A DNA stretch of 64,000 nucleotides from Aurantiochytrium sp. KH105 (Eukaryota > Sar > Bigyra > Thraustochytrida > Thraustochytriidae). The stretch covers positions 558,001 to 622,000 of the forward strand of contig BGKB01000028.1 in assembly GCA_003116975.1 (NCBI GenBank). Reading direction: 5' to 3'. Position 1 is the stretch's first letter, and each line of letters begins with the position of its first letter. A program made the translations under genes and the position numbers. Shown here piece after piece: positions 1 through 64,000 of this stretch. The notes below the pieces were generated by a model. The model had not been told where the DNA came from and made no database searches. It saw only the letters and a program-made list of their open reading frames with translations.

Positions 1-2485
1 GCCGTTGCGCCGTCGAAATGAGGGGGCGACGCGACGCGTGCGGGTGTGCGCGCGCGTGTGTGAGGAAAGGAAAGAGCGGCTGCGGGGCGCTGACGGCGCA
101 GGATAAGAGGGCGACGCGGCCGCTGCGGGTGGACGGGGGGCGGAGGGGCGCCCCCCGCCTTCCAGCGGCCCGGGACCGCGGCCAGGATCTGGGCCTGGCT
201 GGGCCAGCAGTGCGGGCGCTAAAGGCCCGCACTGGCCCCCCTTTCTCCCCCTCGCGCTCCACCGTTGACTGCGGGGGCGAGGCACCCTGTCGCGGCCGCC
301 TTCAGACCTGCCGAACATCTAGATGAACTTCTGTGGACCCGGGATCCCACAGACCCCCCGGGAGGGCCCAGTGGAATTCGCTGCGGGTGATCTCGCTGAG
401 CAGTGGGCGCCCGGTCTGGCGCACCTTACCTGCCTCTGATCTACTAGAAAGCGAGCGCAAGCTACACCAGCTGCAGCTGGCATGGCCTGCCGCCGCACTC
501 TCTCCGCCCGCTCCCGCTCCCGCTCCCGCTCCACCCAACGCCAGACAGCTGCAGCCGCACGCTACCGCCCCGCGCGAGCCGCGCAGCTCCGCGAGGAAGA
601 CCGCCCTGCCCGTCGTCCCGCAGAAGCAAGCACGCGAGCGCGCAAGCCTCGGGCAGCTGCCGCGGCGCCCCGCTGCGAGGCGAGCCCCGCTCGCAACACC
701 TTCGGCCTTCCGCTCCTCTTCCTTCGGATATCGATCAAAACCAAGCTCGCGCAAGCCACACCATCCATCCATCCATCCATCCGAGTGTCAACTGCATGCG
801 TCGCAGCCCCTCGCCATCAAACCGCGCACAGCGCAGAATTCACTACTTTTCCCAGCAACAACGGAACCGTGATCGCCGCGCTGGCGTTTTCCGGGATCGG
901 GGTTTCAACCGCGTTCAAAGCGCAGAGGTGCTGCTGCTGCTGCTGGCGAAAAGAAAGAAAGGAGCAGCCGGACTGGGAGAAGACCTCGGAGGCGACAAAG
1001 ACGAGGACGTTGAAGTCGACGACGAAGTAAGAAGAGGGCCGGGTCGGGTCACGAGCGGCCGCTTCTTCTCTTCTCGCGGCACGCGGCTTCGGAGACAGTC
1101 TCAAAGGCCCTGCTGCATGCATCGCTGCTGCAAATGAGCTAATGAAAGATCAAATCGCTGTCGCAGTGTCGGCAGCGCAAAGATGATCAACAAGAGCGCT
1201 CGCTGTCGCTATCCTCACCTCTTGAGAACGATGACCGCGGCGACCTCGCAGACCAGCACGGTGCGGTCCAAGTGCTCGTAGGAACTTTGAACGCGCCCAG
1301 TGGCCACTGTGGCAGCGGCCATTGCCTCGCTCCCACTCACGCACTCACTCACGCACGCACGCACGCACGCACCGCGGCTTGCGTTTCGCCGACAGCGACA
1401 GCGAGATCATCATCCCCGCCGCCAATGGCAATTACTTCACCAGCTACAGCTGGAGCTGCGTCGCAGCGGTCGCTGCGGCATCGGCCTCGCTGGCCACCCA
1501 GTCTTCGAAGAGTCGGGCGGTGACGGGCAACGCAGCACGGCCTCTGGAACGGACAGCGCCCGCCAAACCGACAGACTGCGGCCAGCCACCTGGCCAGTAG
1601 CCAGGAGGTCTCGTCGGCACAGAGGAAACGTGAATTGTGTGAATGTATAAAAAGTGAATAAAGCAAAGGCAAGGTGGTGTGTCAAAAGGAAGAGCGAGGC
1701 GCAAAAAGCGCCGTCAGTCGATGCTCTTCTCCTCCGAGATACAAGTAGATAGGCCACCGCCGGCGAAACGCATTCGCCAAGGATAGCGATCCCGCGGCTC
1801 GTTCCTATCTGTCGTGCAATGCCGAGTTTGCAGCAGCAGCTTGCCTTTGTCGACAAGCACAGCGAGCACTAGTGCCTGCTGCAGCTGCAGCTGATGATGG
1901 ATGGTGACTGACTGACCCATGATCGCTCCCCGCAAGAAGCGATTCTTGGCGGAGGAGAACAGGGAACCAAACGACTGGAAAGCTAAAGTAGAGAGAGAGA
2001 GAGAGAGGTGTGCGCTCGCTGCGCCGTCGGCGAGGGAGGGAGGCGAAGGCGTTGATCTGGGTTGGCCTGCCAGTCTGTTGTTCCTTTCTCTCTTGCAGCC
2101 AGGTGCCCGCCTTCCTTGCCTGCACCGCGCTGCAGTTGTTTCCAGGTACGATTACTGGAAAGCTTCAGCCGGCAGGCAGGCCTGCGGAACACGCGGCTCC
2201 GACGCGCGCAAACATTCCCAAAGAGGCGGTAGCAGTAGCGGCAGTACAAGTAGCAGCTGCAGGCAGGCAGGCAGGCAGGGTCGTCCTTAGCGTTAGGTCG
2301 GGTGCGGCGAGGCGGCTTGGCTGGCGGGGCGCAGTTGTGTGGCGATCCCGGGGAGGTGGAAGCGGCGTGCTGGAAGCAGGGCGGCGGCTGTGGAGTGGAA
2401 GCACAGCGCATTCCGGGCTCTCCTCCCACCCGCAGCCACTACAGCGCGCACAGTGCGCCCGCTCGCCGCCGTCTCCTCCTCTTCG

Positions 2486-2493
2486 CTTTCTTC

Positions 2494-2577
<84 letters not shown>
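2486..2577. repeat. (TTTC)n microsatellite
   Basis: Nearly pure TTTC tetramers for about 90 bases with a few interruptions (a TTCTTCTCTTTC break near 2525). It is polypyrimidine on the plus strand and polypurine on the minus strand. The frames through it give only Ser/Phe/Leu or Lys/Glu/Arg repeats. Confidence 0.9.
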
Positions 2578-2578
<1 letters not shown>

Positions 2579-3735
2579 GCCATCTTGCTTCGATTTGGCC
2601 TGCCTCGCCTTCGAAGCTAGCTTGCGTGCTCGCCTGTTTCCCTGTTTCCCTGCTTGCCTGCTTGCCTGCCTGCTTGCCTCGCGCAGAGCCGCCTCGCCTC
2701 GCAGCCGGCCGTGCGCGCGGGCGCCTGCGCGCGGGAGGGAGGGGAGCGAGCGAGCGAGGGAGGCGCGCGGCAAGCTGTAGCAGGAAGCGGCGGCGGTCCC
2801 GCTGCACCTCGCGAGGCTTCGCGAGCCGCCCGGGTTCTCACGCCCGACAATCGGGCTTTCAGCCAATCGTCGAGTCGTCGGTCTGCCTGCCTTCCTGATC
2901 GACGTCCAGGCGCCGGTGAGCCGCGCAGACAGCCAGCCAGAGCTCGCGCCCGGGCAGTCCGCGACGCGTCGGCCGTGCGAGCGAGCGCGAGCTCGAAACG
3001 CGGCGCCAGACAGCCATCCAGCTCCGTTCATTCGTCCATCCATCCGTCGCTTTTCGTCCACTCGTCGAGGAAACTAGAGATCCTTTGCTCGCGCGCTCCG
3101 GCCAGCAGGTTCTCGCGTCGATATTGGAGAGCGGCGGTCCTGCCGTGGCCTACGAGCGTGAGCGCGCCGGTCTCCTCGCACGCACGCACGCACGCACGCA
3201 GGCAGGTCGGGCCGTCGACTCGCTTGGCCAGCCAGAGTTTCAAAAACCAAGCAAAAGCCTAGCGCCCGCATCGTTCTCTCTCGCTCGCCTTGGACGTGCC
3301 GGGGCCCAAACCCGCGGCTTGCGCAGGCAAACCAGAGCAGACAAGAGCAGACAAGAGCAGACCAGCGTCGCGACCCGCGCGCCTCGCCGCGCCGCGCCGC
3401 GTGCTCTTTCTGCTCTTCTCGCGCGCGGTCGCATCTCGCGTCTCGCGTCTCGCCCCGTTCTCGCAGGGTACCCGCACGGCGAGGCGGGGCGCCGCGGTCC
3501 CGCCTCGTCTCGCCTCGGCACGGCTCGCTCGCTCGCGCGCGCGCGAACCGCGAGCCTCTTCGCGCCGCCGCGGCGTGCCGCGCGCGAGCCCGGAGCGAGC
3601 TTAGCTAGCTAGCAAGCTTGCGTTGCGCGCGCACGCTTCGCTGCGCTTTTGTCTACGTTGGCCGCCCAAAGTAGTCATCCCTGCATCGTCGAGCCTCTTC
3701 TCGCGACCCGTCTCGCTTCCGGCCACGGCCCCGGC

Positions 3736-3790
3736 ACGACACGACACGACACGACGCGCAGACAGACAGACAGACAGACAGACGTACGTA
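3736..3790. repeat. ACGAC pentamer tract followed by (CAGA)n
   Basis: A short ACGAC pentamer tract runs straight into CAGA tetramers and then a GTAC repeat. A second CAGA tract lies at about 4258-4280. These are simple repeats within the spacer upstream of the AP2 gene, and no coding sense is seen. Confidence 0.8.
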
Positions 3791-5207
3791 CAGACGGACT
3801 CGCTCGCGCTCGGGCACGAGCGAACGGCATCCTTCCCGGACGCAGCGCGGCGCAGAGCGCGGCGAAGCGACGCGGGTGGAGCGGAGCGGCGGAGTAGCCG
3901 TGCGCCGTTGGTTCGCCTTGGACGAAATCATTCATCCATCCATCTATCCAGCCAGGTCCATCGTCCCCGCGGCGCCTCTTGACAGACAGACGATCTGACC
4001 TCGCCCTCGCCGTCGCCGCTTGCGGCCAAGGACTCTTCGCGCGGGCTCGCTCGCTCTCCTCCTCGTCGGCCAGCCAGGCATCCTCGCGAGCGAGCGAGCG
4101 ATTGTCGAGGAGAAGAAGAGACCCTGCGAGCGCGGCCCTGCTTCGGCGCGGACGAAGAGGCGCCCAAAGAGCCGCACCTGGAGAGGCGCAGACGAAGAGG
4201 CGCAGACGAAGAGGCTCGGGCGTCTCGCTCGCTCGCTTGATCGCTTGATCGCGCCCGGCAGACAGACAGACAGACAGACCGGACCGCGTGAGCGAAAAGC
4301 GAGGCACGCCCTGCGCGCGCTCGCGGCTCGGAGTCTCGCGGGAGAGAGCAGAGCAGAGCCGTGAGCGGAGTGGCACTTGGGCGCAACAAAGAAACGAAAA
4401 CAAACGCCAACGGCGTCAACGCACACGAGACCGGCGCGTCGCGTTGCCGGCGCTGCGACCGCGTTGTAGAGCCGCAACTGGGGCCAGAGAAAAGAGGAGA
4501 AGCGCAGCCAGCGGGGAGAAAGAAAGAAAGAAAGAAGGAAAGAAAGAAAGAAGAAAGAAGGACAAGAGCGTCGAGGAAACAAGAGGGTGAGAGAGCGTAT
4601 TGGGAGCGCCGCCGCCACGAGACTGCGCCGAGAGGGGCGAGGGCGCAAAGGCCGACCGGCTTGCCCGCTCGCGTGCCTGCCTTCCTGCCTGCCTGCCTGC
4701 CGTCGGCGCCGCGAGGAGGTCCGACGGGTCGCTGCAGTGAGACAAGGCGAGGACAAGCGACGGCCGAGACCGCGTTGGTGGACTCTCCAAGCATAAAGTG
4801 TGAAACAGGAGACATCGGAGGGTCACGGGCAGCGTATACATAATTACAAACCGAGAGGGCCTGACGGACGAACGTCGTACAGCCCCCTCCTTCCCTTCCC
4901 CTCTCCCTCGGAGCGAGAGCGACTGCTTGAGCTTGCTGGTTGTCGTGCAGCTGGCGCGCGCGACACCAGCCTCTTGCTTCTTCTCCTCATCTGCGCGCCC
5001 ATTTTTTGCCGGGCCTAGGCATCCATCCGCGTGGCTTCACCCTCGTGGTATCTCTCGCTCAGTCTCTGTATTCATCAAAGCATCCATCCAACCCCGTCTA
5101 CCCCATTCGCCGCCCCCCCCCCTCCCCTCCTCTCCTCCCCCGCCACCATTCCGCCGCGCCGGAGACACTTATATGAACAGACCTCACGGCCTGGCAACGA
5201 TCCTTTC

Positions 5208-7145
5208 ATGAACATCAATGACGCGGAGGACCCTGAACACGGAGCCTCAAACGTGGACAGCAGCACAGTAGAAGACGCCAAACCCGGCCACAAGCAAGCC
5301 AACTATCGTCCACTGCAGAATCAATCGCACGCGCATCATCCGCCATCCATCCAACCGTGGCACTCGGCTTCTTCTTCTTCCTCCTCCTCCTCCTCTTCCT
5401 CCTCCAACATGGCCGCAGGTGGTGCATCGCAAACAACATCGGGTGCGTCCAGGGACGACGAAACGTACTACCCTCCCGCGCACGACGACACCATGAGATC
5501 AGCGCCTCCCAATCACCGCGAATCCTCTGCTCGTCAAAATGCATACTCCAGAGCAGCGACTGGCGCCGTCAAGAGCGAAGCGAGCGAGCGGTATAAAGCG
5601 TGGCCCGAACTGTGGGACAGTGGGCCCGATCCCGAAGAACTTGCTTCCCGCGGATCTTCCCCGTGTTTGACGTCGCATGCCGGTTCAGAGCATCGCAATC
5701 CGCAACATCAAGACAGGCAAGCCAGAAGTGGCAGCGGTGACAACAGCAACAACATCAGCAACATCGACAGCAACAACATCAGCGGCGCGTCTGACAACGC
5801 CCAACACGGCCATCACCTTGGCGCAGCAGACCCTCTCTTCAAACCTCCGAGCAGGATACATGAGGCGGTGGACAAAGTCGACCACGATCAAATTGACGAC
5901 GACGATGACGACGACGATAGAGACGAAGATGCGCATTTTTTGGACGATCTCCTTGATCACCCCCAACCTTTCGCAGAAAGCGCCGGCCACGACCACACGG
6001 GCACGTTCATGGGCTCGGTTAGAGAACCTGGCGTGCCGCAGCTCTACCAACCACAGCCCCCACCTCAGCAGCGACCACAGTCTCTGCCCCAGCCAGCTAC
6101 TCATCAGCCCCCAAGATTCACGAGAGTCCCCTCCTTTGTCGAAAATGCCTGGAAAGACGTCGACAATGAACGATTGCGGCGCAGTCTCTCCCCGCCAACG
6201 GGCCAGCTAGGTCAACGGAATCCTCAAGTGCGAGACCTCAGCATACCCTTTGTCGACCACAGCCACGGCCACGCTCCAGTCGGCGAACCTCCGCGAGGGA
6301 TGCCAGGACCTGGTGCTGCCATGCAGAGTGAATTTAACGCATCCCCGCCCGAGCGATCGTACGCGGGCGGGCAGCCCTTGGCGCTTGGCCGCGCCATGTC
6401 TGCTCCCTTTCCCCTCGCAGCCGGCCCGCGGCCCACGGCCTTTGGTCCGGCGAGGCAGCCTCTCAAACTTGAGCAAACACCAAATCTTTCTTCTTACCGA
6501 GGCGACCTCGCCATCCAAAACGAACGCAACGACCTTCCGCACCTTCACGTATTGTCCGGAACCGGCGCATCGATGATGCCACCACATGCCGATGCGCAAA
6601 TGCATAGGCGATCTGAAATTTCCATGCAGGCGCAAAAGCGCAAAGCAACCTCTGGCCTCTCCCACGAGGCTGACAAGCGACAGCACCACGGCGCTCCTCC
6701 TTCAGGCGCCGCGGCGGCCGAGAAACCAGCTCCTAAAATTAAGACCGAGGCAAGCAGCTCGTCGCGCGGGCGGGAAAGCGGACTCAGCAGCGCACGTAGC
6801 GTCTCCTCCAGTCAAGGGCCTGCCGTGCTACCAAGGTCCAACTCTCTCCCACCGCCCAGCGCCGCGACGGGCGGGAGCGCTGCAGCAGCGCATCGGGAAC
6901 AGGAAAAGAGCGTCTCCAAGTACCGTGGCGTGTCGTGGCACAAGCGCGATCGGCGCTGGCTGGCCAGGCTATGGGTGGCCGGCAAGATACGCTATCTGGG
7001 GAGTTTTTGTGACGAGGACGAGGCCGCACTAGCAGTCGACCTCTGTGCGCTCAAGGAGTTCGGGGAACACTGCCCACGGCTCAACTTCACCTCCGAGCAG
7101 CGCGAGCAGGTGAAGAAGACTGCGCAAAAGCTACAGTTCCAGTAG
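5208..7145 (+). CDS. AP2/ERF-domain transcription factor
   Basis: Predicted sequence-specific DNA-binding protein of 645 aa with one AP2/ERF domain at its C-terminal end (about residues 571-627). The domain shows the family hallmarks YRGVSW, RRWLARLW, GKIRYLGSF, DEDEAALAVD and a closing LNF. The rest is low complexity: a poly-Ser run, Gln/Pro-rich and acidic segments, including an Asp run near residues 225-235, as is common in activation regions. The frame is open back to an ATG at 5031, but that extra stretch translates CATC/CCT repeats, so I prefer the ATG at 5208, which opens an acidic segment. It is intronless as read. AP2 domains are typical of plants and apicomplexans and are also known in some other protists. 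The target genes are unknown. Confidence 0.85.
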   Translation: MNINDAEDPEHGASNVDSSTVEDAKPGHKQANYRPLQNQSHAHHPPSIQPWHSASSSSSSSSSSSSNMAAGGASQTTSGASRDDETYYPPAHDDTMRSAPPNHRESSARQNAYSRAATGAVKSEASERYKAWPELWDSGPDPEELASRGSSPCLTSHAGSEHRNPQHQDRQARSGSGDNSNNISNIDSNNISGASDNAQHGHHLGAADPLFKPPSRIHEAVDKVDHDQIDDDDDDDDRDEDAHFLDDLLDHPQPFAESAGHDHTGTFMGSVREPGVPQLYQPQPPPQQRPQSLPQPATHQPPRFTRVPSFVENAWKDVDNERLRRSLSPPTGQLGQRNPQVRDLSIPFVDHSHGHAPVGEPPRGMPGPGAAMQSEFNASPPERSYAGGQPLALGRAMSAPFPLAAGPRPTAFGPARQPLKLEQTPNLSSYRGDLAIQNERNDLPHLHVLSGTGASMMPPHADAQMHRRSEISMQAQKRKATSGLSHEADKRQHHGAPPSGAAAAEKPAPKIKTEASSSSRGRESGLSSARSVSSSQGPAVLPRSNSLPPPSAATGGSAAAAHREQEKSVSKYRGVSWHKRDRRWLARLWVAGKIRYLGSFCDEDEAALAVDLCALKEFGEHCPRLNFTSEQREQVKKTAQKLQFQ

Positions 7146-7624
7146 AGCCAAGCAGAACCGGCAGCCTTGCCGACAAAGAGACGACAGAGACTTCCTCTTC
7201 CTGCCTGCTTGCCTCCCAGCCTGCCTCCTCCTGGTTGATTGTCCAAACAAAAGTAAAAATAAAAAGAATTGATCCACGTTTTTTGCAAGGCCGTGCACGC
7301 GCTGCGTGCACACCATCTATACCGTGCATTGGATAGGGTCCGAAGTACGGGGTGTGCGCGCTGGACCTTTTTATTCAGTGCGAGCCGGGACGTAAGTAGG
7401 CTTGGTAAGTAGGCCGCCGCAACTGCAGCTGGGCATGCAGGCAGCTACAGCTACTGCTACTAGCTGGCACGTGCTGGACGACGCGTACCGCCGCCTCTTG
7501 TGCCAGCAAAAACCTAGCAGCGGCAGCAGCGGCAGCAGCAGCACGAGGGCGCGTGGTGGAAAGCCAAGTCGCTGCGCAAGACGCAAGCAAGTGAGCAAGC
7601 GGGGAGACGCGACCGAGCGGCACC
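7146..7624. other. spacer between AP2 gene and membrane-protein gene
   Basis: About 480 bp between two plus-strand genes. It has an AT-richer stretch near 7240-7270 that could serve 3' end formation of the AP2 gene. CAG/GCAGC-rich sequence near 7515-7545 follows shortly before the next start codon. No gene is seen. Confidence 0.5.
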
Positions 7625-8663
7625 ATGTCGAAGTCTGGCAGCCAAAAGTGGATGGAGGGGCTCACGGAGGCGGAGCTCCAGCGCCTGAGGAGTTTCCAGC
7701 TCTCGGGACGTATCAACGAGACCCTCATCGAAAGTAAGTGACTCGAGCACGCGGCGATACAAGCGCAGATACTGACACCGGCGCGCCACCACCATGGTTG
7801 GTGTCCCTTGCGTAGCTGTCGACTTTTGGACGGACCTTGCCTTTGTCGCCACACTCTACATTTTTAGCAAGCCTGGCGACCCAGGCGATAGTTTTCTCGA
7901 TGTCCTCGCTGAGACTGTGGCTGTCCCTGGGGAGGAACCGCGCGATCTTGACTTCTTTTTTGCGCTCTTCGTTGTTGGTGCGCTTACGATGCTCCTCAAT
8001 ATCGTCCTGCGTATTGTCATCTTCATCCAACAGTGCTACAAATATCGTGCCTACATCAACACACGCAAGGACTACTTCATGATCGCCTTTGCGCTCCCAG
8101 TCATCATGGTCGAACCACACAATGGTCTCCTGTACTTCTCGTCAATCATTAGAGACGAGGCGGAGCCGCTCTCCGAATACGATTACAACAAGCGTGAGGT
8201 CAAGATTAACACCTTCCTCCTCATGCTCGAGGATGTCCCCCAGGTATGTTACTTGCTCAAAAGACTCTCTTTTCTCCTTGCTCGGCTCCTCGATGGATGA
8301 CTCACGCTCATTCGTTTCTCCTTTGGAATCCTTTTCTCCGTGCACTCTCCGACGCAATCTATGGGGATAACTTTCTTTTCGCTCTCTGAAAAACACAGTT
8401 CATTGTGCAAATTCTCTTTTGGGCCCAAGTCCAGAAGGGAAGCCTCACGGTCACGTAAGTTCGTCTTCTCTTTGGAATGATATCCCGGTCCTTTCGACTG
8501 ACGTCCAACGTGATGGATCTGAGTGTAATGCAGCTGGTATCTGTCGACGGTGGTCTCCGTGCTCAAGCTGACTTCGGCAGGCGTGGGTATCATCATTACC
8601 CTTTACCAGCTTCGTCAAGCCAAGGCCCAAGACGAAAAGTCTGCTTCCATCGCAGCTGCTTGA
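7625..8663 (+). CDS. small multi-pass membrane protein, four exons
   Basis: I join exons 7625-7733, 7816-8243, 8399-8454 and 8534-8663. Every junction has GT-AG ends (donors GTAAGT, GTATGT, GTAAGT), and the frame is kept to TGA, giving 240 aa. The N-terminal 35 residues are hydrophilic. Three to four hydrophobic segments follow: the FWTDLAFVATLYIF region, a long FFFALFVVGALTMLLNIVLR segment, one around MIAFALPVIM, and a C-terminal pair around ILFW and VGIIITLYQL. A LEDVPQFIVQ motif lies just at the exon 2/3 junction. It recalls the Glu/Asp-x-Pro-Gln motif of XK-related-type membrane proteins and of many uncharacterised protist proteins, but this likeness is weak. Function is not assigned. It is the most intron-rich gene in the window. 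Confidence 0.75.
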
Positions 8664-9286
8664 GATTCTTTTTTTTTCGTTTTCTTTCCATTCTCTCCTT
8701 TCCGAAAGTTTCTCAAGTCATATTTGCTTATACCTACGATTTGTCCCTTTTACTTTTATCTTTTCAACGTCTTAAGCTGCTGACTTGTGATTTTCGATTG
8801 TCACTTTTTTACCCAATTTCTTCTTCTTCCTCTTCAATAATGTTCTCCGTTGTGCAAGGTTAGTACCCCAAAGTGAGTCACAATATCCTTCAGCTTTGAT
8901 GACCTCTCTCTTCAGCTCGAGTCGTTTCTCTCATCAAAAACCAATATCACGCGCCTTGCCTCCCAGTCCGAGCAGGCTTTCACTCTTCGTCTCCTTGCCC
9001 TCCCAAGCCCCTTTCCTGACCCTCTTCCTCCCTCCTCCCTCCCCACGCCCAGCCTCTCCTCCGCTCCCAACCCGAAGGGGAAAGGCGCTCTCGCCTTGCC
9101 GGGGAACGTCGGGAACCCGATGGCTGGCTGGCCCGGGACCCAGCGCACAACAGCAAGCAGAACAAGCAGAGCAAGCAGAACAAGCAGAGCAAAGCGGGGC
9201 TTGGCTGGCTGGCTGGCTGGTGACGCCCGGGCTCCATACCTGGGTGGCTCGCGGGCGAGAGGCAGAGACGCGAAGGCGAGGCGACG
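8664..9286. other. spacer upstream of UTP13
   Basis: About 620 bp. The first part is T-rich (8670-8830), probably the 3' flank of the membrane-protein gene. The second part, near 9150-9190, holds a GCAGAACAA/GCAGAGCAA imperfect repeat, followed by GGCTGGCT repeats just before the UTP13 start. No gene is seen. Confidence 0.5.
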
Positions 9287-12064
9287 ATGGAGGGCGCGGA
9301 GACCGCGAGCGAGGAGGCGACCTGGCGCGTGCGCGCCAGCCACGATGGCGTGTACACGGGCGGCAAGCTGACCTTCTCGCCGGATGGCGTCTGGTTCGCC
9401 AGCATGTACGAGAACAACGTCTCGTGCGTAGAGGCCGCCACCGGCCGCCTCCTCTTCCGGGTGCAGCGCGAACCGGACACCGAGGAAGAAGCAGAGCTCG
9501 CCGAGAGGTTCACCACATTCTGTCTCCACCCAGACGGCCAGGAAATCGTCACGGCGAGCGACAACCAGCTCATTCGCTGCTGGAGCCTGCGCGAACCCCT
9601 CGAGGAGGCCCTCGGCGCCGTCAAGGCCAGCATTGGCGGGGAACAATACCAAGGCGAGAATGCAGGCGCACAAGTCTCCAAAAGACACGCCTTTGCTCTG
9701 GCCAAGTCCTCGCGTCCGGAAATGCTCAAATCATGGAAGGGTCATCTTGGTCCCATCACCTGTGCCGACTTCCACGCCCAAGGCGACCTGTTCGCGACGG
9801 GTAGTAGCGACCGCACCGTCAAGGTCTGGAGCATGTCTGGCGGCTACTGCACGCACAACTTTAGGGCACATAGCGCCGTCATTACTTTTGTAGGCTTTCA
9901 TCCTCGTGGGGCCGACCTGCGCCTCGCCTCCGGCGACAGCTCGGGCGTGGCTCACGTATGGGACCTCATGGCCCAGACTGATGCCTCCGAAAGCGAAGGC
10001 GCACATCTCGCTCTCAATAATCACTTTAGCGCCATCAGCACTGTGCGCTTCTCGGCCGATGGACGCTTTGTCTTCACGGCAAGTCGTGATAAAGTCCTTT
10101 GCGTATGGAACAAGGCGGGCAAGCTCGTGAAAAGTCTCGCGGTTCTCGAACCAATCGAAGGTATGGTCGTAGTTCCGATCGATGCCACGAGCATGGCAAC
10201 CATTGCCAACGACGACGGCGTCGCATCTGCTCTTGCAAACGGCAAAAAAAAATCCAAGGCCGGCAAACATCGCGCCACGCGACAGACTGTACGTTACGCC
10301 ATTGCCATTGCCGGTAGCAAAGGTATCGTTCGCTTGTACTGCTTCACGCCTGCACAAGAGGGAAAAGAAGCATCGCTTACGATGTTCGCAACCGAAGGTC
10401 ATGTATCGGTACCAAACGGCCTCACGGGCCTCTTTCTCCGTCGTAGCGCGGACGCCCTCGATTTGGTGGCCACCACCTTTGACAATCTCATCGTCTACCT
10501 AGACCCCAAGACCTTGCAGCGCGGCCGCCAACTCATTGGATTCAACGATGAAATCCTTGATCTCAAAGTTTTGCCCGGCCGCCGCGTGGTCATGGCCACC
10601 AACGCGGACTACGCCGCCTTGGTTAGTCTCGATACCTTTGACAGCATGCTGCTCACAGGCCACAAGGCCGCCGTGCTCTCCGTCGACGTCTCCCCGGCCC
10701 ATGGCTACGTTGTGACGGGCTCCAAAGACAACTCGATTCGTGTCTTTAGCGCACGAACGGGTACCTGCATTGCTGTTGGCGAGGGACACACGGAAGCTGT
10801 GGCTTCTGTTCGCTTCCTGCAGCTCGACGAGCAAGTCTTGGCGCGCCTTGAGGACCAGGAGAAGGATGCTCTTCCTCAGGCCACCGCCAAGCGCCAGCGC
10901 CCCTCGGATGCCGCAGATGCCGGCATGCACAAGCTTTCGCCCCCCGTCATTGTCTCTGGCGGCGCGGACAAGAGTCTCAAACTCTGGGCAATGGAGACGC
11001 GCCGACTGGCGCAGGCACTCGTCTGTAAGCATACCGAGATTGCCCACGACAAGGCCATCAACGCTCTCGCGACGAGCCCCAATAAGGCTCTCGTGGCCAC
11101 AGGTTCTCAGGATCGTCTCATTAAACTCTGGAATGTCGACGACTTTGGCTTGCGCGCCACTCTGCGCGGCCATAAACGTGGCATTTGGGACCTAGCCTTT
11201 TCTCCCGTGGAGCGATGTCTCGCGTCTGCTTCAGCCGACAAGACGATTCGCATTTGGAGCATTGGCGAAATGGCCTGTCTTTCCGTCCTCGAAGGCCACG
11301 CTACCTCGGTTCTTCGCGTTCAGTACCTGGCCGGCGGCCAGCACCTCGCGTCTGCGGCATCCAATGGCGTGCTCAAGGTATGGGCCTTGCGCAAGGGAGA
11401 GTGCACGGGAACCATGGAACATCACGACGACAAAGTTTGGGCTCTTACGGCTCTTTCTCCCGAAGACAGCGCCGCCATCAAGGACAACGACGCCGCCAGC
11501 GTCGTCGCGGACGATACACGCCCCCCGCAAACCTCCGAGCTTGTGTCGGGTGGTTCCGATTCCCGCCTTGTCCTTTGGCAGGATTTCTCTGAGCAATTGG
11601 CTAAGGAGTCTCTTGCTCGCGACGAAGAAAAGCTTCTCAAGGAGCAAGAACTCTTTGCGAGCTTGCGAAGCAGAGACTATCTCCGCGCTGCCTTGCGTGC
11701 GCTCGAGTTGAATCGTCCACACCAGCTCAGAACCACCTTGGAAACGATGCTCACCACGGCCAAGTCAAACGAGGACCCCATGTCTGTGGCAAGCTTTGTC
11801 CGAACGCTTACTCGCCCGCAGCTTTTCAAGTGCTGGGAGCTTGCCCGCGATTGGAATATGTACGCGCGCAACGCGACGGTGGCGCATGCTTTGCTCAAAG
11901 CCCTTCTCGCCGTCGAGATCCCTCTCGCCTCGAGCGCCAAGGCGCAGGCCATTCTTGACCCAACGCTCGCCTACAGCGAACGTCACTTCCAGCGTCTCGA
12001 CCGTCTGGCCAAGGACTCGTACCTGCTTGATCACGCGCTCTCTTGTATGGATCATCTCGACTGA
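9287..12064 (+). CDS. U3 snoRNP / SSU-processome WD40 protein UTP13 (TBL3)
   Basis: Predicted 925-aa nucleolar protein of the UTP-B subcomplex, which acts with U3 snoRNA in early 18S pre-rRNA processing. At least ten WD40 blades are visible, for example SSDRTVKVWS (about residue 175), GSKDNSIRVF, SQDRLIKLWN (about 608) and SADKTIRIWS (about 648), consistent with the tandem double propeller of this family. After the propellers comes the family's helical C-terminal domain (about residues 780-920: ELFASLRSRDYLRAALRAL, then FVRTLTRPQLFKCWELARDW), which separates UTP13 from generic WD40 proteins. Length is close to yeast and animal homologues with modest insertions. The start ATG at 9287 is the first in frame just before the first blade. 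It is a single exon. Paralogue confusion with PWP2 is possible but unlikely given the C-terminal domain. Confidence 0.93.
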   Translation: MEGAETASEEATWRVRASHDGVYTGGKLTFSPDGVWFASMYENNVSCVEAATGRLLFRVQREPDTEEEAELAERFTTFCLHPDGQEIVTASDNQLIRCWSLREPLEEALGAVKASIGGEQYQGENAGAQVSKRHAFALAKSSRPEMLKSWKGHLGPITCADFHAQGDLFATGSSDRTVKVWSMSGGYCTHNFRAHSAVITFVGFHPRGADLRLASGDSSGVAHVWDLMAQTDASESEGAHLALNNHFSAISTVRFSADGRFVFTASRDKVLCVWNKAGKLVKSLAVLEPIEGMVVVPIDATSMATIANDDGVASALANGKKKSKAGKHRATRQTVRYAIAIAGSKGIVRLYCFTPAQEGKEASLTMFATEGHVSVPNGLTGLFLRRSADALDLVATTFDNLIVYLDPKTLQRGRQLIGFNDEILDLKVLPGRRVVMATNADYAALVSLDTFDSMLLTGHKAAVLSVDVSPAHGYVVTGSKDNSIRVFSARTGTCIAVGEGHTEAVASVRFLQLDEQVLARLEDQEKDALPQATAKRQRPSDAADAGMHKLSPPVIVSGGADKSLKLWAMETRRLAQALVCKHTEIAHDKAINALATSPNKALVATGSQDRLIKLWNVDDFGLRATLRGHKRGIWDLAFSPVERCLASASADKTIRIWSIGEMACLSVLEGHATSVLRVQYLAGGQHLASAASNGVLKVWALRKGECTGTMEHHDDKVWALTALSPEDSAAIKDNDAASVVADDTRPPQTSELVSGGSDSRLVLWQDFSEQLAKESLARDEEKLLKEQELFASLRSRDYLRAALRALELNRPHQLRTTLETMLTTAKSNEDPMSVASFVRTLTRPQLFKCWELARDWNMYARNATVAHALLKALLAVEIPLASSAKAQAILDPTLAYSERHFQRLDRLAKDSYLLDHALSCMDHLD

Positions 12065-12411
12065 GCGTTCGCAAAAGCTTCAAGTTGGCAGACAATGATA
12101 GCATTTTATGTAGATTGGAAAATTGCAAGACGCGCGAAACTTTTGCTTTGATAGAGACGGAAAGTCTTTCTTTCCTTTGGACGCTGCAAGTGACCCTTTT
12201 TTCTTCTCTCCGGCACCTCGGGAGTTGGCTTATCCGTAAACTCCTTGCCCACAGACTTATGCGCTTGCACGCGGCTGGGCCCAAGTAGTGACGGGGATAT
12301 CTCGCGAGGTGTGTTACAGAATTGGCGCTTTTACGATAGGATCACGACTGTCACGGTGAGGGTCAACTTTCTTTTTCTTCCTTTTACCATTTGATTCTCT
12401 CATTCTCTTTT
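12065..12411. other. convergent 3' spacer
   Basis: 347 bp between the 3' ends of UTP13 (plus) and the polyglutamine protein (minus). It has T-rich and A-rich stretches that could hold both polyadenylation regions. No gene is seen. Confidence 0.5.
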
Positions 12412-13440
12412 TTACAATTGCAATGCCGTCGTAGGCTCCAGATCCTCATACTGGCGAAAGTCGGTGGAATCGTCGTCGTCGTCATCGAGCTCACCATAAT
12501 TGTCTTGACCATCGTCCTCATCGTATCCATACACATTACCGTCACCTTTCTCGCAGCCAAGAGCATTTGAGGGATGCTCCTGGTGATATACTGCTTCTAC
12601 CTCATGCGCATAGTCTTCAAACTGCTCGCTGTGACCTGATAATCGGCTTCCAGGAGCCGCACCACTGCCATAGTCTGCTTCGTACTCGCGTATTCCCGGC
12701 GCGCCCTCGCGTCGGTAGACGAGCTCATTGTAATGAACTTGTTCCGCAGATGCTTCTTGTAAGCTTTGCAAACGGCGATCCTCCTCGTACGAGTCATAAT
12801 GCTCGAGGACGGGGCCAGGATAGTAAAAAGAAGAAGGCCCATTCGCTTGGGCAGTCACGCTGTCTGCATCATCAGGTATTGCGGTTCCCGCACCTGCATT
12901 GGTGAAAAATTGTTGCATGTACGCCACTTGGCCCCGTAGCGTGTGGTTGTCTGCCTCAAGGGACATGGCATACTCTTGTAGAACGTCGAACTGGGCATGC
13001 TGCCCCGCAATTTCTTGCTTGAGATACGAAAAATTTGCTCGAAGTTTCATGAGAGCGACTTTGAGTCGCTCGTTTTGCATTTCCAGGTTCTTCATACGCT
13101 CGCTTTGGGCGGCCTCAATAGCTTCGGCTTGTGACTGCTGCGCGTAAGCAAGCTCCCGAATCCGCACGGCGTCAAAGAGCTCCTCGACCGGTGATGCGCC
13201 TCTTGCTCGCGACACGGCAGCCTTCGCGTTCGCGATTGCTTCTGCGTCGAGCTCAGCATCATCGTCCGTCTGACTCTCTGACTCACGAAGCCTCGCGTTG
13301 GCCATGTTGGCTGGTCCTGCGTATCCGGGGAGAATAGCTTTGGCCCATGAGTGTTGCATGCCCACGAACGAATACGGAAAACCTCCGCTCGAGGGAAGTG
13401 CTTGAGCATACGGCTGCTGCTGCTGCTGCTGGTGGTGGTA

Positions 13441-13489
<49 letters not shown>

Positions 13490-13523
13490 ATAGAGCCTGA
13501 AAATAGTTGTTGTTGCTGCTGTC

Positions 13524-13570
<47 letters not shown>

Positions 13571-13719
13571 ATCTGTAGCGGCTGTTGACCGAGACCGTAA
13601 GGCCCCTGCAGAGGCGAGACAGTATCCGGGGGCGCAAAGTGACCTGATAATCCTGACGTGTTTTGCCCGATCAAGCTCTCTGCATGAGCGGTCGACGCTG
13701 CGCCAGAGCCGGGCTGCAT
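12412..13719 (-). CDS. polyglutamine coiled-coil protein, unknown function
   Basis: 435 aa, single exon as read. The N-terminal third has two long glutamine tracts encoded largely by CAG (complement CTG runs at about 13443-13490 and 13530-13570) with a short His/Gln stretch between them. A charged helical region follows (about residues 165-285) with heptad-like spacing (SERMKNLEMQNERLKVALMK, LEADNHTLRGQVAYMQQ), predicted to form a coiled coil. The tail is strongly acidic, with an Asp run near its end and C-terminus TTALQL. No catalytic or DNA-binding signature is evident. The helix could be the zipper half of a transcription regulator, but I see no basic region directly before it. The start is the first in-frame ATG. 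An upstream exon is possible. Confidence 0.7.
13443..13572. repeat. CAG/CTG trinucleotide tracts
   Basis: Two near-pure CTG (plus strand) tracts separated by about 40 bases, lying in frame inside the minus-strand gene, where they encode polyglutamine. Both are long uninterrupted runs and therefore candidates for length polymorphism. Confidence 0.9.
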
Positions 13720-14587
13720 TGCACTTTCGCGTCTTCAATGTGAGCTGCAAGGTCTTGCCCCTTGCGCCGGCCCCGCGAGTCTCGGCGCTGGCCTGCGACC
13801 CTGAAAGCGATCACTCAAAGCGAGCTCGAGAGACTCTGCTGCGCCGAGTCGAAACTCGCCGCGACACGTCGTGACCGAGTTTTTGCGCCGCACCAGCGCC
13901 ACAATACCTTGAGCCACGTCGCGCCGCGCCGCGCGCGCCGCGCCGCGCTGCGCCGCGCTGCGCCGCGCAACCGTACGAGCTTCGTGCTTTGCCTGCTCGT
14001 CGAAGAAAGATGAAAATTTGCTCGCTTGCAAGTTGTCGCGACCACCACCTTTTTTGCGACTTTTTTTGCGATTGGTTGCATGAAAAGAGACTGTCTTCAC
14101 CGAGGACTTCCAAACGCAGGGCCTGCGTGCGCCGGGCTGCAAGTGGCTGCAAGAATAGGGTCTGAAAGACCTGTCAGCCATGAAAGCATAGGAACTTTGT
14201 CACACAACGTTAACTCTGGCGAGCTGTTGCTGTTTTCATTAATGTTTCTATCTTCCAGCAGAGCAAGTTTGCAGGTGACGAACATACGCCGGCGGACGAA
14301 CCAAGATCAATTGAGTGCTCGTCGTCTCAACGCAACCAAGTCCACGCACTTTACAGAAGAGAGAAAGAAGATAAGAGACCGCTTTGAATTTGGCATTCGC
14401 ATGAACAGAGACAATAGCGAAATCCGCATGGGATTCTTCTCCACTTTGAAAAGCTTTGCGGCTCTTCTTGATGTAAACTTAGTCTCAGCCGACCCAGCTA
14501 CCGTGGTGCCTAGTCTCGCACGCTTCTCGGGTCGATCGTCCGCACGAGACACTGCTTTTGCTCCAAGGCCCAGAACTTGCTTAGACC
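13720..14587. other. spacer between polyQ gene and coiled-coil pair
   Basis: About 870 bp, a divergent promoter region for the polyQ gene (minus) and the first coiled-coil gene (plus). It has a GCGCC/GCTGC-rich run at about 13918-13970. An open frame at 14026-14595 (189 aa) shows no family features, and I do not call it. Confidence 0.45.
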
Positions 14588-14614
14588 TAGCCTAGTCAAA
14601 ACCTAGGCCAAACT
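14588..14614 (+). repeat. copy 1 of conserved block at duplication boundary
   Basis: The block TAGCCTAGTCAAAACCTAGG plus seven more bases is repeated with few changes at 16310-16336 ahead of the second paralogue. It contains the palindrome CCTAGG. It marks the left edge of the tandem duplication visible to me and may be a shared promoter element. Confidence 0.7.
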
Positions 14615-14852
14615 TGTGTCACGAAATGGCGGCGCGGTGTGTGCGGACGCTCCCAGCACGCTCTCAAAATTCGTGTCATGGGCGGGAGCGGGGCGCGGCG
14701 CGCGCAGGAGGAGGCGGCGGCGGCGGCCGGATGCGCAGCAAAACCGGCCAGCAAACCCGCAACCCGAGGCGAGCCCAAGTCTGTTCACGTGCGCGCACGA
14801 CAACCGACGAAGCCGGAGAAGAGAGACGAAGACCAAGCTCACCAGCTGCAAC

Positions 14853-16088
14853 ATGGAGCATCAGCAAGGAAAGGTCAAGCGTGAACGCGAAAACGCATCG
14901 GCGGGAGACCAAGACATCCAAATGCCGGAAGGGATCGTACACGGAAATCAGCTGCTGTCGAACAGCAACGACGTTGGCGACGGCGCCGACAGCAATGCGT
15001 CAAAGCGCATGAGATTTGAGGTCCCTGGCGCGGATTCTGACAGCGACTACGACGACCGCAATGATGCCTACCACGATGGTCTCAGGCGCGGCTTCAAGGA
15101 CGAGTCGCATTCAAAAGGGCACGAGCATCGTAATCTTGACGACCGCAACACTCATGCCGAGGCCAACAGCGACAATCATACCAGATTTGGGGATGGCGAG
15201 CAAGAAGAAAAAGACGGCGAAGGAAAGAGACCGCGTCGCGAAGCTAAGGAAAAAGGCGAGGAGAGTCGCCGGAATATGCTACGAGCCGAACCGTGTGGTG
15301 CGGAAGATCAAGATGAAGAACTCGACGTGTCGCATAGACGGGTCGACTCCACCGTGGAGACGCCGGGGATCATCGTCGCAGAGAACGCGGAGGATCTCGC
15401 GAGGAAAGTCTGGGCGTTTAGGCCCGATGCCGAGTCCGTTGATGCAAAGTTCGTGCATCGCAACAGCAGATGGAGTTTTCGAATCGTGGACGAGCCAGGG
15501 CGGGACATTCGCCTAAAACACCCGAACGCGCGGTTCATGGAAAACCTCAAGACTCTAGCTGATGGTACACAGGACATTGAGCAAGCGTGGAACAAAGCGC
15601 TCTTAGAGAGAAAGAACGGTTTCCGCGTGGAAGTGCACAGGACGGGGGCGACGGAGAAAGAAGACGAGATCAAGTTTACAATGTTTTTTCCAACCGAGGC
15701 TCCCTCGCGTGCTAGCATCCCGGCGACGCCTATTGATACCAGCGTCGACGACTGCGAGGGACATGCGGGTTGCGCGATTTCCCCCGTCTCTTCAACGTCA
15801 ACTTCCGTTGAGCCGACTGCTTCGCACGCATCGCTCTCGCCCGCCGCCAAAGGGGGTCCAGAAAATCAAGAAAAGATGCGCCAGAGAGACTTTATCGATT
15901 CCCTGATGGAGATGTGCCAGAACAGCAAGAAGTGGATCGACCAAGAAGAAGAACACGAGAATCTCAAGAATAAATGCGAGCTTTTCGAAAGTCGCTGCAA
16001 AGAGTTGGAAGGCGAGATCAAGTCGCTGAAGAAAGAGCTCGAGGAAAAGGACACCAAGCTTAAAATCATCCAAAATGCCTCGCGGTAG
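14853..16088 (+). CDS. lineage-specific coiled-coil protein, paralogue 1
   Basis: 411 aa of unknown function, paralogous to the next gene. Both begin MEHQ, then a highly charged low-complexity region with KRKGEESRRNMLQAEP-like sequence (here AKEKGEESRRNMLRAEPC). A conserved central domain follows, with FRPDAESVDAKFVHRNSRW and, further on, AWNKALLERKNGFRVEVH. Next comes a linker with SPVSSTSTSVEPTASHASLS, and last a C-terminal coiled coil (about residues 345-405, ENLKNKCELFESRCKELEGE). The frame is open up to an ATG at 14616, but I choose 14853 because the two copies line up from MEHQ and the DNA before it is conserved as DNA. The basic, charged composition suggests a nuclear protein, but I cannot assign a role. 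Confidence 0.72.
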   Translation: MEHQQGKVKRERENASAGDQDIQMPEGIVHGNQLLSNSNDVGDGADSNASKRMRFEVPGADSDSDYDDRNDAYHDGLRRGFKDESHSKGHEHRNLDDRNTHAEANSDNHTRFGDGEQEEKDGEGKRPRREAKEKGEESRRNMLRAEPCGAEDQDEELDVSHRRVDSTVETPGIIVAENAEDLARKVWAFRPDAESVDAKFVHRNSRWSFRIVDEPGRDIRLKHPNARFMENLKTLADGTQDIEQAWNKALLERKNGFRVEVHRTGATEKEDEIKFTMFFPTEAPSRASIPATPIDTSVDDCEGHAGCAISPVSSTSTSVEPTASHASLSPAAKGGPENQEKMRQRDFIDSLMEMCQNSKKWIDQEEEHENLKNKCELFESRCKELEGEIKSLKKELEEKDTKLKIIQNASR

Positions 16089-16123
16089 AAACACGTGTAA
16101 GGTTTCAAATGCCAGAGCCACCA

Positions 16124-16155
<32 letters not shown>

Positions 16156-16762
16156 TCCAATCCTTTTCCATCATATCTTTTTGTGAGTTTGCAGCTCCTT
16201 TATTCTCTTGCCAAGACCGTATGCGCTCGCTTGCACATGCATCGATCCATCTTGTTTTCTCGTCGAGAAAAAAAAAAAAAACTCTTTCTTTGCACGTCTT
16301 GCATAGGTGTAGCCTAGTTAAATCCTAGGCCAAACTCGTAGGACGAATTCATGTTTTGGTCGCTCGCCGGCGCTCGGAGCGCGCGTGCGAACCTTGATGC
16401 AAAGGAAAACCAGGTTGCGCAAGCTCGTACGCTGCGCCGCAGACGCTACTGCATGCCCCACTCCGTCTCTTGTCTGTCTGCAGACGAGAGCGCTTGTTCT
16501 CAAATTTACACCCAGGTGCGCGCGCCGCTCTCGAGCCGCTCTCGAACTGGTTCACGAGCCGCTCTCGCGGCGCTCTCGAAGCGTGTCACGGGGTGCGAGC
16601 GGGGTGCAGAGCGCGCAGACGGAGGTGATGGGGCGGCCGGTCGCGCAGCAAAACCAGGCGGCAAACTCGAAACACGAAACGAGCCCAAGTCTGTCCACGT
16701 GCGCGCGCGACGACCGACGAAGCCGGAGAAGAGAGACGAAGACCAAGCTCACCAGCCGCAAC
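16089..16762. other. spacer between the coiled-coil paralogues, with duplicated flanks
   Basis: Holds a (TC)n tract (16123-16151), an A15-type run near 16267-16281, the second copy of the CCTAGG-bearing block (16310-16336), and a leader of about 100 bp before the start codon. That leader (16660-16762) matches 14750-14852 almost base for base. The second copy's interval from block to ATG is longer by roughly 190 bp. Confidence 0.65.
16310..16336 (+). repeat. copy 2 of conserved block at duplication boundary
   Basis: Same block as at 14588, here TAGCCTAGTTAAATCCTAGG plus seven bases. It lies 1722 bp downstream of copy 1, which gives the apparent duplication step. Confidence 0.7.
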
Positions 16763-18061
16763 ATGGAGCATCAGCACCAAAAGTACGAGGGCGACCGCGA
16801 AGGCGCCTTGCCGGGAGATCAGGACGCCCGGATGCCAGTGAGACTCGCACGTGGTGAGCAGCAGTCGAACAACAACGACGTTGGCGGCGGCGCCGTCGGC
16901 AGTGTGCGCAAGGGAATTAACCTTGACCTGGAAAGCGATTCCGAGGACGAGGCGGATCCCCAGGAGGAAGGTCGTCAGAATATTGACGACTGCGACATGG
17001 GTGCCCAGGCCAACAATGAAAGGAATATCAGGGCTGAGGATGGCGAGCAAGAAGCGATCGATGGCAACAACAATCGGCCGTCTCGCCAAGCCAAGAGAAA
17101 AGGCGAAGAGAGTCGCCGGAATATGCTACAAGCCGAACCCGGTGCGGAAGATCAAGATGAAGGACATGACGTGCCGCATGGGCAAGTTGACTCCAGCTTG
17201 GGGATGGCCGGGATCATCGACTTCATCGCCGGGTTCTCGGAGGCTTTCATGATGAAAGTCAGGGCTAAAAGGCCCGATGCGGAGTTCGTTGATGCAAGGT
17301 TCGTATGTTACAACGCCCGCCAATGGGGTATTCGAGTTGAGGGTGAGCCAAGCATTAGAAGGGAGGACGTGCGCAACGCAAAGTACAATAACACGGTCTT
17401 CGTTCAAAAGCTTCTGAGTCTTGCTGGTGGAGACTCCAAGATTGAGGAAGCATGGAACGAAGCGCTCTCAGCGAGAGGCAGTACATATCGCGTGGAGGCG
17501 CACAAGACGGATGCGAAGGGGAAACAAAAAGCGGAGATCATATTCAAAATGCTTCTTCGAAACCAGGCCTCGCAGGCAAGCATCACGCTGACACCTCTTA
17601 ATATTGGCGCTGATGAGGGGCATGCGGCTTGTGCGGTGTCCCCCGTTTCCTCGACTCCAACTTCCGTCGAGCCGACCGCTTCCCACGCAGCACTCTCCGT
17701 CGACCCCTCGGATGAGGGGTCAGAAATTCCAGACAAAAGTCTCAAGAGAAGGATCGAAGTTTATTCGGAGAAAGGTAGGGAGCTACTTCAGATCGCCGAG
17801 ACACTTGAAGAACACAGAAATCTCAGAAAGAAATGCAAGCATCTCGAGAAGGACAACGCGTCTCTCAAAAACGACAAAAGCGATCTCGAAAGCCGCTGCA
17901 GACAATTGGAACACGAGAACAAGTCGTTGAAGAAGGATCTCGAGGCGAAAGAAGTCACGATTAGAAACTTTTGTGATGGTCGGAAAAAGAACATTGCGGC
18001 ACAAGTCGCCGAGTTTGAACGTTTAAAGAAGGCCGTAAAGGTACCCATGCCACAGGAGTGA
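16763..18061 (+). CDS. lineage-specific coiled-coil protein, paralogue 2
   Basis: 432 aa, clear tandem paralogue of the 14853-16088 gene. It shares the MEHQ start, a charged region (DLESDSEDEADPQEEG, then AKRKGEESRRNMLQAEPG), a conserved central domain (KRPDAEFVDARFVCYNARQW, later AWNEALSARGSTYRVEAHKT), the SPVSSTPTSVEPTASHAALS linker and a C-terminal coiled coil (KHLEKDNASLKNDKSDLESR). The coil is longer here and ends ERLKKAVKVPMPQE. The central domain has diverged more than the 5' leader and the linker. Function is unknown. Since linker and domain are kept, both copies look like working genes and not decayed ones. Confidence 0.72.
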   Translation: MEHQHQKYEGDREGALPGDQDARMPVRLARGEQQSNNNDVGGGAVGSVRKGINLDLESDSEDEADPQEEGRQNIDDCDMGAQANNERNIRAEDGEQEAIDGNNNRPSRQAKRKGEESRRNMLQAEPGAEDQDEGHDVPHGQVDSSLGMAGIIDFIAGFSEAFMMKVRAKRPDAEFVDARFVCYNARQWGIRVEGEPSIRREDVRNAKYNNTVFVQKLLSLAGGDSKIEEAWNEALSARGSTYRVEAHKTDAKGKQKAEIIFKMLLRNQASQASITLTPLNIGADEGHAACAVSPVSSTPTSVEPTASHAALSVDPSDEGSEIPDKSLKRRIEVYSEKGRELLQIAETLEEHRNLRKKCKHLEKDNASLKNDKSDLESRCRQLEHENKSLKKDLEAKEVTIRNFCDGRKKNIAAQVAEFERLKKAVKVPMPQE

Positions 18062-18598
18062 ATAGGTTTCGAGTCTCGGATACTAGAGGCGCCGCCGTTT
18101 TCCATCTGAAGTTAATCCTTCGAAAAGAAAATAGTTATTTCGTTTGTGCGACTCCCTTGTTTCTTTATCCTCTTGACCAGATCGTGTGCGCTTGCTTGCG
18201 TATGCATGCATACAATCATCTCTTCTTGTTTTCTCGTCTTGAAAAAAGCCTCCACTTTTGCACAAACGCTCTTCTTCTGTCGCTGCTTATCAGCGTGGCC
18301 ATGGCACCGTGTAAGACGAAGAGTCACTTGAAATTGCGTGTCAGTCCCAGTTCGAAGATTTGATTTTACTAAACTTGGCAAAGGAGGGTCCCCGATGTGT
18401 CCCCGCGCACACCTCTTAGAGGTGTGTACTCCTGGCTTCGGCGCGGGAAGGCATTAGCATGTCCAACTTCAATGTCCACTTGCGCAAAGGCAAAGCCAGA
18501 AAGAACCCTTGCGAACTCGTTGCCGACGACGACAGCGGCGACGACAGCGACGACAATCACGTACGAGCTGGAGCTGAGTCGCACGGTGGTGTGAACAA
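18062..18598. other. spacer before the ankyrin gene
   Basis: 537 bp. The first part (about 18160-18270) repeats the 3' flank of paralogue 1 (compare 16190-16290), so the duplication extends past the stop codon. The second part holds an almost perfect palindrome at 18408-18426 and GACGACAGCG-type repeats near 18525-18555. Confidence 0.6.
18408..18426. promoter_or_regulatory. 19-bp palindrome upstream of ankyrin gene
   Basis: CACACCTCT and AGAGGTGTG are exact reverse complements separated by a single T. It lies about 170 bp upstream of the ankyrin gene start. It could be a dimeric transcription-factor site. This is inference from symmetry alone. Confidence 0.35.
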
Positions 18599-20566
18599 AT
18601 GGGTGCCGCAGGTTCGGTTCCCGTGGTTCCTGCCGCCGCGGATGAAAAAGAGGTGCACGAGGCGCTTCTCAACAAGTTCGAGGCGCTTAAACTTAAAGAC
18701 GAGGCGGCCGAGCTCCCCGAAGCTCTTCCAGGCACCCTGAAAGAATGCCTCGAGGTCCCACCGCCTGGTGATGACGCCAATGAAGCAACGCAGAAAGCGT
18801 ACGCCACTTTGGCCGAGGTTCTGGAGGAGCGTCTCGAAGAGTTTCAGACACCCGAGATCAAGACGGCTCTCAAAGCTTTGCCCGACGCGCTAGATTCCAT
18901 GGTGTACCAGTACGAGCGATGGCCCATCCTCTTGGACCCAAGCGGCCAGGGATCGCGATTTATGCGCTACCAGCGAGGTCAATTCTTGCTCGCGCAGAAC
19001 CCAGCCGACATGTCCAAGGAAAATCTGCGCAAAACTCTGGTAGGGGCCCTCCAGCATGGAGCTTGCTTCATGGTAAACTTTGACGACATGGAAAAAGTTG
19101 ATTTGGAGGAGCACTTTGACGAAGAACACTTTCCACGCCAGGTTCTACGCAAGATTGAACTCTTTCAAGAAGAGGTTTGGAAGCGTCTGCTGCGACCGAA
19201 ACAAGGCGATCCCGAGCCCGAGGTATTCCAATTGAAGGACGACTTCAAGCTCGTGCTTATGACAGCCAACGAGACGGCGGGGCGAGCATTTGCGGCCGAG
19301 CACGGGCTTGGTGTGATTTCTGTGCTTGACCCGAATGATCCTGGAGCCCGCAAAGGTCCTGGTCGACGCGGTCAGGATGCCGGCAGCGAAGAGATTGCCG
19401 CGGCTTTTGGCGCACGAGATGTGCATCGAAACTCAATCAAGCTCGTGGAGGCCGCCTTTGATGGCGAATGGGACGTGATCCAGGAAGAGATGGACCGTGG
19501 ATACTCTTTTGAGTCCGAAGACGTGCATCAGCATACGGCGCTCTCGGAGGCCGCGTGCCAAGGTCACATGGATATTTGCACCAAACTCATGGATCTGGGC
19601 GCGGATCCCAACGCCCAGAACGATGCTGGGCGTTCGCCGTTGTACCGTGCTTCGTACAATGGCCATCTCGAGACTGTTCAGCTTTTGTTGTCACGCGGGG
19701 CAGACCCACGACTTGCAGCGGGCATGGAGACTCCGTACGATGTGGCCAAAACGGACGAAGTTCGAGAGGTTCTCGAATCGTGGGACATTGCCGAGACTGA
19801 AAAGTTAGTTGCAGCTCGTGCAGCGGAGGCAGAGAAACTTCTCGAATCGCGACTCACAACGGCAGCTGAACGTGACGCCTATGCGCGAGACAAGATTCGC
19901 CAGGAACTCGTGGACCTTGCCATGGAGGGGAAAACGAGAGAATTGCAGGATCGTCTCCAGGAGCTCGCAGACGAGGCACAGGAACACAATGAGCGACCTC
20001 GCGGCACGGCGGAAGCGCGCGACGCGCGTGGCATGACTCTTTTACTCATCGCGGCAAGTAACGGAAACGCTGAGCTCTTGGAGATGCTGTTGTCACAATA
20101 CAAGACGTTCGACCCAGAGTTTGACAAGGTGGAGCGCAAGACCTTTTTCGCCAACATCAAGGCTCGAGAAGCAAAAGGGTGGAATGCGTGTGCTCTCGCC
20201 GTATTTCACGGTCACAAAAAAATTCTGCAGCGCCTCCTCGATGAGGGTTGTGATCCGTATGTGAAGAATGCCTACAACAAGAATGCCTTTGATTTGGCTC
20301 AGGACGACAAAGATGCTGCGCGAAAGGTGACTGTGGATCGTTCCGAGATTCGCAGTGTTCTCCTCGACTGGGAAAAGCTGCAAAACCCTCGAGCTGCGGC
20401 ACTTCGCGAGAAGGAAGCCAAGGAGGCTGCAGAAAAGCCAGAGGGCGATGCCGAAAAGGAGGGCAAGAAGAAGGAGGGCGCCAAGGATGCGAAGAAGAAG
20501 GGCAAAGCTGCGGGCGCGGCCCCAGGCGCGAAAAAGGGCGCGGCCAAAAAGAAGAAGAACAAGTAG
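18599..20566 (+). CDS. dynein-AAA-like plus ankyrin-repeat protein (IQANK1-like)
   Basis: 655 aa. It starts MGAAGSV, which fits the N-myristoylation rule (Gly2, Ser6), suggesting membrane attachment. Residues about 100-240 resemble the C-terminal AAA modules of dynein heavy chains: ERWPILLDPSGQG, then LRKTLVGALQHGACFMVNFD, then FQLKDDFKLVLMTAN. In dynein these correspond to the RWPLLIDPQGQ, LEYALQFG and F.LYI.T segments. Ankyrin repeats follow in two blocks (about 280-395: HTALSEAACQGHMDICTKLM, SPLYRASYNGHLETVQLLLS; and about 475-590), separated by a charged helix. The tail (600-655) is Lys/Ala-rich. The same combination is, as far as I recall, found in IQANK1-type proteins. No Walker A is seen in the AAA-like part, so ATPase activity is not predicted. 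Role unknown, perhaps cilium or cytoskeleton linked. Confidence 0.75.
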   Translation: MGAAGSVPVVPAAADEKEVHEALLNKFEALKLKDEAAELPEALPGTLKECLEVPPPGDDANEATQKAYATLAEVLEERLEEFQTPEIKTALKALPDALDSMVYQYERWPILLDPSGQGSRFMRYQRGQFLLAQNPADMSKENLRKTLVGALQHGACFMVNFDDMEKVDLEEHFDEEHFPRQVLRKIELFQEEVWKRLLRPKQGDPEPEVFQLKDDFKLVLMTANETAGRAFAAEHGLGVISVLDPNDPGARKGPGRRGQDAGSEEIAAAFGARDVHRNSIKLVEAAFDGEWDVIQEEMDRGYSFESEDVHQHTALSEAACQGHMDICTKLMDLGADPNAQNDAGRSPLYRASYNGHLETVQLLLSRGADPRLAAGMETPYDVAKTDEVREVLESWDIAETEKLVAARAAEAEKLLESRLTTAAERDAYARDKIRQELVDLAMEGKTRELQDRLQELADEAQEHNERPRGTAEARDARGMTLLLIAASNGNAELLEMLLSQYKTFDPEFDKVERKTFFANIKAREAKGWNACALAVFHGHKKILQRLLDEGCDPYVKNAYNKNAFDLAQDDKDAARKVTVDRSEIRSVLLDWEKLQNPRAAALREKEAKEAAEKPEGDAEKEGKKKEGAKDAKKKGKAAGAAPGAKKGAAKKKKNK

Positions 20567-20856
20567 GCTAAATCCCTGGGAAGAGCGGACGCTAGCAAAG
20601 AAAAGTACCACACACGCGCAGAAAAGGAAAAACTAAAGGGTACGGCTAGTTGGTATCTCAAACGCAAGGACAGACGCGCCCTAGACGACGAAGATCCGGT
20701 AGAAGAAGAATAAAACTGAACGACCGTGGCCTGGTGAGCTTTGTGAATAGAACATAATACGATACATTTATCTAATACAAAAGTCCAGCTGATCTGGAAG
20801 AGAGTAAAGAAAGAGAAGAGGGGCAAGTGGGTGGGAGAATAGGCGAGATCTACTTG

Positions 20857-20889
<33 letters not shown>

Positions 20890-20919
20890 CCACTACCACC
20901 ACCAACAACAACATCTCAC
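20567..20919. other. convergent 3' spacer with (ATC)n
   Basis: 353 bp between the ankyrin gene (plus) and the hydrolase (minus). It has a TCA/ATC trinucleotide run at 20857-20889 followed by ACC/ACA triplets. AT-rich sequence near 20745-20775 may serve as polyadenylation region. No gene is seen. Confidence 0.6.
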
Positions 20920-22299
20920 TCACTCTTGTTTGTAATGGTGAGCGTGGCGCTCGAAAAATTTAGCCACGTATTCCGCATCGCTTTCCCGGCGATACCAGCG
21001 GTGCGGGTGCGGGCTCTTGCGCACGGTAGGAACGCCGAGGGGACGAACCTTGCGCGCCACAATCTCGCCAGGGACTTGACGCGAATGGAAGCGATCTGTC
21101 TCTGCCTTGAAAAAGCGCAGCATGGTCTGAAGACACTGCTTGGCCGACTCATCCGAGCTCCATGCCGGCGGGAAGCCAAAATAGCAGTGGCGGGCGCCAA
21201 TGTGCTCCTCAATCTCGACCGGAAACTTGCGACGCGTGAGTTCTTTAAAGGCCCGACGGTTCGAGTTAACGAGAATGTCTCTGTCACCGCACAGCAATTG
21301 GAAGGGCGGAAGCTCGTCGACGTGGTCGAGCATGTCAAGCAGGGTGAAGCGGTTCTGGAAGCGTCCCTCAGAAGAGCGATACATGCGAAAGGCAAAGGCA
21401 ACGCAGAATTGCGTAACCTTGTTTTCAATCCAAGAAATGGTGTCGAGGTCTTGCATCCAGTGATCCTGGTCCATGATGCCATAAATGGAGGAGACGCCGA
21501 CGATCTCGGGAAAGTCGAGCCGCAGGAGCTCGAGTGCACCTGACTCTTGTGCAAGCTCTTCGAGGAGGTTGCGGTTCTTGACAATAGCTGCCGCGACGGT
21601 AACGAGGTTGCCGCCCGCAGAATCGCCCATGAGGAGGACTTCGTCGTGGTGTTCGTGCATGCGCATCCACGCGAGAGCGCGCAAGGTGGACACAAGGGGC
21701 GCGGGAAAGCGGTGACGGGGCGCAAGCGGGTAGTCGATGCTGTAGACATCGTAACCTGCTCGCGCGAGCGGCGTCACCGAATGCATGAGGCAGGCGGAGT
21801 TGGCAGCGATCCAGCCGCCGCCGTGCGCGTAGAGGACGGCCGGGTTTTGCGCGGCGCGCTCGCGGTCTTCGCAGAGAAGGGTGTCGAGCGTCTCTTCGGG
21901 TGCTGGGCCGTACTGCGCGGCGAAGAGCGAGGCCTCGACGCCCTTTCCCGGCGGCGTCACGCCATCCGTGGCGTAGACGCCGCCGACCGTGGACTTGCCT
22001 CGGAGCTGGCTGTGCAGCTGGTAGTGCTGCGCCCAGTAGCCGAGCACCAGGTTAATGGCACTGACCACGAGGCCGCCCAGCAAGCTCCCGACGGCCCAGA
22101 GCGCCTCGAGCGCCGCCCAGTGCGCCGTCTGCGAGGTCGCCTCGACGCCGCGCTTGACGGTCTCCGCCACGCCGGCCCGCGTCGTCGACCTGTTCGCCCC
22201 CGGCTGCAGCTGCAGCTGCTTCGCCTTCAGCCTCGCCGCGCCGCGGCTCTCCGCCATGGCCGCCGTCTGCGCCAGCTGCGCGGGCGTCACCTGCTCCAT
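20920..22299 (-). CDS. alpha/beta hydrolase-3 fold esterase/lipase, membrane anchored
   Basis: 459 aa of the hormone-sensitive-lipase (alpha/beta hydrolase-3) group. Visible features are the oxyanion HGGGW motif (159-163), the nucleophile elbow GDSAGG with Ser227, the likely acid Asp341 in GDRDILV, and His371 in GARHCYFGF. This is a complete Ser-Asp-His triad. A hydrophobic stretch at about 65-88 precedes the catalytic domain and probably anchors it to a membrane, as in arylacetamide-deacetylase-type lipases. The frame stays open upstream to 23214, but that part translates an 18-bp repeat into Ala-Arg-Gly and then GC-rich junk, so I place the start at the ATG of MEQVTP (complement 22297-22299). 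Substrate is likely a neutral lipid or ester, not determinable here. Confidence 0.85.
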   Translation of the reverse strand: MEQVTPAQLAQTAAMAESRGAARLKAKQLQLQPGANRSTTRAGVAETVKRGVEATSQTAHWAALEALWAVGSLLGGLVVSAINLVLGYWAQHYQLHSQLRGKSTVGGVYATDGVTPPGKGVEASLFAAQYGPAPEETLDTLLCEDRERAAQNPAVLYAHGGGWIAANSACLMHSVTPLARAGYDVYSIDYPLAPRHRFPAPLVSTLRALAWMRMHEHHDEVLLMGDSAGGNLVTVAAAIVKNRNLLEELAQESGALELLRLDFPEIVGVSSIYGIMDQDHWMQDLDTISWIENKVTQFCVAFAFRMYRSSEGRFQNRFTLLDMLDHVDELPPFQLLCGDRDILVNSNRRAFKELTRRKFPVEIEEHIGARHCYFGFPPAWSSDESAKQCLQTMLRFFKAETDRFHSRQVPGEIVARKVRPLGVPTVRKSPHPHRWYRRESDAEYVAKFFERHAHHYKQE

Positions 22300-22329
22300 C
22301 CCCGCCGCGCGGCCTGGCCCCTGCCCCGC

Positions 22330-22404
22330 TTCTGCTCCTGCTCGTGCTCGTGCTCCTGCTCGTGCTCGTGCTCCTGCTCGTGCTCGTGCTCCTGCTCGTG
22401 CTCG
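22330..22404. repeat. 18-bp minisatellite upstream of the hydrolase start
   Basis: About four copies of an 18-bp unit built from GCTCGT and GCTCCT hexamers, just 5' of the minus-strand hydrolase start codon. In the hydrolase frame it would encode Ala-Arg-Ala-Gly-Ala-Arg. It is probably 5' UTR or promoter and not protein. Confidence 0.8.
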
Positions 22405-24933
22405 CCAAGCGCCGCGTCCCTCCTCCAACTCGTATCGCGCAAACACGCCCGCCTGGGACGCGCTCCCTCCGGTCGGTACGCGCGTGCACGCCGCGGCTCC
22501 GGCCGCGCCGCGCGCGAGGGCGGAGGAGGACTCTGGCGGAGGGGAGGCCGGCGGGGCGCCGAGCGCGAGCGGCGGGTCGGGTCGGGTCTGGCCCCGGGGC
22601 GGGGATTCTGGCGGCCAGGACGCCGGGAAGAGGCCAAGATGATGGTGATGGATGGATGATGCGTGGACGACTGCTTGCTTGCAGCCAGGGGACGGCGCCA
22701 CGGGCGAAGAAACGACGCCGCGCCGGGGCGGGCTGCGGCGGGACCGGCGCTCGGCCGCTCGCTCGCTCGCTGGCTGGAGGCGGGCGGGCGTGCGTGCGTA
22801 CTCGATCCGGTGCGTGCGTGCGCGCTTGCTCGCGGGGGCAAGTTGCGGGTTTGCGTGCTCTCTCGACGCGTCACCGGGCGCGGCCAAGAGCCGAGGCGCA
22901 CGCGTGCGGCCAGGCTTGGCGTCGCGGCGGCTGAATGAGTGTAACCATGAGGGTGAATGGGTGAGTGAATGTGCGGTGAAGAAGGCCACTGTGCAAAAGC
23001 TCAAGCTAAAGCTCAAGCTGGCGCCGGGAGAGAAGAGGTCCAGTGGCTTGGCGTGGCTTGGCTTGGCTTGGCGTGGCGTGGCTTGGCTTGACTGGGCGAT
23101 CGCTTTCGCGCTTGCTCGGTGGTTCGTGCTGACGCCGGTCGCGATGCCGAACTTCAGAGCTGACATCGCTTCCAGGGTGATCGAAGGAAGAGTCGAGAGC
23201 TGTCTTCCGCACACGGCTGCAACGCAAAACTATGCAAGACCTGGCCAAGCCTGCCGCACTCACAGTCACAGTCTCGGCCAGAGATCGATCCTCGCCGCCT
23301 GGCCAGAATTCTTCTCTTCATCGCGAAGCTGCCCGCCCGTGCCGCCGTGGAATCGAAGGAGCACCTTGCTCCCGCCAGCAACCATGGCAAGGAAGCAGCG
23401 CACACACAGAACTCGCGACTTGTTCAGACGGCGAGCTTCAGCGCTCTGGGCTATGTAACGCTCCGGACGCCGTTTCAGGCGCACACCGGGTCCCCATAAC
23501 GTTCGCGGACGTTGCATCCTGGGCGCGGTGCGCACCTCGTCCTCGAGAACATTTCTTGGACAGACGCGTTTTCATGGACTAGGCCTCGGCGCCGTCACTT
23601 TGCGTGAAAACAACAAGGTCTCGGCCGGCCAAGCTTGGTTGGTCTTGGAACAAGCGACAGTAGGGACCAGGCATAGAACCAGAACTGAACCGGTTGCTTT
23701 TGCAAAAGAGCCGTCTTCGGCCGTGCGGAGTTTTCCGTACGGGAAAGATGGAGCGAGCAATCACTTCCGGAGATTTGTAGTATGGCGTAGTCTCCGAAGC
23801 TTCCACCTCGCACGGGATCGAAACGGGAGAAAAAAGCGAGTTCTGTGCTTGTCGCCCCCCACGCGCCCCTCCTTCGCGGCTTTGCTCAGGATCACACAAA
23901 TGAGTCGTTCGAGATTTCTAAGGCTCAAAATTTCCTACGCAACCATGCAAGCATGGCTCGCAATTAACGCAGAAAACGCGTCGCAACCTTAATGATGATT
24001 TGATAGCGACCCGCGCCGCTGCCCACCACTGACTGCGACAAGCTGACATAGCTTTACATTCCTCCCGACGCCCCCACAACGGCATTTGTAGTGAAGAGGG
24101 AGAAAGGAAAAAGAGTCCAAGTTTTCTTACAGCCCTCACAGCTCGAACGCAAAATTAGTCTCATGTCGCAGCTTGGGTGGGTAACTTGCCGCTCGCTCAC
24201 ATCCCCCAGAGGCTAGGCCATGGCGGCGGGCGGCCTGGCCACATACTTCTTTCGGGGCTGAGCCTGCCAGCCTGCAGGTCCCGCGACGTGAAAATCGAGG
24301 AGGTTCGTAACCAAGAGTCCGTGCGCGATGTCCACGTGGGTGGTTTTTTGGATTGTCGCTTGTTGGTCGGCCTGTGCCCTTTTATTGAAAGACAACGTCT
24401 TTGATTGCGAGCCTCCTGCTCGAAAAGAGCACAAGCTAGACCCAAGCAATTGCGCCGAAGCAGCTTTCTTCGCCGCATTCATGACCTGGTGGCACGAGCC
24501 TCTTGGTCTCAAGGTCGGGCACGCGCCTCACACTTTCTACGAACCGGCTTAATCTCACCATGACTGTGGCCGCTTCCTTAAAGCTAGCTAGCCAGATAGA
24601 TTGGCTAGCTAGTTGTGGCTCGCAGAATCTCACGCCCAAAACCTTTGGCGAAATGCTCTTTCTCAGACATTCGCAAATCCCAGAATCACGTGGACACGCT
24701 TTCGCGTCGCGAATGCGAAGCGTTGACAACATGTCTGCGCGTTCGCATGAAGCGAGCGAGCGTTGTTGCCGCGCGACGACCATTCAACCATTCCAGACGA
24801 AAGCAAACCCGGAACCCCAAGACATCAAGAGCAAAAAAACACTCGAACAAAACAAGAAAGCCGAGACGTGGCCTGAGACTTTGACTACGTCTACACCAAG
24901 AATATATATCTATCAATTCGAAGGCAAGGAACC
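22405..24933. other. 2.5-kb divergent spacer
   Basis: Region between the divergently transcribed hydrolase and LRR membrane-protein genes. GC-rich near 22405-22930, it then holds GGCTT/GGCGT pentamers near 23044-23090, and becomes less biased from 23200 to 24930. Open frames at 23528-23992 (154 aa) and 24328-24552 (75 aa, with a hydrophobic start) show no family features, and I do not call them. It contains a strong inverted repeat at 24584-24612. Confidence 0.5.
24584..24612. repeat. perfect inverted repeat, 11-bp arms
   Basis: CTAGCTAGCCA and TGGCTAGCTAG are exact reverse complements around a 7-base loop (GATAGAT). It lies about 320 bp before the LRR membrane-protein start. It could be a cruciform or hairpin-forming site, or two half-sites of a regulator. 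Confidence 0.75.
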
Positions 24934-27486
24934 ATGAAGATCGCGATTGGACTTCTGGCGCAAGCCCTTCTCATTGCTGGAGCAACAGCCCAAGATGGTC
25001 CTTGTCTCTGCGACGGTGTCTCCTGCTCCATTGACGCCATCCCGGACGACACGACAACCCTTTCCTGCTCCAACCAAGCGACCTTCCCGACTGGACTTCC
25101 CGAGTCGCTTGTCAGCCTCACTCTTGTGGATGGGCAGATCATTAAGATTCCGCCCGGCGCTCTGAACAAGCTCGATTCTCTCGAACGGCTCGACATCTCC
25201 AACAACAAGATCATCGTTCTGCCCGGAAACATCAAGACCGCCACCCAGCTCAACTTCCTCGACGCCTCGGACAATCTTCTGTGCGGCCAGCAGCCGGACC
25301 TCAGTGAAATTGCCACGGTGGATGCCCCCGTTCTCGATGAATGCACCGACTCCATCTACTTTTGCCAATGCGAGGACTGCTGCGAACCCGAGACCTTTGA
25401 GTCTCGCACGAGCGCGAGCTTTCCCTTTGCGCAACTTGAAGATGCGGCCAAGCTTGGGCCCGACGTCCAAAACAACGACTGGAGCAAGATCATCGTCGAT
25501 GATATTGCCGACGTGGACCTGACCCACATGCGTCTCGTGCCCATCGACAGCGAGACAAACACGGTCCCGTCTGGCCTCGACTGCACGTCGTCCAAGGCTG
25601 CGGTCAGGTCGCGCGGTGAGTCGGACCTGTTCAAAACTGTCTCACTCGAAACGCTTCCGGACAATGAGGGTTGCTTTGCTAACCTTGATCGCGTCTTTCA
25701 AAATACGGACGAGTACCAAGTGAGCGACCTCGAGTTTGTCTACTTTCTCGACGACCTGTCCATGACGTCTGGCGATGTTCACGTGTATCCCGTGACAACG
25801 CGCATCGTCACCATGGACGAGATTGAGCAGCCAAACTTTATTGTCGATACGTTCATTGCCGCGCAAGGCGCCTCCGGTTACACGACGAGCATTTCGCTTC
25901 GGAAGAACACCTTCACCGTGGACGCTTGTCCTTTTCCGACTTCTGTTACGCTCGAGATCGGTGATAGCTGCACGGAAACCTTGGCGCTGTCCGGGGAGAG
26001 CGACTACACTTTTACGATCCCCCCCACGAGCTTGGCCGTCAAGATGGAAGAGTGCGTCAAGGACGCATCGAAGATTTCCGAGACCGGGACCGAGATCGTC
26101 TACGGCGTCGACGCCCGCTTGAGCTTTTCTCTTCCTGACGACTGTGTGAGTGAAGACAAGCCCGAGCCCACCGTGGCTTCGAGTCAAGCAAGCATCTTCT
26201 ACCACGCCCGACTCTCGAACGGCGTCGAGGCAAGCGCCACCACCGAGGTTAACCAGCTCGTCATGCAGATTGTGGACTACGACGTGAGCCCTTGCAACGA
26301 CCGCATCGTTCCCATGGGCAATGTCGTTTTCAACATTAGTCTGGCGTCCTCGCTCGTGCCCACAAGCTATGAGGTTCTCGAGGGTGCTAAAATGGGCGAC
26401 GTCGACCTTTCGCCTGTCGGCAGCCTCACGTGCGACGATCAGAGCTCCTCGAATGGTAACTTTGTGTGCTGGGTGCTCATGACCACGACAGAGTGCACGC
26501 TCATGACTGGCAGCGATGATGGCACCACGTGCGTCTTCGACTTTCTCGGACCACTTGACGTGCGAGGCACTTTTCGGTATTCAGAGGACTTTGCGGAGAC
26601 CTCATCGCTCAAGGATCCAACGATCGCCAGTGATAAGGTCTTTTCCGAGAACTGCCCCGTCGTCGCTGAGCAGGTCGATGTTACGGGCGAGTACCCGGTC
26701 GAGCTTTCAATTTCCGGCGACAACCTCAACAACCCGATCAAGGCCGCGCTCAGTTTCGTGGGTCTCGACGACTCTGCCTCGGTGACGCTGCGTTTGCTCA
26801 ACATTCAGGTGAGCATGGAGGACGGAACGTATCAGCGGTCATTTGCTGTGGAGGACAAGGTCCAATGGATGAGCATTTCACGCCTTCCTTGGTACTCTGA
26901 CGCGCACTTTTGCCGCTATGATGGGCCTCAGGAGACCGACAATGAGTGCTCTCCATTCTACGGCGCAGAGCGATCCAACCCGTTTCTCGATGCCACGCCG
27001 AGCACCTTCCTGGTGAGTAACCGTGGCTACGTGGATTGCCAGAGCAACGACGAGCGCGCTACCGACAGCTTCATCTTTACGCCCAATAACTGGGTCTTTG
27101 CGGAATGGACCGGGACCACATCGACAATGTCAATCACCGTCACGGCCGAGGTTGACACGTGCTCGACGCCGATGGTGGCTCGCCGTCTGCAGGGCGCTGG
27201 CGATGGCAGCGAGAATGGCGACGATTTGCTGGCCAAGCAGATTGTCAGGAAGACAGTAACGCTCAAGGTCGTCGGCGACGACGAGACGCTCGAGACGCCT
27301 CCGGGCGACACGCCCAAGGGCGACTTTCCGTATCTTGTGGTTGCTGCCGGAGCTGGTGCGCTCCTCGTCTTTTGGGTCTTTGTCGCTCTCTACGTCCGTC
27401 GCCGCCGCAACCGCAACCGCGATCACTCGCTGCATGCGGGGGAGAACCAGCTCGCTGTGGCCGGTCCAAAGACCCTGCCCGTGTAG
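24934..27486 (+). CDS. type I membrane protein with N-terminal leucine-rich repeats
   Basis: 850 aa. It starts with a signal peptide (about 1-20, MKIAIGLLAQALLIAGATAQ), followed by a Cys-bearing cap (CLCDGVSC) and about three leucine-rich repeats (ESLVSLTLVDGQIIKIP, SLERLDISNNKIIVLPGN, LNFLDASDNLLCG), then a CQCEDCC cluster. The large remaining ectodomain (about 140-780) is rich in beta-type sequence with scattered Cys and resembles no domain I know. One transmembrane segment (about 797-820, YLVVAAGAGALLVFWVFVAL) is followed by an RRRRNRNR stop-transfer and a short cytosolic tail of about 29 residues. A RRLQ motif before the membrane could be a processing site (inference). It is likely a cell-surface adhesion or receptor-like protein. 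Single exon. Confidence 0.75.
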   Translation: MKIAIGLLAQALLIAGATAQDGPCLCDGVSCSIDAIPDDTTTLSCSNQATFPTGLPESLVSLTLVDGQIIKIPPGALNKLDSLERLDISNNKIIVLPGNIKTATQLNFLDASDNLLCGQQPDLSEIATVDAPVLDECTDSIYFCQCEDCCEPETFESRTSASFPFAQLEDAAKLGPDVQNNDWSKIIVDDIADVDLTHMRLVPIDSETNTVPSGLDCTSSKAAVRSRGESDLFKTVSLETLPDNEGCFANLDRVFQNTDEYQVSDLEFVYFLDDLSMTSGDVHVYPVTTRIVTMDEIEQPNFIVDTFIAAQGASGYTTSISLRKNTFTVDACPFPTSVTLEIGDSCTETLALSGESDYTFTIPPTSLAVKMEECVKDASKISETGTEIVYGVDARLSFSLPDDCVSEDKPEPTVASSQASIFYHARLSNGVEASATTEVNQLVMQIVDYDVSPCNDRIVPMGNVVFNISLASSLVPTSYEVLEGAKMGDVDLSPVGSLTCDDQSSSNGNFVCWVLMTTTECTLMTGSDDGTTCVFDFLGPLDVRGTFRYSEDFAETSSLKDPTIASDKVFSENCPVVAEQVDVTGEYPVELSISGDNLNNPIKAALSFVGLDDSASVTLRLLNIQVSMEDGTYQRSFAVEDKVQWMSISRLPWYSDAHFCRYDGPQETDNECSPFYGAERSNPFLDATPSTFLVSNRGYVDCQSNDERATDSFIFTPNNWVFAEWTGTTSTMSITVTAEVDTCSTPMVARRLQGAGDGSENGDDLLAKQIVRKTVTLKVVGDDETLETPPGDTPKGDFPYLVVAAGAGALLVFWVFVALYVRRRRNRNRDHSLHAGENQLAVAGPKTLPV

Positions 27487-29456
27487 GCTTAGCTCGTCGC
27501 CAAACCAGTATAACAATAACAGTAAATACAATCTCCCTCGTTCCATCGTCTCGCCGCACACCCCGTGTGCTAGCTAGCCTATACTCCGTGCTCACCTCTC
27601 TCCATTTGCCTTTCTCTTCTCTTCAAGGTCTCCTTCCTCCTAGCACACACCCTTTCGCACACCCCCGCGAGGAGGGGTCCCCGCAGAGTCCCCGCCCGTG
27701 TTTGCGCGTGGATGCGCCAGCCTCGCCGCTTGCGTCGCGCCGCGCCACCGCGGCCCTCGGCGCGCCAGGCCGCGCGCGCCGCGCCCGCGCCCGCGCCCTC
27801 GCTCGCGCCCGCGCGGCCGCGGCCAGAAGCGCAGCTCTGCGGCGGTCGGCCAGTCGAGCAGGCGGGCGGGCGGCGCGCGGCTTGGTTGGCGGCCGGCTTG
27901 GCGCGGCGCGTGCACGGCGATTGAACCGCTCTCGGCGGACGAGGAGGACGAGGACGAGAACGAGAGCGAGGACGAGGACGGGGACGGGGCAGGAGGGCGA
28001 GGAGCAGAACGCCAAGACCGCGGACGAGGCGGACGAGAAGGACGAGGCCGGCCGCGCGGAGGGCGCAGGCAGAAGCGCACGTGGGCGGGCGGCGAGAGCG
28101 CGAGAGAGCGCGGCGGCGGAGCGAGGCGAAGACGAGAGCGGCGACGGCCGAGAAAAGCGAAGGAGAACAGCGAGCGAGCGACGGCGAGCAGCGACGAGGC
28201 GGAGCAGCGGCGGCGCTTGATAGGCTTGCTCGCGGAGCGAGAAGGTGGACCTGGTCGAAGCCGAGGTCGCTGCGGTACGAGGAGTCGCGTCGAGCAGACC
28301 TTGCGTGGCGTTGGCTGGCGTTGCAGCTGCGGACTCCGACTTCGGCACCCCTTCCGTCATCTTGGCAACCCTCGCGGGCAGACAAAGCAAGCAGCCAGGT
28401 AGACCTTGGATTTCCCAGGGATCCTTCGAGCAGCCACACCAGCATAGATCGTTGCGGGAGAACCCGAGCGGCAGCCTCGAGAACGAAGTTCCGATCGATT
28501 CATTGATCGATCAACCGACCGACCGATCGACCGACCGACCCGACCAGCAACCGATCTTGCGTATACATTCATTCATCCTGCTTGACTCTAGTATTCATAG
28601 CACCAGGAACCTCTTCACGCATCCGTGCGGACCCGCAGGGCCGACCGTTCACAACCACCAAGCTCAGGCCTAATCTCAAGCCTAATCTCAAGCTCAAGCT
28701 CAAGCTCAAGCTCAAGCTCGTCTTCAAGCGCGATTGCCCTTCCTGAGGCTTCGCTATCTGCCCAAAGGGCGTCGTCCTCCCACGCCCCTTCCCCTCCCTC
28801 CTTCACCAGCAGCCGCGACGCCCTGCGCCCTGCGCCTTTAGGGTCCGCCAATTCCCGCGACCCGCTCGCTCCGTCCAGGCACCCACGGCAGAGGAGCACC
28901 CAGCGCTTGGCCTGCCTCCAAACGGGCTTCCTCCGTGGCCTCGCGTCGCCTCGCCCCGCCTCTGCTCTGCTCTGCTCGCTCGCGCATTCGTTCGTCCCAG
29001 GCGGCCTCGCCGCGAGTCCTGCGTTCTCCTTTTCCGTCCCAGGCCGCCCGACAGTGCGCGGCGGGGGGACCCGGCCGCAGCAGCAGTAGTGCCAGCAGTG
29101 CCCCCGCGCACCCCGCGCACAGTGAGTGGTAGCAAGCAGTCTTCGCGCATACGTGCGTGCGAGCGTGCATACATTCCTACGTGCATACGCGTGGCGCGGC
29201 GCGGCATTGCGAAGGCGCACGTCATCACAGCAAGTGCGCGCGGTGTGGAGGCGCACTCGGCGCGCTTCCTGCTTCAGGCGCGGCGGAGGCGGCAGAGCTG
29301 CAGCGGTGCTGTCGACGCGATACGACTGCGCCCCGAGGCCGCGACGCAACGGCGCGCAATACGGCAGGGGACAGGACACAAGGCAAGGCGAGGCAAGCCG
29401 AGCAAAGCAAAGCAAACCCCGATTGCAGGGCCGCGACGCGAGGCGGCGAGGCGACC
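27487..29456. other. spacer upstream of acid-lipase gene
   Basis: About 2 kb. Extremely GC-rich from 27660 to 28240, with GAGGACGAG-type repeats near 27940-28050 that open frames on both strands (up to 288 aa on minus); I see no family. Simple repeats follow: GACC/GATC tetramers near 28507-28543 and a CTCAAG hexamer array at 28676-28721. No gene is called. Confidence 0.5.
28676..28721. repeat. CTCAAG hexanucleotide array
   Basis: Six or seven CTCAAG/CTCAAG-like hexamers in tandem, preceded by two TAATCTCAAGC units. It lies in the spacer ahead of the acid-lipase gene. Confidence 0.8.
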
Positions 29457-30731
29457 ATGGTGACGATGTTCATGGCGTCGGCGATCGAGGAGGAGATCAA
29501 GGCGGAGGAGTCGGCCAGCGGGCTGCAGCGCATGCTGCGGTTCGTGCTGCGGTGGCTCCGCACCAGGGTGTCCAACATGAGACTGCGCAGGGCGCTCGGC
29601 GCGCTGCTGGCGATTAGCGTCACGGCAGTCCTCGTCTGCGGACTCGCGCAGCGACCAAGCGCGAGCCTCTGCATGATCGCCCAGGAGCACCTCGGTCTAG
29701 ACTGCGAGGAGCACCTCGCCACCACAAAGGACGGGTACACGCTCGTCCTCAAGCGCATCCCGAACCCGGAGGGCCAACCGGTACTTTTAATGCCCGGCCT
29801 CCTCGACTCGGCGGCGACGTTTTTGCTCCTCGGCCGCCACGATAGTCTGCCCGGCGTGCTCTTCGACAGGGGTTACGATGTCTGGCTGCTCGAGAAACGC
29901 GGCCGCGCGCCCTGGCGCCACGACAGATACACGAGCCAGGACCCCGAGTTCTGGAACTTTAGCTTTGACGAGAACATCAGGTTCGACATCCCGGCCATGG
30001 TGGAGTACGTGCATCGCGTCACGGGCAATGAGATCGCATCCATTGTCGGGCATTCAGAGGGAGGCATGCTTGCAGCCGTCGCTGCAGCCGAGAGCAAGTC
30101 CACGTCGCGGCACGTCCGCTCCATCGTGGCACTCGGCGCCCCCCTCGCGTCCTGGGGTTCTGGCAGCGGCCCGGCGACCTACCTGCCCGAGATTCCCGAT
30201 GCAATTGTGCGCAATGTACACCCGGGGCTTTTTTGGGGCGCTCTGCGCATCGTCTTCTCGGGCACATGCGGTATGTTCCCCGGGGCGTGCGTGCGTCTCA
30301 TTTGCGCCACGGCAGGATGCGCCAACCCACAGGCCTTTGATCCCGAGGTCATCTCGCGCATTTTCAACTTTTACCCGCGGGAGACCTCCCTCAAGAACAT
30401 CCAGCACTACATTCAGTGCGAACGGGCAGGCCGTCTGCAGCACTATGACTATGGCGAGGAAGGTAACCTCGCGTACTACGGGCAGCTCGAGCCTCCCGCG
30501 TACGATCTTGGCAAACTCGACACGCCGCTGGCCCTCTTTTACGGCGCCAGCGACCGCCTCGTGACGCCATCTTCGCACGAGACAGCTGCTGCTTCTCTGC
30601 GGCCTGGTATCCTGCGCCAAGTCAACCTCACGGGCACTCACGGCCACGTCGACTTTGTGTGGGCGAAGTCGGCCAAGCGTGACTTGTATTTGCCCATCAC
30701 CGACTTTATCTCCTCCATGTTGTCCAACTGA
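29457..30731 (+). CDS. acid lipase (lysosomal acid lipase / gastric lipase family)
   Basis: 424 aa alpha/beta hydrolase of the acid-lipase family, which cleaves sterol esters and triacylglycerols. The N-terminal lid-type region gives TTKDGYTLVLKRIP (family: EV.TEDGYIL.L.RIP), then LLMPGLLDSAATF and DRGYDVWL. The nucleophile elbow is GHSEGG with Ser200. The acid is Asp366 in YGASDRLV and the base His397 in GHVDFVW, matching the family's NHLDFIW. The triad is complete. A hydrophobic segment at about 43-60, after a basic stretch, is a signal anchor or internal signal, pointing to the secretory or lysosomal route. The start is chosen at 29457 (context ACCATGG). The open frame upstream to 29157 is GC-rich and unlike the family. 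Single exon. It may degrade storage lipids, inferred from the family only. Confidence 0.88.
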   Translation: MVTMFMASAIEEEIKAEESASGLQRMLRFVLRWLRTRVSNMRLRRALGALLAISVTAVLVCGLAQRPSASLCMIAQEHLGLDCEEHLATTKDGYTLVLKRIPNPEGQPVLLMPGLLDSAATFLLLGRHDSLPGVLFDRGYDVWLLEKRGRAPWRHDRYTSQDPEFWNFSFDENIRFDIPAMVEYVHRVTGNEIASIVGHSEGGMLAAVAAAESKSTSRHVRSIVALGAPLASWGSGSGPATYLPEIPDAIVRNVHPGLFWGALRIVFSGTCGMFPGACVRLICATAGCANPQAFDPEVISRIFNFYPRETSLKNIQHYIQCERAGRLQHYDYGEEGNLAYYGQLEPPAYDLGKLDTPLALFYGASDRLVTPSSHETAAASLRPGILRQVNLTGTHGHVDFVWAKSAKRDLYLPITDFISSMLSN

Positions 30732-31221
30732 GCGAGGCGATATGTGTCCATTCATCGCTCAACTGTGCCATGCCCTGTCCTGACCTCCAGACAATCGTTG
30801 TTGTATTCTAATTTGGCCTTAGTCTGTGAGCAGACCTAACTTTTGGATGATGTTCTTCTGTTTCTAGACTTCTCACACCTTGTCAACTAACTCGGAGGAA
30901 GACACACAGGCGCAAACGCATTTGCATCTTCTCCAAGCGTCAACGATGGTGCTTGTGCAAACTCATCTTGCGGAAAGGAACAAAAAAGGAAGACAGAGAA
31001 AAGGAACAAGATGAAGAAAACAGAGTCGCAAAGCAGGCAACTGAAATCAAGGTTGACTCTTTGCGTATAGTTTGTTGAGTATGATAGAGATGGGGTGGGG
31101 CTCTGCGGAGAGGCAATCTTAAGTCAATCTCGCATCTCTGTTGGAATGAGAGGGAAACAGGAAAAGATTGTGAAAATGGTTCTCATGTCAAAAGCAGCCA
31201 GACTCGTTGTCGAAAGATTGC
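30732..31221. other. convergent 3' spacer
   Basis: 490 bp between the acid lipase (plus) and the TMEM135-like gene (minus), less GC-rich than the genes. An A-rich purine stretch is seen near 30975-31025. No gene is seen. Confidence 0.5.
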
Positions 31222-32979
31222 TCACTGACGAGGCGCGTCAAGATCATCGTCGCCTTCCGCGACGACGTCATCGGCAAGGCCTTTCTCCGAAGAATCCGAA
31301 TCCGAGCCAACGCTCAGATGCGATAGAAATCGTTCGGAAACAATACGAGGCATCGCGTAGAACTCGTGGCGCTTGTCCGTGTCGAAAAACTTGTTCAGCA
31401 CCGAAGAGTAGGCGCTTCGGAGAAAAGTTGGATGACGCGTGTAGCAGTGTGTGACAATGGCGAAGCAGTACGCGAACACCAGGACTTCGCCATTACGAAT
31501 GGGACGAACGATGTTTCGAGAGACGACATAGTTCCATCGACCTTCGACAGCCTTGCTAAAGACATAGAGAGCAAGTTCAATCCGGCGATTCTTCTTTTCT
31601 ATCAGTGTAGCCAAGCCTGCCCAAAGACCAGCAAACATGTACACCGTCTGGCCAAAAGGCCCAGCGCGCGTGCGCGTGAGGCCGAGCGACCGCATCGCCG
31701 ACACGGAACAGAATCCAATCGTGCAGTATAGTGACAGAAAGATGGAACTGCGAAGCACACCCTGCAAAACTCGCTTCACCGTGGACACGGGTCGCTTGAC
31801 GAGAGATTGAGGGTAAAAGAGAAGAATCGGCACGCTGAAGACGGGCAGGTACACGGGGACGGACTTTTGCATGGCCCGCACAAAGAATTTAACGGCAAAA
31901 GGCGCCAGGCTCATCGTTGGATGCATGAGCTCGCCACCGGGCCAAGAGTCTGCCCCCAAGGGCTCGCGAAGAACCCGTGGAGAGCCTGCCATGCGCGAGC
32001 GCGCGGCGGCGAGCGCCGCAAGAGGGAGAGGGTCGCCTGTATAGATGCTCGCAAGAGACTCGCGGACTGGCGCGGGCATTTGCGAATGGACGTTGAGAAA
32101 GCGCACGTACGAAGGATCGAGCGTATCGGGAGAAAACATCCAGCTGTGGAGCATCGACGCGCTGGCCACGGACATGAGCATCGTGTCGGCGTTCTCGAGG
32201 GTCGGAAGCACCTTGCGCGCGGCCAAAAGCTTGATCTGGAGCTCGAAAGCGCGAACGAGCGCAAACAGCGTTATCGCCCAGCGCGAGGGGCGCGGGATCC
32301 ACAGCAGCGCCGAGCCCGCCGCGAGTCCGGAGATAAAGGCGCGGTACCGACGCAAGAAGGCCCAGCGTGCAGGCAGTTTACGCGAGGCAAACATGCCTCC
32401 ATTGAAAATGGCGAGCAGCGAGCCTAGAAAGAGACCGTATTCGCGCGCCCCGATAAAGAGCACGCGCCGATTGACGACGGTGCGTCGCCCGCGGGCCAGG
32501 TCGAGCAGCGGGAACAGCGAGTTCAAGAAGACCTTGCCCGCGTACCCGAGGACGAAGCCCTTGCCAATGTTTCGCGTAATGGCGCCCCACAAGTCGTCGT
32601 AATGAGCTGCGGCTCGCCGTCGCTCGGGCCCGCCGCCGCGGAGGACTTGCCGCGCTGCGTGTGCGCCGGCGTCCGCGCGCGTCTTGGTCGTCACCGGCCC
32701 AGCTTTGTACCCGGAGAGGCTCTCGTTGGCGTCGTCCACGCTCGCTGGCATCGACGAGAAGCTATTGGTGCGCGAGGGCGGCAATTTGCGCGTGTCGAAG
32801 TTATCCCCGCGCTCGGGCTCGCCATGGTCGCTGCCCGACTTGCTGTCCACGTCTGCCGCCAGGCTCTCGTTCTCGTCCGCGGCGTTGCCTTCCGAGATCA
32901 CCGCCAAGCGCCTCCTGTCCGGCAGCTTGAAGAGGTCCGCCGAGTAGCTCTCCAGCCTGGTGATCAGGTTCAGGTCCAT
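31222..32979 (-). CDS. TMEM135-like multi-pass membrane protein
   Basis: 585 aa. The match to TMEM135 (peroxisomal/mitochondrial membrane protein linked to lipid metabolism and organelle dynamics in animals) rests on the C-terminal half: FGQTVYMFAGLWAGLATLIE, KKNRRIELALYVFSKAVEG, and near the end HPTFLRSAYSSVLNKFF. Several hydrophobic stretches are visible (about residues 180-200, 215-235, 380-410, 425-450, 500-515). The N-terminal 110 residues are hydrophilic and variable, and the protein is longer than the roughly 460 aa of animal TMEM135. The start at complement 32979 (MDLNLITRL) is the first in-frame ATG. Single exon. Orthology to TMEM135 is likely. The exact organelle is inferred. Confidence 0.78.
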   Translation of the reverse strand: MDLNLITRLESYSADLFKLPDRRRLAVISEGNAADENESLAADVDSKSGSDHGEPERGDNFDTRKLPPSRTNSFSSMPASVDDANESLSGYKAGPVTTKTRADAGAHAARQVLRGGGPERRRAAAHYDDLWGAITRNIGKGFVLGYAGKVFLNSLFPLLDLARGRRTVVNRRVLFIGAREYGLFLGSLLAIFNGGMFASRKLPARWAFLRRYRAFISGLAAGSALLWIPRPSRWAITLFALVRAFELQIKLLAARKVLPTLENADTMLMSVASASMLHSWMFSPDTLDPSYVRFLNVHSQMPAPVRESLASIYTGDPLPLAALAAARSRMAGSPRVLREPLGADSWPGGELMHPTMSLAPFAVKFFVRAMQKSVPVYLPVFSVPILLFYPQSLVKRPVSTVKRVLQGVLRSSIFLSLYCTIGFCSVSAMRSLGLTRTRAGPFGQTVYMFAGLWAGLATLIEKKNRRIELALYVFSKAVEGRWNYVVSRNIVRPIRNGEVLVFAYCFAIVTHCYTRHPTFLRSAYSSVLNKFFDTDKRHEFYAMPRIVSERFLSHLSVGSDSDSSEKGLADDVVAEGDDDLDAPRQ

Positions 32980-33686
32980 GCTCTCCTCCTCCTCCTCCCG
33001 CGCGGCCCTCTCCTCCCGCCCGCCTCCTCCGGGCGCGTCCTCGCGCTCGTCCTCCTGCGCCTTGGCCTCGCTCCCCTCGCCTCCTCCTTAGTTCGAGTTC
33101 TCGCCGCGGGCGCCTTTTGGCCCGTCGCCTTCGCGCGTGGCACGCCGCCTTCGCGCCCTCGCCCTCGCCCTCGCCCTCGCTCTGCGCGCCGCCGCAGCCA
33201 AGTCGCGCTCGCTGCCGCGCGCCGCGCGCCGGCGCGATGCGATGCGCTGCGCTGCGCTGCGGCGCGGCGCGGCGCGATGCGATGCGCTGCGCTGCGCTGC
33301 GGCGCGGCGCGGCGCGATGCGATGCGAGTCTGCGCCCTTGCCGCCGCTCCGCCATCCGACGCCGCCCGGCCCACCGCGCTCCGCTCGGGCACGCCGCGGC
33401 GGCCCGGCACGGTCGGACCGCGGCGTGCCCGGCCCGCCCCGCGGCGATCGCGGCGCGGCGAGGGCGGCGGCGCGAGGGGGGGAGACGCAGGGGCGGCGCG
33501 AGCGGCGCAGGGGCTGCGTCGCCGCCGGGGCCGCAGACGCGCGCGGGCGCGTCGCAGAGCCGGGCTGGGAGCGGGGCCCGGCCCCGAGGCGGAAGGAGCG
33601 AGGTCCCAAGAGGAGAGGGCGACGGGACAGGACGCACGGTCGGTCAAGCGAAGCTGCCACGGCGAGCGAGCGGACGGAGGACGGGG
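32980..33686. other. GC-rich spacer between TMEM135-like and LUC7-like genes
   Basis: 707 bp, very GC-rich, promoter side of the TMEM135-like gene and 3' side of the LUC7-like gene (both minus). Long open frames on both strands translate to Arg/Ala-rich sequence with no family likeness. It contains a 40-bp repeat (33231-33327). Confidence 0.55.
33231..33327. repeat. 40-bp GC-rich tandem repeat
   Basis: The segment starting GGCGCGATGCGATGCGCTGC recurs at 33231, 33271 and 33311, a 40-bp period with about 2.4 copies that are almost identical. The unit itself is built of GATGC, GCTGC and GGCGC pentamers. Confidence 0.85.
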
Positions 33687-35069
33687 TCAACGACGACCGC
33701 CGCTGCGACCCTGGCGCTCGCGAAGACGCCGGGCGACCTCGGCGTCGGAGTCGGAGTCGGACGCGGAGGATCCCGAGGCCGAGCGGGACCGACGGCGGTG
33801 CCGCGAGGAGGAGGACTTCTTGTGCTTGTGACTACCGCTCTTGTGCTTCTTGTGCTTCTTGTGCCTCTTCTTGTGTTTCTTGGAATCCTTCTTCGAGGAC
33901 TTGCGCCGGTCTCGGCCATGTCGCTCGTCACGATCATCGGCGTCGCCGTCACTGGCGTCGTCGCCACTTGAATAGTGGTAACGGGAACGAGAACGACGGT
34001 CGTTGCCGTCACCGTAATCATACTCGTCGCTGCGTCCGCGCTTGCGACTGCCGCGACTGTAACTGGGACTCCGCCGACGCCGACCATGCGACTCGTCGTC
34101 CCGCCCACGACCCCAATCCTGTGAGCGATCCGCGCTTCTCTCTCGTGCGAGCGTCGCCGATGCAGCAGCATCTCTGTCTCCTCGAGGGAACCTACGTTCA
34201 TACTCGCGACGGTCAACGCCGCCACGTCTCTCAAAGCTGGAATAACTGCGCGGGGGAGCATCATAAGCAGGCGCGGGTCTGCTGTTACCCCGATATCCCC
34301 CACCTCCACCTCCACCTCCGCCAAACCCAAAGCTACGGCCCGCGTAACTATCGAGCGGACGTGCCAAGCTCTTATTGAGCTCCTCAAGTTTGGCGCGGAC
34401 GAGCTTCCAACCGTTGTATTGCTTACCCGTAAAGTGGCTCAAGAGCCGCTCGTCGTTGTCGCCGCGCGAAATCAGGTTGCCACTTACAGGACACACGATA
34501 TGCAGACGTTGCGAGTCTGGCACGGAGAACAAGACGTTGCGTTGCGCGCGGAGAGTCTCGACACGCTTGTACAAGTTGAATGCCATCACGACCTCCCCTT
34601 GTTTCGCCAAGGCCTGGAGACGCTCGAGCGTCTCATCCATTTCGTCCTCGAGCTCCAAAATCCTGAGCGCGGAATTTGCCATTGCCTCGGGGTCTTCTGG
34701 GTTGCTGCGCGCGAGGTTATCCTTGATTCGATAATCGACTTGACGCACCAGTTTCTCCAAAAATCGTCTCGTCTCTTCTTCGTACCCGTACCTGCGCTTC
34801 TCTTGTTCGCTGAGCTCTTCCCAGGCCGCCTTGCACTCATCGTCCGGGATCTTGGGGTTTGGCCCAAGGTCTGACTTGGTTCTGCGGAACAACTCGTACG
34901 GCGAGCACCCGACGAGATACATTTTGTCCACGTCACGATCGGAAAAGTGCCGTTTTCTCGTTTGTGTGCGCTGCTCCGGGGCGAGGTTGCGCTCCGCGCC
35001 CATGAGCTCGTCCAGCAGCGCTCGTTGAGCCTCCATGATGCGGTGCACGACGGACGCACTATCCCCCAA
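33687..35069 (-). CDS. LUC7-like splicing factor with degenerate zinc fingers
   Basis: 460 aa. The N-terminus follows LUC7 proteins, U1 snRNP-associated factors that help select 5' splice sites: AQRALLDELMGAERN (family MRALLDQLMG), FSDRDVDKMYLVGCSPYELF (family FTDDRVCKSHLLDCCPHDIL) and SDLG. A helical region (130-180) is followed by LHIVCPVSGNLISRGDNDER and LLSHFTGKQYNGW (family LRVCEVCSAYLGLHDNDRR, DHFGGKLHLGF). Compared by eye, finger 1 has lost most ligands (family Cys to Asp48, Cys to Ser56, His to Tyr58, later Cys/His to Pro/Asp), and finger 2 keeps only Cys193 and His212 (Ser196 and Tyr218 replace the others). The C-terminal 220 residues are Gly/Tyr-, RS- and Lys-rich (SKKHKKRHKKHKKHKS). 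It is probably nuclear. It may be a divergent paralogue of a canonical LUC7 elsewhere. Confidence 0.82.
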   Translation of the reverse strand: MGDSASVVHRIMEAQRALLDELMGAERNLAPEQRTQTRKRHFSDRDVDKMYLVGCSPYELFRRTKSDLGPNPKIPDDECKAAWEELSEQEKRRYGYEEETRRFLEKLVRQVDYRIKDNLARSNPEDPEAMANSALRILELEDEMDETLERLQALAKQGEVVMAFNLYKRVETLRAQRNVLFSVPDSQRLHIVCPVSGNLISRGDNDERLLSHFTGKQYNGWKLVRAKLEELNKSLARPLDSYAGRSFGFGGGGGGGGGYRGNSRPAPAYDAPPRSYSSFERRGGVDRREYERRFPRGDRDAAASATLARERSADRSQDWGRGRDDESHGRRRRSPSYSRGSRKRGRSDEYDYGDGNDRRSRSRYHYSSGDDASDGDADDRDERHGRDRRKSSKKDSKKHKKRHKKHKKHKSGSHKHKKSSSSRHRRRSRSASGSSASDSDSDAEVARRLRERQGRSGGRR

Positions 35070-35182
35070 AGCCTCTTGCGCTCGCCGACTCTCCTTCCAG
35101 AGTGAAACTCACGCTGGTCCTGGACTGGCGCGGACGCCTGAAGCGAGCTTCCTTTCCTCCCCCTGCCGCCGCCGCCGCGGCC

Positions 35183-35214
<32 letters not shown>

Positions 35215-35567
35215 CGCCGCTGGTTTTTGCTTTTGCTTTTCGAGTTGCCTTTTTACGCGCGCACCCATTCGTATTTCACTCGTCTTTTTACTGCCAAGCT
35301 TGGATTTGATGATGGCGACAACGACAGTCACAAGCCATCGCAAGAGAGAGTTCGGAAACGAGCAGGATAGCGAAGAAAACCAAGAGGAATAGAAGCGCTC
35401 GTGGCTCAGACGCCTTGAGAATCCAAGAAAAGGCCCCTCACGGCGGCTCTGCCATCATTTCGTTCTCACAGTAAAAATAACTTTTCGATTTGACCTTCTA
35501 CTACGAGCACTTACTCCTCGCTTTAAACAAAGCAATCAATCATACATTGGGCTTACTGCTGCTGCTA
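35070..35567. other. spacer upstream of LUC7-like gene, with (GCC)n
   Basis: 498 bp between the LUC7-like start and the 3' end of the JmjC-glycosyltransferase gene, both on minus. A GCC trinucleotide run at about 35166-35220 lies just upstream of the LUC7-like start, and AT-richer sequence near 35470-35560 probably serves the 3' end of the fusion gene. No gene is seen. Confidence 0.6.
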
Positions 35568-37544
35568 TTACTTCTGCCAGGAACGAGCCCAGTGATGCAC
35601 GGCAAGAGCACCTTGCGCAGCATAGTCCTTTGAAGATAGCACCTGCTCAGGAGAGGCGTCGTTGGCCAAGGGATAGAGTGTTCTCGGGGGAAGAATGAGA
35701 ACGCTCGAATTCTCGCGTACTTGCGGCAAAACCACACGAGTAAACATCCCCGGGCCCGTGCGGGAAATCGTTTGAGAAGATGAACTCACCGTTTTTGCAC
35801 TCTCCAGTACCTCTTGATCCTGTGGCGTGAGGAAACTATCCAAAAGACCGCCCACGGCGCTCAGGGGTGAGCTCGCCTTGGCAGATCCCACTCGTTCAAC
35901 GAGAGCTTCGAGGACCGGATGGCCTGGCGTTGACGCGATAAAAGCATTATTGATCTCCAAAGCGCCCACGTTGGACAGCCCACAAATAAATTGCACATCC
36001 AAGGCCGCCATCTCATTCATAAATTCGGTGATGGAACGGACACACTCAAAGTCGACATCGACGTAGACGCCTCCATAACGCCGCAGAATCTCATAGCGCG
36101 CAATGTCTGACCTTTCGCCCACATTTGCTGCTGTTTCGAACGCGCGCCGATTTTGCAGGTCGAGTTGTGAAATGTCGGCATCGCGCCAAAGTCGGAGCTC
36201 CCAGCCCTCATCAGCAAGAAATCGCTGCCAGGACTTGACCCAGTCACCGTGGTTGGGGATGTTCTTGGAGCCTAACCAAATGTGGTGAACGATGCGAGGA
36301 ATGCACTTTGGCCCGTGTTGGACGCGCGGACGGCTCCAAAGCTCGTCATATCGTTGCTGGATCGCGTGCATCCAGGCTTCGTCGTCCGCACCCCATAAAT
36401 TGGGTCGAGTCTGTGGAGCTTTGCATCCCTCGAGACCCTCTGCAAAGCTCGCCGGCAACGGGACGCGGCGCGCCAGTCCGCTCTCGTCTGGAAAGCGCTC
36501 CTGCATCGCCTTGAACCACGCCGTCTTGAAAGGACTTAATTTCTGCAACCGCATGGCTTGCGTGACCTTTCCAAGACTTGCGCTGCTCGCAAAATTCTGC
36601 GTCACAGCCACCGTCATGTCCAAGTTTATCACAATATGCCACCATCCACGAGGAACAAAGACTGTATCTCCAGGTGCCTGTGTAAATTCTAGCAGTCCTA
36701 GCGCTGCGCGATCAAGCGTGGGAAGCACCTCGGCAAACCACCGCTCCACGTTTACATCCCGACGGAAACGACGCACTTCTTCCTCCGGGACGTCTGGCGG
36801 AATGAGCACCCAACGCTTGTGGCCTTCAAGAAGTGTGTTCCATGCCGAGGTCCCCACAGGATCATAGTGGATTCGCGTGCCCGAGCGCGCAGGCCCGATG
36901 AGTAGCCATCGAAAGCGTGGCCGGCCTTCGAGGCCGTCAGCCTTGTTTTCAGGGCCCTGATTTGTGCTCGCAAGCTCGAAAAGATCACGTCCAGCAAAAA
37001 CACGCGGAACCTCGTACCCGGCCAGAATTGCATCGCGCGCTGCCGCAGACTTTGCATCTGCGGCGTCTGCACGTACACTGAGATCTTCAAAGAGATAAAG
37101 CGGACACTCGTCGATCTCTGCCCGTCCCTCCGCGTACGATAGGTACTCGCGAAGCGTGAATTTCTGCCCGGTATACAGCGCAAACGATGCGTCCCCGTAC
37201 GTGTCGCCGAGTGAGGCCGCCGTCCAGCTTCGTGCTTCCCACGCGTCGGCGCAGCCAAGGAGCGCCAGCGGTCGTCCCCGCGCGAGAAAGTCGCGCTCGA
37301 ACTCCTCTGGTGCAAGTTCGCTTGCGTCTCGCAGCTCGAGGTCGCCAAAGTGAACACGATCCGCCGCTTTCTCCTTTGTTCCTTCTTCGAGAAACGTCTC
37401 GAGCTGCTTGCGGAGTGCCTCGGCCGAGGCCCGCGTCTCGCCGTCCTCGGCAGCGCCCTGGTCGCCGTCGCCCTCGCCGTCGCTCTCGTCGTCGTCTGCG
37501 AGCGCCGCCGCCATGGCGAACAGGTCCAGCGCGGACTCGGCCAT
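35568..37544 (-). CDS. JMJD6-type JmjC hydroxylase fused to GT32-type glycosyltransferase
   Basis: 658 aa, two enzymes in one uninterrupted frame. Residues about 65-325 form a JmjC/cupin domain closest in pattern to JMJD6: GTRIHYDPVGTSAWNTLLEG then HKRWVLIPP, and PGDTVFVPRGWWHIVINLD then TQNFAS. Fe(II) ligands His226, Asp228 and His303 are in place, and Lys243 is the likely 2-oxoglutarate contact. Residues about 413-658 form a glycosyltransferase with a DXD motif (GT32, OCH1/DXD sugar-binding family): IPRIVHHIWLGSKNIPNHGD, ERSDIARYEILRRYGGVYVD then VDFE (Asp496, Asp498), and VHHWARSW at the end. The start is at MAESALD. No signal peptide or membrane segment is seen, so a cytosolic or nuclear place is expected. 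JMJD6 hydroxylates lysines, so sequential hydroxylation and glycosylation is a natural inference. Function is unproven. Confidence 0.9.
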   Translation of the reverse strand: MAESALDLFAMAAALADDDESDGEGDGDQGAAEDGETRASAEALRKQLETFLEEGTKEKAADRVHFGDLELRDASELAPEEFERDFLARGRPLALLGCADAWEARSWTAASLGDTYGDASFALYTGQKFTLREYLSYAEGRAEIDECPLYLFEDLSVRADAADAKSAAARDAILAGYEVPRVFAGRDLFELASTNQGPENKADGLEGRPRFRWLLIGPARSGTRIHYDPVGTSAWNTLLEGHKRWVLIPPDVPEEEVRRFRRDVNVERWFAEVLPTLDRAALGLLEFTQAPGDTVFVPRGWWHIVINLDMTVAVTQNFASSASLGKVTQAMRLQKLSPFKTAWFKAMQERFPDESGLARRVPLPASFAEGLEGCKAPQTRPNLWGADDEAWMHAIQQRYDELWSRPRVQHGPKCIPRIVHHIWLGSKNIPNHGDWVKSWQRFLADEGWELRLWRDADISQLDLQNRRAFETAANVGERSDIARYEILRRYGGVYVDVDFECVRSITEFMNEMAALDVQFICGLSNVGALEINNAFIASTPGHPVLEALVERVGSAKASSPLSAVGGLLDSFLTPQDQEVLESAKTVSSSSQTISRTGPGMFTRVVLPQVRENSSVLILPPRTLYPLANDASPEQVLSSKDYAAQGALAVHHWARSWQK

Positions 37545-37780
37545 CTTGCTTATCAAAGCCGTCTGCCTCTCGGGTTCTCTTCCCCGTCTCCCTGATCGCT
37601 TGATCGATCGGAGCAAGCGATCGATCGATCGTGGGCTGTCTTGCGCTCGCCGCCACTGCTGCAATGTGTGAATGGAATGGAATGGCACACAGAGCAAGGG
37701 AAAGCTGCGCGACGTCGGTCAGGGTCCAGCTTGGAACGGACGCGGGTTCGTCTCGCAGATCAAGATCGATCCATGGGTCC
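37545..37780. promoter_or_regulatory. 236-bp head-to-head promoter region
   Basis: Sole sequence between the divergent starts of the JmjC-glycosyltransferase gene (minus) and the PAN-TTL gene (plus). It contains a GATCGATCG-rich palindromic cluster at about 37598-37632 (GATCGATCGGAGCAAGCGAT, then CGATCGATCG) and a GGAATGGAAT repeat near 37672-37685. It is likely bidirectional. If either gene starts further upstream than I chose, the gap is shorter still. Confidence 0.5.
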
Positions 37781-40171
37781 ATGGCGCGCGCGGAGGGCTC
37801 CTGCGGCGCGGGCTCTGGCGCCGGCGGCAGCGGCTGCGGCGGCAGCGTGGGCCTGAGCGCGGCCACACTGCTGCGCCGCGTCCCGTCCCCGCGCGCCGCC
37901 TTCCACGGCGGCGGCCCCGGCCCCGCGGACCCGGCGGACTCCAACCCGCTGCGCGCGACCCACGCCTACGCGTACGCGCGCTCCCAGTCCGCGCGCGACG
38001 TGCGCGCAGCGTCGGATAGCAACCTCGGCGCTCGCGGCGTAGCTTCGGGCCTCAGTGCGAGCTTTCGATGGAGTCCAGCATCCACCCCGACCGGCGTGGC
38101 AGACGCCGGAGGCAACGGCAGGTATCAAATTCCGCGCAGACCGAAACGCACACGCTCAAATGACCTTGGCACCAACGCAGCTGCCCAGGCGCTCGCGCAA
38201 GCTGCCGCCCAAGCCGCTGCGTGGCATGATGAGAGTCGCGAAAATCTGATGGAGACAGTTGTCTTTCATGTGATCGCTCTGCGTGCCATCGTGCTCGGGT
38301 TCTCTGCCGCGATTCTCCTTCTCGGAATCTCTGCTCTCGTCGACGCCTCAGGAGCTCGCGTGTGGCTTGGCATGGCCGACCAGGGTAGCTGCGAGCTTCC
38401 AGAGGGGGGCTTTGCTGCTCCAACTTTCGATGCTAGCATCAGTGCATGGGACACGCGTCTTTCGTGCCGGGATGCCCAGGCGTGGGACCACATTCACCTG
38501 GTGGGTCGCGAGTTGCATGTGACGTCTGCCGACTCACTTGGCGCATGCTGTAGCGCCTGCAGCGCGCGACGGAGATGCGTCGGCCTTAGTTTTAACTTCG
38601 TCGCGGATCGTTGTGTGCTCTTCAAGGACCACATTTCTGACGCAGTCCAGGCAAGCTGGACACGCTCTCTCGTCATCCACACGCAGGCTGGTGTCAACGC
38701 GAGCAGCTTGAGTAAACATTGCCGTCCTGCGCGGGAGACGGAACGCTGGGATCCGGCATGGACGTACGAGCGAGCGCTTGCGCCTCCAAGTTTTAGTGTG
38801 GAAAGCACGTATCGGGATCCGTCTTCACGAAATCGACGGACGCGGACAGACTACCGCGATCACGTCACTGGCGCCTTGCGAGACGTAGGTCTTGTGCCAA
38901 TTTCATCGTACGAATCTAGCGTGCGAGCCGACGTGGTGTGGGCTCTTCATTGGGAGACAGAGCAGGCGTTTGCAGAGGCAGCCCTTGGCCCTTGGCAGCT
39001 GCTCAATATGGTCCCGGGCGCTCTCGACCGTACATTGGGAGAAAAGGACGCCCTGCACCGCACGACACACGCTGCACGAGCGCGACTGGGTGCAACTCGC
39101 ATTGACGCCTTCATGCCACATTCTCTAGTATTACCCGACGAAGCGGCTGCACTCAGCGCGGAACCAGATCGAGTTTGGATCTGGAAACCGCTTCGCTCAT
39201 GGTCGGGAGATGGCATTGCGGTGCTGACGGGGTCGCAGGCGCAAGCTCGCGCCACGCGCGAGCGACTTGGCACGCAAAAGGTGATTTTGCAAAGCTACAT
39301 TCTTCGCCCGCTCACGCTCATGGGCCACAAATTTGATGCGCGATGGTGGGCCATCGTCACCAGCGTGGCTCCTTTAAGAGTTTATTCTATTCCGGACGCA
39401 TACTTGCGTCCGGCTGCTCTGCCGTATCGTACTGATCGCGCAGGCCTTGTGGACAAATGCATTCATGTGACCAACGGCAAGGTCTTCAAGCATTGCAAGG
39501 GATCGCGCAAGCTGGGACTTGCATCGCATCACGTTCGAGACCGATTTCTCCTCGACACGTTGCGTGACGAAGCAGGCGGTCCTTTGACGGAGGATATGCG
39601 GGACAATGTTCGTCGCACGCTCGTATCCCGTACGCAGACGTCGCTCGTGAAAACGATCCTGCTGGCCCTACCCGGTTTATTGGAAGCAAGGAATTGGACG
39701 CAGGCGCGTACATTTCAATTGCTTTCATTTGATGTAATCTACGACGCCGCGACCGCTTCTCCGTGGATCGAAGAAGTGAACACCAATGGCTTTCTTGGCA
39801 GCGGCGTCCTCGAGGTCTCGCGCGCAATGTCGTCTGATATTCTTCGTGACATGTTCGTCCTCGTTGGTGCGGCAGGCTACGATCGCTCCACGTATCAAGC
39901 GAGTTTGGAGCGCGCTATTCTCCGACGCGGTTCAGACGCGAGGGCGTCTGTTCCAGCTGTGCAAGCAGCCGTGGATGAGCTTTTTGCGCCGCAACGTTCG
40001 TGGAAACTGATTTACCCGCGCATTCGCGACCCCTTGCATGCTGAGATCGATGCGTTCGCGCAAGACGCAGGTGACGACGCAGAGCACGGCAAGCTTCTCG
40101 CGGATCTTCTGCCTGGAATCCCGGGTCAGCCTGCGCTTTCAACAAAACTCGACGCGGAGCTTCCCCTGTAA
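37781..40171 (+). CDS. membrane-anchored PAN/Apple plus tubulin-tyrosine-ligase-like protein
   Basis: 796 aa. After a Ser/Ala/Gly-rich N-terminus comes one transmembrane segment (about 164-186, IVLGFSAAILLLGISALVDA). A Cys-rich PAN/Apple-like module follows (about 228-290, LGACCSACSARRRCVGLSFN then RCVLFKDH). The C-terminal half is a TTL-type ATP-grasp domain: VWIWKPLRSWSGDGIAVL (about 466), VILQSYILRPLTLMGHKFDA then RWW (about 500-520), IHVTNGKVFKHC (about 560) and FDVIYDAATASPWIEEVNTN (about 650-670, metal-binding Glu/Asn). TTL enzymes ligate amino acids to tubulin in the cytosol. Here the anchor and Cys-rich PAN module suggest a luminal or outside catalytic domain, so the substrate may not be tubulin. 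I chose the start at 37781; the frame is open to 37631. Confidence 0.85.
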   Translation: MARAEGSCGAGSGAGGSGCGGSVGLSAATLLRRVPSPRAAFHGGGPGPADPADSNPLRATHAYAYARSQSARDVRAASDSNLGARGVASGLSASFRWSPASTPTGVADAGGNGRYQIPRRPKRTRSNDLGTNAAAQALAQAAAQAAAWHDESRENLMETVVFHVIALRAIVLGFSAAILLLGISALVDASGARVWLGMADQGSCELPEGGFAAPTFDASISAWDTRLSCRDAQAWDHIHLVGRELHVTSADSLGACCSACSARRRCVGLSFNFVADRCVLFKDHISDAVQASWTRSLVIHTQAGVNASSLSKHCRPARETERWDPAWTYERALAPPSFSVESTYRDPSSRNRRTRTDYRDHVTGALRDVGLVPISSYESSVRADVVWALHWETEQAFAEAALGPWQLLNMVPGALDRTLGEKDALHRTTHAARARLGATRIDAFMPHSLVLPDEAAALSAEPDRVWIWKPLRSWSGDGIAVLTGSQAQARATRERLGTQKVILQSYILRPLTLMGHKFDARWWAIVTSVAPLRVYSIPDAYLRPAALPYRTDRAGLVDKCIHVTNGKVFKHCKGSRKLGLASHHVRDRFLLDTLRDEAGGPLTEDMRDNVRRTLVSRTQTSLVKTILLALPGLLEARNWTQARTFQLLSFDVIYDAATASPWIEEVNTNGFLGSGVLEVSRAMSSDILRDMFVLVGAAGYDRSTYQASLERAILRRGSDARASVPAVQAAVDELFAPQRSWKLIYPRIRDPLHAEIDAFAQDAGDDAEHGKLLADLLPGIPGQPALSTKLDAELPL

Positions 40172-40414
40172 GTAAGACTTTATAAAAGGAGAGCACGATC
40201 TTTTCTTTTTTTTATCATCTTGATCTAAATCGTGACAAACGTGACATGATTTCTAGACTACCGTGGGTATGTATGTATATACCGGGCAGGTTGCATCTAA
40301 CCAGTGAAGGTGACGTGATGTAATGCTCGCTTACTCGCCCGGGATTTCCTAGGGGTGTGGTGTGGTGCGAGGTGATGTGGTGTGGTGTTGCCAGACCTCG
40401 TAAGAAAAGGTCAT

Positions 40415-40966
40415 TTAAAGAATGTTGAGAATGCCGAGACTCGAGGACACCGCAGTGTACACGACTCCAATGAGGCAGGTCCAGATGTGAGGAGCCATGC
40501 GCGACTTGGTGTAGCGCGTCTCCGCCGAGACAGCGTAGCCATCGGCCCAGGCCAGGCGCGAGCACATGTAGACAGCGCCGCACAGCGAGGTCACAATCGG
40601 GTGGCGAAGGCCGCCGATGAGCGAAAGGGCGAGAAAGCTAGGGTAGGTCTCGAGGGCGTGCTGATGGCCGCGCTGCACCTGGTTAAAAGCCTTCGCGTCC
40701 TCCGAGTCGCCTTCGGCGTACATCTTCGGGTACTCGACACCATACTTCTTGCGGGCCTTGCCCACACGCGAAGCCAGCGAAAGGAGGGTGAAGGTGGATC
40801 CAACCACGTTGAAGAGCGCCACAAGGCCGTACAGCTTGGGAACCGCCAGGATGCTCGAGCCCTGCACAGGCTCCGGCAGGAGCTCCTGAAAGTTCGTCAG
40901 GGCGTACGTCTCGCCGATCATGAGCGCTGCGATGGGCAGGCCCCGCTTCACCAGGATCTCGATCAT
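40415..40966 (-). CDS. MGST3: microsomal glutathione S-transferase 3 (MAPEG family)
   Basis: 183 aa membrane protein of the MAPEG family. It matches MGST3 closely: SRVGKARKKYGVEYPKMYAE, FNQVQRGHQHALETYPSFLA and GGLRHPIVTSLCGAVYMCSR. In animals MGST3 conjugates glutathione to lipid hydroperoxides and can make leukotriene C4. Four hydrophobic segments fit the family topology, with the conserved R-x-H-Q/H-x-x-L-E loop that binds glutathione after the first. It is some 30 residues longer than human MGST3 at the N-terminus. It lies convergent with the PAN-TTL gene (243 bp apart) and divergent from the RhoGEF gene. Single exon. In a lipid-rich organism a role in lipid-peroxide detoxification is plausible. 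Confidence 0.92.
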   Translation of the reverse strand: MIEILVKRGLPIAALMIGETYALTNFQELLPEPVQGSSILAVPKLYGLVALFNVVGSTFTLLSLASRVGKARKKYGVEYPKMYAEGDSEDAKAFNQVQRGHQHALETYPSFLALSLIGGLRHPIVTSLCGAVYMCSRLAWADGYAVSAETRYTKSRMAPHIWTCLIGVVYTAVSSSLGILNIL

Positions 40967-41777
40967 CTTTCCACGCTAGCGCTCGTACCTGAGGCTTTGC
41001 TATGTGTCCACGTGCACCGTTTCGTTGCTGCTGCCGCTGCTTCTTTTGTGTCTGGGTTTGGTTTGTTTTGGTTTTGGATTTGCTTCGTTCGTGCGTTTGG
41101 ATTTGCAGCCTCCTGCGAAATCCTATCCTCGCGAAGCTCTCGCAGAACACTCCCCCCCTGCCCCTTTACGGATCTTTATTCCACCGTACTTGATACACCA
41201 GCCGGGCCCACTAAATGGGTGTACTCTGCAAGTATAAATTTCACCGAACATCCGGCCGAACAGAGAAGAAGAATCCGCGGCTGAAAAAGGGTTGCGCAAG
41301 TCTAACCGTTGAAAACTGCGTCCCACTGGCGCTTGGCCCTGCGCCGGCAAGTCGCTTAAAGGAGGGCGCCGTGCTCGCGTCCCCAAAAGTAGTAGCTAGT
41401 TCGCTATAGACGGCCAGCTGACACGCTAAACCTTGCACGCTGTACTTTGCGAGCTAGCCCACGACCGAGCGAGACCCCGAAGAAACGCATTCCTAAACTG
41501 GCTTCAAGATCCTGGTTGGCACAGGCCCAAGACCCAGGCGTCCAGCCGGCGTGGTCGAAAATAGGGCGAGAGAGGGCTTGAAGACCAAGCAGGCGCGGAC
41601 GTTGACGGGATTGAACGGTCGATCAGGAATAGAACCGGTGGGATCTTGCCATTGGCTTTTTCTTCGTCACGGGTACGGTGCTTTGGCGGCGATAGGTCCA
41701 CATAATCGACGCTGATAGGCTCACAACGGCAACAAAGCGTCAAAGGAAAAGTGGGACGCAGAAGCTGAGCCGCGCCA
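40967..41777. promoter_or_regulatory. divergent spacer between MGST3 and RhoGEF genes
   Basis: 811 bp between two start codons on opposite strands, so it must hold both promoters. A T/G-rich tract lies at about 41025-41100. No gene is seen, and no motif I can name. Confidence 0.5.
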
Positions 41778-44700
41778 ATGCAAGACGCAACGCACGCACG
41801 GATGATGGAGTACGAGCGCGACGAAATTGCGACGACGGAAGAGGATGAGGAGCACGAGGAGGTCCTATCGCCGGACTCTACCTCGCGAGGTAGCTTTGGC
41901 GAGCTCGAGGAGGTCCCAGGCGAGCTGGACGAAGCACGTCGTGTTGCTCTTGAACAGGTGGAGATCAAATCTGAGGCAAACTTTGACCACGACGCCGAAA
42001 ATAGCCACGGCCACGGCCTTGATCTCGCCCAGGACCTTCGCGACGGTGACTTGCACAGACTTTCCAGTAGACCTGGTCATGGCGCGCTCGACTACAGTAA
42101 TGATGTTGTTGGAATGGACGACGACGAATACGACGACGACGATGAAGAAGGAGAAGAAGTATACCAACAACAGCAGCATCAGCATGAGGATGAAAATGAA
42201 GATGAAGATGAGGAAGAGACACTTGGCAGCGATGAACATGAAGTCGACACGGATGAGGGCGGAGATCAACGACGTTCTCCGCGTCTAACGATTGATCTGC
42301 AACAAAGCGAACCTTCAGATTGCAACGCAGCGAACGCAATTACGGCGGAAAGCGCAAGCGCAAGCGGAATTGCTCCAGAGCAATCTCGACGAAGATCTTG
42401 GTCCGCTGCCTCGTATCTGCGCAGCAAAACGCCGTCCACTCCTCTTCGTGGACGCAAAAAGGACAACGCAACGGAACGCGCACGAGCCAGCAGTATCGAG
42501 TCGAGTGCAAGCAACATGGCATCTCCTTCCTCTGCTGCAAGTCATAGACTCCCTCGAACCCCCCTATCCGCGTTTCGCAAGCGCGCTAACAACAAGACCC
42601 CAAGCAACGACGCTGCCGCAGCAGCGCAGCCTTCAGTGCGCAGACGAACATTCTCCGCCAGCAGTTTCGGCAGCCTTCTTTCAAGCCCAATGTCCGCGCT
42701 TCGTGGGCGGAAGACACCCCAGTCAGCAACACCGCGTAGTGATGCAACGGGAGGCTTTCGAGAATCGCCGCAACGTAGACGCCGCTTCTGGTCGAACGCA
42801 AGCACGGAAAGTGACCACGAAGCCAGCCAGGCACATGACGAAGAAAAACGATCAAGCAAGGAATCGAAGATGGGGCGTTTCCGCGCTGCCTTCAAGTCGA
42901 GCAAGGCGCGAATCTCCAAATTTGGGCGTCGCGCAAGCCAGGAGTCTCTCGCTTCCCGCGACGATGCAAGTGATCGAGAAGGCAAAACTGCGTCTCCTCG
43001 GGAAGAGGTGGTGGCTGCATCACCTCGTTCTCTTATTTCAGAGAGTGACAACGAGATCGAGTACGGCCCCAAAGATGACCCTCATGGCGACTCGAGGAGC
43101 GAGACAAGCTCTCAGCGGACCGTGGAGGTCCCCTACGAGGAGGAGATCCGTGTTTGTCTTCTCTCCTTTTACATCGAGCACAATCCGGAGAAGATTGGAG
43201 ATGTGCCCATGCTTTTAGAAAAGTACGCAGGAGACGAAGAACAGATGCTTCTCAAACTCGAAGAAAAGTATGATGCAGATGTCCTTGCCTACGAGGATGC
43301 GCTTGAGGTCGTACAAGACTACGAAGAGAGAGAGGGAGTAAGACTGCTCGAAGTTGACGATGCCACCTCTGAAAAGGACCATCAGAGCCGCCCTCCATCC
43401 CCGCTGCGTGAGCCCGAGTCTGCACCTTCACATGCGCAAAGTCCCAGATCCCCACGTCTCCCTCGAAGACCTGGCTCTCCTCCCCTTCCCCAAAGACCAG
43501 GGTCGCCGCCCTTGCCTCACAGACCCGGATCGTCCGAGGCAGCAGCTAAAGAAAATCCGAGCAAACGAGAGTTTGCAGAGCCCTTTGGTACCATTGAGAG
43601 AATTTGGCTCACTACGAAGCCCGAGCTTCTGCTTGGTATCTCGTATCATGAACATGCGCGTGCCATCCTTTTGCAGCTTAACGAGAGTTTCATGAGGCAA
43701 GAGTCTGTGGAGTCTGTGCTGCAGACACTTCGTCGTGCGCACAAATATTATTTGCACGGTGCGGACGAAGCGCTTGAAGAAGGTATCCGCGAGCTGAAGG
43801 ATGTCTTGCAAAGTCACGACCGGCGAGAGGATCGAGCTGATGCAGCACCGGAAGACGACAACGGGGAAGATGAAGTTGCTGCGGAGTCACCTCAGCCACA
43901 TCACGATGAGGACCAACGTCTTGAGGCTGCCTCTAAAGCCTCGAGCACGCTCGATGCCGAGCGCGAGAGCGCGTCTGATGAATCTTCCGTCGAGGACACC
44001 GCAACAGGGGTCGGTGCTCTCATCCGTAAGAATGAAGCAGCGATTTCTGCTGTTCAAGAACAGGAGGCCGTGAATGCTCCAGATTGGATGTGGGAGGGTC
44101 GCGAATTCGATGACGACGGTGACGACAACGGCAATGAGGATGAAAGCAAGAGGCCTCAAGAAACTGAAGAGGACCAAGATGATGATCGCAGCGAGAGCAT
44201 GTCGGAAGGTAGTTGGGACCGTGACACTGAAGCTTCCGCGCCAGAGAATTCGAGTCATCAGCAGGAGGCTTCTCCCGAAATCGCTTTGTCCGTCTCGGAA
44301 AAGGAAGACGAAATGCTCATGTCGCCACTCTCTCCAAGTACAGGCGAGGAGACATCTGATTTCGGCGATGGCGGCGGCGACGACGACGACGACAACGAGA
44401 ATGTGAGCATAAGCGATGGCGAAAATTCTCCTGTGGCGCCACCTGTGCCTTCACGAACACAATTTGACGCACTTGACACGGCTGGACTTTCGTACCGGGA
44501 CCGAGTGGATGCGGAAAGCGTACGTCAATGGAAAAAGAGGCTCCGGCTCATGGACAATGCTCTCTTTGAGATCATCGACACGGAGAGACAGTACTTTAAT
44601 CACCTCGACACCATCAACGACCTAGTGATTGGTCCTATGCTCGAGCAGGTCCAGAAGCGCAAGATCCGTTTCACACAAAAGGGCGCTGATGCGCTTTTGG

Positions 44701-46244
44701 GGCTGCTTCGATTGTGGCCAAAGCTTACAAAGTTCCATGGGAATCTCAATGAGAGACTTTGGCGGCGTTGCGTTGACGAGAACGCGAGACAACATGGAGT
44801 CCCTCTACGCGTGTGCTGGGACGAGTCTTCACAGCCCCTGTTCGGTTGCCTTGATGAGCTTGCGTCTCTTCGTGGTGCCTGCTTCATGTATGAGGACTAC
44901 TGTTCACAATATGCAGCAGCTGTGGCGAATTATGCCAAGGAACTCCAGGTAAACAAACAGCTCGGGACGTTTTTGCGCGCAAATTGCGAAGGCGCCTTGC
45001 GCGGCGGGAGCTTGGAGAACTTTCTCATCATGCCCGTGCAGCGCATCTGCAAGTATCCCCTTCTCTTACAAGCGGTGGCATCGCACCAAGCTCAATTTAC
45101 ACCGCTGCAGCGCGAAGCCTGTGAGAAGATCAATCGTGCAATTCGCGATACTGCCTCCTGGGTGGAACAGATCGATGTCAGCACGTCGAAGACTTCCATG
45201 TACGAAGCCATGGCGAACATCACCCGGCGTCTTCGCTTTGGCGAGGATGAGGACTCTGTGTCGCTCACGGAACCTCACCGGGCTCTTCTCAAGGCCGAGA
45301 CGCTTGCGATTCTTCGGGACGATTCCGGTGACAGGGCAAATGCTGCGCAGGGAGAGATGCGTTTCGTCATTCTTTACAACGATGTCCTCCTGCTCACTGT
45401 CGCGCGCAAATCATGGCTGAACCCGGCCATCAAGGTGTACGATGTCATGCAGGTCCTTCCCTTGCGCGAAGCTGTATGCGTGTCGATTGCAGGTATTGGA
45501 GGCACTGGCATTGAGCCGCTTCGTCTCGAAAGTGATGCATGGCGACTGACACAGACGCTTGATTTGCTGTTTGAGACCTCGGCGCAAGCTGACGCGTGGA
45601 AGGCGGGAGTCGAAAGCGCCCTGGCGTTTGCTAATAACGAAATGAATGCGCACCGAGACGGCAGTCTCTTGGCGCAGCTGGCGCAGCGCATCAACAGCAA
45701 GCGGAACCAGTCGACCTTCATGCGTCAGCTCTTGGAAAAGCCTTCGCGCGTTTCACGCGCCTTTGGGCAACTGCACCAAGCTGGCGCGATCACTATCCAA
45801 AGGACGTTTCGCGGTCTGTGCGGTCGTCGTCGCGCAAAGGCGCGCAAAGACGAGCTTTCACGTGAGGTTTGGGCGGCCATGACGATCCAGCGTGCATTCA
45901 AGCGTATGAGAAAGAAGCTGTACTGGTCCAAACAGCGCAGACTTGAAGGCGAGCGTGAAGCGCGTGTCAGCTACGAGGAACTCAGGAAAGCCGCTGAAGA
46001 TGACAGCAGCAGTGGCGACGAAGATGAAGATGAAGACGATGCCAAGAATGAGAACGCTTTGGAGGAGGAGGACCCATATTCTGACTGGGATGACACAGCT
46101 TCCGAGGCTGAGGCAGCGCCACCTCGGGCTTCGACTGTCGACGGCGGCGACAGCCTCGACGACTTTGGCGCTTTCGACGAGGCTGTTGGACTTCGTTTCG
46201 ACGATGATGATGATGATGACGATGACGATGTCCAGCGTGTTTAA
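41778..46244 (+). CDS. RhoGEF (DH-PH) with IQ motifs
   Basis: 1488 aa, single exon. A long, mostly disordered N-terminus is rich in acidic and Ser/Arg stretches (42120-42250 encodes Asp/Glu/Gln runs) and has proline repeats RPGSPPLPQRPGSPPLPHRP near residue 575. A small helical module at about 455-500 (CLLSFYIEHNPEKIGDVPML) recalls the FY..HNPEK motif seen in many protist proteins. The Dbl-homology domain spans about 920-1125 (LFEIIDTERQYFNHLDTIND, then LENFLIMPVQRICKYPLLLQ, the hallmark helix). A PH domain follows (about 1155-1285). Two IQ motifs come next (about 1336, ITIQRTFRGLCGRRR; about 1367, MTIQRAFKRMRKK), so calmodulin may regulate it. The C-terminus is acidic. It should activate a Rho/Rac/Cdc42-type GTPase at a membrane. 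Confidence 0.9.
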   Translation: MQDATHARMMEYERDEIATTEEDEEHEEVLSPDSTSRGSFGELEEVPGELDEARRVALEQVEIKSEANFDHDAENSHGHGLDLAQDLRDGDLHRLSSRPGHGALDYSNDVVGMDDDEYDDDDEEGEEVYQQQQHQHEDENEDEDEEETLGSDEHEVDTDEGGDQRRSPRLTIDLQQSEPSDCNAANAITAESASASGIAPEQSRRRSWSAASYLRSKTPSTPLRGRKKDNATERARASSIESSASNMASPSSAASHRLPRTPLSAFRKRANNKTPSNDAAAAAQPSVRRRTFSASSFGSLLSSPMSALRGRKTPQSATPRSDATGGFRESPQRRRRFWSNASTESDHEASQAHDEEKRSSKESKMGRFRAAFKSSKARISKFGRRASQESLASRDDASDREGKTASPREEVVAASPRSLISESDNEIEYGPKDDPHGDSRSETSSQRTVEVPYEEEIRVCLLSFYIEHNPEKIGDVPMLLEKYAGDEEQMLLKLEEKYDADVLAYEDALEVVQDYEEREGVRLLEVDDATSEKDHQSRPPSPLREPESAPSHAQSPRSPRLPRRPGSPPLPQRPGSPPLPHRPGSSEAAAKENPSKREFAEPFGTIERIWLTTKPELLLGISYHEHARAILLQLNESFMRQESVESVLQTLRRAHKYYLHGADEALEEGIRELKDVLQSHDRREDRADAAPEDDNGEDEVAAESPQPHHDEDQRLEAASKASSTLDAERESASDESSVEDTATGVGALIRKNEAAISAVQEQEAVNAPDWMWEGREFDDDGDDNGNEDESKRPQETEEDQDDDRSESMSEGSWDRDTEASAPENSSHQQEASPEIALSVSEKEDEMLMSPLSPSTGEETSDFGDGGGDDDDDNENVSISDGENSPVAPPVPSRTQFDALDTAGLSYRDRVDAESVRQWKKRLRLMDNALFEIIDTERQYFNHLDTINDLVIGPMLEQVQKRKIRFTQKGADALLGLLRLWPKLTKFHGNLNERLWRRCVDENARQHGVPLRVCWDESSQPLFGCLDELASLRGACFMYEDYCSQYAAAVANYAKELQVNKQLGTFLRANCEGALRGGSLENFLIMPVQRICKYPLLLQAVASHQAQFTPLQREACEKINRAIRDTASWVEQIDVSTSKTSMYEAMANITRRLRFGEDEDSVSLTEPHRALLKAETLAILRDDSGDRANAAQGEMRFVILYNDVLLLTVARKSWLNPAIKVYDVMQVLPLREAVCVSIAGIGGTGIEPLRLESDAWRLTQTLDLLFETSAQADAWKAGVESALAFANNEMNAHRDGSLLAQLAQRINSKRNQSTFMRQLLEKPSRVSRAFGQLHQAGAITIQRTFRGLCGRRRAKARKDELSREVWAAMTIQRAFKRMRKKLYWSKQRRLEGEREARVSYEELRKAAEDDSSSGDEDEDEDDAKNENALEEEDPYSDWDDTASEAEAAPPRASTVDGGDSLDDFGAFDEAVGLRFDDDDDDDDDDVQRV

Positions 46245-46779
46245 AGTAATGTAAAAGGTAAACTGCACGAACTTTACGAGTACAACTCATTGCAAAGTTC
46301 CACTCCTTGTACAAGCATGGCGGCTCAGGTCTCCACATCGCCCTCATCATGCCCTTGTCCCACCAGCCAGCCAGCCAGGGATGGCACCGTATTTTAGCAT
46401 CCCACCTTGAACCATGAACACACCATTCTCGCATCTCGACGTCTTTCACTCACGCCTCCACATGTTTTGCGTCTCGTCTCGCACGTGGACGACGAAGCGC
46501 CAACGCGGAGAAGCAAGCCTCGACGATGCGAGCAGGTCGAGGGCATTCCCTCCACCCCTCGAGATCGCTCGCTTCAACTTGCTTGCTTCCTTGCTTCCTT
46601 GCTTGCTTGCTTGCTTGCCGACGAGCCGCAGCAAGCGCAATAAGCAAGACGCAGTTCGGATTTCTCCTGCCGGGCGACCAGGCCTCGCTCGGGAAGCCGC
46701 GGTGTGGCAAACGCGGCGCGCGGCGGGAGCGAGCGGCGCGCGCGAGAGGGCGGCGGGAGGGCGGGGACTGCCGCGCGGG
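46245..46779. other. spacer upstream of Cys/His-cluster gene
   Basis: 535 bp. CTTG/CTTGC repeats are present near 46573-46620. The open frame from the next gene runs back to 46414, but that part looks non-coding. No other gene is seen. Confidence 0.5.
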
Positions 46780-47005
46780 ATGGCGCCCCCGCGCGGTAGA
46801 GCGAGCAAGGGCGCCGCGGCGGCGGCCAAGGAGCTGGATGCCGCGACGCCGGCGACGGCGGCGACGAGCACGACGAGCGCGACGACGACGCCCGCGACTG
46901 CGACGGCGGAGCCCGCGCCGGCGGCGGCAGCGGGGGCGGAGGCCTCGACCTCGCGCGCCCGAAGCCGCAGCGCGGGGAGCGGCGGCACCGGCGACAAGCT
47001 CCGGG

Positions 47006-47037
<32 letters not shown>

Positions 47038-47820
47038 GCCGTCGCGCGCCGGATCATGACGAGGAGCAGGTCCGGAGCAGGGGCCTTGGCGAAGCGAGCC
47101 AGGGAAGCCCAAGCAGCGACGATTTCGCCCGTCCCGGTTGCGAAAAAGCCTCGGCGCCGGGCCGCGGCGACCGGAAAAGTATTATCTGTCGACGGCGCAG
47201 GAAAGAACAAGACACCGCGCGCCGCAAAGTCTACAAAGCCCAAAGAAACAAGCCTCTCGACCAAATCTGCGAGCAAGGCATCCGCGCCAGCCTTGCCCGC
47301 TATGGCGAAAGCCAAGCGGGCAGCGCCGGCGTCGAAGCCGGGCATCAAGATGCCCAGCGGAACCTCACCCACCCATCGTGCCCCGGTTTGTGGCGCAGGG
47401 AGATTCTGTCTCCAAATCGCGAGCAAAACCTACTTGTGCTCCTTTTGTCAGAACCATCGCGTCGTCCACAAGCTTTGCGCGCAGGCCATGTGCATGCCCG
47501 AAGGCAAAGTCGGCTGTCAAGACCACGCGATCGACTTTTGGGCAATTCGCAGTTGCTCTCTTACGACCGAACGTGTCCCGGGCGCCTTGCGCTGGCGAGT
47601 CTGTTTTCTCGCGGATACGTCTCCCGAACCTCTATTGAGGCCTTCCAGCGAGTCATCACCTCGCAAGGATCGCGATGTCAGGGTCGGATCACCCGCCCAT
47701 GGCGAGCAAGTTTTCGCGGCGGGTCATCACGATCGCGATCCGCGCGACCGTGAGGACGAAGCTGCTCTTGGCTATCATGCGCTCTACGCAGCGAATCGTG
47801 GCCATCAACTCCTCATGTAA
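46780..47820 (+). CDS. low-complexity protein with a Cys/His cluster
   Basis: 346 aa if started at 46780 (context GCGGGATGG). Residues 1-200 are Ala/Thr/Ser/Lys/Arg-rich, with a ten-residue Gln tract and basic stretches (KKPRRR) that look like nuclear-localisation signals. A single Cys/His-dense segment at about 203-250 (CGAGRFC, then LCSFCQNHRVVHKLCAQAMC, then CQDH) could bind one or two zinc ions. I do not recognise the spacing as a known finger. The last 80 residues are polar and end with GHQLLM. The 3' part is GC-rich, so a hidden intron or another true end is possible. A DNA- or chromatin-binding role is only a guess. Confidence 0.5.
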
Positions 47821-48387
47821 GGCTAGCCTAGCGCCGTGCACAAAGTTTATTTCCCCTTTACTGTCACTTTCTCGTTGTTGATTTTTTCTCTCACGCATCC
47901 GGATGCATGTATTTTTGCATGCGTGTATTCATTCGTTCGAGTGATAGAGCCGTGTGCCATTCACGCATGATGGCGGCTTTTTGCATTTTGTTTTGCCCAA
48001 AAGTCATCGACGTTGTTCTCTAACAATAGAATGGATGTTGTTGCCTCGAATGGACGCGCATGTACCAGTGGGCCTATCCACGATGGGCCTGGCTTGGCTT
48101 TCAATGATTTTTTTTTTTTCTTTGGCTCCCGACGACTTGGCAATTCTCGTTTTGCGGAGAGCGAGCGGTGCGACCGCGCGCGGGCACGCTCTAGCGCTCG
48201 TCTGTCTGTTCCCCTGTCTGTTTGTCTGCCTGCCTTCTTCTCTTGCTTGCTTACCTGCTCGCTCGGCAGCGCACATCGCACGGCCAGACGTCGCGTCGAA
48301 ACGCCAAATTTGGTTGAAGAGTGGCAGGCGCTGCGAGCTGCCGACGCGACAGCGACAAGGCAAGCGCGTGACAAAGACGCGAACACC
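47821..48387. other. spacer upstream of U1A/U2B'' gene
   Basis: 567 bp. ATGCATG-type palindromes lie near 47900-47925, with a T12 run near 48109-48120 and CTGTCTG/TTGCTTGC repeats near 48205-48255. No gene is seen. The frame of the next gene is open to 48013, but this part does not look like protein. Confidence 0.5.
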
Positions 48388-49104
48388 ATGGAGACGCCAA
48401 GCCACACGCTATACCTACGCGGTCTAGAGGAAAAGGTGCACCCGGACCGCATCAAACTGATGCTGTACACGGCTTTTTCAAGGTACGGGACAATCCTCGA
48501 CATTGTATGCTCGCGGCGCAACAAGCTGCGCGGCCAGGCATGGATCATCTTCAAGGAGGTGCTTCAGGCAACCGAGGCCAAAAAAGCAATGACCGGGGCA
48601 ACCATGTATGGGAAGGAAATCAGAATCGAATACGCGAAAACGAAGTCGGATGTTATTGCCCGTCTCGACGGGACCTTCAAGCCGCGCGTCAAGCGAAAGC
48701 CAGAGGATGGAGCCACGCAGGGCCCCAAACGCCCTGATGCCGCACCTGCAAAAATGATCAAGAGTGATACGAATGGGTCTCAAGAGCCTACGAGCGCTGC
48801 TGAGTCTGGCAGTGTTCCGATGGACACCTCCGAAGGTCCTGCAAACCCTGCTCAGCCAGAGGTCGAAGCACCACCACACAAGGTGCTGTTTTTGCAGAAC
48901 CTGCCTTCCGAGGCTTCAAAGGAGGCCCTCGAAATTCTCTTTAAACAGTTTCCCGGTCTTGAAGGCGTACGTTATTTCGCCGCCAAGAATGTGGCTTTCG
49001 TAGACTTTGATTCCGTAGAGAATGCCAAGCTCGCCAAGGATGGTTCGCAGGGTTTCAAGCTCACGGCTACGCACGAGGTACACGCTGCATTCGCCAAACA
49101 GTAA
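48388..49104 (+). CDS. U1A/U2B'' (SNF-type) spliceosomal snRNP protein
   Basis: 238 aa with two RRMs, the family layout. RRM1 (about 6-82) carries RNP2 LYLRGL and RNP1 LRGQAWIIF, and runs on into IRIEYAKTKSDVIARLDGTF, very close to animal U1A and U2B''. RRM2 (about 165-236) reads VLFLQNLP...EILFKQFPGLEGVR, then NVAFVDFDSVENAKLA. The linker is Pro/Ala/Ser-rich with a Lys/Arg patch. Members bind stem-loop II of U1 snRNA or stem-loop IV of U2 snRNA with U2A'. Many eukaryotes keep one protein for both, and I cannot tell which this is. The ATG at 48388 has context ACCATGG and aligns with the family start. Single exon. Confidence 0.93.
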   Translation: METPSHTLYLRGLEEKVHPDRIKLMLYTAFSRYGTILDIVCSRRNKLRGQAWIIFKEVLQATEAKKAMTGATMYGKEIRIEYAKTKSDVIARLDGTFKPRVKRKPEDGATQGPKRPDAAPAKMIKSDTNGSQEPTSAAESGSVPMDTSEGPANPAQPEVEAPPHKVLFLQNLPSEASKEALEILFKQFPGLEGVRYFAAKNVAFVDFDSVENAKLAKDGSQGFKLTATHEVHAAFAKQ

Positions 49105-49321
49105 TTTGATAGTGAAGCCTTCGTGTCTTTTCTTTTCTATCTTTTCTTCTATTTCTTTTCTCCTCTCACCACGTCTTTCTCCTTGCAAACAAAACTTTAA
49201 GTAATACTATACATGCGCATCTTGCTTGCGATCTTTCACGCGGCAGCGCGTCCTCGCGCTTACACTTGCAGCTCGAGACTTCTGTTCACTACTGCCTTGC
49301 AAAGACTGATTGTAGGCGTCG

Positions 49322-50128
49322 TCATCGCTGATTTCCGACAGGCAGCGAAAGGCTTTTGCCCGCAAGAAGAATTTGCTCGAGAGCTTCAAGACAAAGAAGA
49401 CCTGGTGGGGCCTCAAAGACTTCTTTGTTGCCTTGAAAGCAAATGCTTTGCAGCTGCCTGGACATCTCCTCCCATGGCAAGGCTGACACAGACTCCCAGC
49501 GCAATGTGTTGTGGCTGAAATCGACCTCGATCAATTGGCGAAGTCCGACGAGGAATGATGGGATTTCAGAAATTTTGTTCGCGCTTACAGAGAGTCTCTG
49601 CATGCGTCGCAGTGACTTGATTCCTGCCGGAAGGCTTTCAAGTTCATTGTGGTCGAGACGTAGCTCCATCAGAGTTGCGAGATTCCCTAGTGCATCGGGC
49701 ATTGACGCGAGCCGATTGTTGCTAAGAATGAGGCGCTCGAGCCGAGGAAGTGAGAACAGGGTCTCGGGGAGATCGGCAAGGTTATTTCCTGCGAGACCAA
49801 GTGTGCGGAGATTGAGCAGACTTCCGATTTTGTGCGATAGGCTTGCAAGACGCTGATTTGTGAGCCAGAGCTCTCTCAAGCCTTGGCCCGTGTCCCGCTT
49901 CATGCGATACTTCTTGAACACCTCTGCAGGTACCATGTGTAGCTGGCAAGCTTGGACTTTGTGTTGCACATTGATGTTCGGACTGCCCAGGTTCGCTTCA
50001 TCCTCGGCAGCTCCATCTTTCTCGCTTTGTCTGCGTTGTTCGTCATTTTCGTACAAGCTTCTGTGCGGGTAGAATGCAAGATCTAGCTCCCCACGCTCCG
50101 CCTTTCGTTTTGCAGCAGAGGCGATCAT
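49322..50128 (-). CDS. small leucine-rich-repeat protein
   Basis: 268 aa from the ATG at complement 50128 (MIASAAKRKAERGELD); the frame is open 27 codons further to 50209. After a polar N-terminal 80 residues come about six typical 23-residue LRRs: LRTLGLAGNNLADLPETLFS, LERLILSNNRLASMPDALGN, LMELRLDHNELESLPAGIKS, MQRLSVSANKISEIPSFLVG, and others. This is the plant/animal intracellular type (SHOC2-like). A cap follows. No signal peptide or membrane segment is seen, so the protein is probably cytosolic and binds other proteins. It is convergent with the U1A/U2B'' gene (217 bp apart). The partner is unknown. It resembles LRRC-type proteins in general, with no specific assignment. Confidence 0.8.
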   Translation of the reverse strand: MIASAAKRKAERGELDLAFYPHRSLYENDEQRRQSEKDGAAEDEANLGSPNINVQHKVQACQLHMVPAEVFKKYRMKRDTGQGLRELWLTNQRLASLSHKIGSLLNLRTLGLAGNNLADLPETLFSLPRLERLILSNNRLASMPDALGNLATLMELRLDHNELESLPAGIKSLRRMQRLSVSANKISEIPSFLVGLRQLIEVDFSHNTLRWESVSALPWEEMSRQLQSICFQGNKEVFEAPPGLLCLEALEQILLAGKSLSLPVGNQR

Positions 50129-50960
50129 TCTACTCCTCGGTTCGCTTTCCCTGCGGCTCGAGTGCTCGCGAGTCGTGACAGCTGCTTTTGAGCAATGCCC
50201 GCCGACCACTCGGAGAGACGACTTGGAATTCTGCGTTTCTCACCAGGCAACTCACGCTTCTCAGATCAAACCGCATGAACCTCTTTCCGTCCTCGATTTC
50301 TTTTTGCAGAATGCGCGCCACACTCTCTCCGCTTTCCCCTCCCTTTCTTACAAAGGCCTCTCACTCGCTCGCCTCTCCTCTCCTCTCGCCTTCCAGGCAA
50401 GCCAAAAAGTCTCCACCATCCACCCGCCCAGCCGCCCCCCAAGCAACCTGTGCTACGCTGACCTGATCCGAGCCTCGTTCCTGGCCAAGCTCTCCTCCTC
50501 CTCCTCCTCCTCCTCCCGCGTCCAGCCAGCATCCCTGCCTCCAGCCGTGTCGCCCTCGTCCCCATCGCAGTCCTCGTCCTCGTCCTCGTCCCTCCCCGCG
50601 GGCGTGAACGGATAGGATGGTGACCGGGGGACCCCGTGGCGACGCCGCGCTGCCACCGATCGATCGATCCCTCGACAAGCAGGAGAGCAAGAACAACAAG
50701 CAAGCAAGCAAGCAACAAACAAACAACAATCAAACAACAATCAACAATCAAGCAAACGCGGCGCGAGCGAGCCCAGCCCAGCCCAGCCCAGCCGGCCCGG
50801 CCGCCGAGGCAGGCCCCGCGCGCGGCGAGGGAGCGAGAGAGCGGCCCGCCCGCGCCCGAGCGGCCGCGGCGCGCGCGCTCCTCGGCCCGGAGCGCCTTCC
50901 CGAGGCGGAGATCGAGTGGCGCAGCACAAGGCGAGGCGAGGCGCGACAAGAGCGAGCACG
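50129..50960. promoter_or_regulatory. divergent spacer between LRR and mS23 genes
   Basis: 832 bp between opposite start codons. It contains TCC triplets near 50490-50518, GTCCTC hexamers near 50567-50590, CAAGCAAG/AACAA repeats near 50690-50755 and GCCCA pentamers near 50773-50792. It must hold two promoters. No gene is called. Confidence 0.5.
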
Positions 50961-51759
50961 ATGTCGGCGTGGAAGGCCTTCCGCAAGACGATGAACATCG
51001 TCGAGCGCACAGAGAGACTCATGGGCAAGGGCGCCATCCAGCGCAAGGTACGTGCGACGATTCAGCAGCTTTCGCTTGCCCGGAAAATGGGGGGGGGGGG
51101 GGGGAGGTGCAAGGCAGGTCGACGAGATCGTCTCGACTTTGCTTGTCATCCCATGGTGGCGGGGAAGAGGAAGGACAAGATGAGCTCGCGTTGCGAGCGC
51201 AGGCGCGAAGAGTGCCTTGAATCCTTTGGGAGAGAGAGTTTGAAAAGACAAAAGGAAGCCTTGAGACTGACTTTCCCCGTGATGTGAAATCGCGCAGCCC
51301 AAATGGTTTGACATTATGAAGGCGATCCCGCCTTCGGAACCCTGGGAGTTCAAGGAGTACCGCAAGGCGATCAAGTTTCCCGAGGAGGGTCTCTTGCAAC
51401 GATTCTACCGACGCAACCCGGAGCTTCTTAGCTCAGAAGTCTATGATCCGGAAGTTCGTTCCTCGATGCCTGTTGCCTTCCGCTTTGTTGGCCTTCAGCT
51501 CAAGTACATGAAGGAGAAGGGACTCCCAGAATACGAAGCCTATGAGCGCGTCAAGCGTGAACTTGGCCACGACATGAAGAGCAACGTCGCAGCCTCTGCA
51601 GAGAGCTTTGAAGAAGATGTTAACGTAGAGGCCGAGGGCGGAGCCATCAAGTCGAGTCGTGGTGATGCTGACTCCATCTCGCTGAGGGACAAATTCCGGG
51701 AATGGACCGAGGCAGAGCAGCAATATTACCAGGCAAAGGCTTCGAAGAAGAAGAAATAG
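50961..51759 (+). CDS. MRPS23: mitochondrial small-subunit ribosomal protein mS23, two exons
   Basis: I join 50961-51047 and 51298-51759 (donor AAG/GTACGTG, acceptor GCGCAG/CCC, phase 0), giving 182 aa. The first exon encodes a short basic N-terminus (MSAWKAFRKTMNIVERTERL), which fits a mitochondrial protein. Exon 2 begins PKWFDIMKAIPPSEPW, matching the PxWYDVxxxxPP signature of mS23 proteins, followed by KFPEEGLLQRFYRRNPEL (family YPEDxLRxxFYxxHP). The tail ends AKASKKKK. It should act in the mitoribosome small subunit. The intron (51048-51297, 250 bp) carries a run of about 16 G. Convergent with the RCC1-type gene, only 89 bp apart. Confidence 0.85.
51089..51104 (+). repeat. poly-G run inside the mS23 intron
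   Basis: About sixteen consecutive G in the intron of the mS23 gene. A similar T8/G14 homopolymer pair lies at about 56427-56448. Such runs are prone to length variation and sequencing error. Confidence 0.8.
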
Positions 51760-51848
51760 CGGATAGAGGAAAAAAGAAAAAGAAAAAAGAGTGGGACCTG
51801 AATTGTCTGCAAGAAAAAAAATGAGAATTTAGTCTACTCGCCCCCTGG

Positions 51849-52115
51849 TCAAACAGTGACGGACTGCGGCTGGCGTGAAGAGGCAGCAGTAGCCCCTTTT
51901 GCTGTTTTGCGTCGTTCATGGCGGCCATGCGGCTGCGAAGATCTACTCTTGGCCTTGGCATTTCGCTTGGGCCCAGCATTGCTCGGGCCTTCGCCTCCAG
52001 ACGAAGTTGATGTCGGTGTTGGCGTTGATGTAGATGAAGTCGATTGACTCGACTTCTTCTTGCTTCCGCCACTTCGACGTGGTCTCGACTTGCGGGACTT
52101 GGAGCTTTGCTGCAA

Positions 52116-52147
<32 letters not shown>

Positions 52148-55100
52148 TTTGCTGTTGCTGAGACCTGGAAAAGATGGCATCCTGCTGCAGGCCCTCTTGC
52201 GCCGCGAGCTCCATGGCAAGACGTTCTGACTCCATTTCTAGCGCCTGTTGCGACTGGATATCAGAGAGCGTCTGTTCTCCATTACGCGTATGCATGCCCC
52301 AACTCGAGACTTGAAGGTCACAGCGGTTACGACCGGTCACGCTCTCTTCTTGTTGCTCCATCTGAATGCTTTGAAGGTCGAGGGATTGTTGCATTGCGCG
52401 AAGGACTGTTCCCTGCGAACCACTCATGCTCTTGTCCTTGCGAGAGCTCGACTTGGCACGAGCTTGTTGCGCCCACGGCGCAGCCGAGGCTCGGTTAGAC
52501 TTGGTCTTTGGCGTCAAATAGTCACTCAAGGAGACGCCTCGAGGTGGCGGCCCGCTTGCGTCCTTCGTTTCGGGCGAAGCGGCAACATAGGTGGGAACCC
52601 GCGGCGATGACGATGTCACGCTTGATTCTCCCAGCTGAAGCGACCGCGCGCTACCTCCTCCACTTGCGCCTGCTGATCCTCCAGGGGTAGCTAACATGCT
52701 TCCTGAGCGCTGTCTAGACGTCAGCGGCGACAGATAAGCCGAGGCCAGGGGTGAATCCGTGAGCGACATGGAAGGAGGCACCGCGCCGCTCACTTGCTTG
52801 GACCATGTACCCTGCTGCGGAGTGGCAGGAAGCATGCCTTGACTCTGCAAGTATCGTCGACGCTGCTCCTGAAAGAGTTTACGGGACTCTTCCTCCTGCT
52901 GAATGTCACGCAAACTAGCGCCCGCGGCCACGGATCCAGATCGTCGACGAGGCTCCGTCTCGTGTCGCGCAGGGTGAGCTCCTGCACCCCTGTCAACTTG
53001 CGGGCTTTGCCACGGATTTGAGGCATCCCGCCGATGCGTTGGCCCATCGGAAGACGGTTGCGCGGCCAGAGCATGGCCACGCGACTTCTCCTTTTGCGCG
53101 TCGAGTTTTATCCTTTCCTGCTCCTTGGCTTGATTGCGACGGTGCTTTTTGCCCGACACATGGTGAACCATGGCGTTCTCGCTGTTGACACGAACGTCGC
53201 ACGTCCTGCACCAGTACAGGTTGTCTGAGTCGTCTTGTGGCGCAGCGCAGGTTTTACTGCTTGCTAGACGAAGCGTGATTTCGTGTTCGATGAGCTGCAT
53301 GGATGCGAGAATATCTGCCATTTGCTCATCAAGCGCTCGCGCACGCTTTGCCTGGGGCTTGCGACGATCGGGCGTTGACGCCATGAGTTTCAGCTGCATA
53401 TCTTCCGTCCCGAGACGCTGACGCTCGCAGGCCTCGAGGCGCTTCCGCAGTCGAGGCAGCGAGAGCGAGCTGAGGTCGACTTTTGCTGTTGTTGCCGGTG
53501 GACAGGCTGCGGCGCCCACGCCAGGACCCATGGGACTGAACTGACAGCGCATGCCACGATCCTCAAGGTCGCTGGCGGTCGAGAATGCACTGACTACACT
53601 TTGGGAACGCATACGGGCGAAGTCAGTGACGTGGGCGGGGCTTGCGGCCCCAGCCTGCTCTTGTGCAGGATCTTGGCACGTTTCCACGGCCAAGACTTGA
53701 TCTATATCAAAGAGGGGCTCAGCACAGAGGCGAGCGATACGTTCCTCAACTTTTAAAGTATTGCCCATTGTAAGAACAACATCAAGGTTGAGTGCGACAA
53801 ACCGTTTGCAAAAGTTTGCGAGAGAGACGGCATACAATCTGTCGGCAAACTCCCATGTGGACACAACGTTCCATAAATTTACAGACTCCGCCATGACGCG
53901 CTCGCAGGTGAGCTGTAAACTCATGGGCTGATGAACTACTGCATGCCCGTCATGGTCAGATTCTCCTTCGCTGTCGCTTTCGTCGTCTGGATAGTCACCC
54001 GAGATAGGCTCTGCCAAGTCATCCGGCGCACTCGTCTCATCGGAGCCTAGGTTTTGCTCGGACTCCTCCCCAAGCAAAGAGACGCCTGGCCATGATCCTT
54101 CTACTCCCTCGACCCCAAAGGCGGCAGCGAGTGGGATCTCGTCAAACTTGGGCTCCCGCGTCTGCACGAGCGCAATGGTGTGGGTATCAGCGGCGGCGGC
54201 GGCACAGATACCGCGCAAGGTTGTAACGCGCGTCGGGGTGGGCTGGTAGGTTTGCGAGGAACCTAGTGCACCACGCTCGCCATTACCCCAAGTGTACATG
54301 TTACCCCGATGGTCAAGGGCACACGTGTGATTCCGCGAACAGGAAACCGAGACGATGCGCTGCCTCCTCAAGGCCGTGACGCGGCTTGGTTTGGTTGTAT
54401 GTGCTTGTTCATTGTTACGATCGCACCCTTTGCCTGCGTGGCCCAAAAGGCTTGCGTGGGTTCCCCATGTGAAGAGCATGCCCTCGGTGGTGACTGCAGC
54501 GGCATGGCTGGGCCCACACGCGAGATGGCTCACGCGCACCCCGCTTTCGCCACCACGACCGCCATACGACCAATCGGCATGCTCATCATCGTCGCCGTCT
54601 CCACTACGAAGGCGAAGACGAACCTTTGTTGGGGCATGAAGGCCAAGCCCAATTTGCAGGACATCGCCTGACTTGGACAAGAGATAAGTGACACCCTCAG
54701 CAGCGCAAGCTTGAATGATACCCGAGGATGCAAGGCGCACGCCCGCGGTCATGAGGCGAGGCGAGGTAACGCGACTGGCAAGGGTGTCCCTTACTCCGAG
54801 CTGGCACTTGTCGTTTGCACCCCAGGCGTAGGCGCGGCCAAGGTTGTCAATTGCAACCGAATGCGCGGCACTGGCCGCGATGAGACGGACAGAAGGCCGT
54901 GATCGCTCGTTGAGGTCACTGTCGACGCTGCCTACGGCGCTGGACTTGGCTTCCTCGGCAGGGAGCCTGACGCGGCGCGGCTGAGCGCTGCCACGCCCCG
55001 AGCCGGTACCGAGCTGCCCCTTTTCGTTGCTGCCCCAAGCGTAGAGGTTGCCATGGGAGGTCACGGCAAGCGTGTGGTCCTTGCCCGTAGCGACGCGCGT

Positions 55101-55706
55101 GACAACGTGAGAGGCCATCTCGCGCACGAGGTTTGGCTCGATGCGCGTCTTCTCGTCGCCAAGGCCGAGTCGGCCATGCTGGCCGTGGCCCCAGGTCCAG
55201 ATGCGGCCGTGCTGGTCGACGGCAACCGTGTGGTGGAGCGCGGTGGAAAGTTTGGTAATGCGCACGTCGAGGTCGATGCGACGCGGGAGGACCTGGATTG
55301 CCACGGAATCTGCTGTGGCGTAGCCGAGCTGCAAGTCGCAGCGCCCGAACGACACGAGACGGCCCCCGCGTCGTGTCTGCGCGAGCGGGACCCGTTTCTT
55401 CTCTGCGCGCAGAGCATCAGAGACGGTCTCTACGAGGCTCTCGTACGATGCCAGGCTTTCGTTGGCATCGGCGTCGAGCGCAAGGCTGCGCTGGAGCACG
55501 AGCAGCGCGCACACGAGCCCCAGCGACGACGTTTCGAGCGGCATGCCCCGCAGCGCGTTTTCCACGGCCTCCTTCGCCCTTCCCACACGTACAAGTCGCA
55601 CGACCTCTTCGCGGGCGCCGCTCGTCACCGTCTCCGCCTCCATCGTCGCCGTCTCCGCCTCCGTCGTCGTCATCGTCGCGCCCTCGGCGCTCTGCTCCGC
55701 GCTCAT
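51849..55706 (-). CDS. RCC1-repeat protein with U1-type zinc finger
   Basis: 1285 aa from ATG at complement 55706 (MSAEQSAEG); the frame is open to 56171, but upstream is Arg-rich GC sequence. RCC1 repeats cover about residues 115-515 (IWTWGHGQHGRLGLGD, LYAWGSNEKGQLGTGSG, MYTWGNGERGALGSS), enough for one seven-bladed propeller. An acidic linker is followed by a helical region (about 600-650, WEFADRLYAVSLANFCKRFV) that looks like the end of a BTB domain, the order seen in IBTK-type proteins (inference). A matrin/U1-type C2H2 finger lies at about 829-855 (CRTCDVRVNSENAMVHHVSG then KKH, C-x2-C-x12-H-x5-H). The rest is Ser/Gln-rich with a CAG-coded Gln run, ending in basic patches. It could be a nuclear GEF-like or ubiquitin-ligase adaptor. 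Function unproven. Confidence 0.82.
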
Positions 55707-56715
55707 GAGGTCCTTTTCCAGCTCGCAGCTCGCTCGCTTGCTTGTGTCAGTACGGTGCGTCTTTCTTTCTTTCTTCCTTTCTTTCCGCTCGCGCGCGCGG
55801 CCGCGCCGGCACTCTCCGCGGCGCCTCCGCCGCTCCTCCTCCTCCCGCTGCGCTGCGCTGCGCCGCGCTGCGCTGCGCTCTGCTGCGCTCTGCTGCGCCG
55901 CCTCGCGCCGTCGCGGTCGCCGCCGCGCTCGCTCGTCGCGCCGGGGCCTCGCCGATGCCGCCGCTCCGATCCCGCCCGCGCCGTGCCGCTCTCCTTCCCG
56001 GATCGCTCGCGCCTGCGCGCCGCCGCGCCGCGCCGCCGCTGCGCGGGTTCTGTCTTTGGCGCGGCGCGACCGAGACCGCGCGGGCGAGGAGCGACGCGCG
56101 GCGACGCGACGCGCGAGGTGGCGGGATGGGAGGAGATGAGATGCGAGGGGCCGGCCAGGCGGCGCGATCATTGTGCACGTGGGATGATGTCATCGACCAT
56201 GGCGAGCGAGGAATCCTGGCCCGGCATGCCACTGAGGCCTTCGCCGGGATCACGCTGAGTCGAGATGCCGCCAGGGCACGTCCGTCGGGCGACCAAGATG
56301 CGGAGAACGGGCGCGGCGCGCTTTAGAAGAAGAAGCGGCGTGATCTTCTTCTCTTGGCCACGAGGCGCATCTTCTTCGTGCCACCCTGCAAGCAAGATAC
56401 TGACGGTGCCGGTGACGTGTCTCTTTTTTTTGGGGGGGGGGGGGGAGATCCAGATGCGAGAGCAAACGAATCTTGCGCCAGAGAAGGGCTCCCCGCTTGA
56501 TAAATGAAGTAAAGTCTGCCGAACACCAAAGTCGAGCGCGTCTGAGAAGGGGAGCCAGTATTGTACTCTACGTAAACGAAAGACAGCAGGCAAAAAGGCA
56601 CGTAAAAAGGCAAAAACAGGGAGATACGCTCCAGTTTGTCTCGTCGAACAACCACGTGGCGGGCAAATTCATCAGGCAATGTGACCATCGCAGAAAGTAT
56701 GGAACAAGCGAGCGC
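55707..56715. other. GC-rich spacer upstream of RCC1-type gene
   Basis: Promoter side of the RCC1-type gene. It has TTTC/CTTT repeats near 55760-55790, GCTGC pentamers near 55846-55905 and a T8/G14 homopolymer pair near 56427-56448. Open frames on both strands are Arg/Ala-rich, and none resembles a family. Confidence 0.5.
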
Positions 56716-57243
56716 GGAGTCGCCATGGGGCGACAACTGGCTGCATACGTCTACTCTTGATCGAGTTTGAATACAACGACTACAGTCGCTCAGCGACAAT
56801 TGTATGCGTCCGTCTTCTCGTGATCGAAATTTTTAGAAACACAATGACTACGGTCGCTCGCATGGAGTCGCCATGGGGCGACAACTGTCTGCATACGTAT
56901 ACTCGTGATCGAATTTGAATACAACGACTACAGTCGCTCAGCAACAACTGTATGCGTCCGTCTTCTCGTGATCGAAATTTTTAGAAACACAATGACTACG
57001 GTCGCTCGCATGGAGTCGCCATGGGGCGACAACGGTATGCATCCATCTACTCGTGATCAAGTTTGAATTCAACGACTACGGTCGCTCAGCGACAACTGTA
57101 TGCATCCGTCTTCTCATGATCGAGGTTCTTAAAACACAATGACTACGGTCGCTCGCATGGAGTCGCCATGGGGCGACAACTTTATGCGTCCGTCTTCTCG
57201 TGATCGAGACTTTCAAAACACAATGACTACGGTCGCTCGTATG
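56716..57243. repeat. 148-bp tandem repeat array with hairpins
   Basis: About three and a half copies. GTCGCCATGGGGCGAC recurs with spacings of 148, 148 and 147 bp (its CGCCATGGGG core starts at 56721, 56869, 57017 and 57164). Each unit is itself a dimer of two related halves that both start GACTAC(A/G)GTCGCTC and both hold a GCGACAAC plus CTCGTGATCGA stretch. Half A has the stem GTCGCC/GGCGAC around ATGG; half B has GTCGC/GCGAC around TCA. The fourth copy looks like a hybrid of halves A and B. It does not encode a credible protein. Confidence 0.88.
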
Positions 57244-57497
57244 GCTGACTTTCCTTGCTGGTCAGAGAACCAGACTCTGGCCACTTTACATTCACGAGAA
57301 CCCAATCGTCACTTAATGGAACGGCCGCTATGTCGCACGAGCCAGTTTCGTTCTTTTCGTCAAAGGACAGACACGCGTGGCACAAGTCATGACGTCAAGG
57401 TCCTTCGATTTGGCATGAAAGCCGTGACAAGAGAAAACAAAAGGGAGATGTCCACATCTGTGCTTTGTTCGTTTAGGAGACTTGTCGTCGTCTCTTT

Positions 57498-58075
57498 GTG
57501 AAACAGCACACAAGATGAGACTCGGCATGCGGGCCAGACGTGTTTTCAGGCGATTTCTGGACTGACCAAGTTGATGCGGGTTGGATTCAACTGATTCGTC
57601 CGTCATCTGTTCGTCCTGGAGTCTGTTGGTATTAGGCACGAAGCAACGGTAAAGCTTTCTTTTGTCAACTCGGCGAGGGTATTCCATTGGTGCATGGCCA
57701 CGCCACTTCGAGCATTTGAGTACCAAGGGAGAGCTTTATTTGACCTTTGCGGGAGATCTTTATTTGACCTTTGCGGGAGAGCTTTATTTGACCTTTGCGG
57801 GAGAGCTTTATTTGACCTTTGCGGGAGAGCTTTATTTGACCTTTGCGGGAGAGCTTTATTTGACCTTTGCGAAGCTTGTATGGATTCAGACTTCTCGTCT
57901 GTCTGTGAAACCGCGCGCAAGTTGAAACTCGAAATGTGGGCCGGACGTCTTCACTTGACTGGCCGACCATATTGATGCGGTTTGGATCCAACTGCGTCAT
58001 CTTTCATCAACTGTTGGCACAAGCCACGAAGCGACGCCAAAATGTTCTGTTCGTCAACTCGGTGAGGGAATTACG
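57498..58075. repeat. diverged ~400-bp duplication flanking a 24-bp array
   Basis: Sequence at about 57498-57680 recurs in diverged form at about 57904-58075 (for example TTGATGCGGGTTGGATTCAA near 57571 versus TTGATGCGGTTTGGATCCAA near 57972; GTCAACTCGG with GAGGG following near 57664 versus 58053). The step is roughly 390-405 bp, so this looks like an old tandem duplication whose first unit carries the 24-bp array. No function is seen. Confidence 0.7.
57728..57871 (+). repeat. 24-bp tandem repeat array, about six copies
   Basis: Six near-identical copies of a 24-bp unit reading GAGAGCTTTATTTGACCTTT plus GCGG, with one copy GAGATC in place of GAGAGC. As 24 is a multiple of three, all frames stay open through it: one plus frame gives the octapeptide GELYLTFA over and over. 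No spacers lie between copies, so it is not a CRISPR array. Confidence 0.9.
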
Positions 58076-59728
58076 GTCACGGCAATAACGGAGATTGGTA
58101 CAAGACTAACATGACCGCTTGGGTGAAGTCTGAACAGCTTGCGCAACATTTTCGAGCTTAGACGCCTGTCACTTAGCCTCTGACTCTCTCCCTCTCCCTC
58201 TCCCTCTTTCTCTCCCTCTCACAAGACAAGATGAGACAAGCTAGGCCTAGGCCCCAATGGTAATAGTCCCAGGCGCACGGTGAACCGGGCGCACGTCCAC
58301 ATTTCCGGCCGGCGCCGTGGTGTGCGCAAGCTCCCATCGCGCGCACGCAGGCACGCACGCTCGCTCGCACGCACGCACGCACGCACGCTCACGCGCACGC
58401 CCTCTTCATCTGGGCTGGAAGGACCGACCGCGGCCGACACTGGGCGCGCGCCACTTTGAGCGTTGAAAGTATATACTGCCTCCCGGCCACTGCTACGTTC
58501 GCGCGTGCCCTCCTTCTCGAGCCCGGGCGAGACGCCTCGTCGTCGCTATCGGGCGCACGCTCGGCCGCCGCGCGTGGCAGCAGACTTGGAGCAAGCAACT
58601 GCAAGCGACAGCGAGCGCGCGTGCCATGTTCTCGCGGGACGGCGACCTCGTTCGAGAGAACTCGCTCGCTCGAAGTCAGTTGCTGTCGCTGTCGCTGTCG
58701 CAGCCGCTGTCGCACGCTCGATCCGTGCTCGGCGAAGGCGCGAGGGCGTGTGCACCTGGCTGCACTCGGCCGGACTCTGCAGCTGTATAGCCAACTCTGG
58801 CGCGGCGATGATGACGATGATGATGAGCATCCGCGCGACGGAGATGCTGCAGATTCTCCTCGACAACGACGCCGACCGCCGCGACGAGCCTTTGCAGCAG
58901 CAGCGGCGCGAGAAGCCAGAACCCAGAGTGCGAAGCCAAGATCCACGCGTCGCCGACTGCGACCGCGGCGTATACATACTACAGTTCCTGGAATCATGAT
59001 GCTTTCCTCCCTCCTGCGGGCCGCCAATCTTGGGCGCGCGCCCTCCTCGCTCCTCCCTCCCTCCCTGCCGCTTCCTGGAGCCCACGAGCGAGCGAGGGAA
59101 GGCGCGGTCTGCGGCAGCGCAGCGGCCGCCGCCCAGGCGCGCTGTCGCAGGCCGTGCGCCCGGCCAATCAACCGATCGATCGATCGCAGTCGGGAGCGAG
59201 GGTCGAGAGATTGCTCGGCCGGAGATCGGAGACTGGTTTTGAATTTTGTTGAATTCCTGTGATTGCTTGCTTGCTTGACGGACAGTGAGAGAGAGACAGA
59301 CGGCGACCGTTCAAGCGGAGGGAGGCCGGCACCCTTTTTTATGCTGCGCCAATCGGTATGGCGCGTCGGCGCCCAGCACGTGCGCCGCGCACTCTCCCCC
59401 GCTGCCCCGCTCGGACCGCTGCCTTGGCCCTCACTACCCCCGTCGCACGCCAGATGCCGGCTTATCTGCTCATGCGGAAGGTGGGGTAGTAAGCAAGTAT
59501 ATGCGGAGAAAGGGGGGCACGCTGAGGTGTGTACGAGGGAGGGATTCGGGCGGCGTACTTCCAGCGGAGACGGTAGGGGTTCCTAGGCGCCGTCTAGGCA
59601 ACCGGGGGGCGGGCTGGAAAGGAGGCGGAGCAGAGACGAGAGCGCGCGCCCCCGCGACCAAATCCCCAACAACAATCAGCAGCGACAGCGCAAGCAGCGA
59701 CGCGCCCGCTTCCGGCCTGCTGGCTAGC

Positions 59729-59767
<39 letters not shown>

Positions 59768-59911
59768 CTGCCGCGAGTGCGTGCGTGCGTGCGTGCGTGC
59801 GAGCCTCGCTTGCTCTGTTGACCGGCGTGCCTCTGTGCGTGTTCGGTCCATTTGCACGCGCCCCGCCTCGCCCAACTCGCGTCGCGTGTTTGTTGTTGTT
59901 GTTTTCCTACG
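58076..59911. other. spacer upstream of the myosin gene
   Basis: About 1.8 kb. CTCTCC/CTCTTT repeats lie at about 58184-58220, ACGC tetramers at about 58344-58395, GCTGTC hexamers near 58680-58710, a GATT tetramer run at 59728-59766 and GCGT tetramers at 59777-59801. Overlapping frames of up to 268 aa on both strands show no family. It is likely the promoter and leader of the myosin gene. Confidence 0.5.
59728..59801. repeat. (GATT)n and (GCGT)n microsatellites
   Basis: About nine to ten GATT tetramers, then a short gap, then six GCGT tetramers. They lie 110-185 bp before the myosin start codon, so within the likely 5' UTR or core promoter. Confidence 0.85.
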
Positions 59912-62749
59912 ATGGAGCGTCGCCGCATCGTCGAGGGCGAGGAGGATGACCTCGTCCTCCTCAAGAACATCAGCGAGAAGGACGTCGTGAACACTCTCGA
60001 GGCACGGTACGCCAAGGATGCCATCTACACCCGCATCGGACCCGTGCTCGTCAGCGTGAACCCCTTCAAGGATATCCGCGGCTTGTACAGCGTCGACATG
60101 ATGCGCAAGTACTACGGCCGCTACCTCTTCGAGATGGCCCCGCATGTCTTCGGCACCGCCGAGGAGGCCTACCGTGCCCTGCTCTCGACCGGCAAGAACC
60201 AGGCCATTCTCATCAGTGGTGAGTCTGGCGCCGGTAAGACCGAGGCCGCCAAGAAGATCATGGAGTACATTGCTGCGGTCTCCAAGGACCGTGCCGAGGT
60301 GGCCCAGGACATCTCCGTTGGTGAAATCAAGGACGCCCTCCTCAAGTCGAACCCCGTGCTCGAATCCTTTGGTAACGCCAAGACCAACCGAAACGACAAC
60401 TCGTCCCGCTTCGGCAAGCTCATGCGCATCTTCCTCGACTACGATGGCGTGCCTCTTGGTGGTGCCATCAGCACGTACCTGCTCGAGAAGGCCCGCGTCG
60501 TCTCGCAGGGTGAGGGTGAGCGCAACTTCCACTCCTTTTACCAGCTTTGCTCCGCCCCGAGCTCGCTCAAGAGCAAGCTTCGTCTCAAGTCCGCCCGCGA
60601 CTACCGCTACACGGCGACCACGACTTCGGTCTCGTCCATCAACGACGGCTCCGACTTTTCCGAAATGGACAAGGCCATGGACGCGGTCGGCATCGGTGCG
60701 GACAAGATGGAATTCTACGGCATTGTCGCCGGTATTCTTCATCTTGGTAACGTCGACTTTGACGCCAAGCGTGACTCTTGCGACGTCTCGCGCAGCTCCT
60801 CGGGCGCGCTCGGCGACGCCGCGGCTCTTTTGGGCATGGACACCAGCGACCTCGCTCGCGCAATCACGCACAAGACCATTCAGTCCCGCACCGAGGTCAT
60901 CACCAGCCCGCTCACCACCGTTGACGAGTGCTGCAAGTCGCGCGATGCCCTGGCCAAGGCCTTGTACACGCGCGCATTCTCCCGTCTTGTGGAGATGATC
61001 AACGTGGGCATCCACGCTAAACTTCAGGAGCTCACGCTTGGCATCCTCGATATCTACGGTTTCGAGATCATGCAGCACAACAGCTTCGAGCAGCTTTGCA
61101 TCAACCTCACCAACGAGAAGCTCCAGCAGCTCTTCATCGAGCTCACCCTCCGCGCCGAGCAGGACGAGTACAAGCGCGAGGGCATCACCTGGACGCCGGT
61201 CAAGTACTTTGATAACAAGGTCGTGTGCGAACTCATCGAGAGCCGCCGCCCCGCTGGAATCTTCCAGCTTCTCGACGACGAGGCCCTGCGCCCCGGTGGT
61301 AACGATAAGGCTCTGATTGGCAACCTTAACTCCAACCTTGGCCGTCATCCTCACTACGTCTCTCTCGAGACCAAGACCAAGAACGATCTTGCCGAGTTCA
61401 CGGTGCGCCACTACGCCGGTGACGTCACCTACAGCACCGAGGGCATGCTCGACAAGCACGTCGACACCCTCTTTCGCGATCTCATCATGGTCGCTGGCAA
61501 GGGCTCCAGCAACGCCTTTATCCGCAGCCTCTTCCCCGAGGCCGACGAGCCTCCTTCGGGCAAGCGCCCCATCACCGCAGGTACGGCCTTTGTCCGCGAT
61601 CTCGGTCTTCTCATTGACGAGCTCCATGAATCTGAGCCGCACTACGTACGCACCATCAAGCCCAACGAGTCCAAGCGCAACATGTTCGACCGCGACCTCG
61701 TTGACTTCCAGGTCCGCTACCTTGGTCTTGTGGAGAACATTCGCGTCCGCCGTGCCGGTTTCGCCTACCGCTCCCCGTATGACTTCTTCTTCCGGCGTTA
61801 CCGCATGGTCACGGACGCCACCTGGCCCCTGGGTTCGGGCCGCCCTCAGCGCGATACGCTCACCATTCTGCGCGAGCTCCGCATTTCCGACTTCCAGGAA
61901 GGCAAGTCGAAGATCTTCATTCGCGAACCCGGTGATGTCTTTACCCTCGAAAAGTCTCGCGACGAGGCGCTCAACATGGTTGCGGGCATCATTCAAAAGG
62001 CCTACCGCGCCTTCAAGGCTCGTCTCTACTTTTTGCGTCTCCGCGAAAAGAGCGTCGAGTTCCTCAACCACCAAAAGCGTCGTCGCGCGAGCTACACCTT
62101 TTACTTTGTTGGCGACTACATTCATGCCCAGGACAACGAGCAGATTACGTCGCAGATCGATGGCCGCGTGCGCTTCGCCGAGACCGTCAGCGTCGTTGAC
62201 GCCAAGGCTCGCCGTTCGAGCGGATACATGATCATTACCCGCAGCCACCTGTACATCATGCAGGCTCTCACCTACAAGATCCTCCACGCCTTTTCGCTCA
62301 ACGACATTCGCAGCTTTACGCTGTCCTCCTATGCCGACGGCTACATGCTCGTCGATGTTGCCTCGGAGAAGCTTTCGGCGACTCTCATTCTCGACACCAT
62401 GCGCAAGGCCGAGGTGGCGACCATGCTCCACGAGGATGGCGTTGATGTCAACTTTAGCGACGATGTGAACGTCACGGTCATTTCCAAGTCGCTCTTTGGC
62501 TCCAAGGTCCTGCAAAAGAACCTTCACTTTACCGAGGCCGGACACCTTCCCGACGGCGCCACTCGCGTCCTGGTCACCAAGAAGGATGGTGTCGACCCCA
62601 AGCGCGAGATGGTCATTGAGGTTGCCCCTGACCTTGCCTCGGGTGCCAAGGTCCAGCTCGACGAGGATGTTCTCTCGCGCGTGCAGATCCACAAGACTGC
62701 CCACGGCGTTGCCAAGAAGGTTCCTTACAAGAACTTTCGTGGGTACTAA
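59912..62749 (+). CDS. MYO1: class I myosin (short-tailed)
   Basis: 945 aa actin-based motor. The motor head (about 10-685) has the P-loop GESGAGKT (103-110), switch I NDNSSRFGK (about 160), switch II LDIYGFE (about 379) and an actin-binding part with VRTIKPNESKRNMFD. One IQ motif follows (about 692, IIQKAYRAFKARLYF), then a basic tail-homology-1 domain (about 740-945) that binds membranes. There is no SH3 domain, so it is a short-tailed class I type for endocytosis or cortex work. At the TEDS position before DALAK I read Glu (EVITSPLTTVDECC, one residue longer than usual), which would make the head active without phosphorylation. The start at 59912 gives MERRRIVEG. The gene uses no TTA, CTA or TCA codon, showing strong bias and probably high expression. 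Single exon. Confidence 0.93.
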   Translation: MERRRIVEGEEDDLVLLKNISEKDVVNTLEARYAKDAIYTRIGPVLVSVNPFKDIRGLYSVDMMRKYYGRYLFEMAPHVFGTAEEAYRALLSTGKNQAILISGESGAGKTEAAKKIMEYIAAVSKDRAEVAQDISVGEIKDALLKSNPVLESFGNAKTNRNDNSSRFGKLMRIFLDYDGVPLGGAISTYLLEKARVVSQGEGERNFHSFYQLCSAPSSLKSKLRLKSARDYRYTATTTSVSSINDGSDFSEMDKAMDAVGIGADKMEFYGIVAGILHLGNVDFDAKRDSCDVSRSSSGALGDAAALLGMDTSDLARAITHKTIQSRTEVITSPLTTVDECCKSRDALAKALYTRAFSRLVEMINVGIHAKLQELTLGILDIYGFEIMQHNSFEQLCINLTNEKLQQLFIELTLRAEQDEYKREGITWTPVKYFDNKVVCELIESRRPAGIFQLLDDEALRPGGNDKALIGNLNSNLGRHPHYVSLETKTKNDLAEFTVRHYAGDVTYSTEGMLDKHVDTLFRDLIMVAGKGSSNAFIRSLFPEADEPPSGKRPITAGTAFVRDLGLLIDELHESEPHYVRTIKPNESKRNMFDRDLVDFQVRYLGLVENIRVRRAGFAYRSPYDFFFRRYRMVTDATWPLGSGRPQRDTLTILRELRISDFQEGKSKIFIREPGDVFTLEKSRDEALNMVAGIIQKAYRAFKARLYFLRLREKSVEFLNHQKRRRASYTFYFVGDYIHAQDNEQITSQIDGRVRFAETVSVVDAKARRSSGYMIITRSHLYIMQALTYKILHAFSLNDIRSFTLSSYADGYMLVDVASEKLSATLILDTMRKAEVATMLHEDGVDVNFSDDVNVTVISKSLFGSKVLQKNLHFTEAGHLPDGATRVLVTKKDGVDPKREMVIEVAPDLASGAKVQLDEDVLSRVQIHKTAHGVAKKVPYKNFRGY

Positions 62750-63199
62750 ACCACGTGTTGACTGACATTTTGTCTGTGATCGGTCGGTCGACCGATTCAT
62801 CCTCCCGCGCCGTGCCGCGGTATATTTCCTCTGCTGTCTCGACAAGCCGCCACCCTGTTTGTTTACTCGCGCGCTGTTTGTCATCCATTCTATCGAAAAT
62901 ATTGTTTCTTTCTTTTTGTGTTCTCAATCATCATCAAAGTCATCATCATTATCACCAAGTCTTCATTCAAGACTGGTCGACTCACGACTTGGAAACTACA
63001 TGTATGCGTGCATGCATGCATGCATGTATGCACGCAGCCGGCGAGTCTTTCGATGAGAAAAAACGTAATATTGCTGCAAGCGTGCGCATGGCCTCGAGGA
63101 TTATGAGTAGTCGTACACCGCCATTTTTCAAATCCGCAACGAGCAGACGCACCTTTGCATCCAGTTCGTTCTTAACAAGGGAAAAGAAGGGACGGAGCG
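62750..63199. other. spacer between myosin and FAAP24-like genes
   Basis: 450 bp, AT-richer than the genes. It holds GGTCGGTCGACCGA near 62781-62793 (palindromic), an ATC/TCA-rich part near 62925-62960 and an ATGCATGC-rich palindromic run at about 63002-63035. No gene is seen. Confidence 0.5.
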
Positions 63200-64000
63200 A
63201 TGGCTTTCCTCCTTGCACGTCTTGACCTCGTCGAAGCGGCAAATGATGATGCGCTCGCCAAGGCGTTGCAAGCACAAACCGGGATTCGCGCCGTGCGGCG
63301 ACTTGTCCCAGACTTTGTGGTGCCTAGCGCGGGTTGTGCGATCGTTCTTCACCGCGCTGGTCCCAATGCCAGGACTGCGCGAGTAGCGATCGAGCTCCTC
63401 CGAGGATTCAAAATGGGTATTTTGGTGGTCGTTGGATCTCGAATCAACGACCCAGAGACCTACCTTGCGCATATCCCCGACGCTGTGCAGATGGTCGTAC
63501 TGCCTGACGACCCGCGCGAAATCTTTGTTTTTCTTGTTCGAGTACGTCGGTCAATACGTGCAAGTACTATGCGTTTTCTTTAACCTTGGCGTCGTCGCGA
63601 ACTCACCCATGTCTTTATGGCCAAAATGCAATCGTAGATTGCCCAACGTGTGCATAGCAGTAAGCTGCACGCTGCAAAATCTTGGATCGACGACGAACGC
63701 ACCAGACTTGCTGCCAATGTTCAAGATGCGCGCATGCAGGTAAGTAGGCACGAGAGATAAGAAAGCTGCAAAAGGTCACAAAGCTCACCGGTTACGAACT
63801 CGTATGCGTCGCGGGCTCAAGGCGGTATTGAACGCTCTTCCCATCGACCGTGGAGAAGCGCACGCACTTGCAGATGTCTTTGGGAGCGCCGAGGTGCTTG
63901 CGCGCATGTCGGTTGCCGAGATCACTGCGAGAACACCTCTCTCCCAAGAAACAGCCTCTCGTATCATCGACTTTTTCGCCCGCGACGAGGCTCTCCTCCA
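63200..64000 (+). CDS. FAAP24: FAAP24-like XPF-family protein, partial (3' end beyond window)
   Basis: I join 63200-63541, 63638-63739 and 63822 to the window end, all GT-AG in phase 0 (introns of 96 and about 82 bp). The last acceptor (CTCAAG/GCG) is the least sure, chosen because other AGs break the frame. Exon 1 reads RRLVPDFVVPSAGCAIVLHR, MGILVVVGSRINDPETYLAH and VVLPDD, which lines up with the XPF-like nuclease-dead fold of FAAP24 (family LTPDFYLSN.C.LYV, LKGIVVVEK, MVLLPV). Exon 3 gives a helix-hairpin-helix pair (AVLNALPIDRGEAHALADVF, ARMSVAEITARTPLSQETAS then RIIDFFA), as in FAAP24 and ERCC1/XPF. FAAP24 partners FANCM at stalled forks. The gene continues past 64000. A related XPF/MUS81-type small protein is the main alternative. 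Confidence 0.72.

Follow-up and report, generated by a model that had tools for sequence, protein, structure and literature searches.

A single uninterrupted reading frame in the window, which denotes the whole stretch of 64,000 nucleotides that was analysed, encodes a protein in which a JMJD6-type JmjC hydroxylase is followed by a GT32-type glycosyltransferase (JmjC-GT32 protein). With slightly better than even confidence, and by analogy to a second fusion in the same genome, we read it as a soluble bifunctional enzyme that would hydroxylate a protein side chain and then glycosylate the newly made hydroxyl.

One reading frame encodes two catalytic domains

The frame runs on the minus strand from an ATG at 37544 to a TAA ending at 35568 and comprises 658 codons with 0 internal stops. 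Its parts and its two neighbours are located as follows (window positions):

33687..35036, minus strand: downstream neighbour, LUC7-family protein with a Lys/Arg/Ser-rich tail; no other LUC7 match was found in the genome
35568..37544, minus strand: JmjC-GT32 coding sequence, 658 aa from ATG to TAA, requiring no intron (ORF and Pfam)
35571..36308, minus strand: GT32-type GT-A half, residues 413-658 (Pfam PF04488; AF2; Foldseek and VIA matches including Och1)
36051..36059, minus strand: D496-V-D498, the DXD metal/nucleotide-sugar motif, in invariant alignment columns
36309..36434, minus strand: linker, residues 371-412 (GC3 analysis; GT structure model)
36447..37343, minus strand: JMJD6-homologous hydroxylase half, residues 68-366 (phmmer E 1.1e-45; Pfam JmjC/Cupin_8)
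36636..36638, minus strand: H303, third Fe ligand, aligning with JMJD6 H273
36861..36869, minus strand: H226-x-D228, two of the three Fe ligands, aligning with JMJD6 H187/D189
37365..37544, minus strand: acidic N-terminal tail, residues 1-60, net charge -13, without hydrophobic anchor
37781..40171, plus strand: divergent neighbour, tubulin-tyrosine-ligase family (Pfam PF03133, 86.6 bits)

Pfam analysis of the protein revealed JmjC (residues 213-318, 59.5 bits, cut-off 24), Cupin_8 (79-321, 55.8 bits, cut-off 27.4) and Gly_transf_sug/GT32 (PF04488; 459-509, 37.9 bits, cut-off 23), and a search against NCBIfam returned no match. The hydroxylase half takes in a C-terminal stretch alignable with human JMJD6. 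It is connected to the GT half by a linker of ~42 residues without a stop, the second part of which (about residues 385-404) is a helix in the GT structure model. The initial annotation had described one polypeptide joining a JMJD6-type hydroxylase to a GT32 enzyme with no stop in between. This description is borne out: both active sites are intact in the 658-aa frame, and H226, D228, H303, D496 and D498 all lie where they had been placed. Among the 59 Cupin_8 and at least 26 GT32 places listed for the genome, this is the sole case of both families in one frame. With two catalytic domains, conserved active sites and a single frame, a chance event is ruled out.

The assembly (76 Mb, 367 contigs) contains many of the genes looked at in near-identical pairs, as if both haplotypes had been assembled. 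Window positions 41202-49076 pair with contig C26 at 95%, the pairing starting sharply at 41202, and C26 continues beyond it into sequence largely paired with C1. A second-haplotype copy of positions 23000-41201 was sought in the assembly and none was found; here, either identical haplotypes were collapsed or the stretch is present on one haplotype only. Where so many genes looked at are paired, the missing allelic copy speaks for an assembly artefact or contamination, that is, for halves or a region foreign to each other in this organism. We regard this as highly improbable. The frame is continuous across the joint, and its composition does not shift from one domain to the other (GC3 of 0.595 in the JmjC part, 0.595 in the linker and 0.575 in the GT part, with 0.85 in the first 60 codons). 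Moreover, the one LUC7 match that the assembly yielded lies in this copy-less stretch, which therefore looks native and is unlikely to be contamination. The worry about an assembly join voiced in the initial annotation is thus reduced for the gene itself but persists for the region, for which there is no second-haplotype copy.

PfaA-type PUFA synthase pieces (930 bits, cut-off 1010) are present on contigs C72 and C155, each near a contig end; PfaA matches also occur in 11 of 14 control genomes, none of them above the cut-off. A labyrinthulomycete placement is consistent with these pieces.

The hydroxylase half is a paralogue of JMJD6

Among solved structures, JMJD6 was by far the best phmmer match of the JmjC half (E 1.1e-45, query residues 68-366), followed by JMJD5 as the next solved family (5.5e-5). 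In the compared part of the alignment, 105 of 268 aligned residues (39%) are identical to human JMJD6. All 12 active-site-region positions of JMJD6 that were looked up are kept, including the three Fe ligands. Y131, N197, K204, N277, T285 and N287 of JMJD6, which we take to be 2OG-pocket and neighbouring residues, correspond to Y150, N236, K243, N307, T315 and N317.

Besides this protein, the genome encodes three of the JMJD6 type, each of them present on a pair of contigs (C17/C36, C10/C7 and C93/C31). Scores against JMJD6 are 311 bits for the C17 protein, 187 for the C93 protein, 160 for the JmjC-GT32 protein and 152 for the C10 protein. In an eight-row tree, human JMJD6 and the C17 protein group together at 96/96 and the JmjC-GT32 protein falls outside, so that we rejected the idea that the latter is the JMJD6 orthologue. 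As far as sequence comparison can tell, it is a JMJD6 paralogue, i.e. a JMJD6-type hydroxylase but not the orthologue. The C17 protein has no Pfam domain beyond Cupin_8 and JmjC at E 0.1 and carries a Lys/Arg-rich tail; the JmjC-GT32 protein is devoid of a basic, nuclear-localisation-like cluster.

JMJD6, JcdI and JcdH groups occur across protists, JcdI and JcdH being equipped with F-boxes, according to parts of PMC9485057. The C10 paralogue contains an F-box-like region scoring 22.2 bits, under the cut-off of 24.3, and the C93/C31 protein has a long C-terminal extension; these two may represent the JcdI/JcdH groups. No F-box match was obtained for the JmjC-GT32 protein with Pfam at E up to 1.

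Two further observations concern JmjC proteins of this genome. Inspection by eye of the long C-terminal part that follows the JMJD6-type JmjC domain in L014 (C93) and L015 (C31) revealed HGDL..N and DFGD-like stretches resembling those of APH-type kinases, and Pfam gave no kinase match for L014 at E 0.1. In addition, L016/L017 (C72, C155) represent another JmjC-type fusion, with a methyltransferase-like N-terminal part and a JmjC-type C-terminal part in one 695-aa frame, likewise judged by eye.

The GT half resembles bacterial and viral GT32 enzymes

The GT half carries the marks of GT32: PF04488 above its cut-off, a DXD motif and a GT-A fold matching Och1. The AF2 model of residues 381-658 has a mean pLDDT of 89.5 and matches solved GT-A enzymes (Foldseek, VIA), among them the GT32 member Och1. 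Structure prediction of both halves, as proposed in the initial annotation, was hence successful for the GT half, for which a confident GT-A fold was obtained, but not for the JmjC half, which was mostly under pLDDT 50. A full-length structure model was built on an alignment with GT rows only, i.e. without JmjC rows, and supports no claim here.

Toxin and effector transferases are among the profile and fold matches of the GT half, owing to the fold that these enzyme groups have in common; as fold matches, YeGT, PaToxG, YGT, Och1 and SetA lie within about 1 Z of one another. A toxin-like glycosyltransferase was considered and rejected, as the Pfam signature is that of GT32 and there was no sign of an export signal.

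With one and the same program, the GT half scored at most 29 bits against GT32 frames of its own genome and up to 134 bits against the best bacterial GT32, which renders an origin from an own GT32 paralogue unlikely. With other programs, the highest scores against the own GT32s were 26.5 bits and, by blastp, 50.4 bits. A tree was calculated from 64 rows, comprising the JmjC-GT32 protein, eight own GT32s and the best 55 of 103 bacterial/viral sequences, with no other eukaryote. In this tree, whose rows were chosen by likeness to the query and whose own rows sit on long branches, the GT half is placed apart from its own paralogues, in a branch with 49 bacterial/viral rows (84/86, not starred), where it sits alone on a long branch of 1.26. 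Judged by these comparisons, bacterial and viral GT32s are much more similar to the GT half than are those of its own genome.

We also examined whether relatives of the GT half have a JmjC partner. A search with the GT alignment yielded 366 relatives from genomes and 438 from IMG/VR, and the best 80 of each were kept, giving 160 GT32 loci with 5346 ORFs of at least 80 aa in flanks of up to 4 kb. At these bacterial/viral loci, no JmjC partner was detected with the JmjC half as query (E up to 0.01), and none with a profile of the JmjC half and its three own paralogues (E up to 1). The same profile recovers two distant own JmjC proteins that had been left out of it, with 116 and 74 bits. Searching IMG/VR by tblastn returned no relative, whether the query was the GT half, the entire protein or the JmjC alignment, and a phage collection yielded none either. 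We rejected a viral or prokaryotic source for the fusion as a whole, given that tblastn found no relative in IMG/VR and that no JmjC was detected at the 160 GT32 loci.

Bacterial GT32 kin are located beside NRPS genes in two of eight plasmid stretches and near an MbtH-like gene in a third; the three (L043, L044 and L046) are plasmids of Candidatus Fukatsuia, Pantoea and Aulosira. This setting suggests that some soluble GT32s modify peptide products. Within the genome itself, an 839-aa GT32 protein (L220:1442-3961, C17) shows a polysaccharide pyruvyl transferase match of 22.5 bits (cut-off 25.3) ahead of its GT32 domain.

The fusion protein is predicted to be cytosolic or nuclear

Of the at least 26 GT32 places in the genome, 19 including the JmjC-GT32 protein were examined and 7 were left out; two more of those examined run off the fetched DNA and are not judgeable. 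In 16 of 16 judgeable other GT32s (13 genes plus 3 second alleles), there is a hydrophobic segment ahead of the GT domain, with best 19-residue KD values of 1.44 to 2.73. The JmjC-GT32 protein reaches a maximum KD of 0.97 before the GT domain and has no hydrophobic segment. It also contains no run of basic residues, and its overall net charge is -27. Since the N-terminal hydrophobic segment of the own GT32s is missing, the protein is probably cytosolic or nuclear, in agreement with the place suggested in the initial annotation. The Golgi is an improbable location, and the cytosol is favoured over the nucleus, as far as simple hydropathy scores, rather than a localisation predictor, can indicate.

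A second hydroxylase-glycosyltransferase fusion in the same genome

A second fusion is encoded at L232:1158-3200 on the minus strand (C74, within 194500-199000), where a 681-aa frame contains an EglN-like prolyl hydroxylase followed by a GT60 (GlcNAc-family) domain. The closest solved relative of its oxygenase is EglN1 (E 2.2e-15), with which HxD, H and R align by eye, and the protein has no strong hydrophobic segment (maximum KD 1.29). Of six GT60 frames examined, this is the one with a fused oxygenase; the P4H and GT60 families are also neighbours on C174. The L232 frame has the PHYa-Gnt1 arrangement of Skp1 modification and appears to be built to hydroxylate and then glycosylate. Passages of PMC6437050 report the PHYa-Gnt1 fusion for many PHYa genes of protists.

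A proposed hydroxylate-then-glycosylate mechanism and its alternatives

We propose that the JmjC half would use Fe(II), 2-oxoglutarate and O2 to hydroxylate a protein side chain, and that the GT32 half would subsequently transfer one sugar from a nucleotide sugar onto the new hydroxyl. GT32 is a retaining family, and the sugar would be alpha-linked if the GT32 half retains. Through the fusion, the enzyme would keep hold of the hydroxylated target until the sugar is attached, and the glycan would become O2-dependent. Catalytic activity, a protein substrate, action of both halves on the same residue, the residue type and the sugar are what we infer here, and lysine is our first guess for the hydroxylated residue. 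Taken alone, the fusion would be a weak argument for this sequence of events; the presence of the P4H-GT60 fusion in the same genome is a stronger one. That is, hydroxylation followed by glycosylation is the best reading because the genome encodes an unrelated fusion of the PHYa-Gnt1 type.

Alternatively, both halves may act on the same protein or complex at different places, the GT32 half glycosylating an ordinary Ser, Thr, Tyr or Asn and the JmjC half hydroxylating one residue or serving as an O2 sensor or docking module. In favour of such a division of labour, some neighbours of the GT half by fold and profile are soluble enzymes that modify host-cell proteins. We nevertheless consider it rather unlikely given the P4H-GT60 fusion, as a glycosyltransferase of that type is expected, according to parts of PMC6437050 and PMC3515798, to act on the hydroxyl that its partner introduces.

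Among the acceptors of GT32 enzymes are also glycans, lipids and small molecules. The two activities could be independent, or the GT half could modify a cytosolic small molecule, lipid or glycan, with the JmjC half being a passenger. Such a passenger role would fit the NRPS genes adjoining bacterial GT32s on two plasmids, the MbtH-like gene nearby on the third, and the isolated position of the GT half on its long branch. However, the checked catalytic positions are kept in both halves, as expected if both are used, and the anchor of the other evaluable own GT32s is absent from the JmjC-GT32 protein; to us, a passenger is distinctly improbable.

Very unlikely in our view is a nucleic acid substrate, i.e. 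RNA or DNA in which a base is hydroxylated and then glycosylated, like base J or the hydroxywybutosine of tRNA. There are JmjC enzymes that act on RNA, such as TYW5, and nothing in the JmjC-GT32 sequence speaks for it; the protein is acidic overall, and its nearest solved relative, JMJD6, is a protein lysyl hydroxylase according to passages of PMC6663879.

Returning to hydroxylation and glycosylation of one residue, JMJD6 is portrayed in parts of PMC6663879 and PMC9371714 as a protein lysyl hydroxylase that targets Lys-rich, disordered and Arg/Ser-rich regions, including LUC7-like proteins. The word part 'glycosyl' has no occurrence in the main text of PMC9371714. In animals, LUC7-like proteins are substrates of JMJD6. 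The LUC7 gene is the next one downstream of the JmjC-GT32 gene, on the same strand at a distance of about 530 bases. That the LUC7 protein is a target is only speculation, because neighbourhood means little in eukaryotes and the JmjC-GT32 protein is a paralogue. Along these lines, protists might possess a second, independent O2-dependent intracellular glycosylation pathway, in which JMJD6-type lysine hydroxylation, e.g. in Lys/Arg-rich tails like that of the neighbouring LUC7 protein, is capped by the fused GT32; we put this forward tentatively and with more doubt than belief. If true, JmjC-made hydroxylysine would be an acceptor and not an end product.

Among the listed titles and abstract starts of open-licence PMC articles, no JmjC-GT or JMJD6-GT32 fusion was found. 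Hydroxylase-glycosyltransferase fusions as such are already known, namely PHYa-Gnt1 and the collagen lysyl hydroxylase LH3. The eukaryotic scope here is this one genome, and other protists may well have the same architecture, whether overlooked or already annotated. According to parts of PMC9371714, the known sites of lysine hydroxylation by JMJD6 number more than 100. The JmjC-GT32 fusion suggests that this hydroxyl, whose purpose is largely open, may exist for glycosylation in at least one lineage. If so, hydroxylase-glycosyltransferase fusion would, together with P4H-GT60, have had more than one origin, with oxygenases that are unrelated and transferases of different families as the sources. 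With two intact predicted active sites, the protein lends itself to direct expression and testing.

Comparison with known systems

The JmjC half shares with JMJD6 39% identity over 268 residues and 12 of 12 active-site-region positions, but human JMJD6 groups with the C17 protein and not with the JmjC-GT32 protein. JcdI and JcdH are likewise JMJD6-clade paralogues with extra domains, as described in parts of PMC9485057; they carry an F-box, whereas the JmjC-GT32 protein has GT32 instead and gives no F-box match. With Och1 and the bacterial/viral GT32s it has in common PF04488 above the cut-off, the DXD motif and the Och1-matching fold, and it differs in being fused to an oxygenase and in lacking a membrane anchor. 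PLOD3/LH3 and the mimivirus collagen-lysine enzymes are comparable in that, by partial accounts, one multifunctional protein makes and glycosylates hydroxylysine. These enzymes act on collagen. They belong to the secretory pathway or to viruses and have other oxygenase and glycosyltransferase domains. Closest in general build is PHYa-Gnt1, with one representative (L232) in the same genome: like it, the JmjC-GT32 protein has a 2OG oxygenase and a glycosyltransferase in a single chain and no clear anchor. PHYa-Gnt1, the target of which (a proline of Skp1) is known in other protists, pairs an EglN/P4H-type oxygenase with GT60, whereas the protein described here pairs JmjC with GT32.
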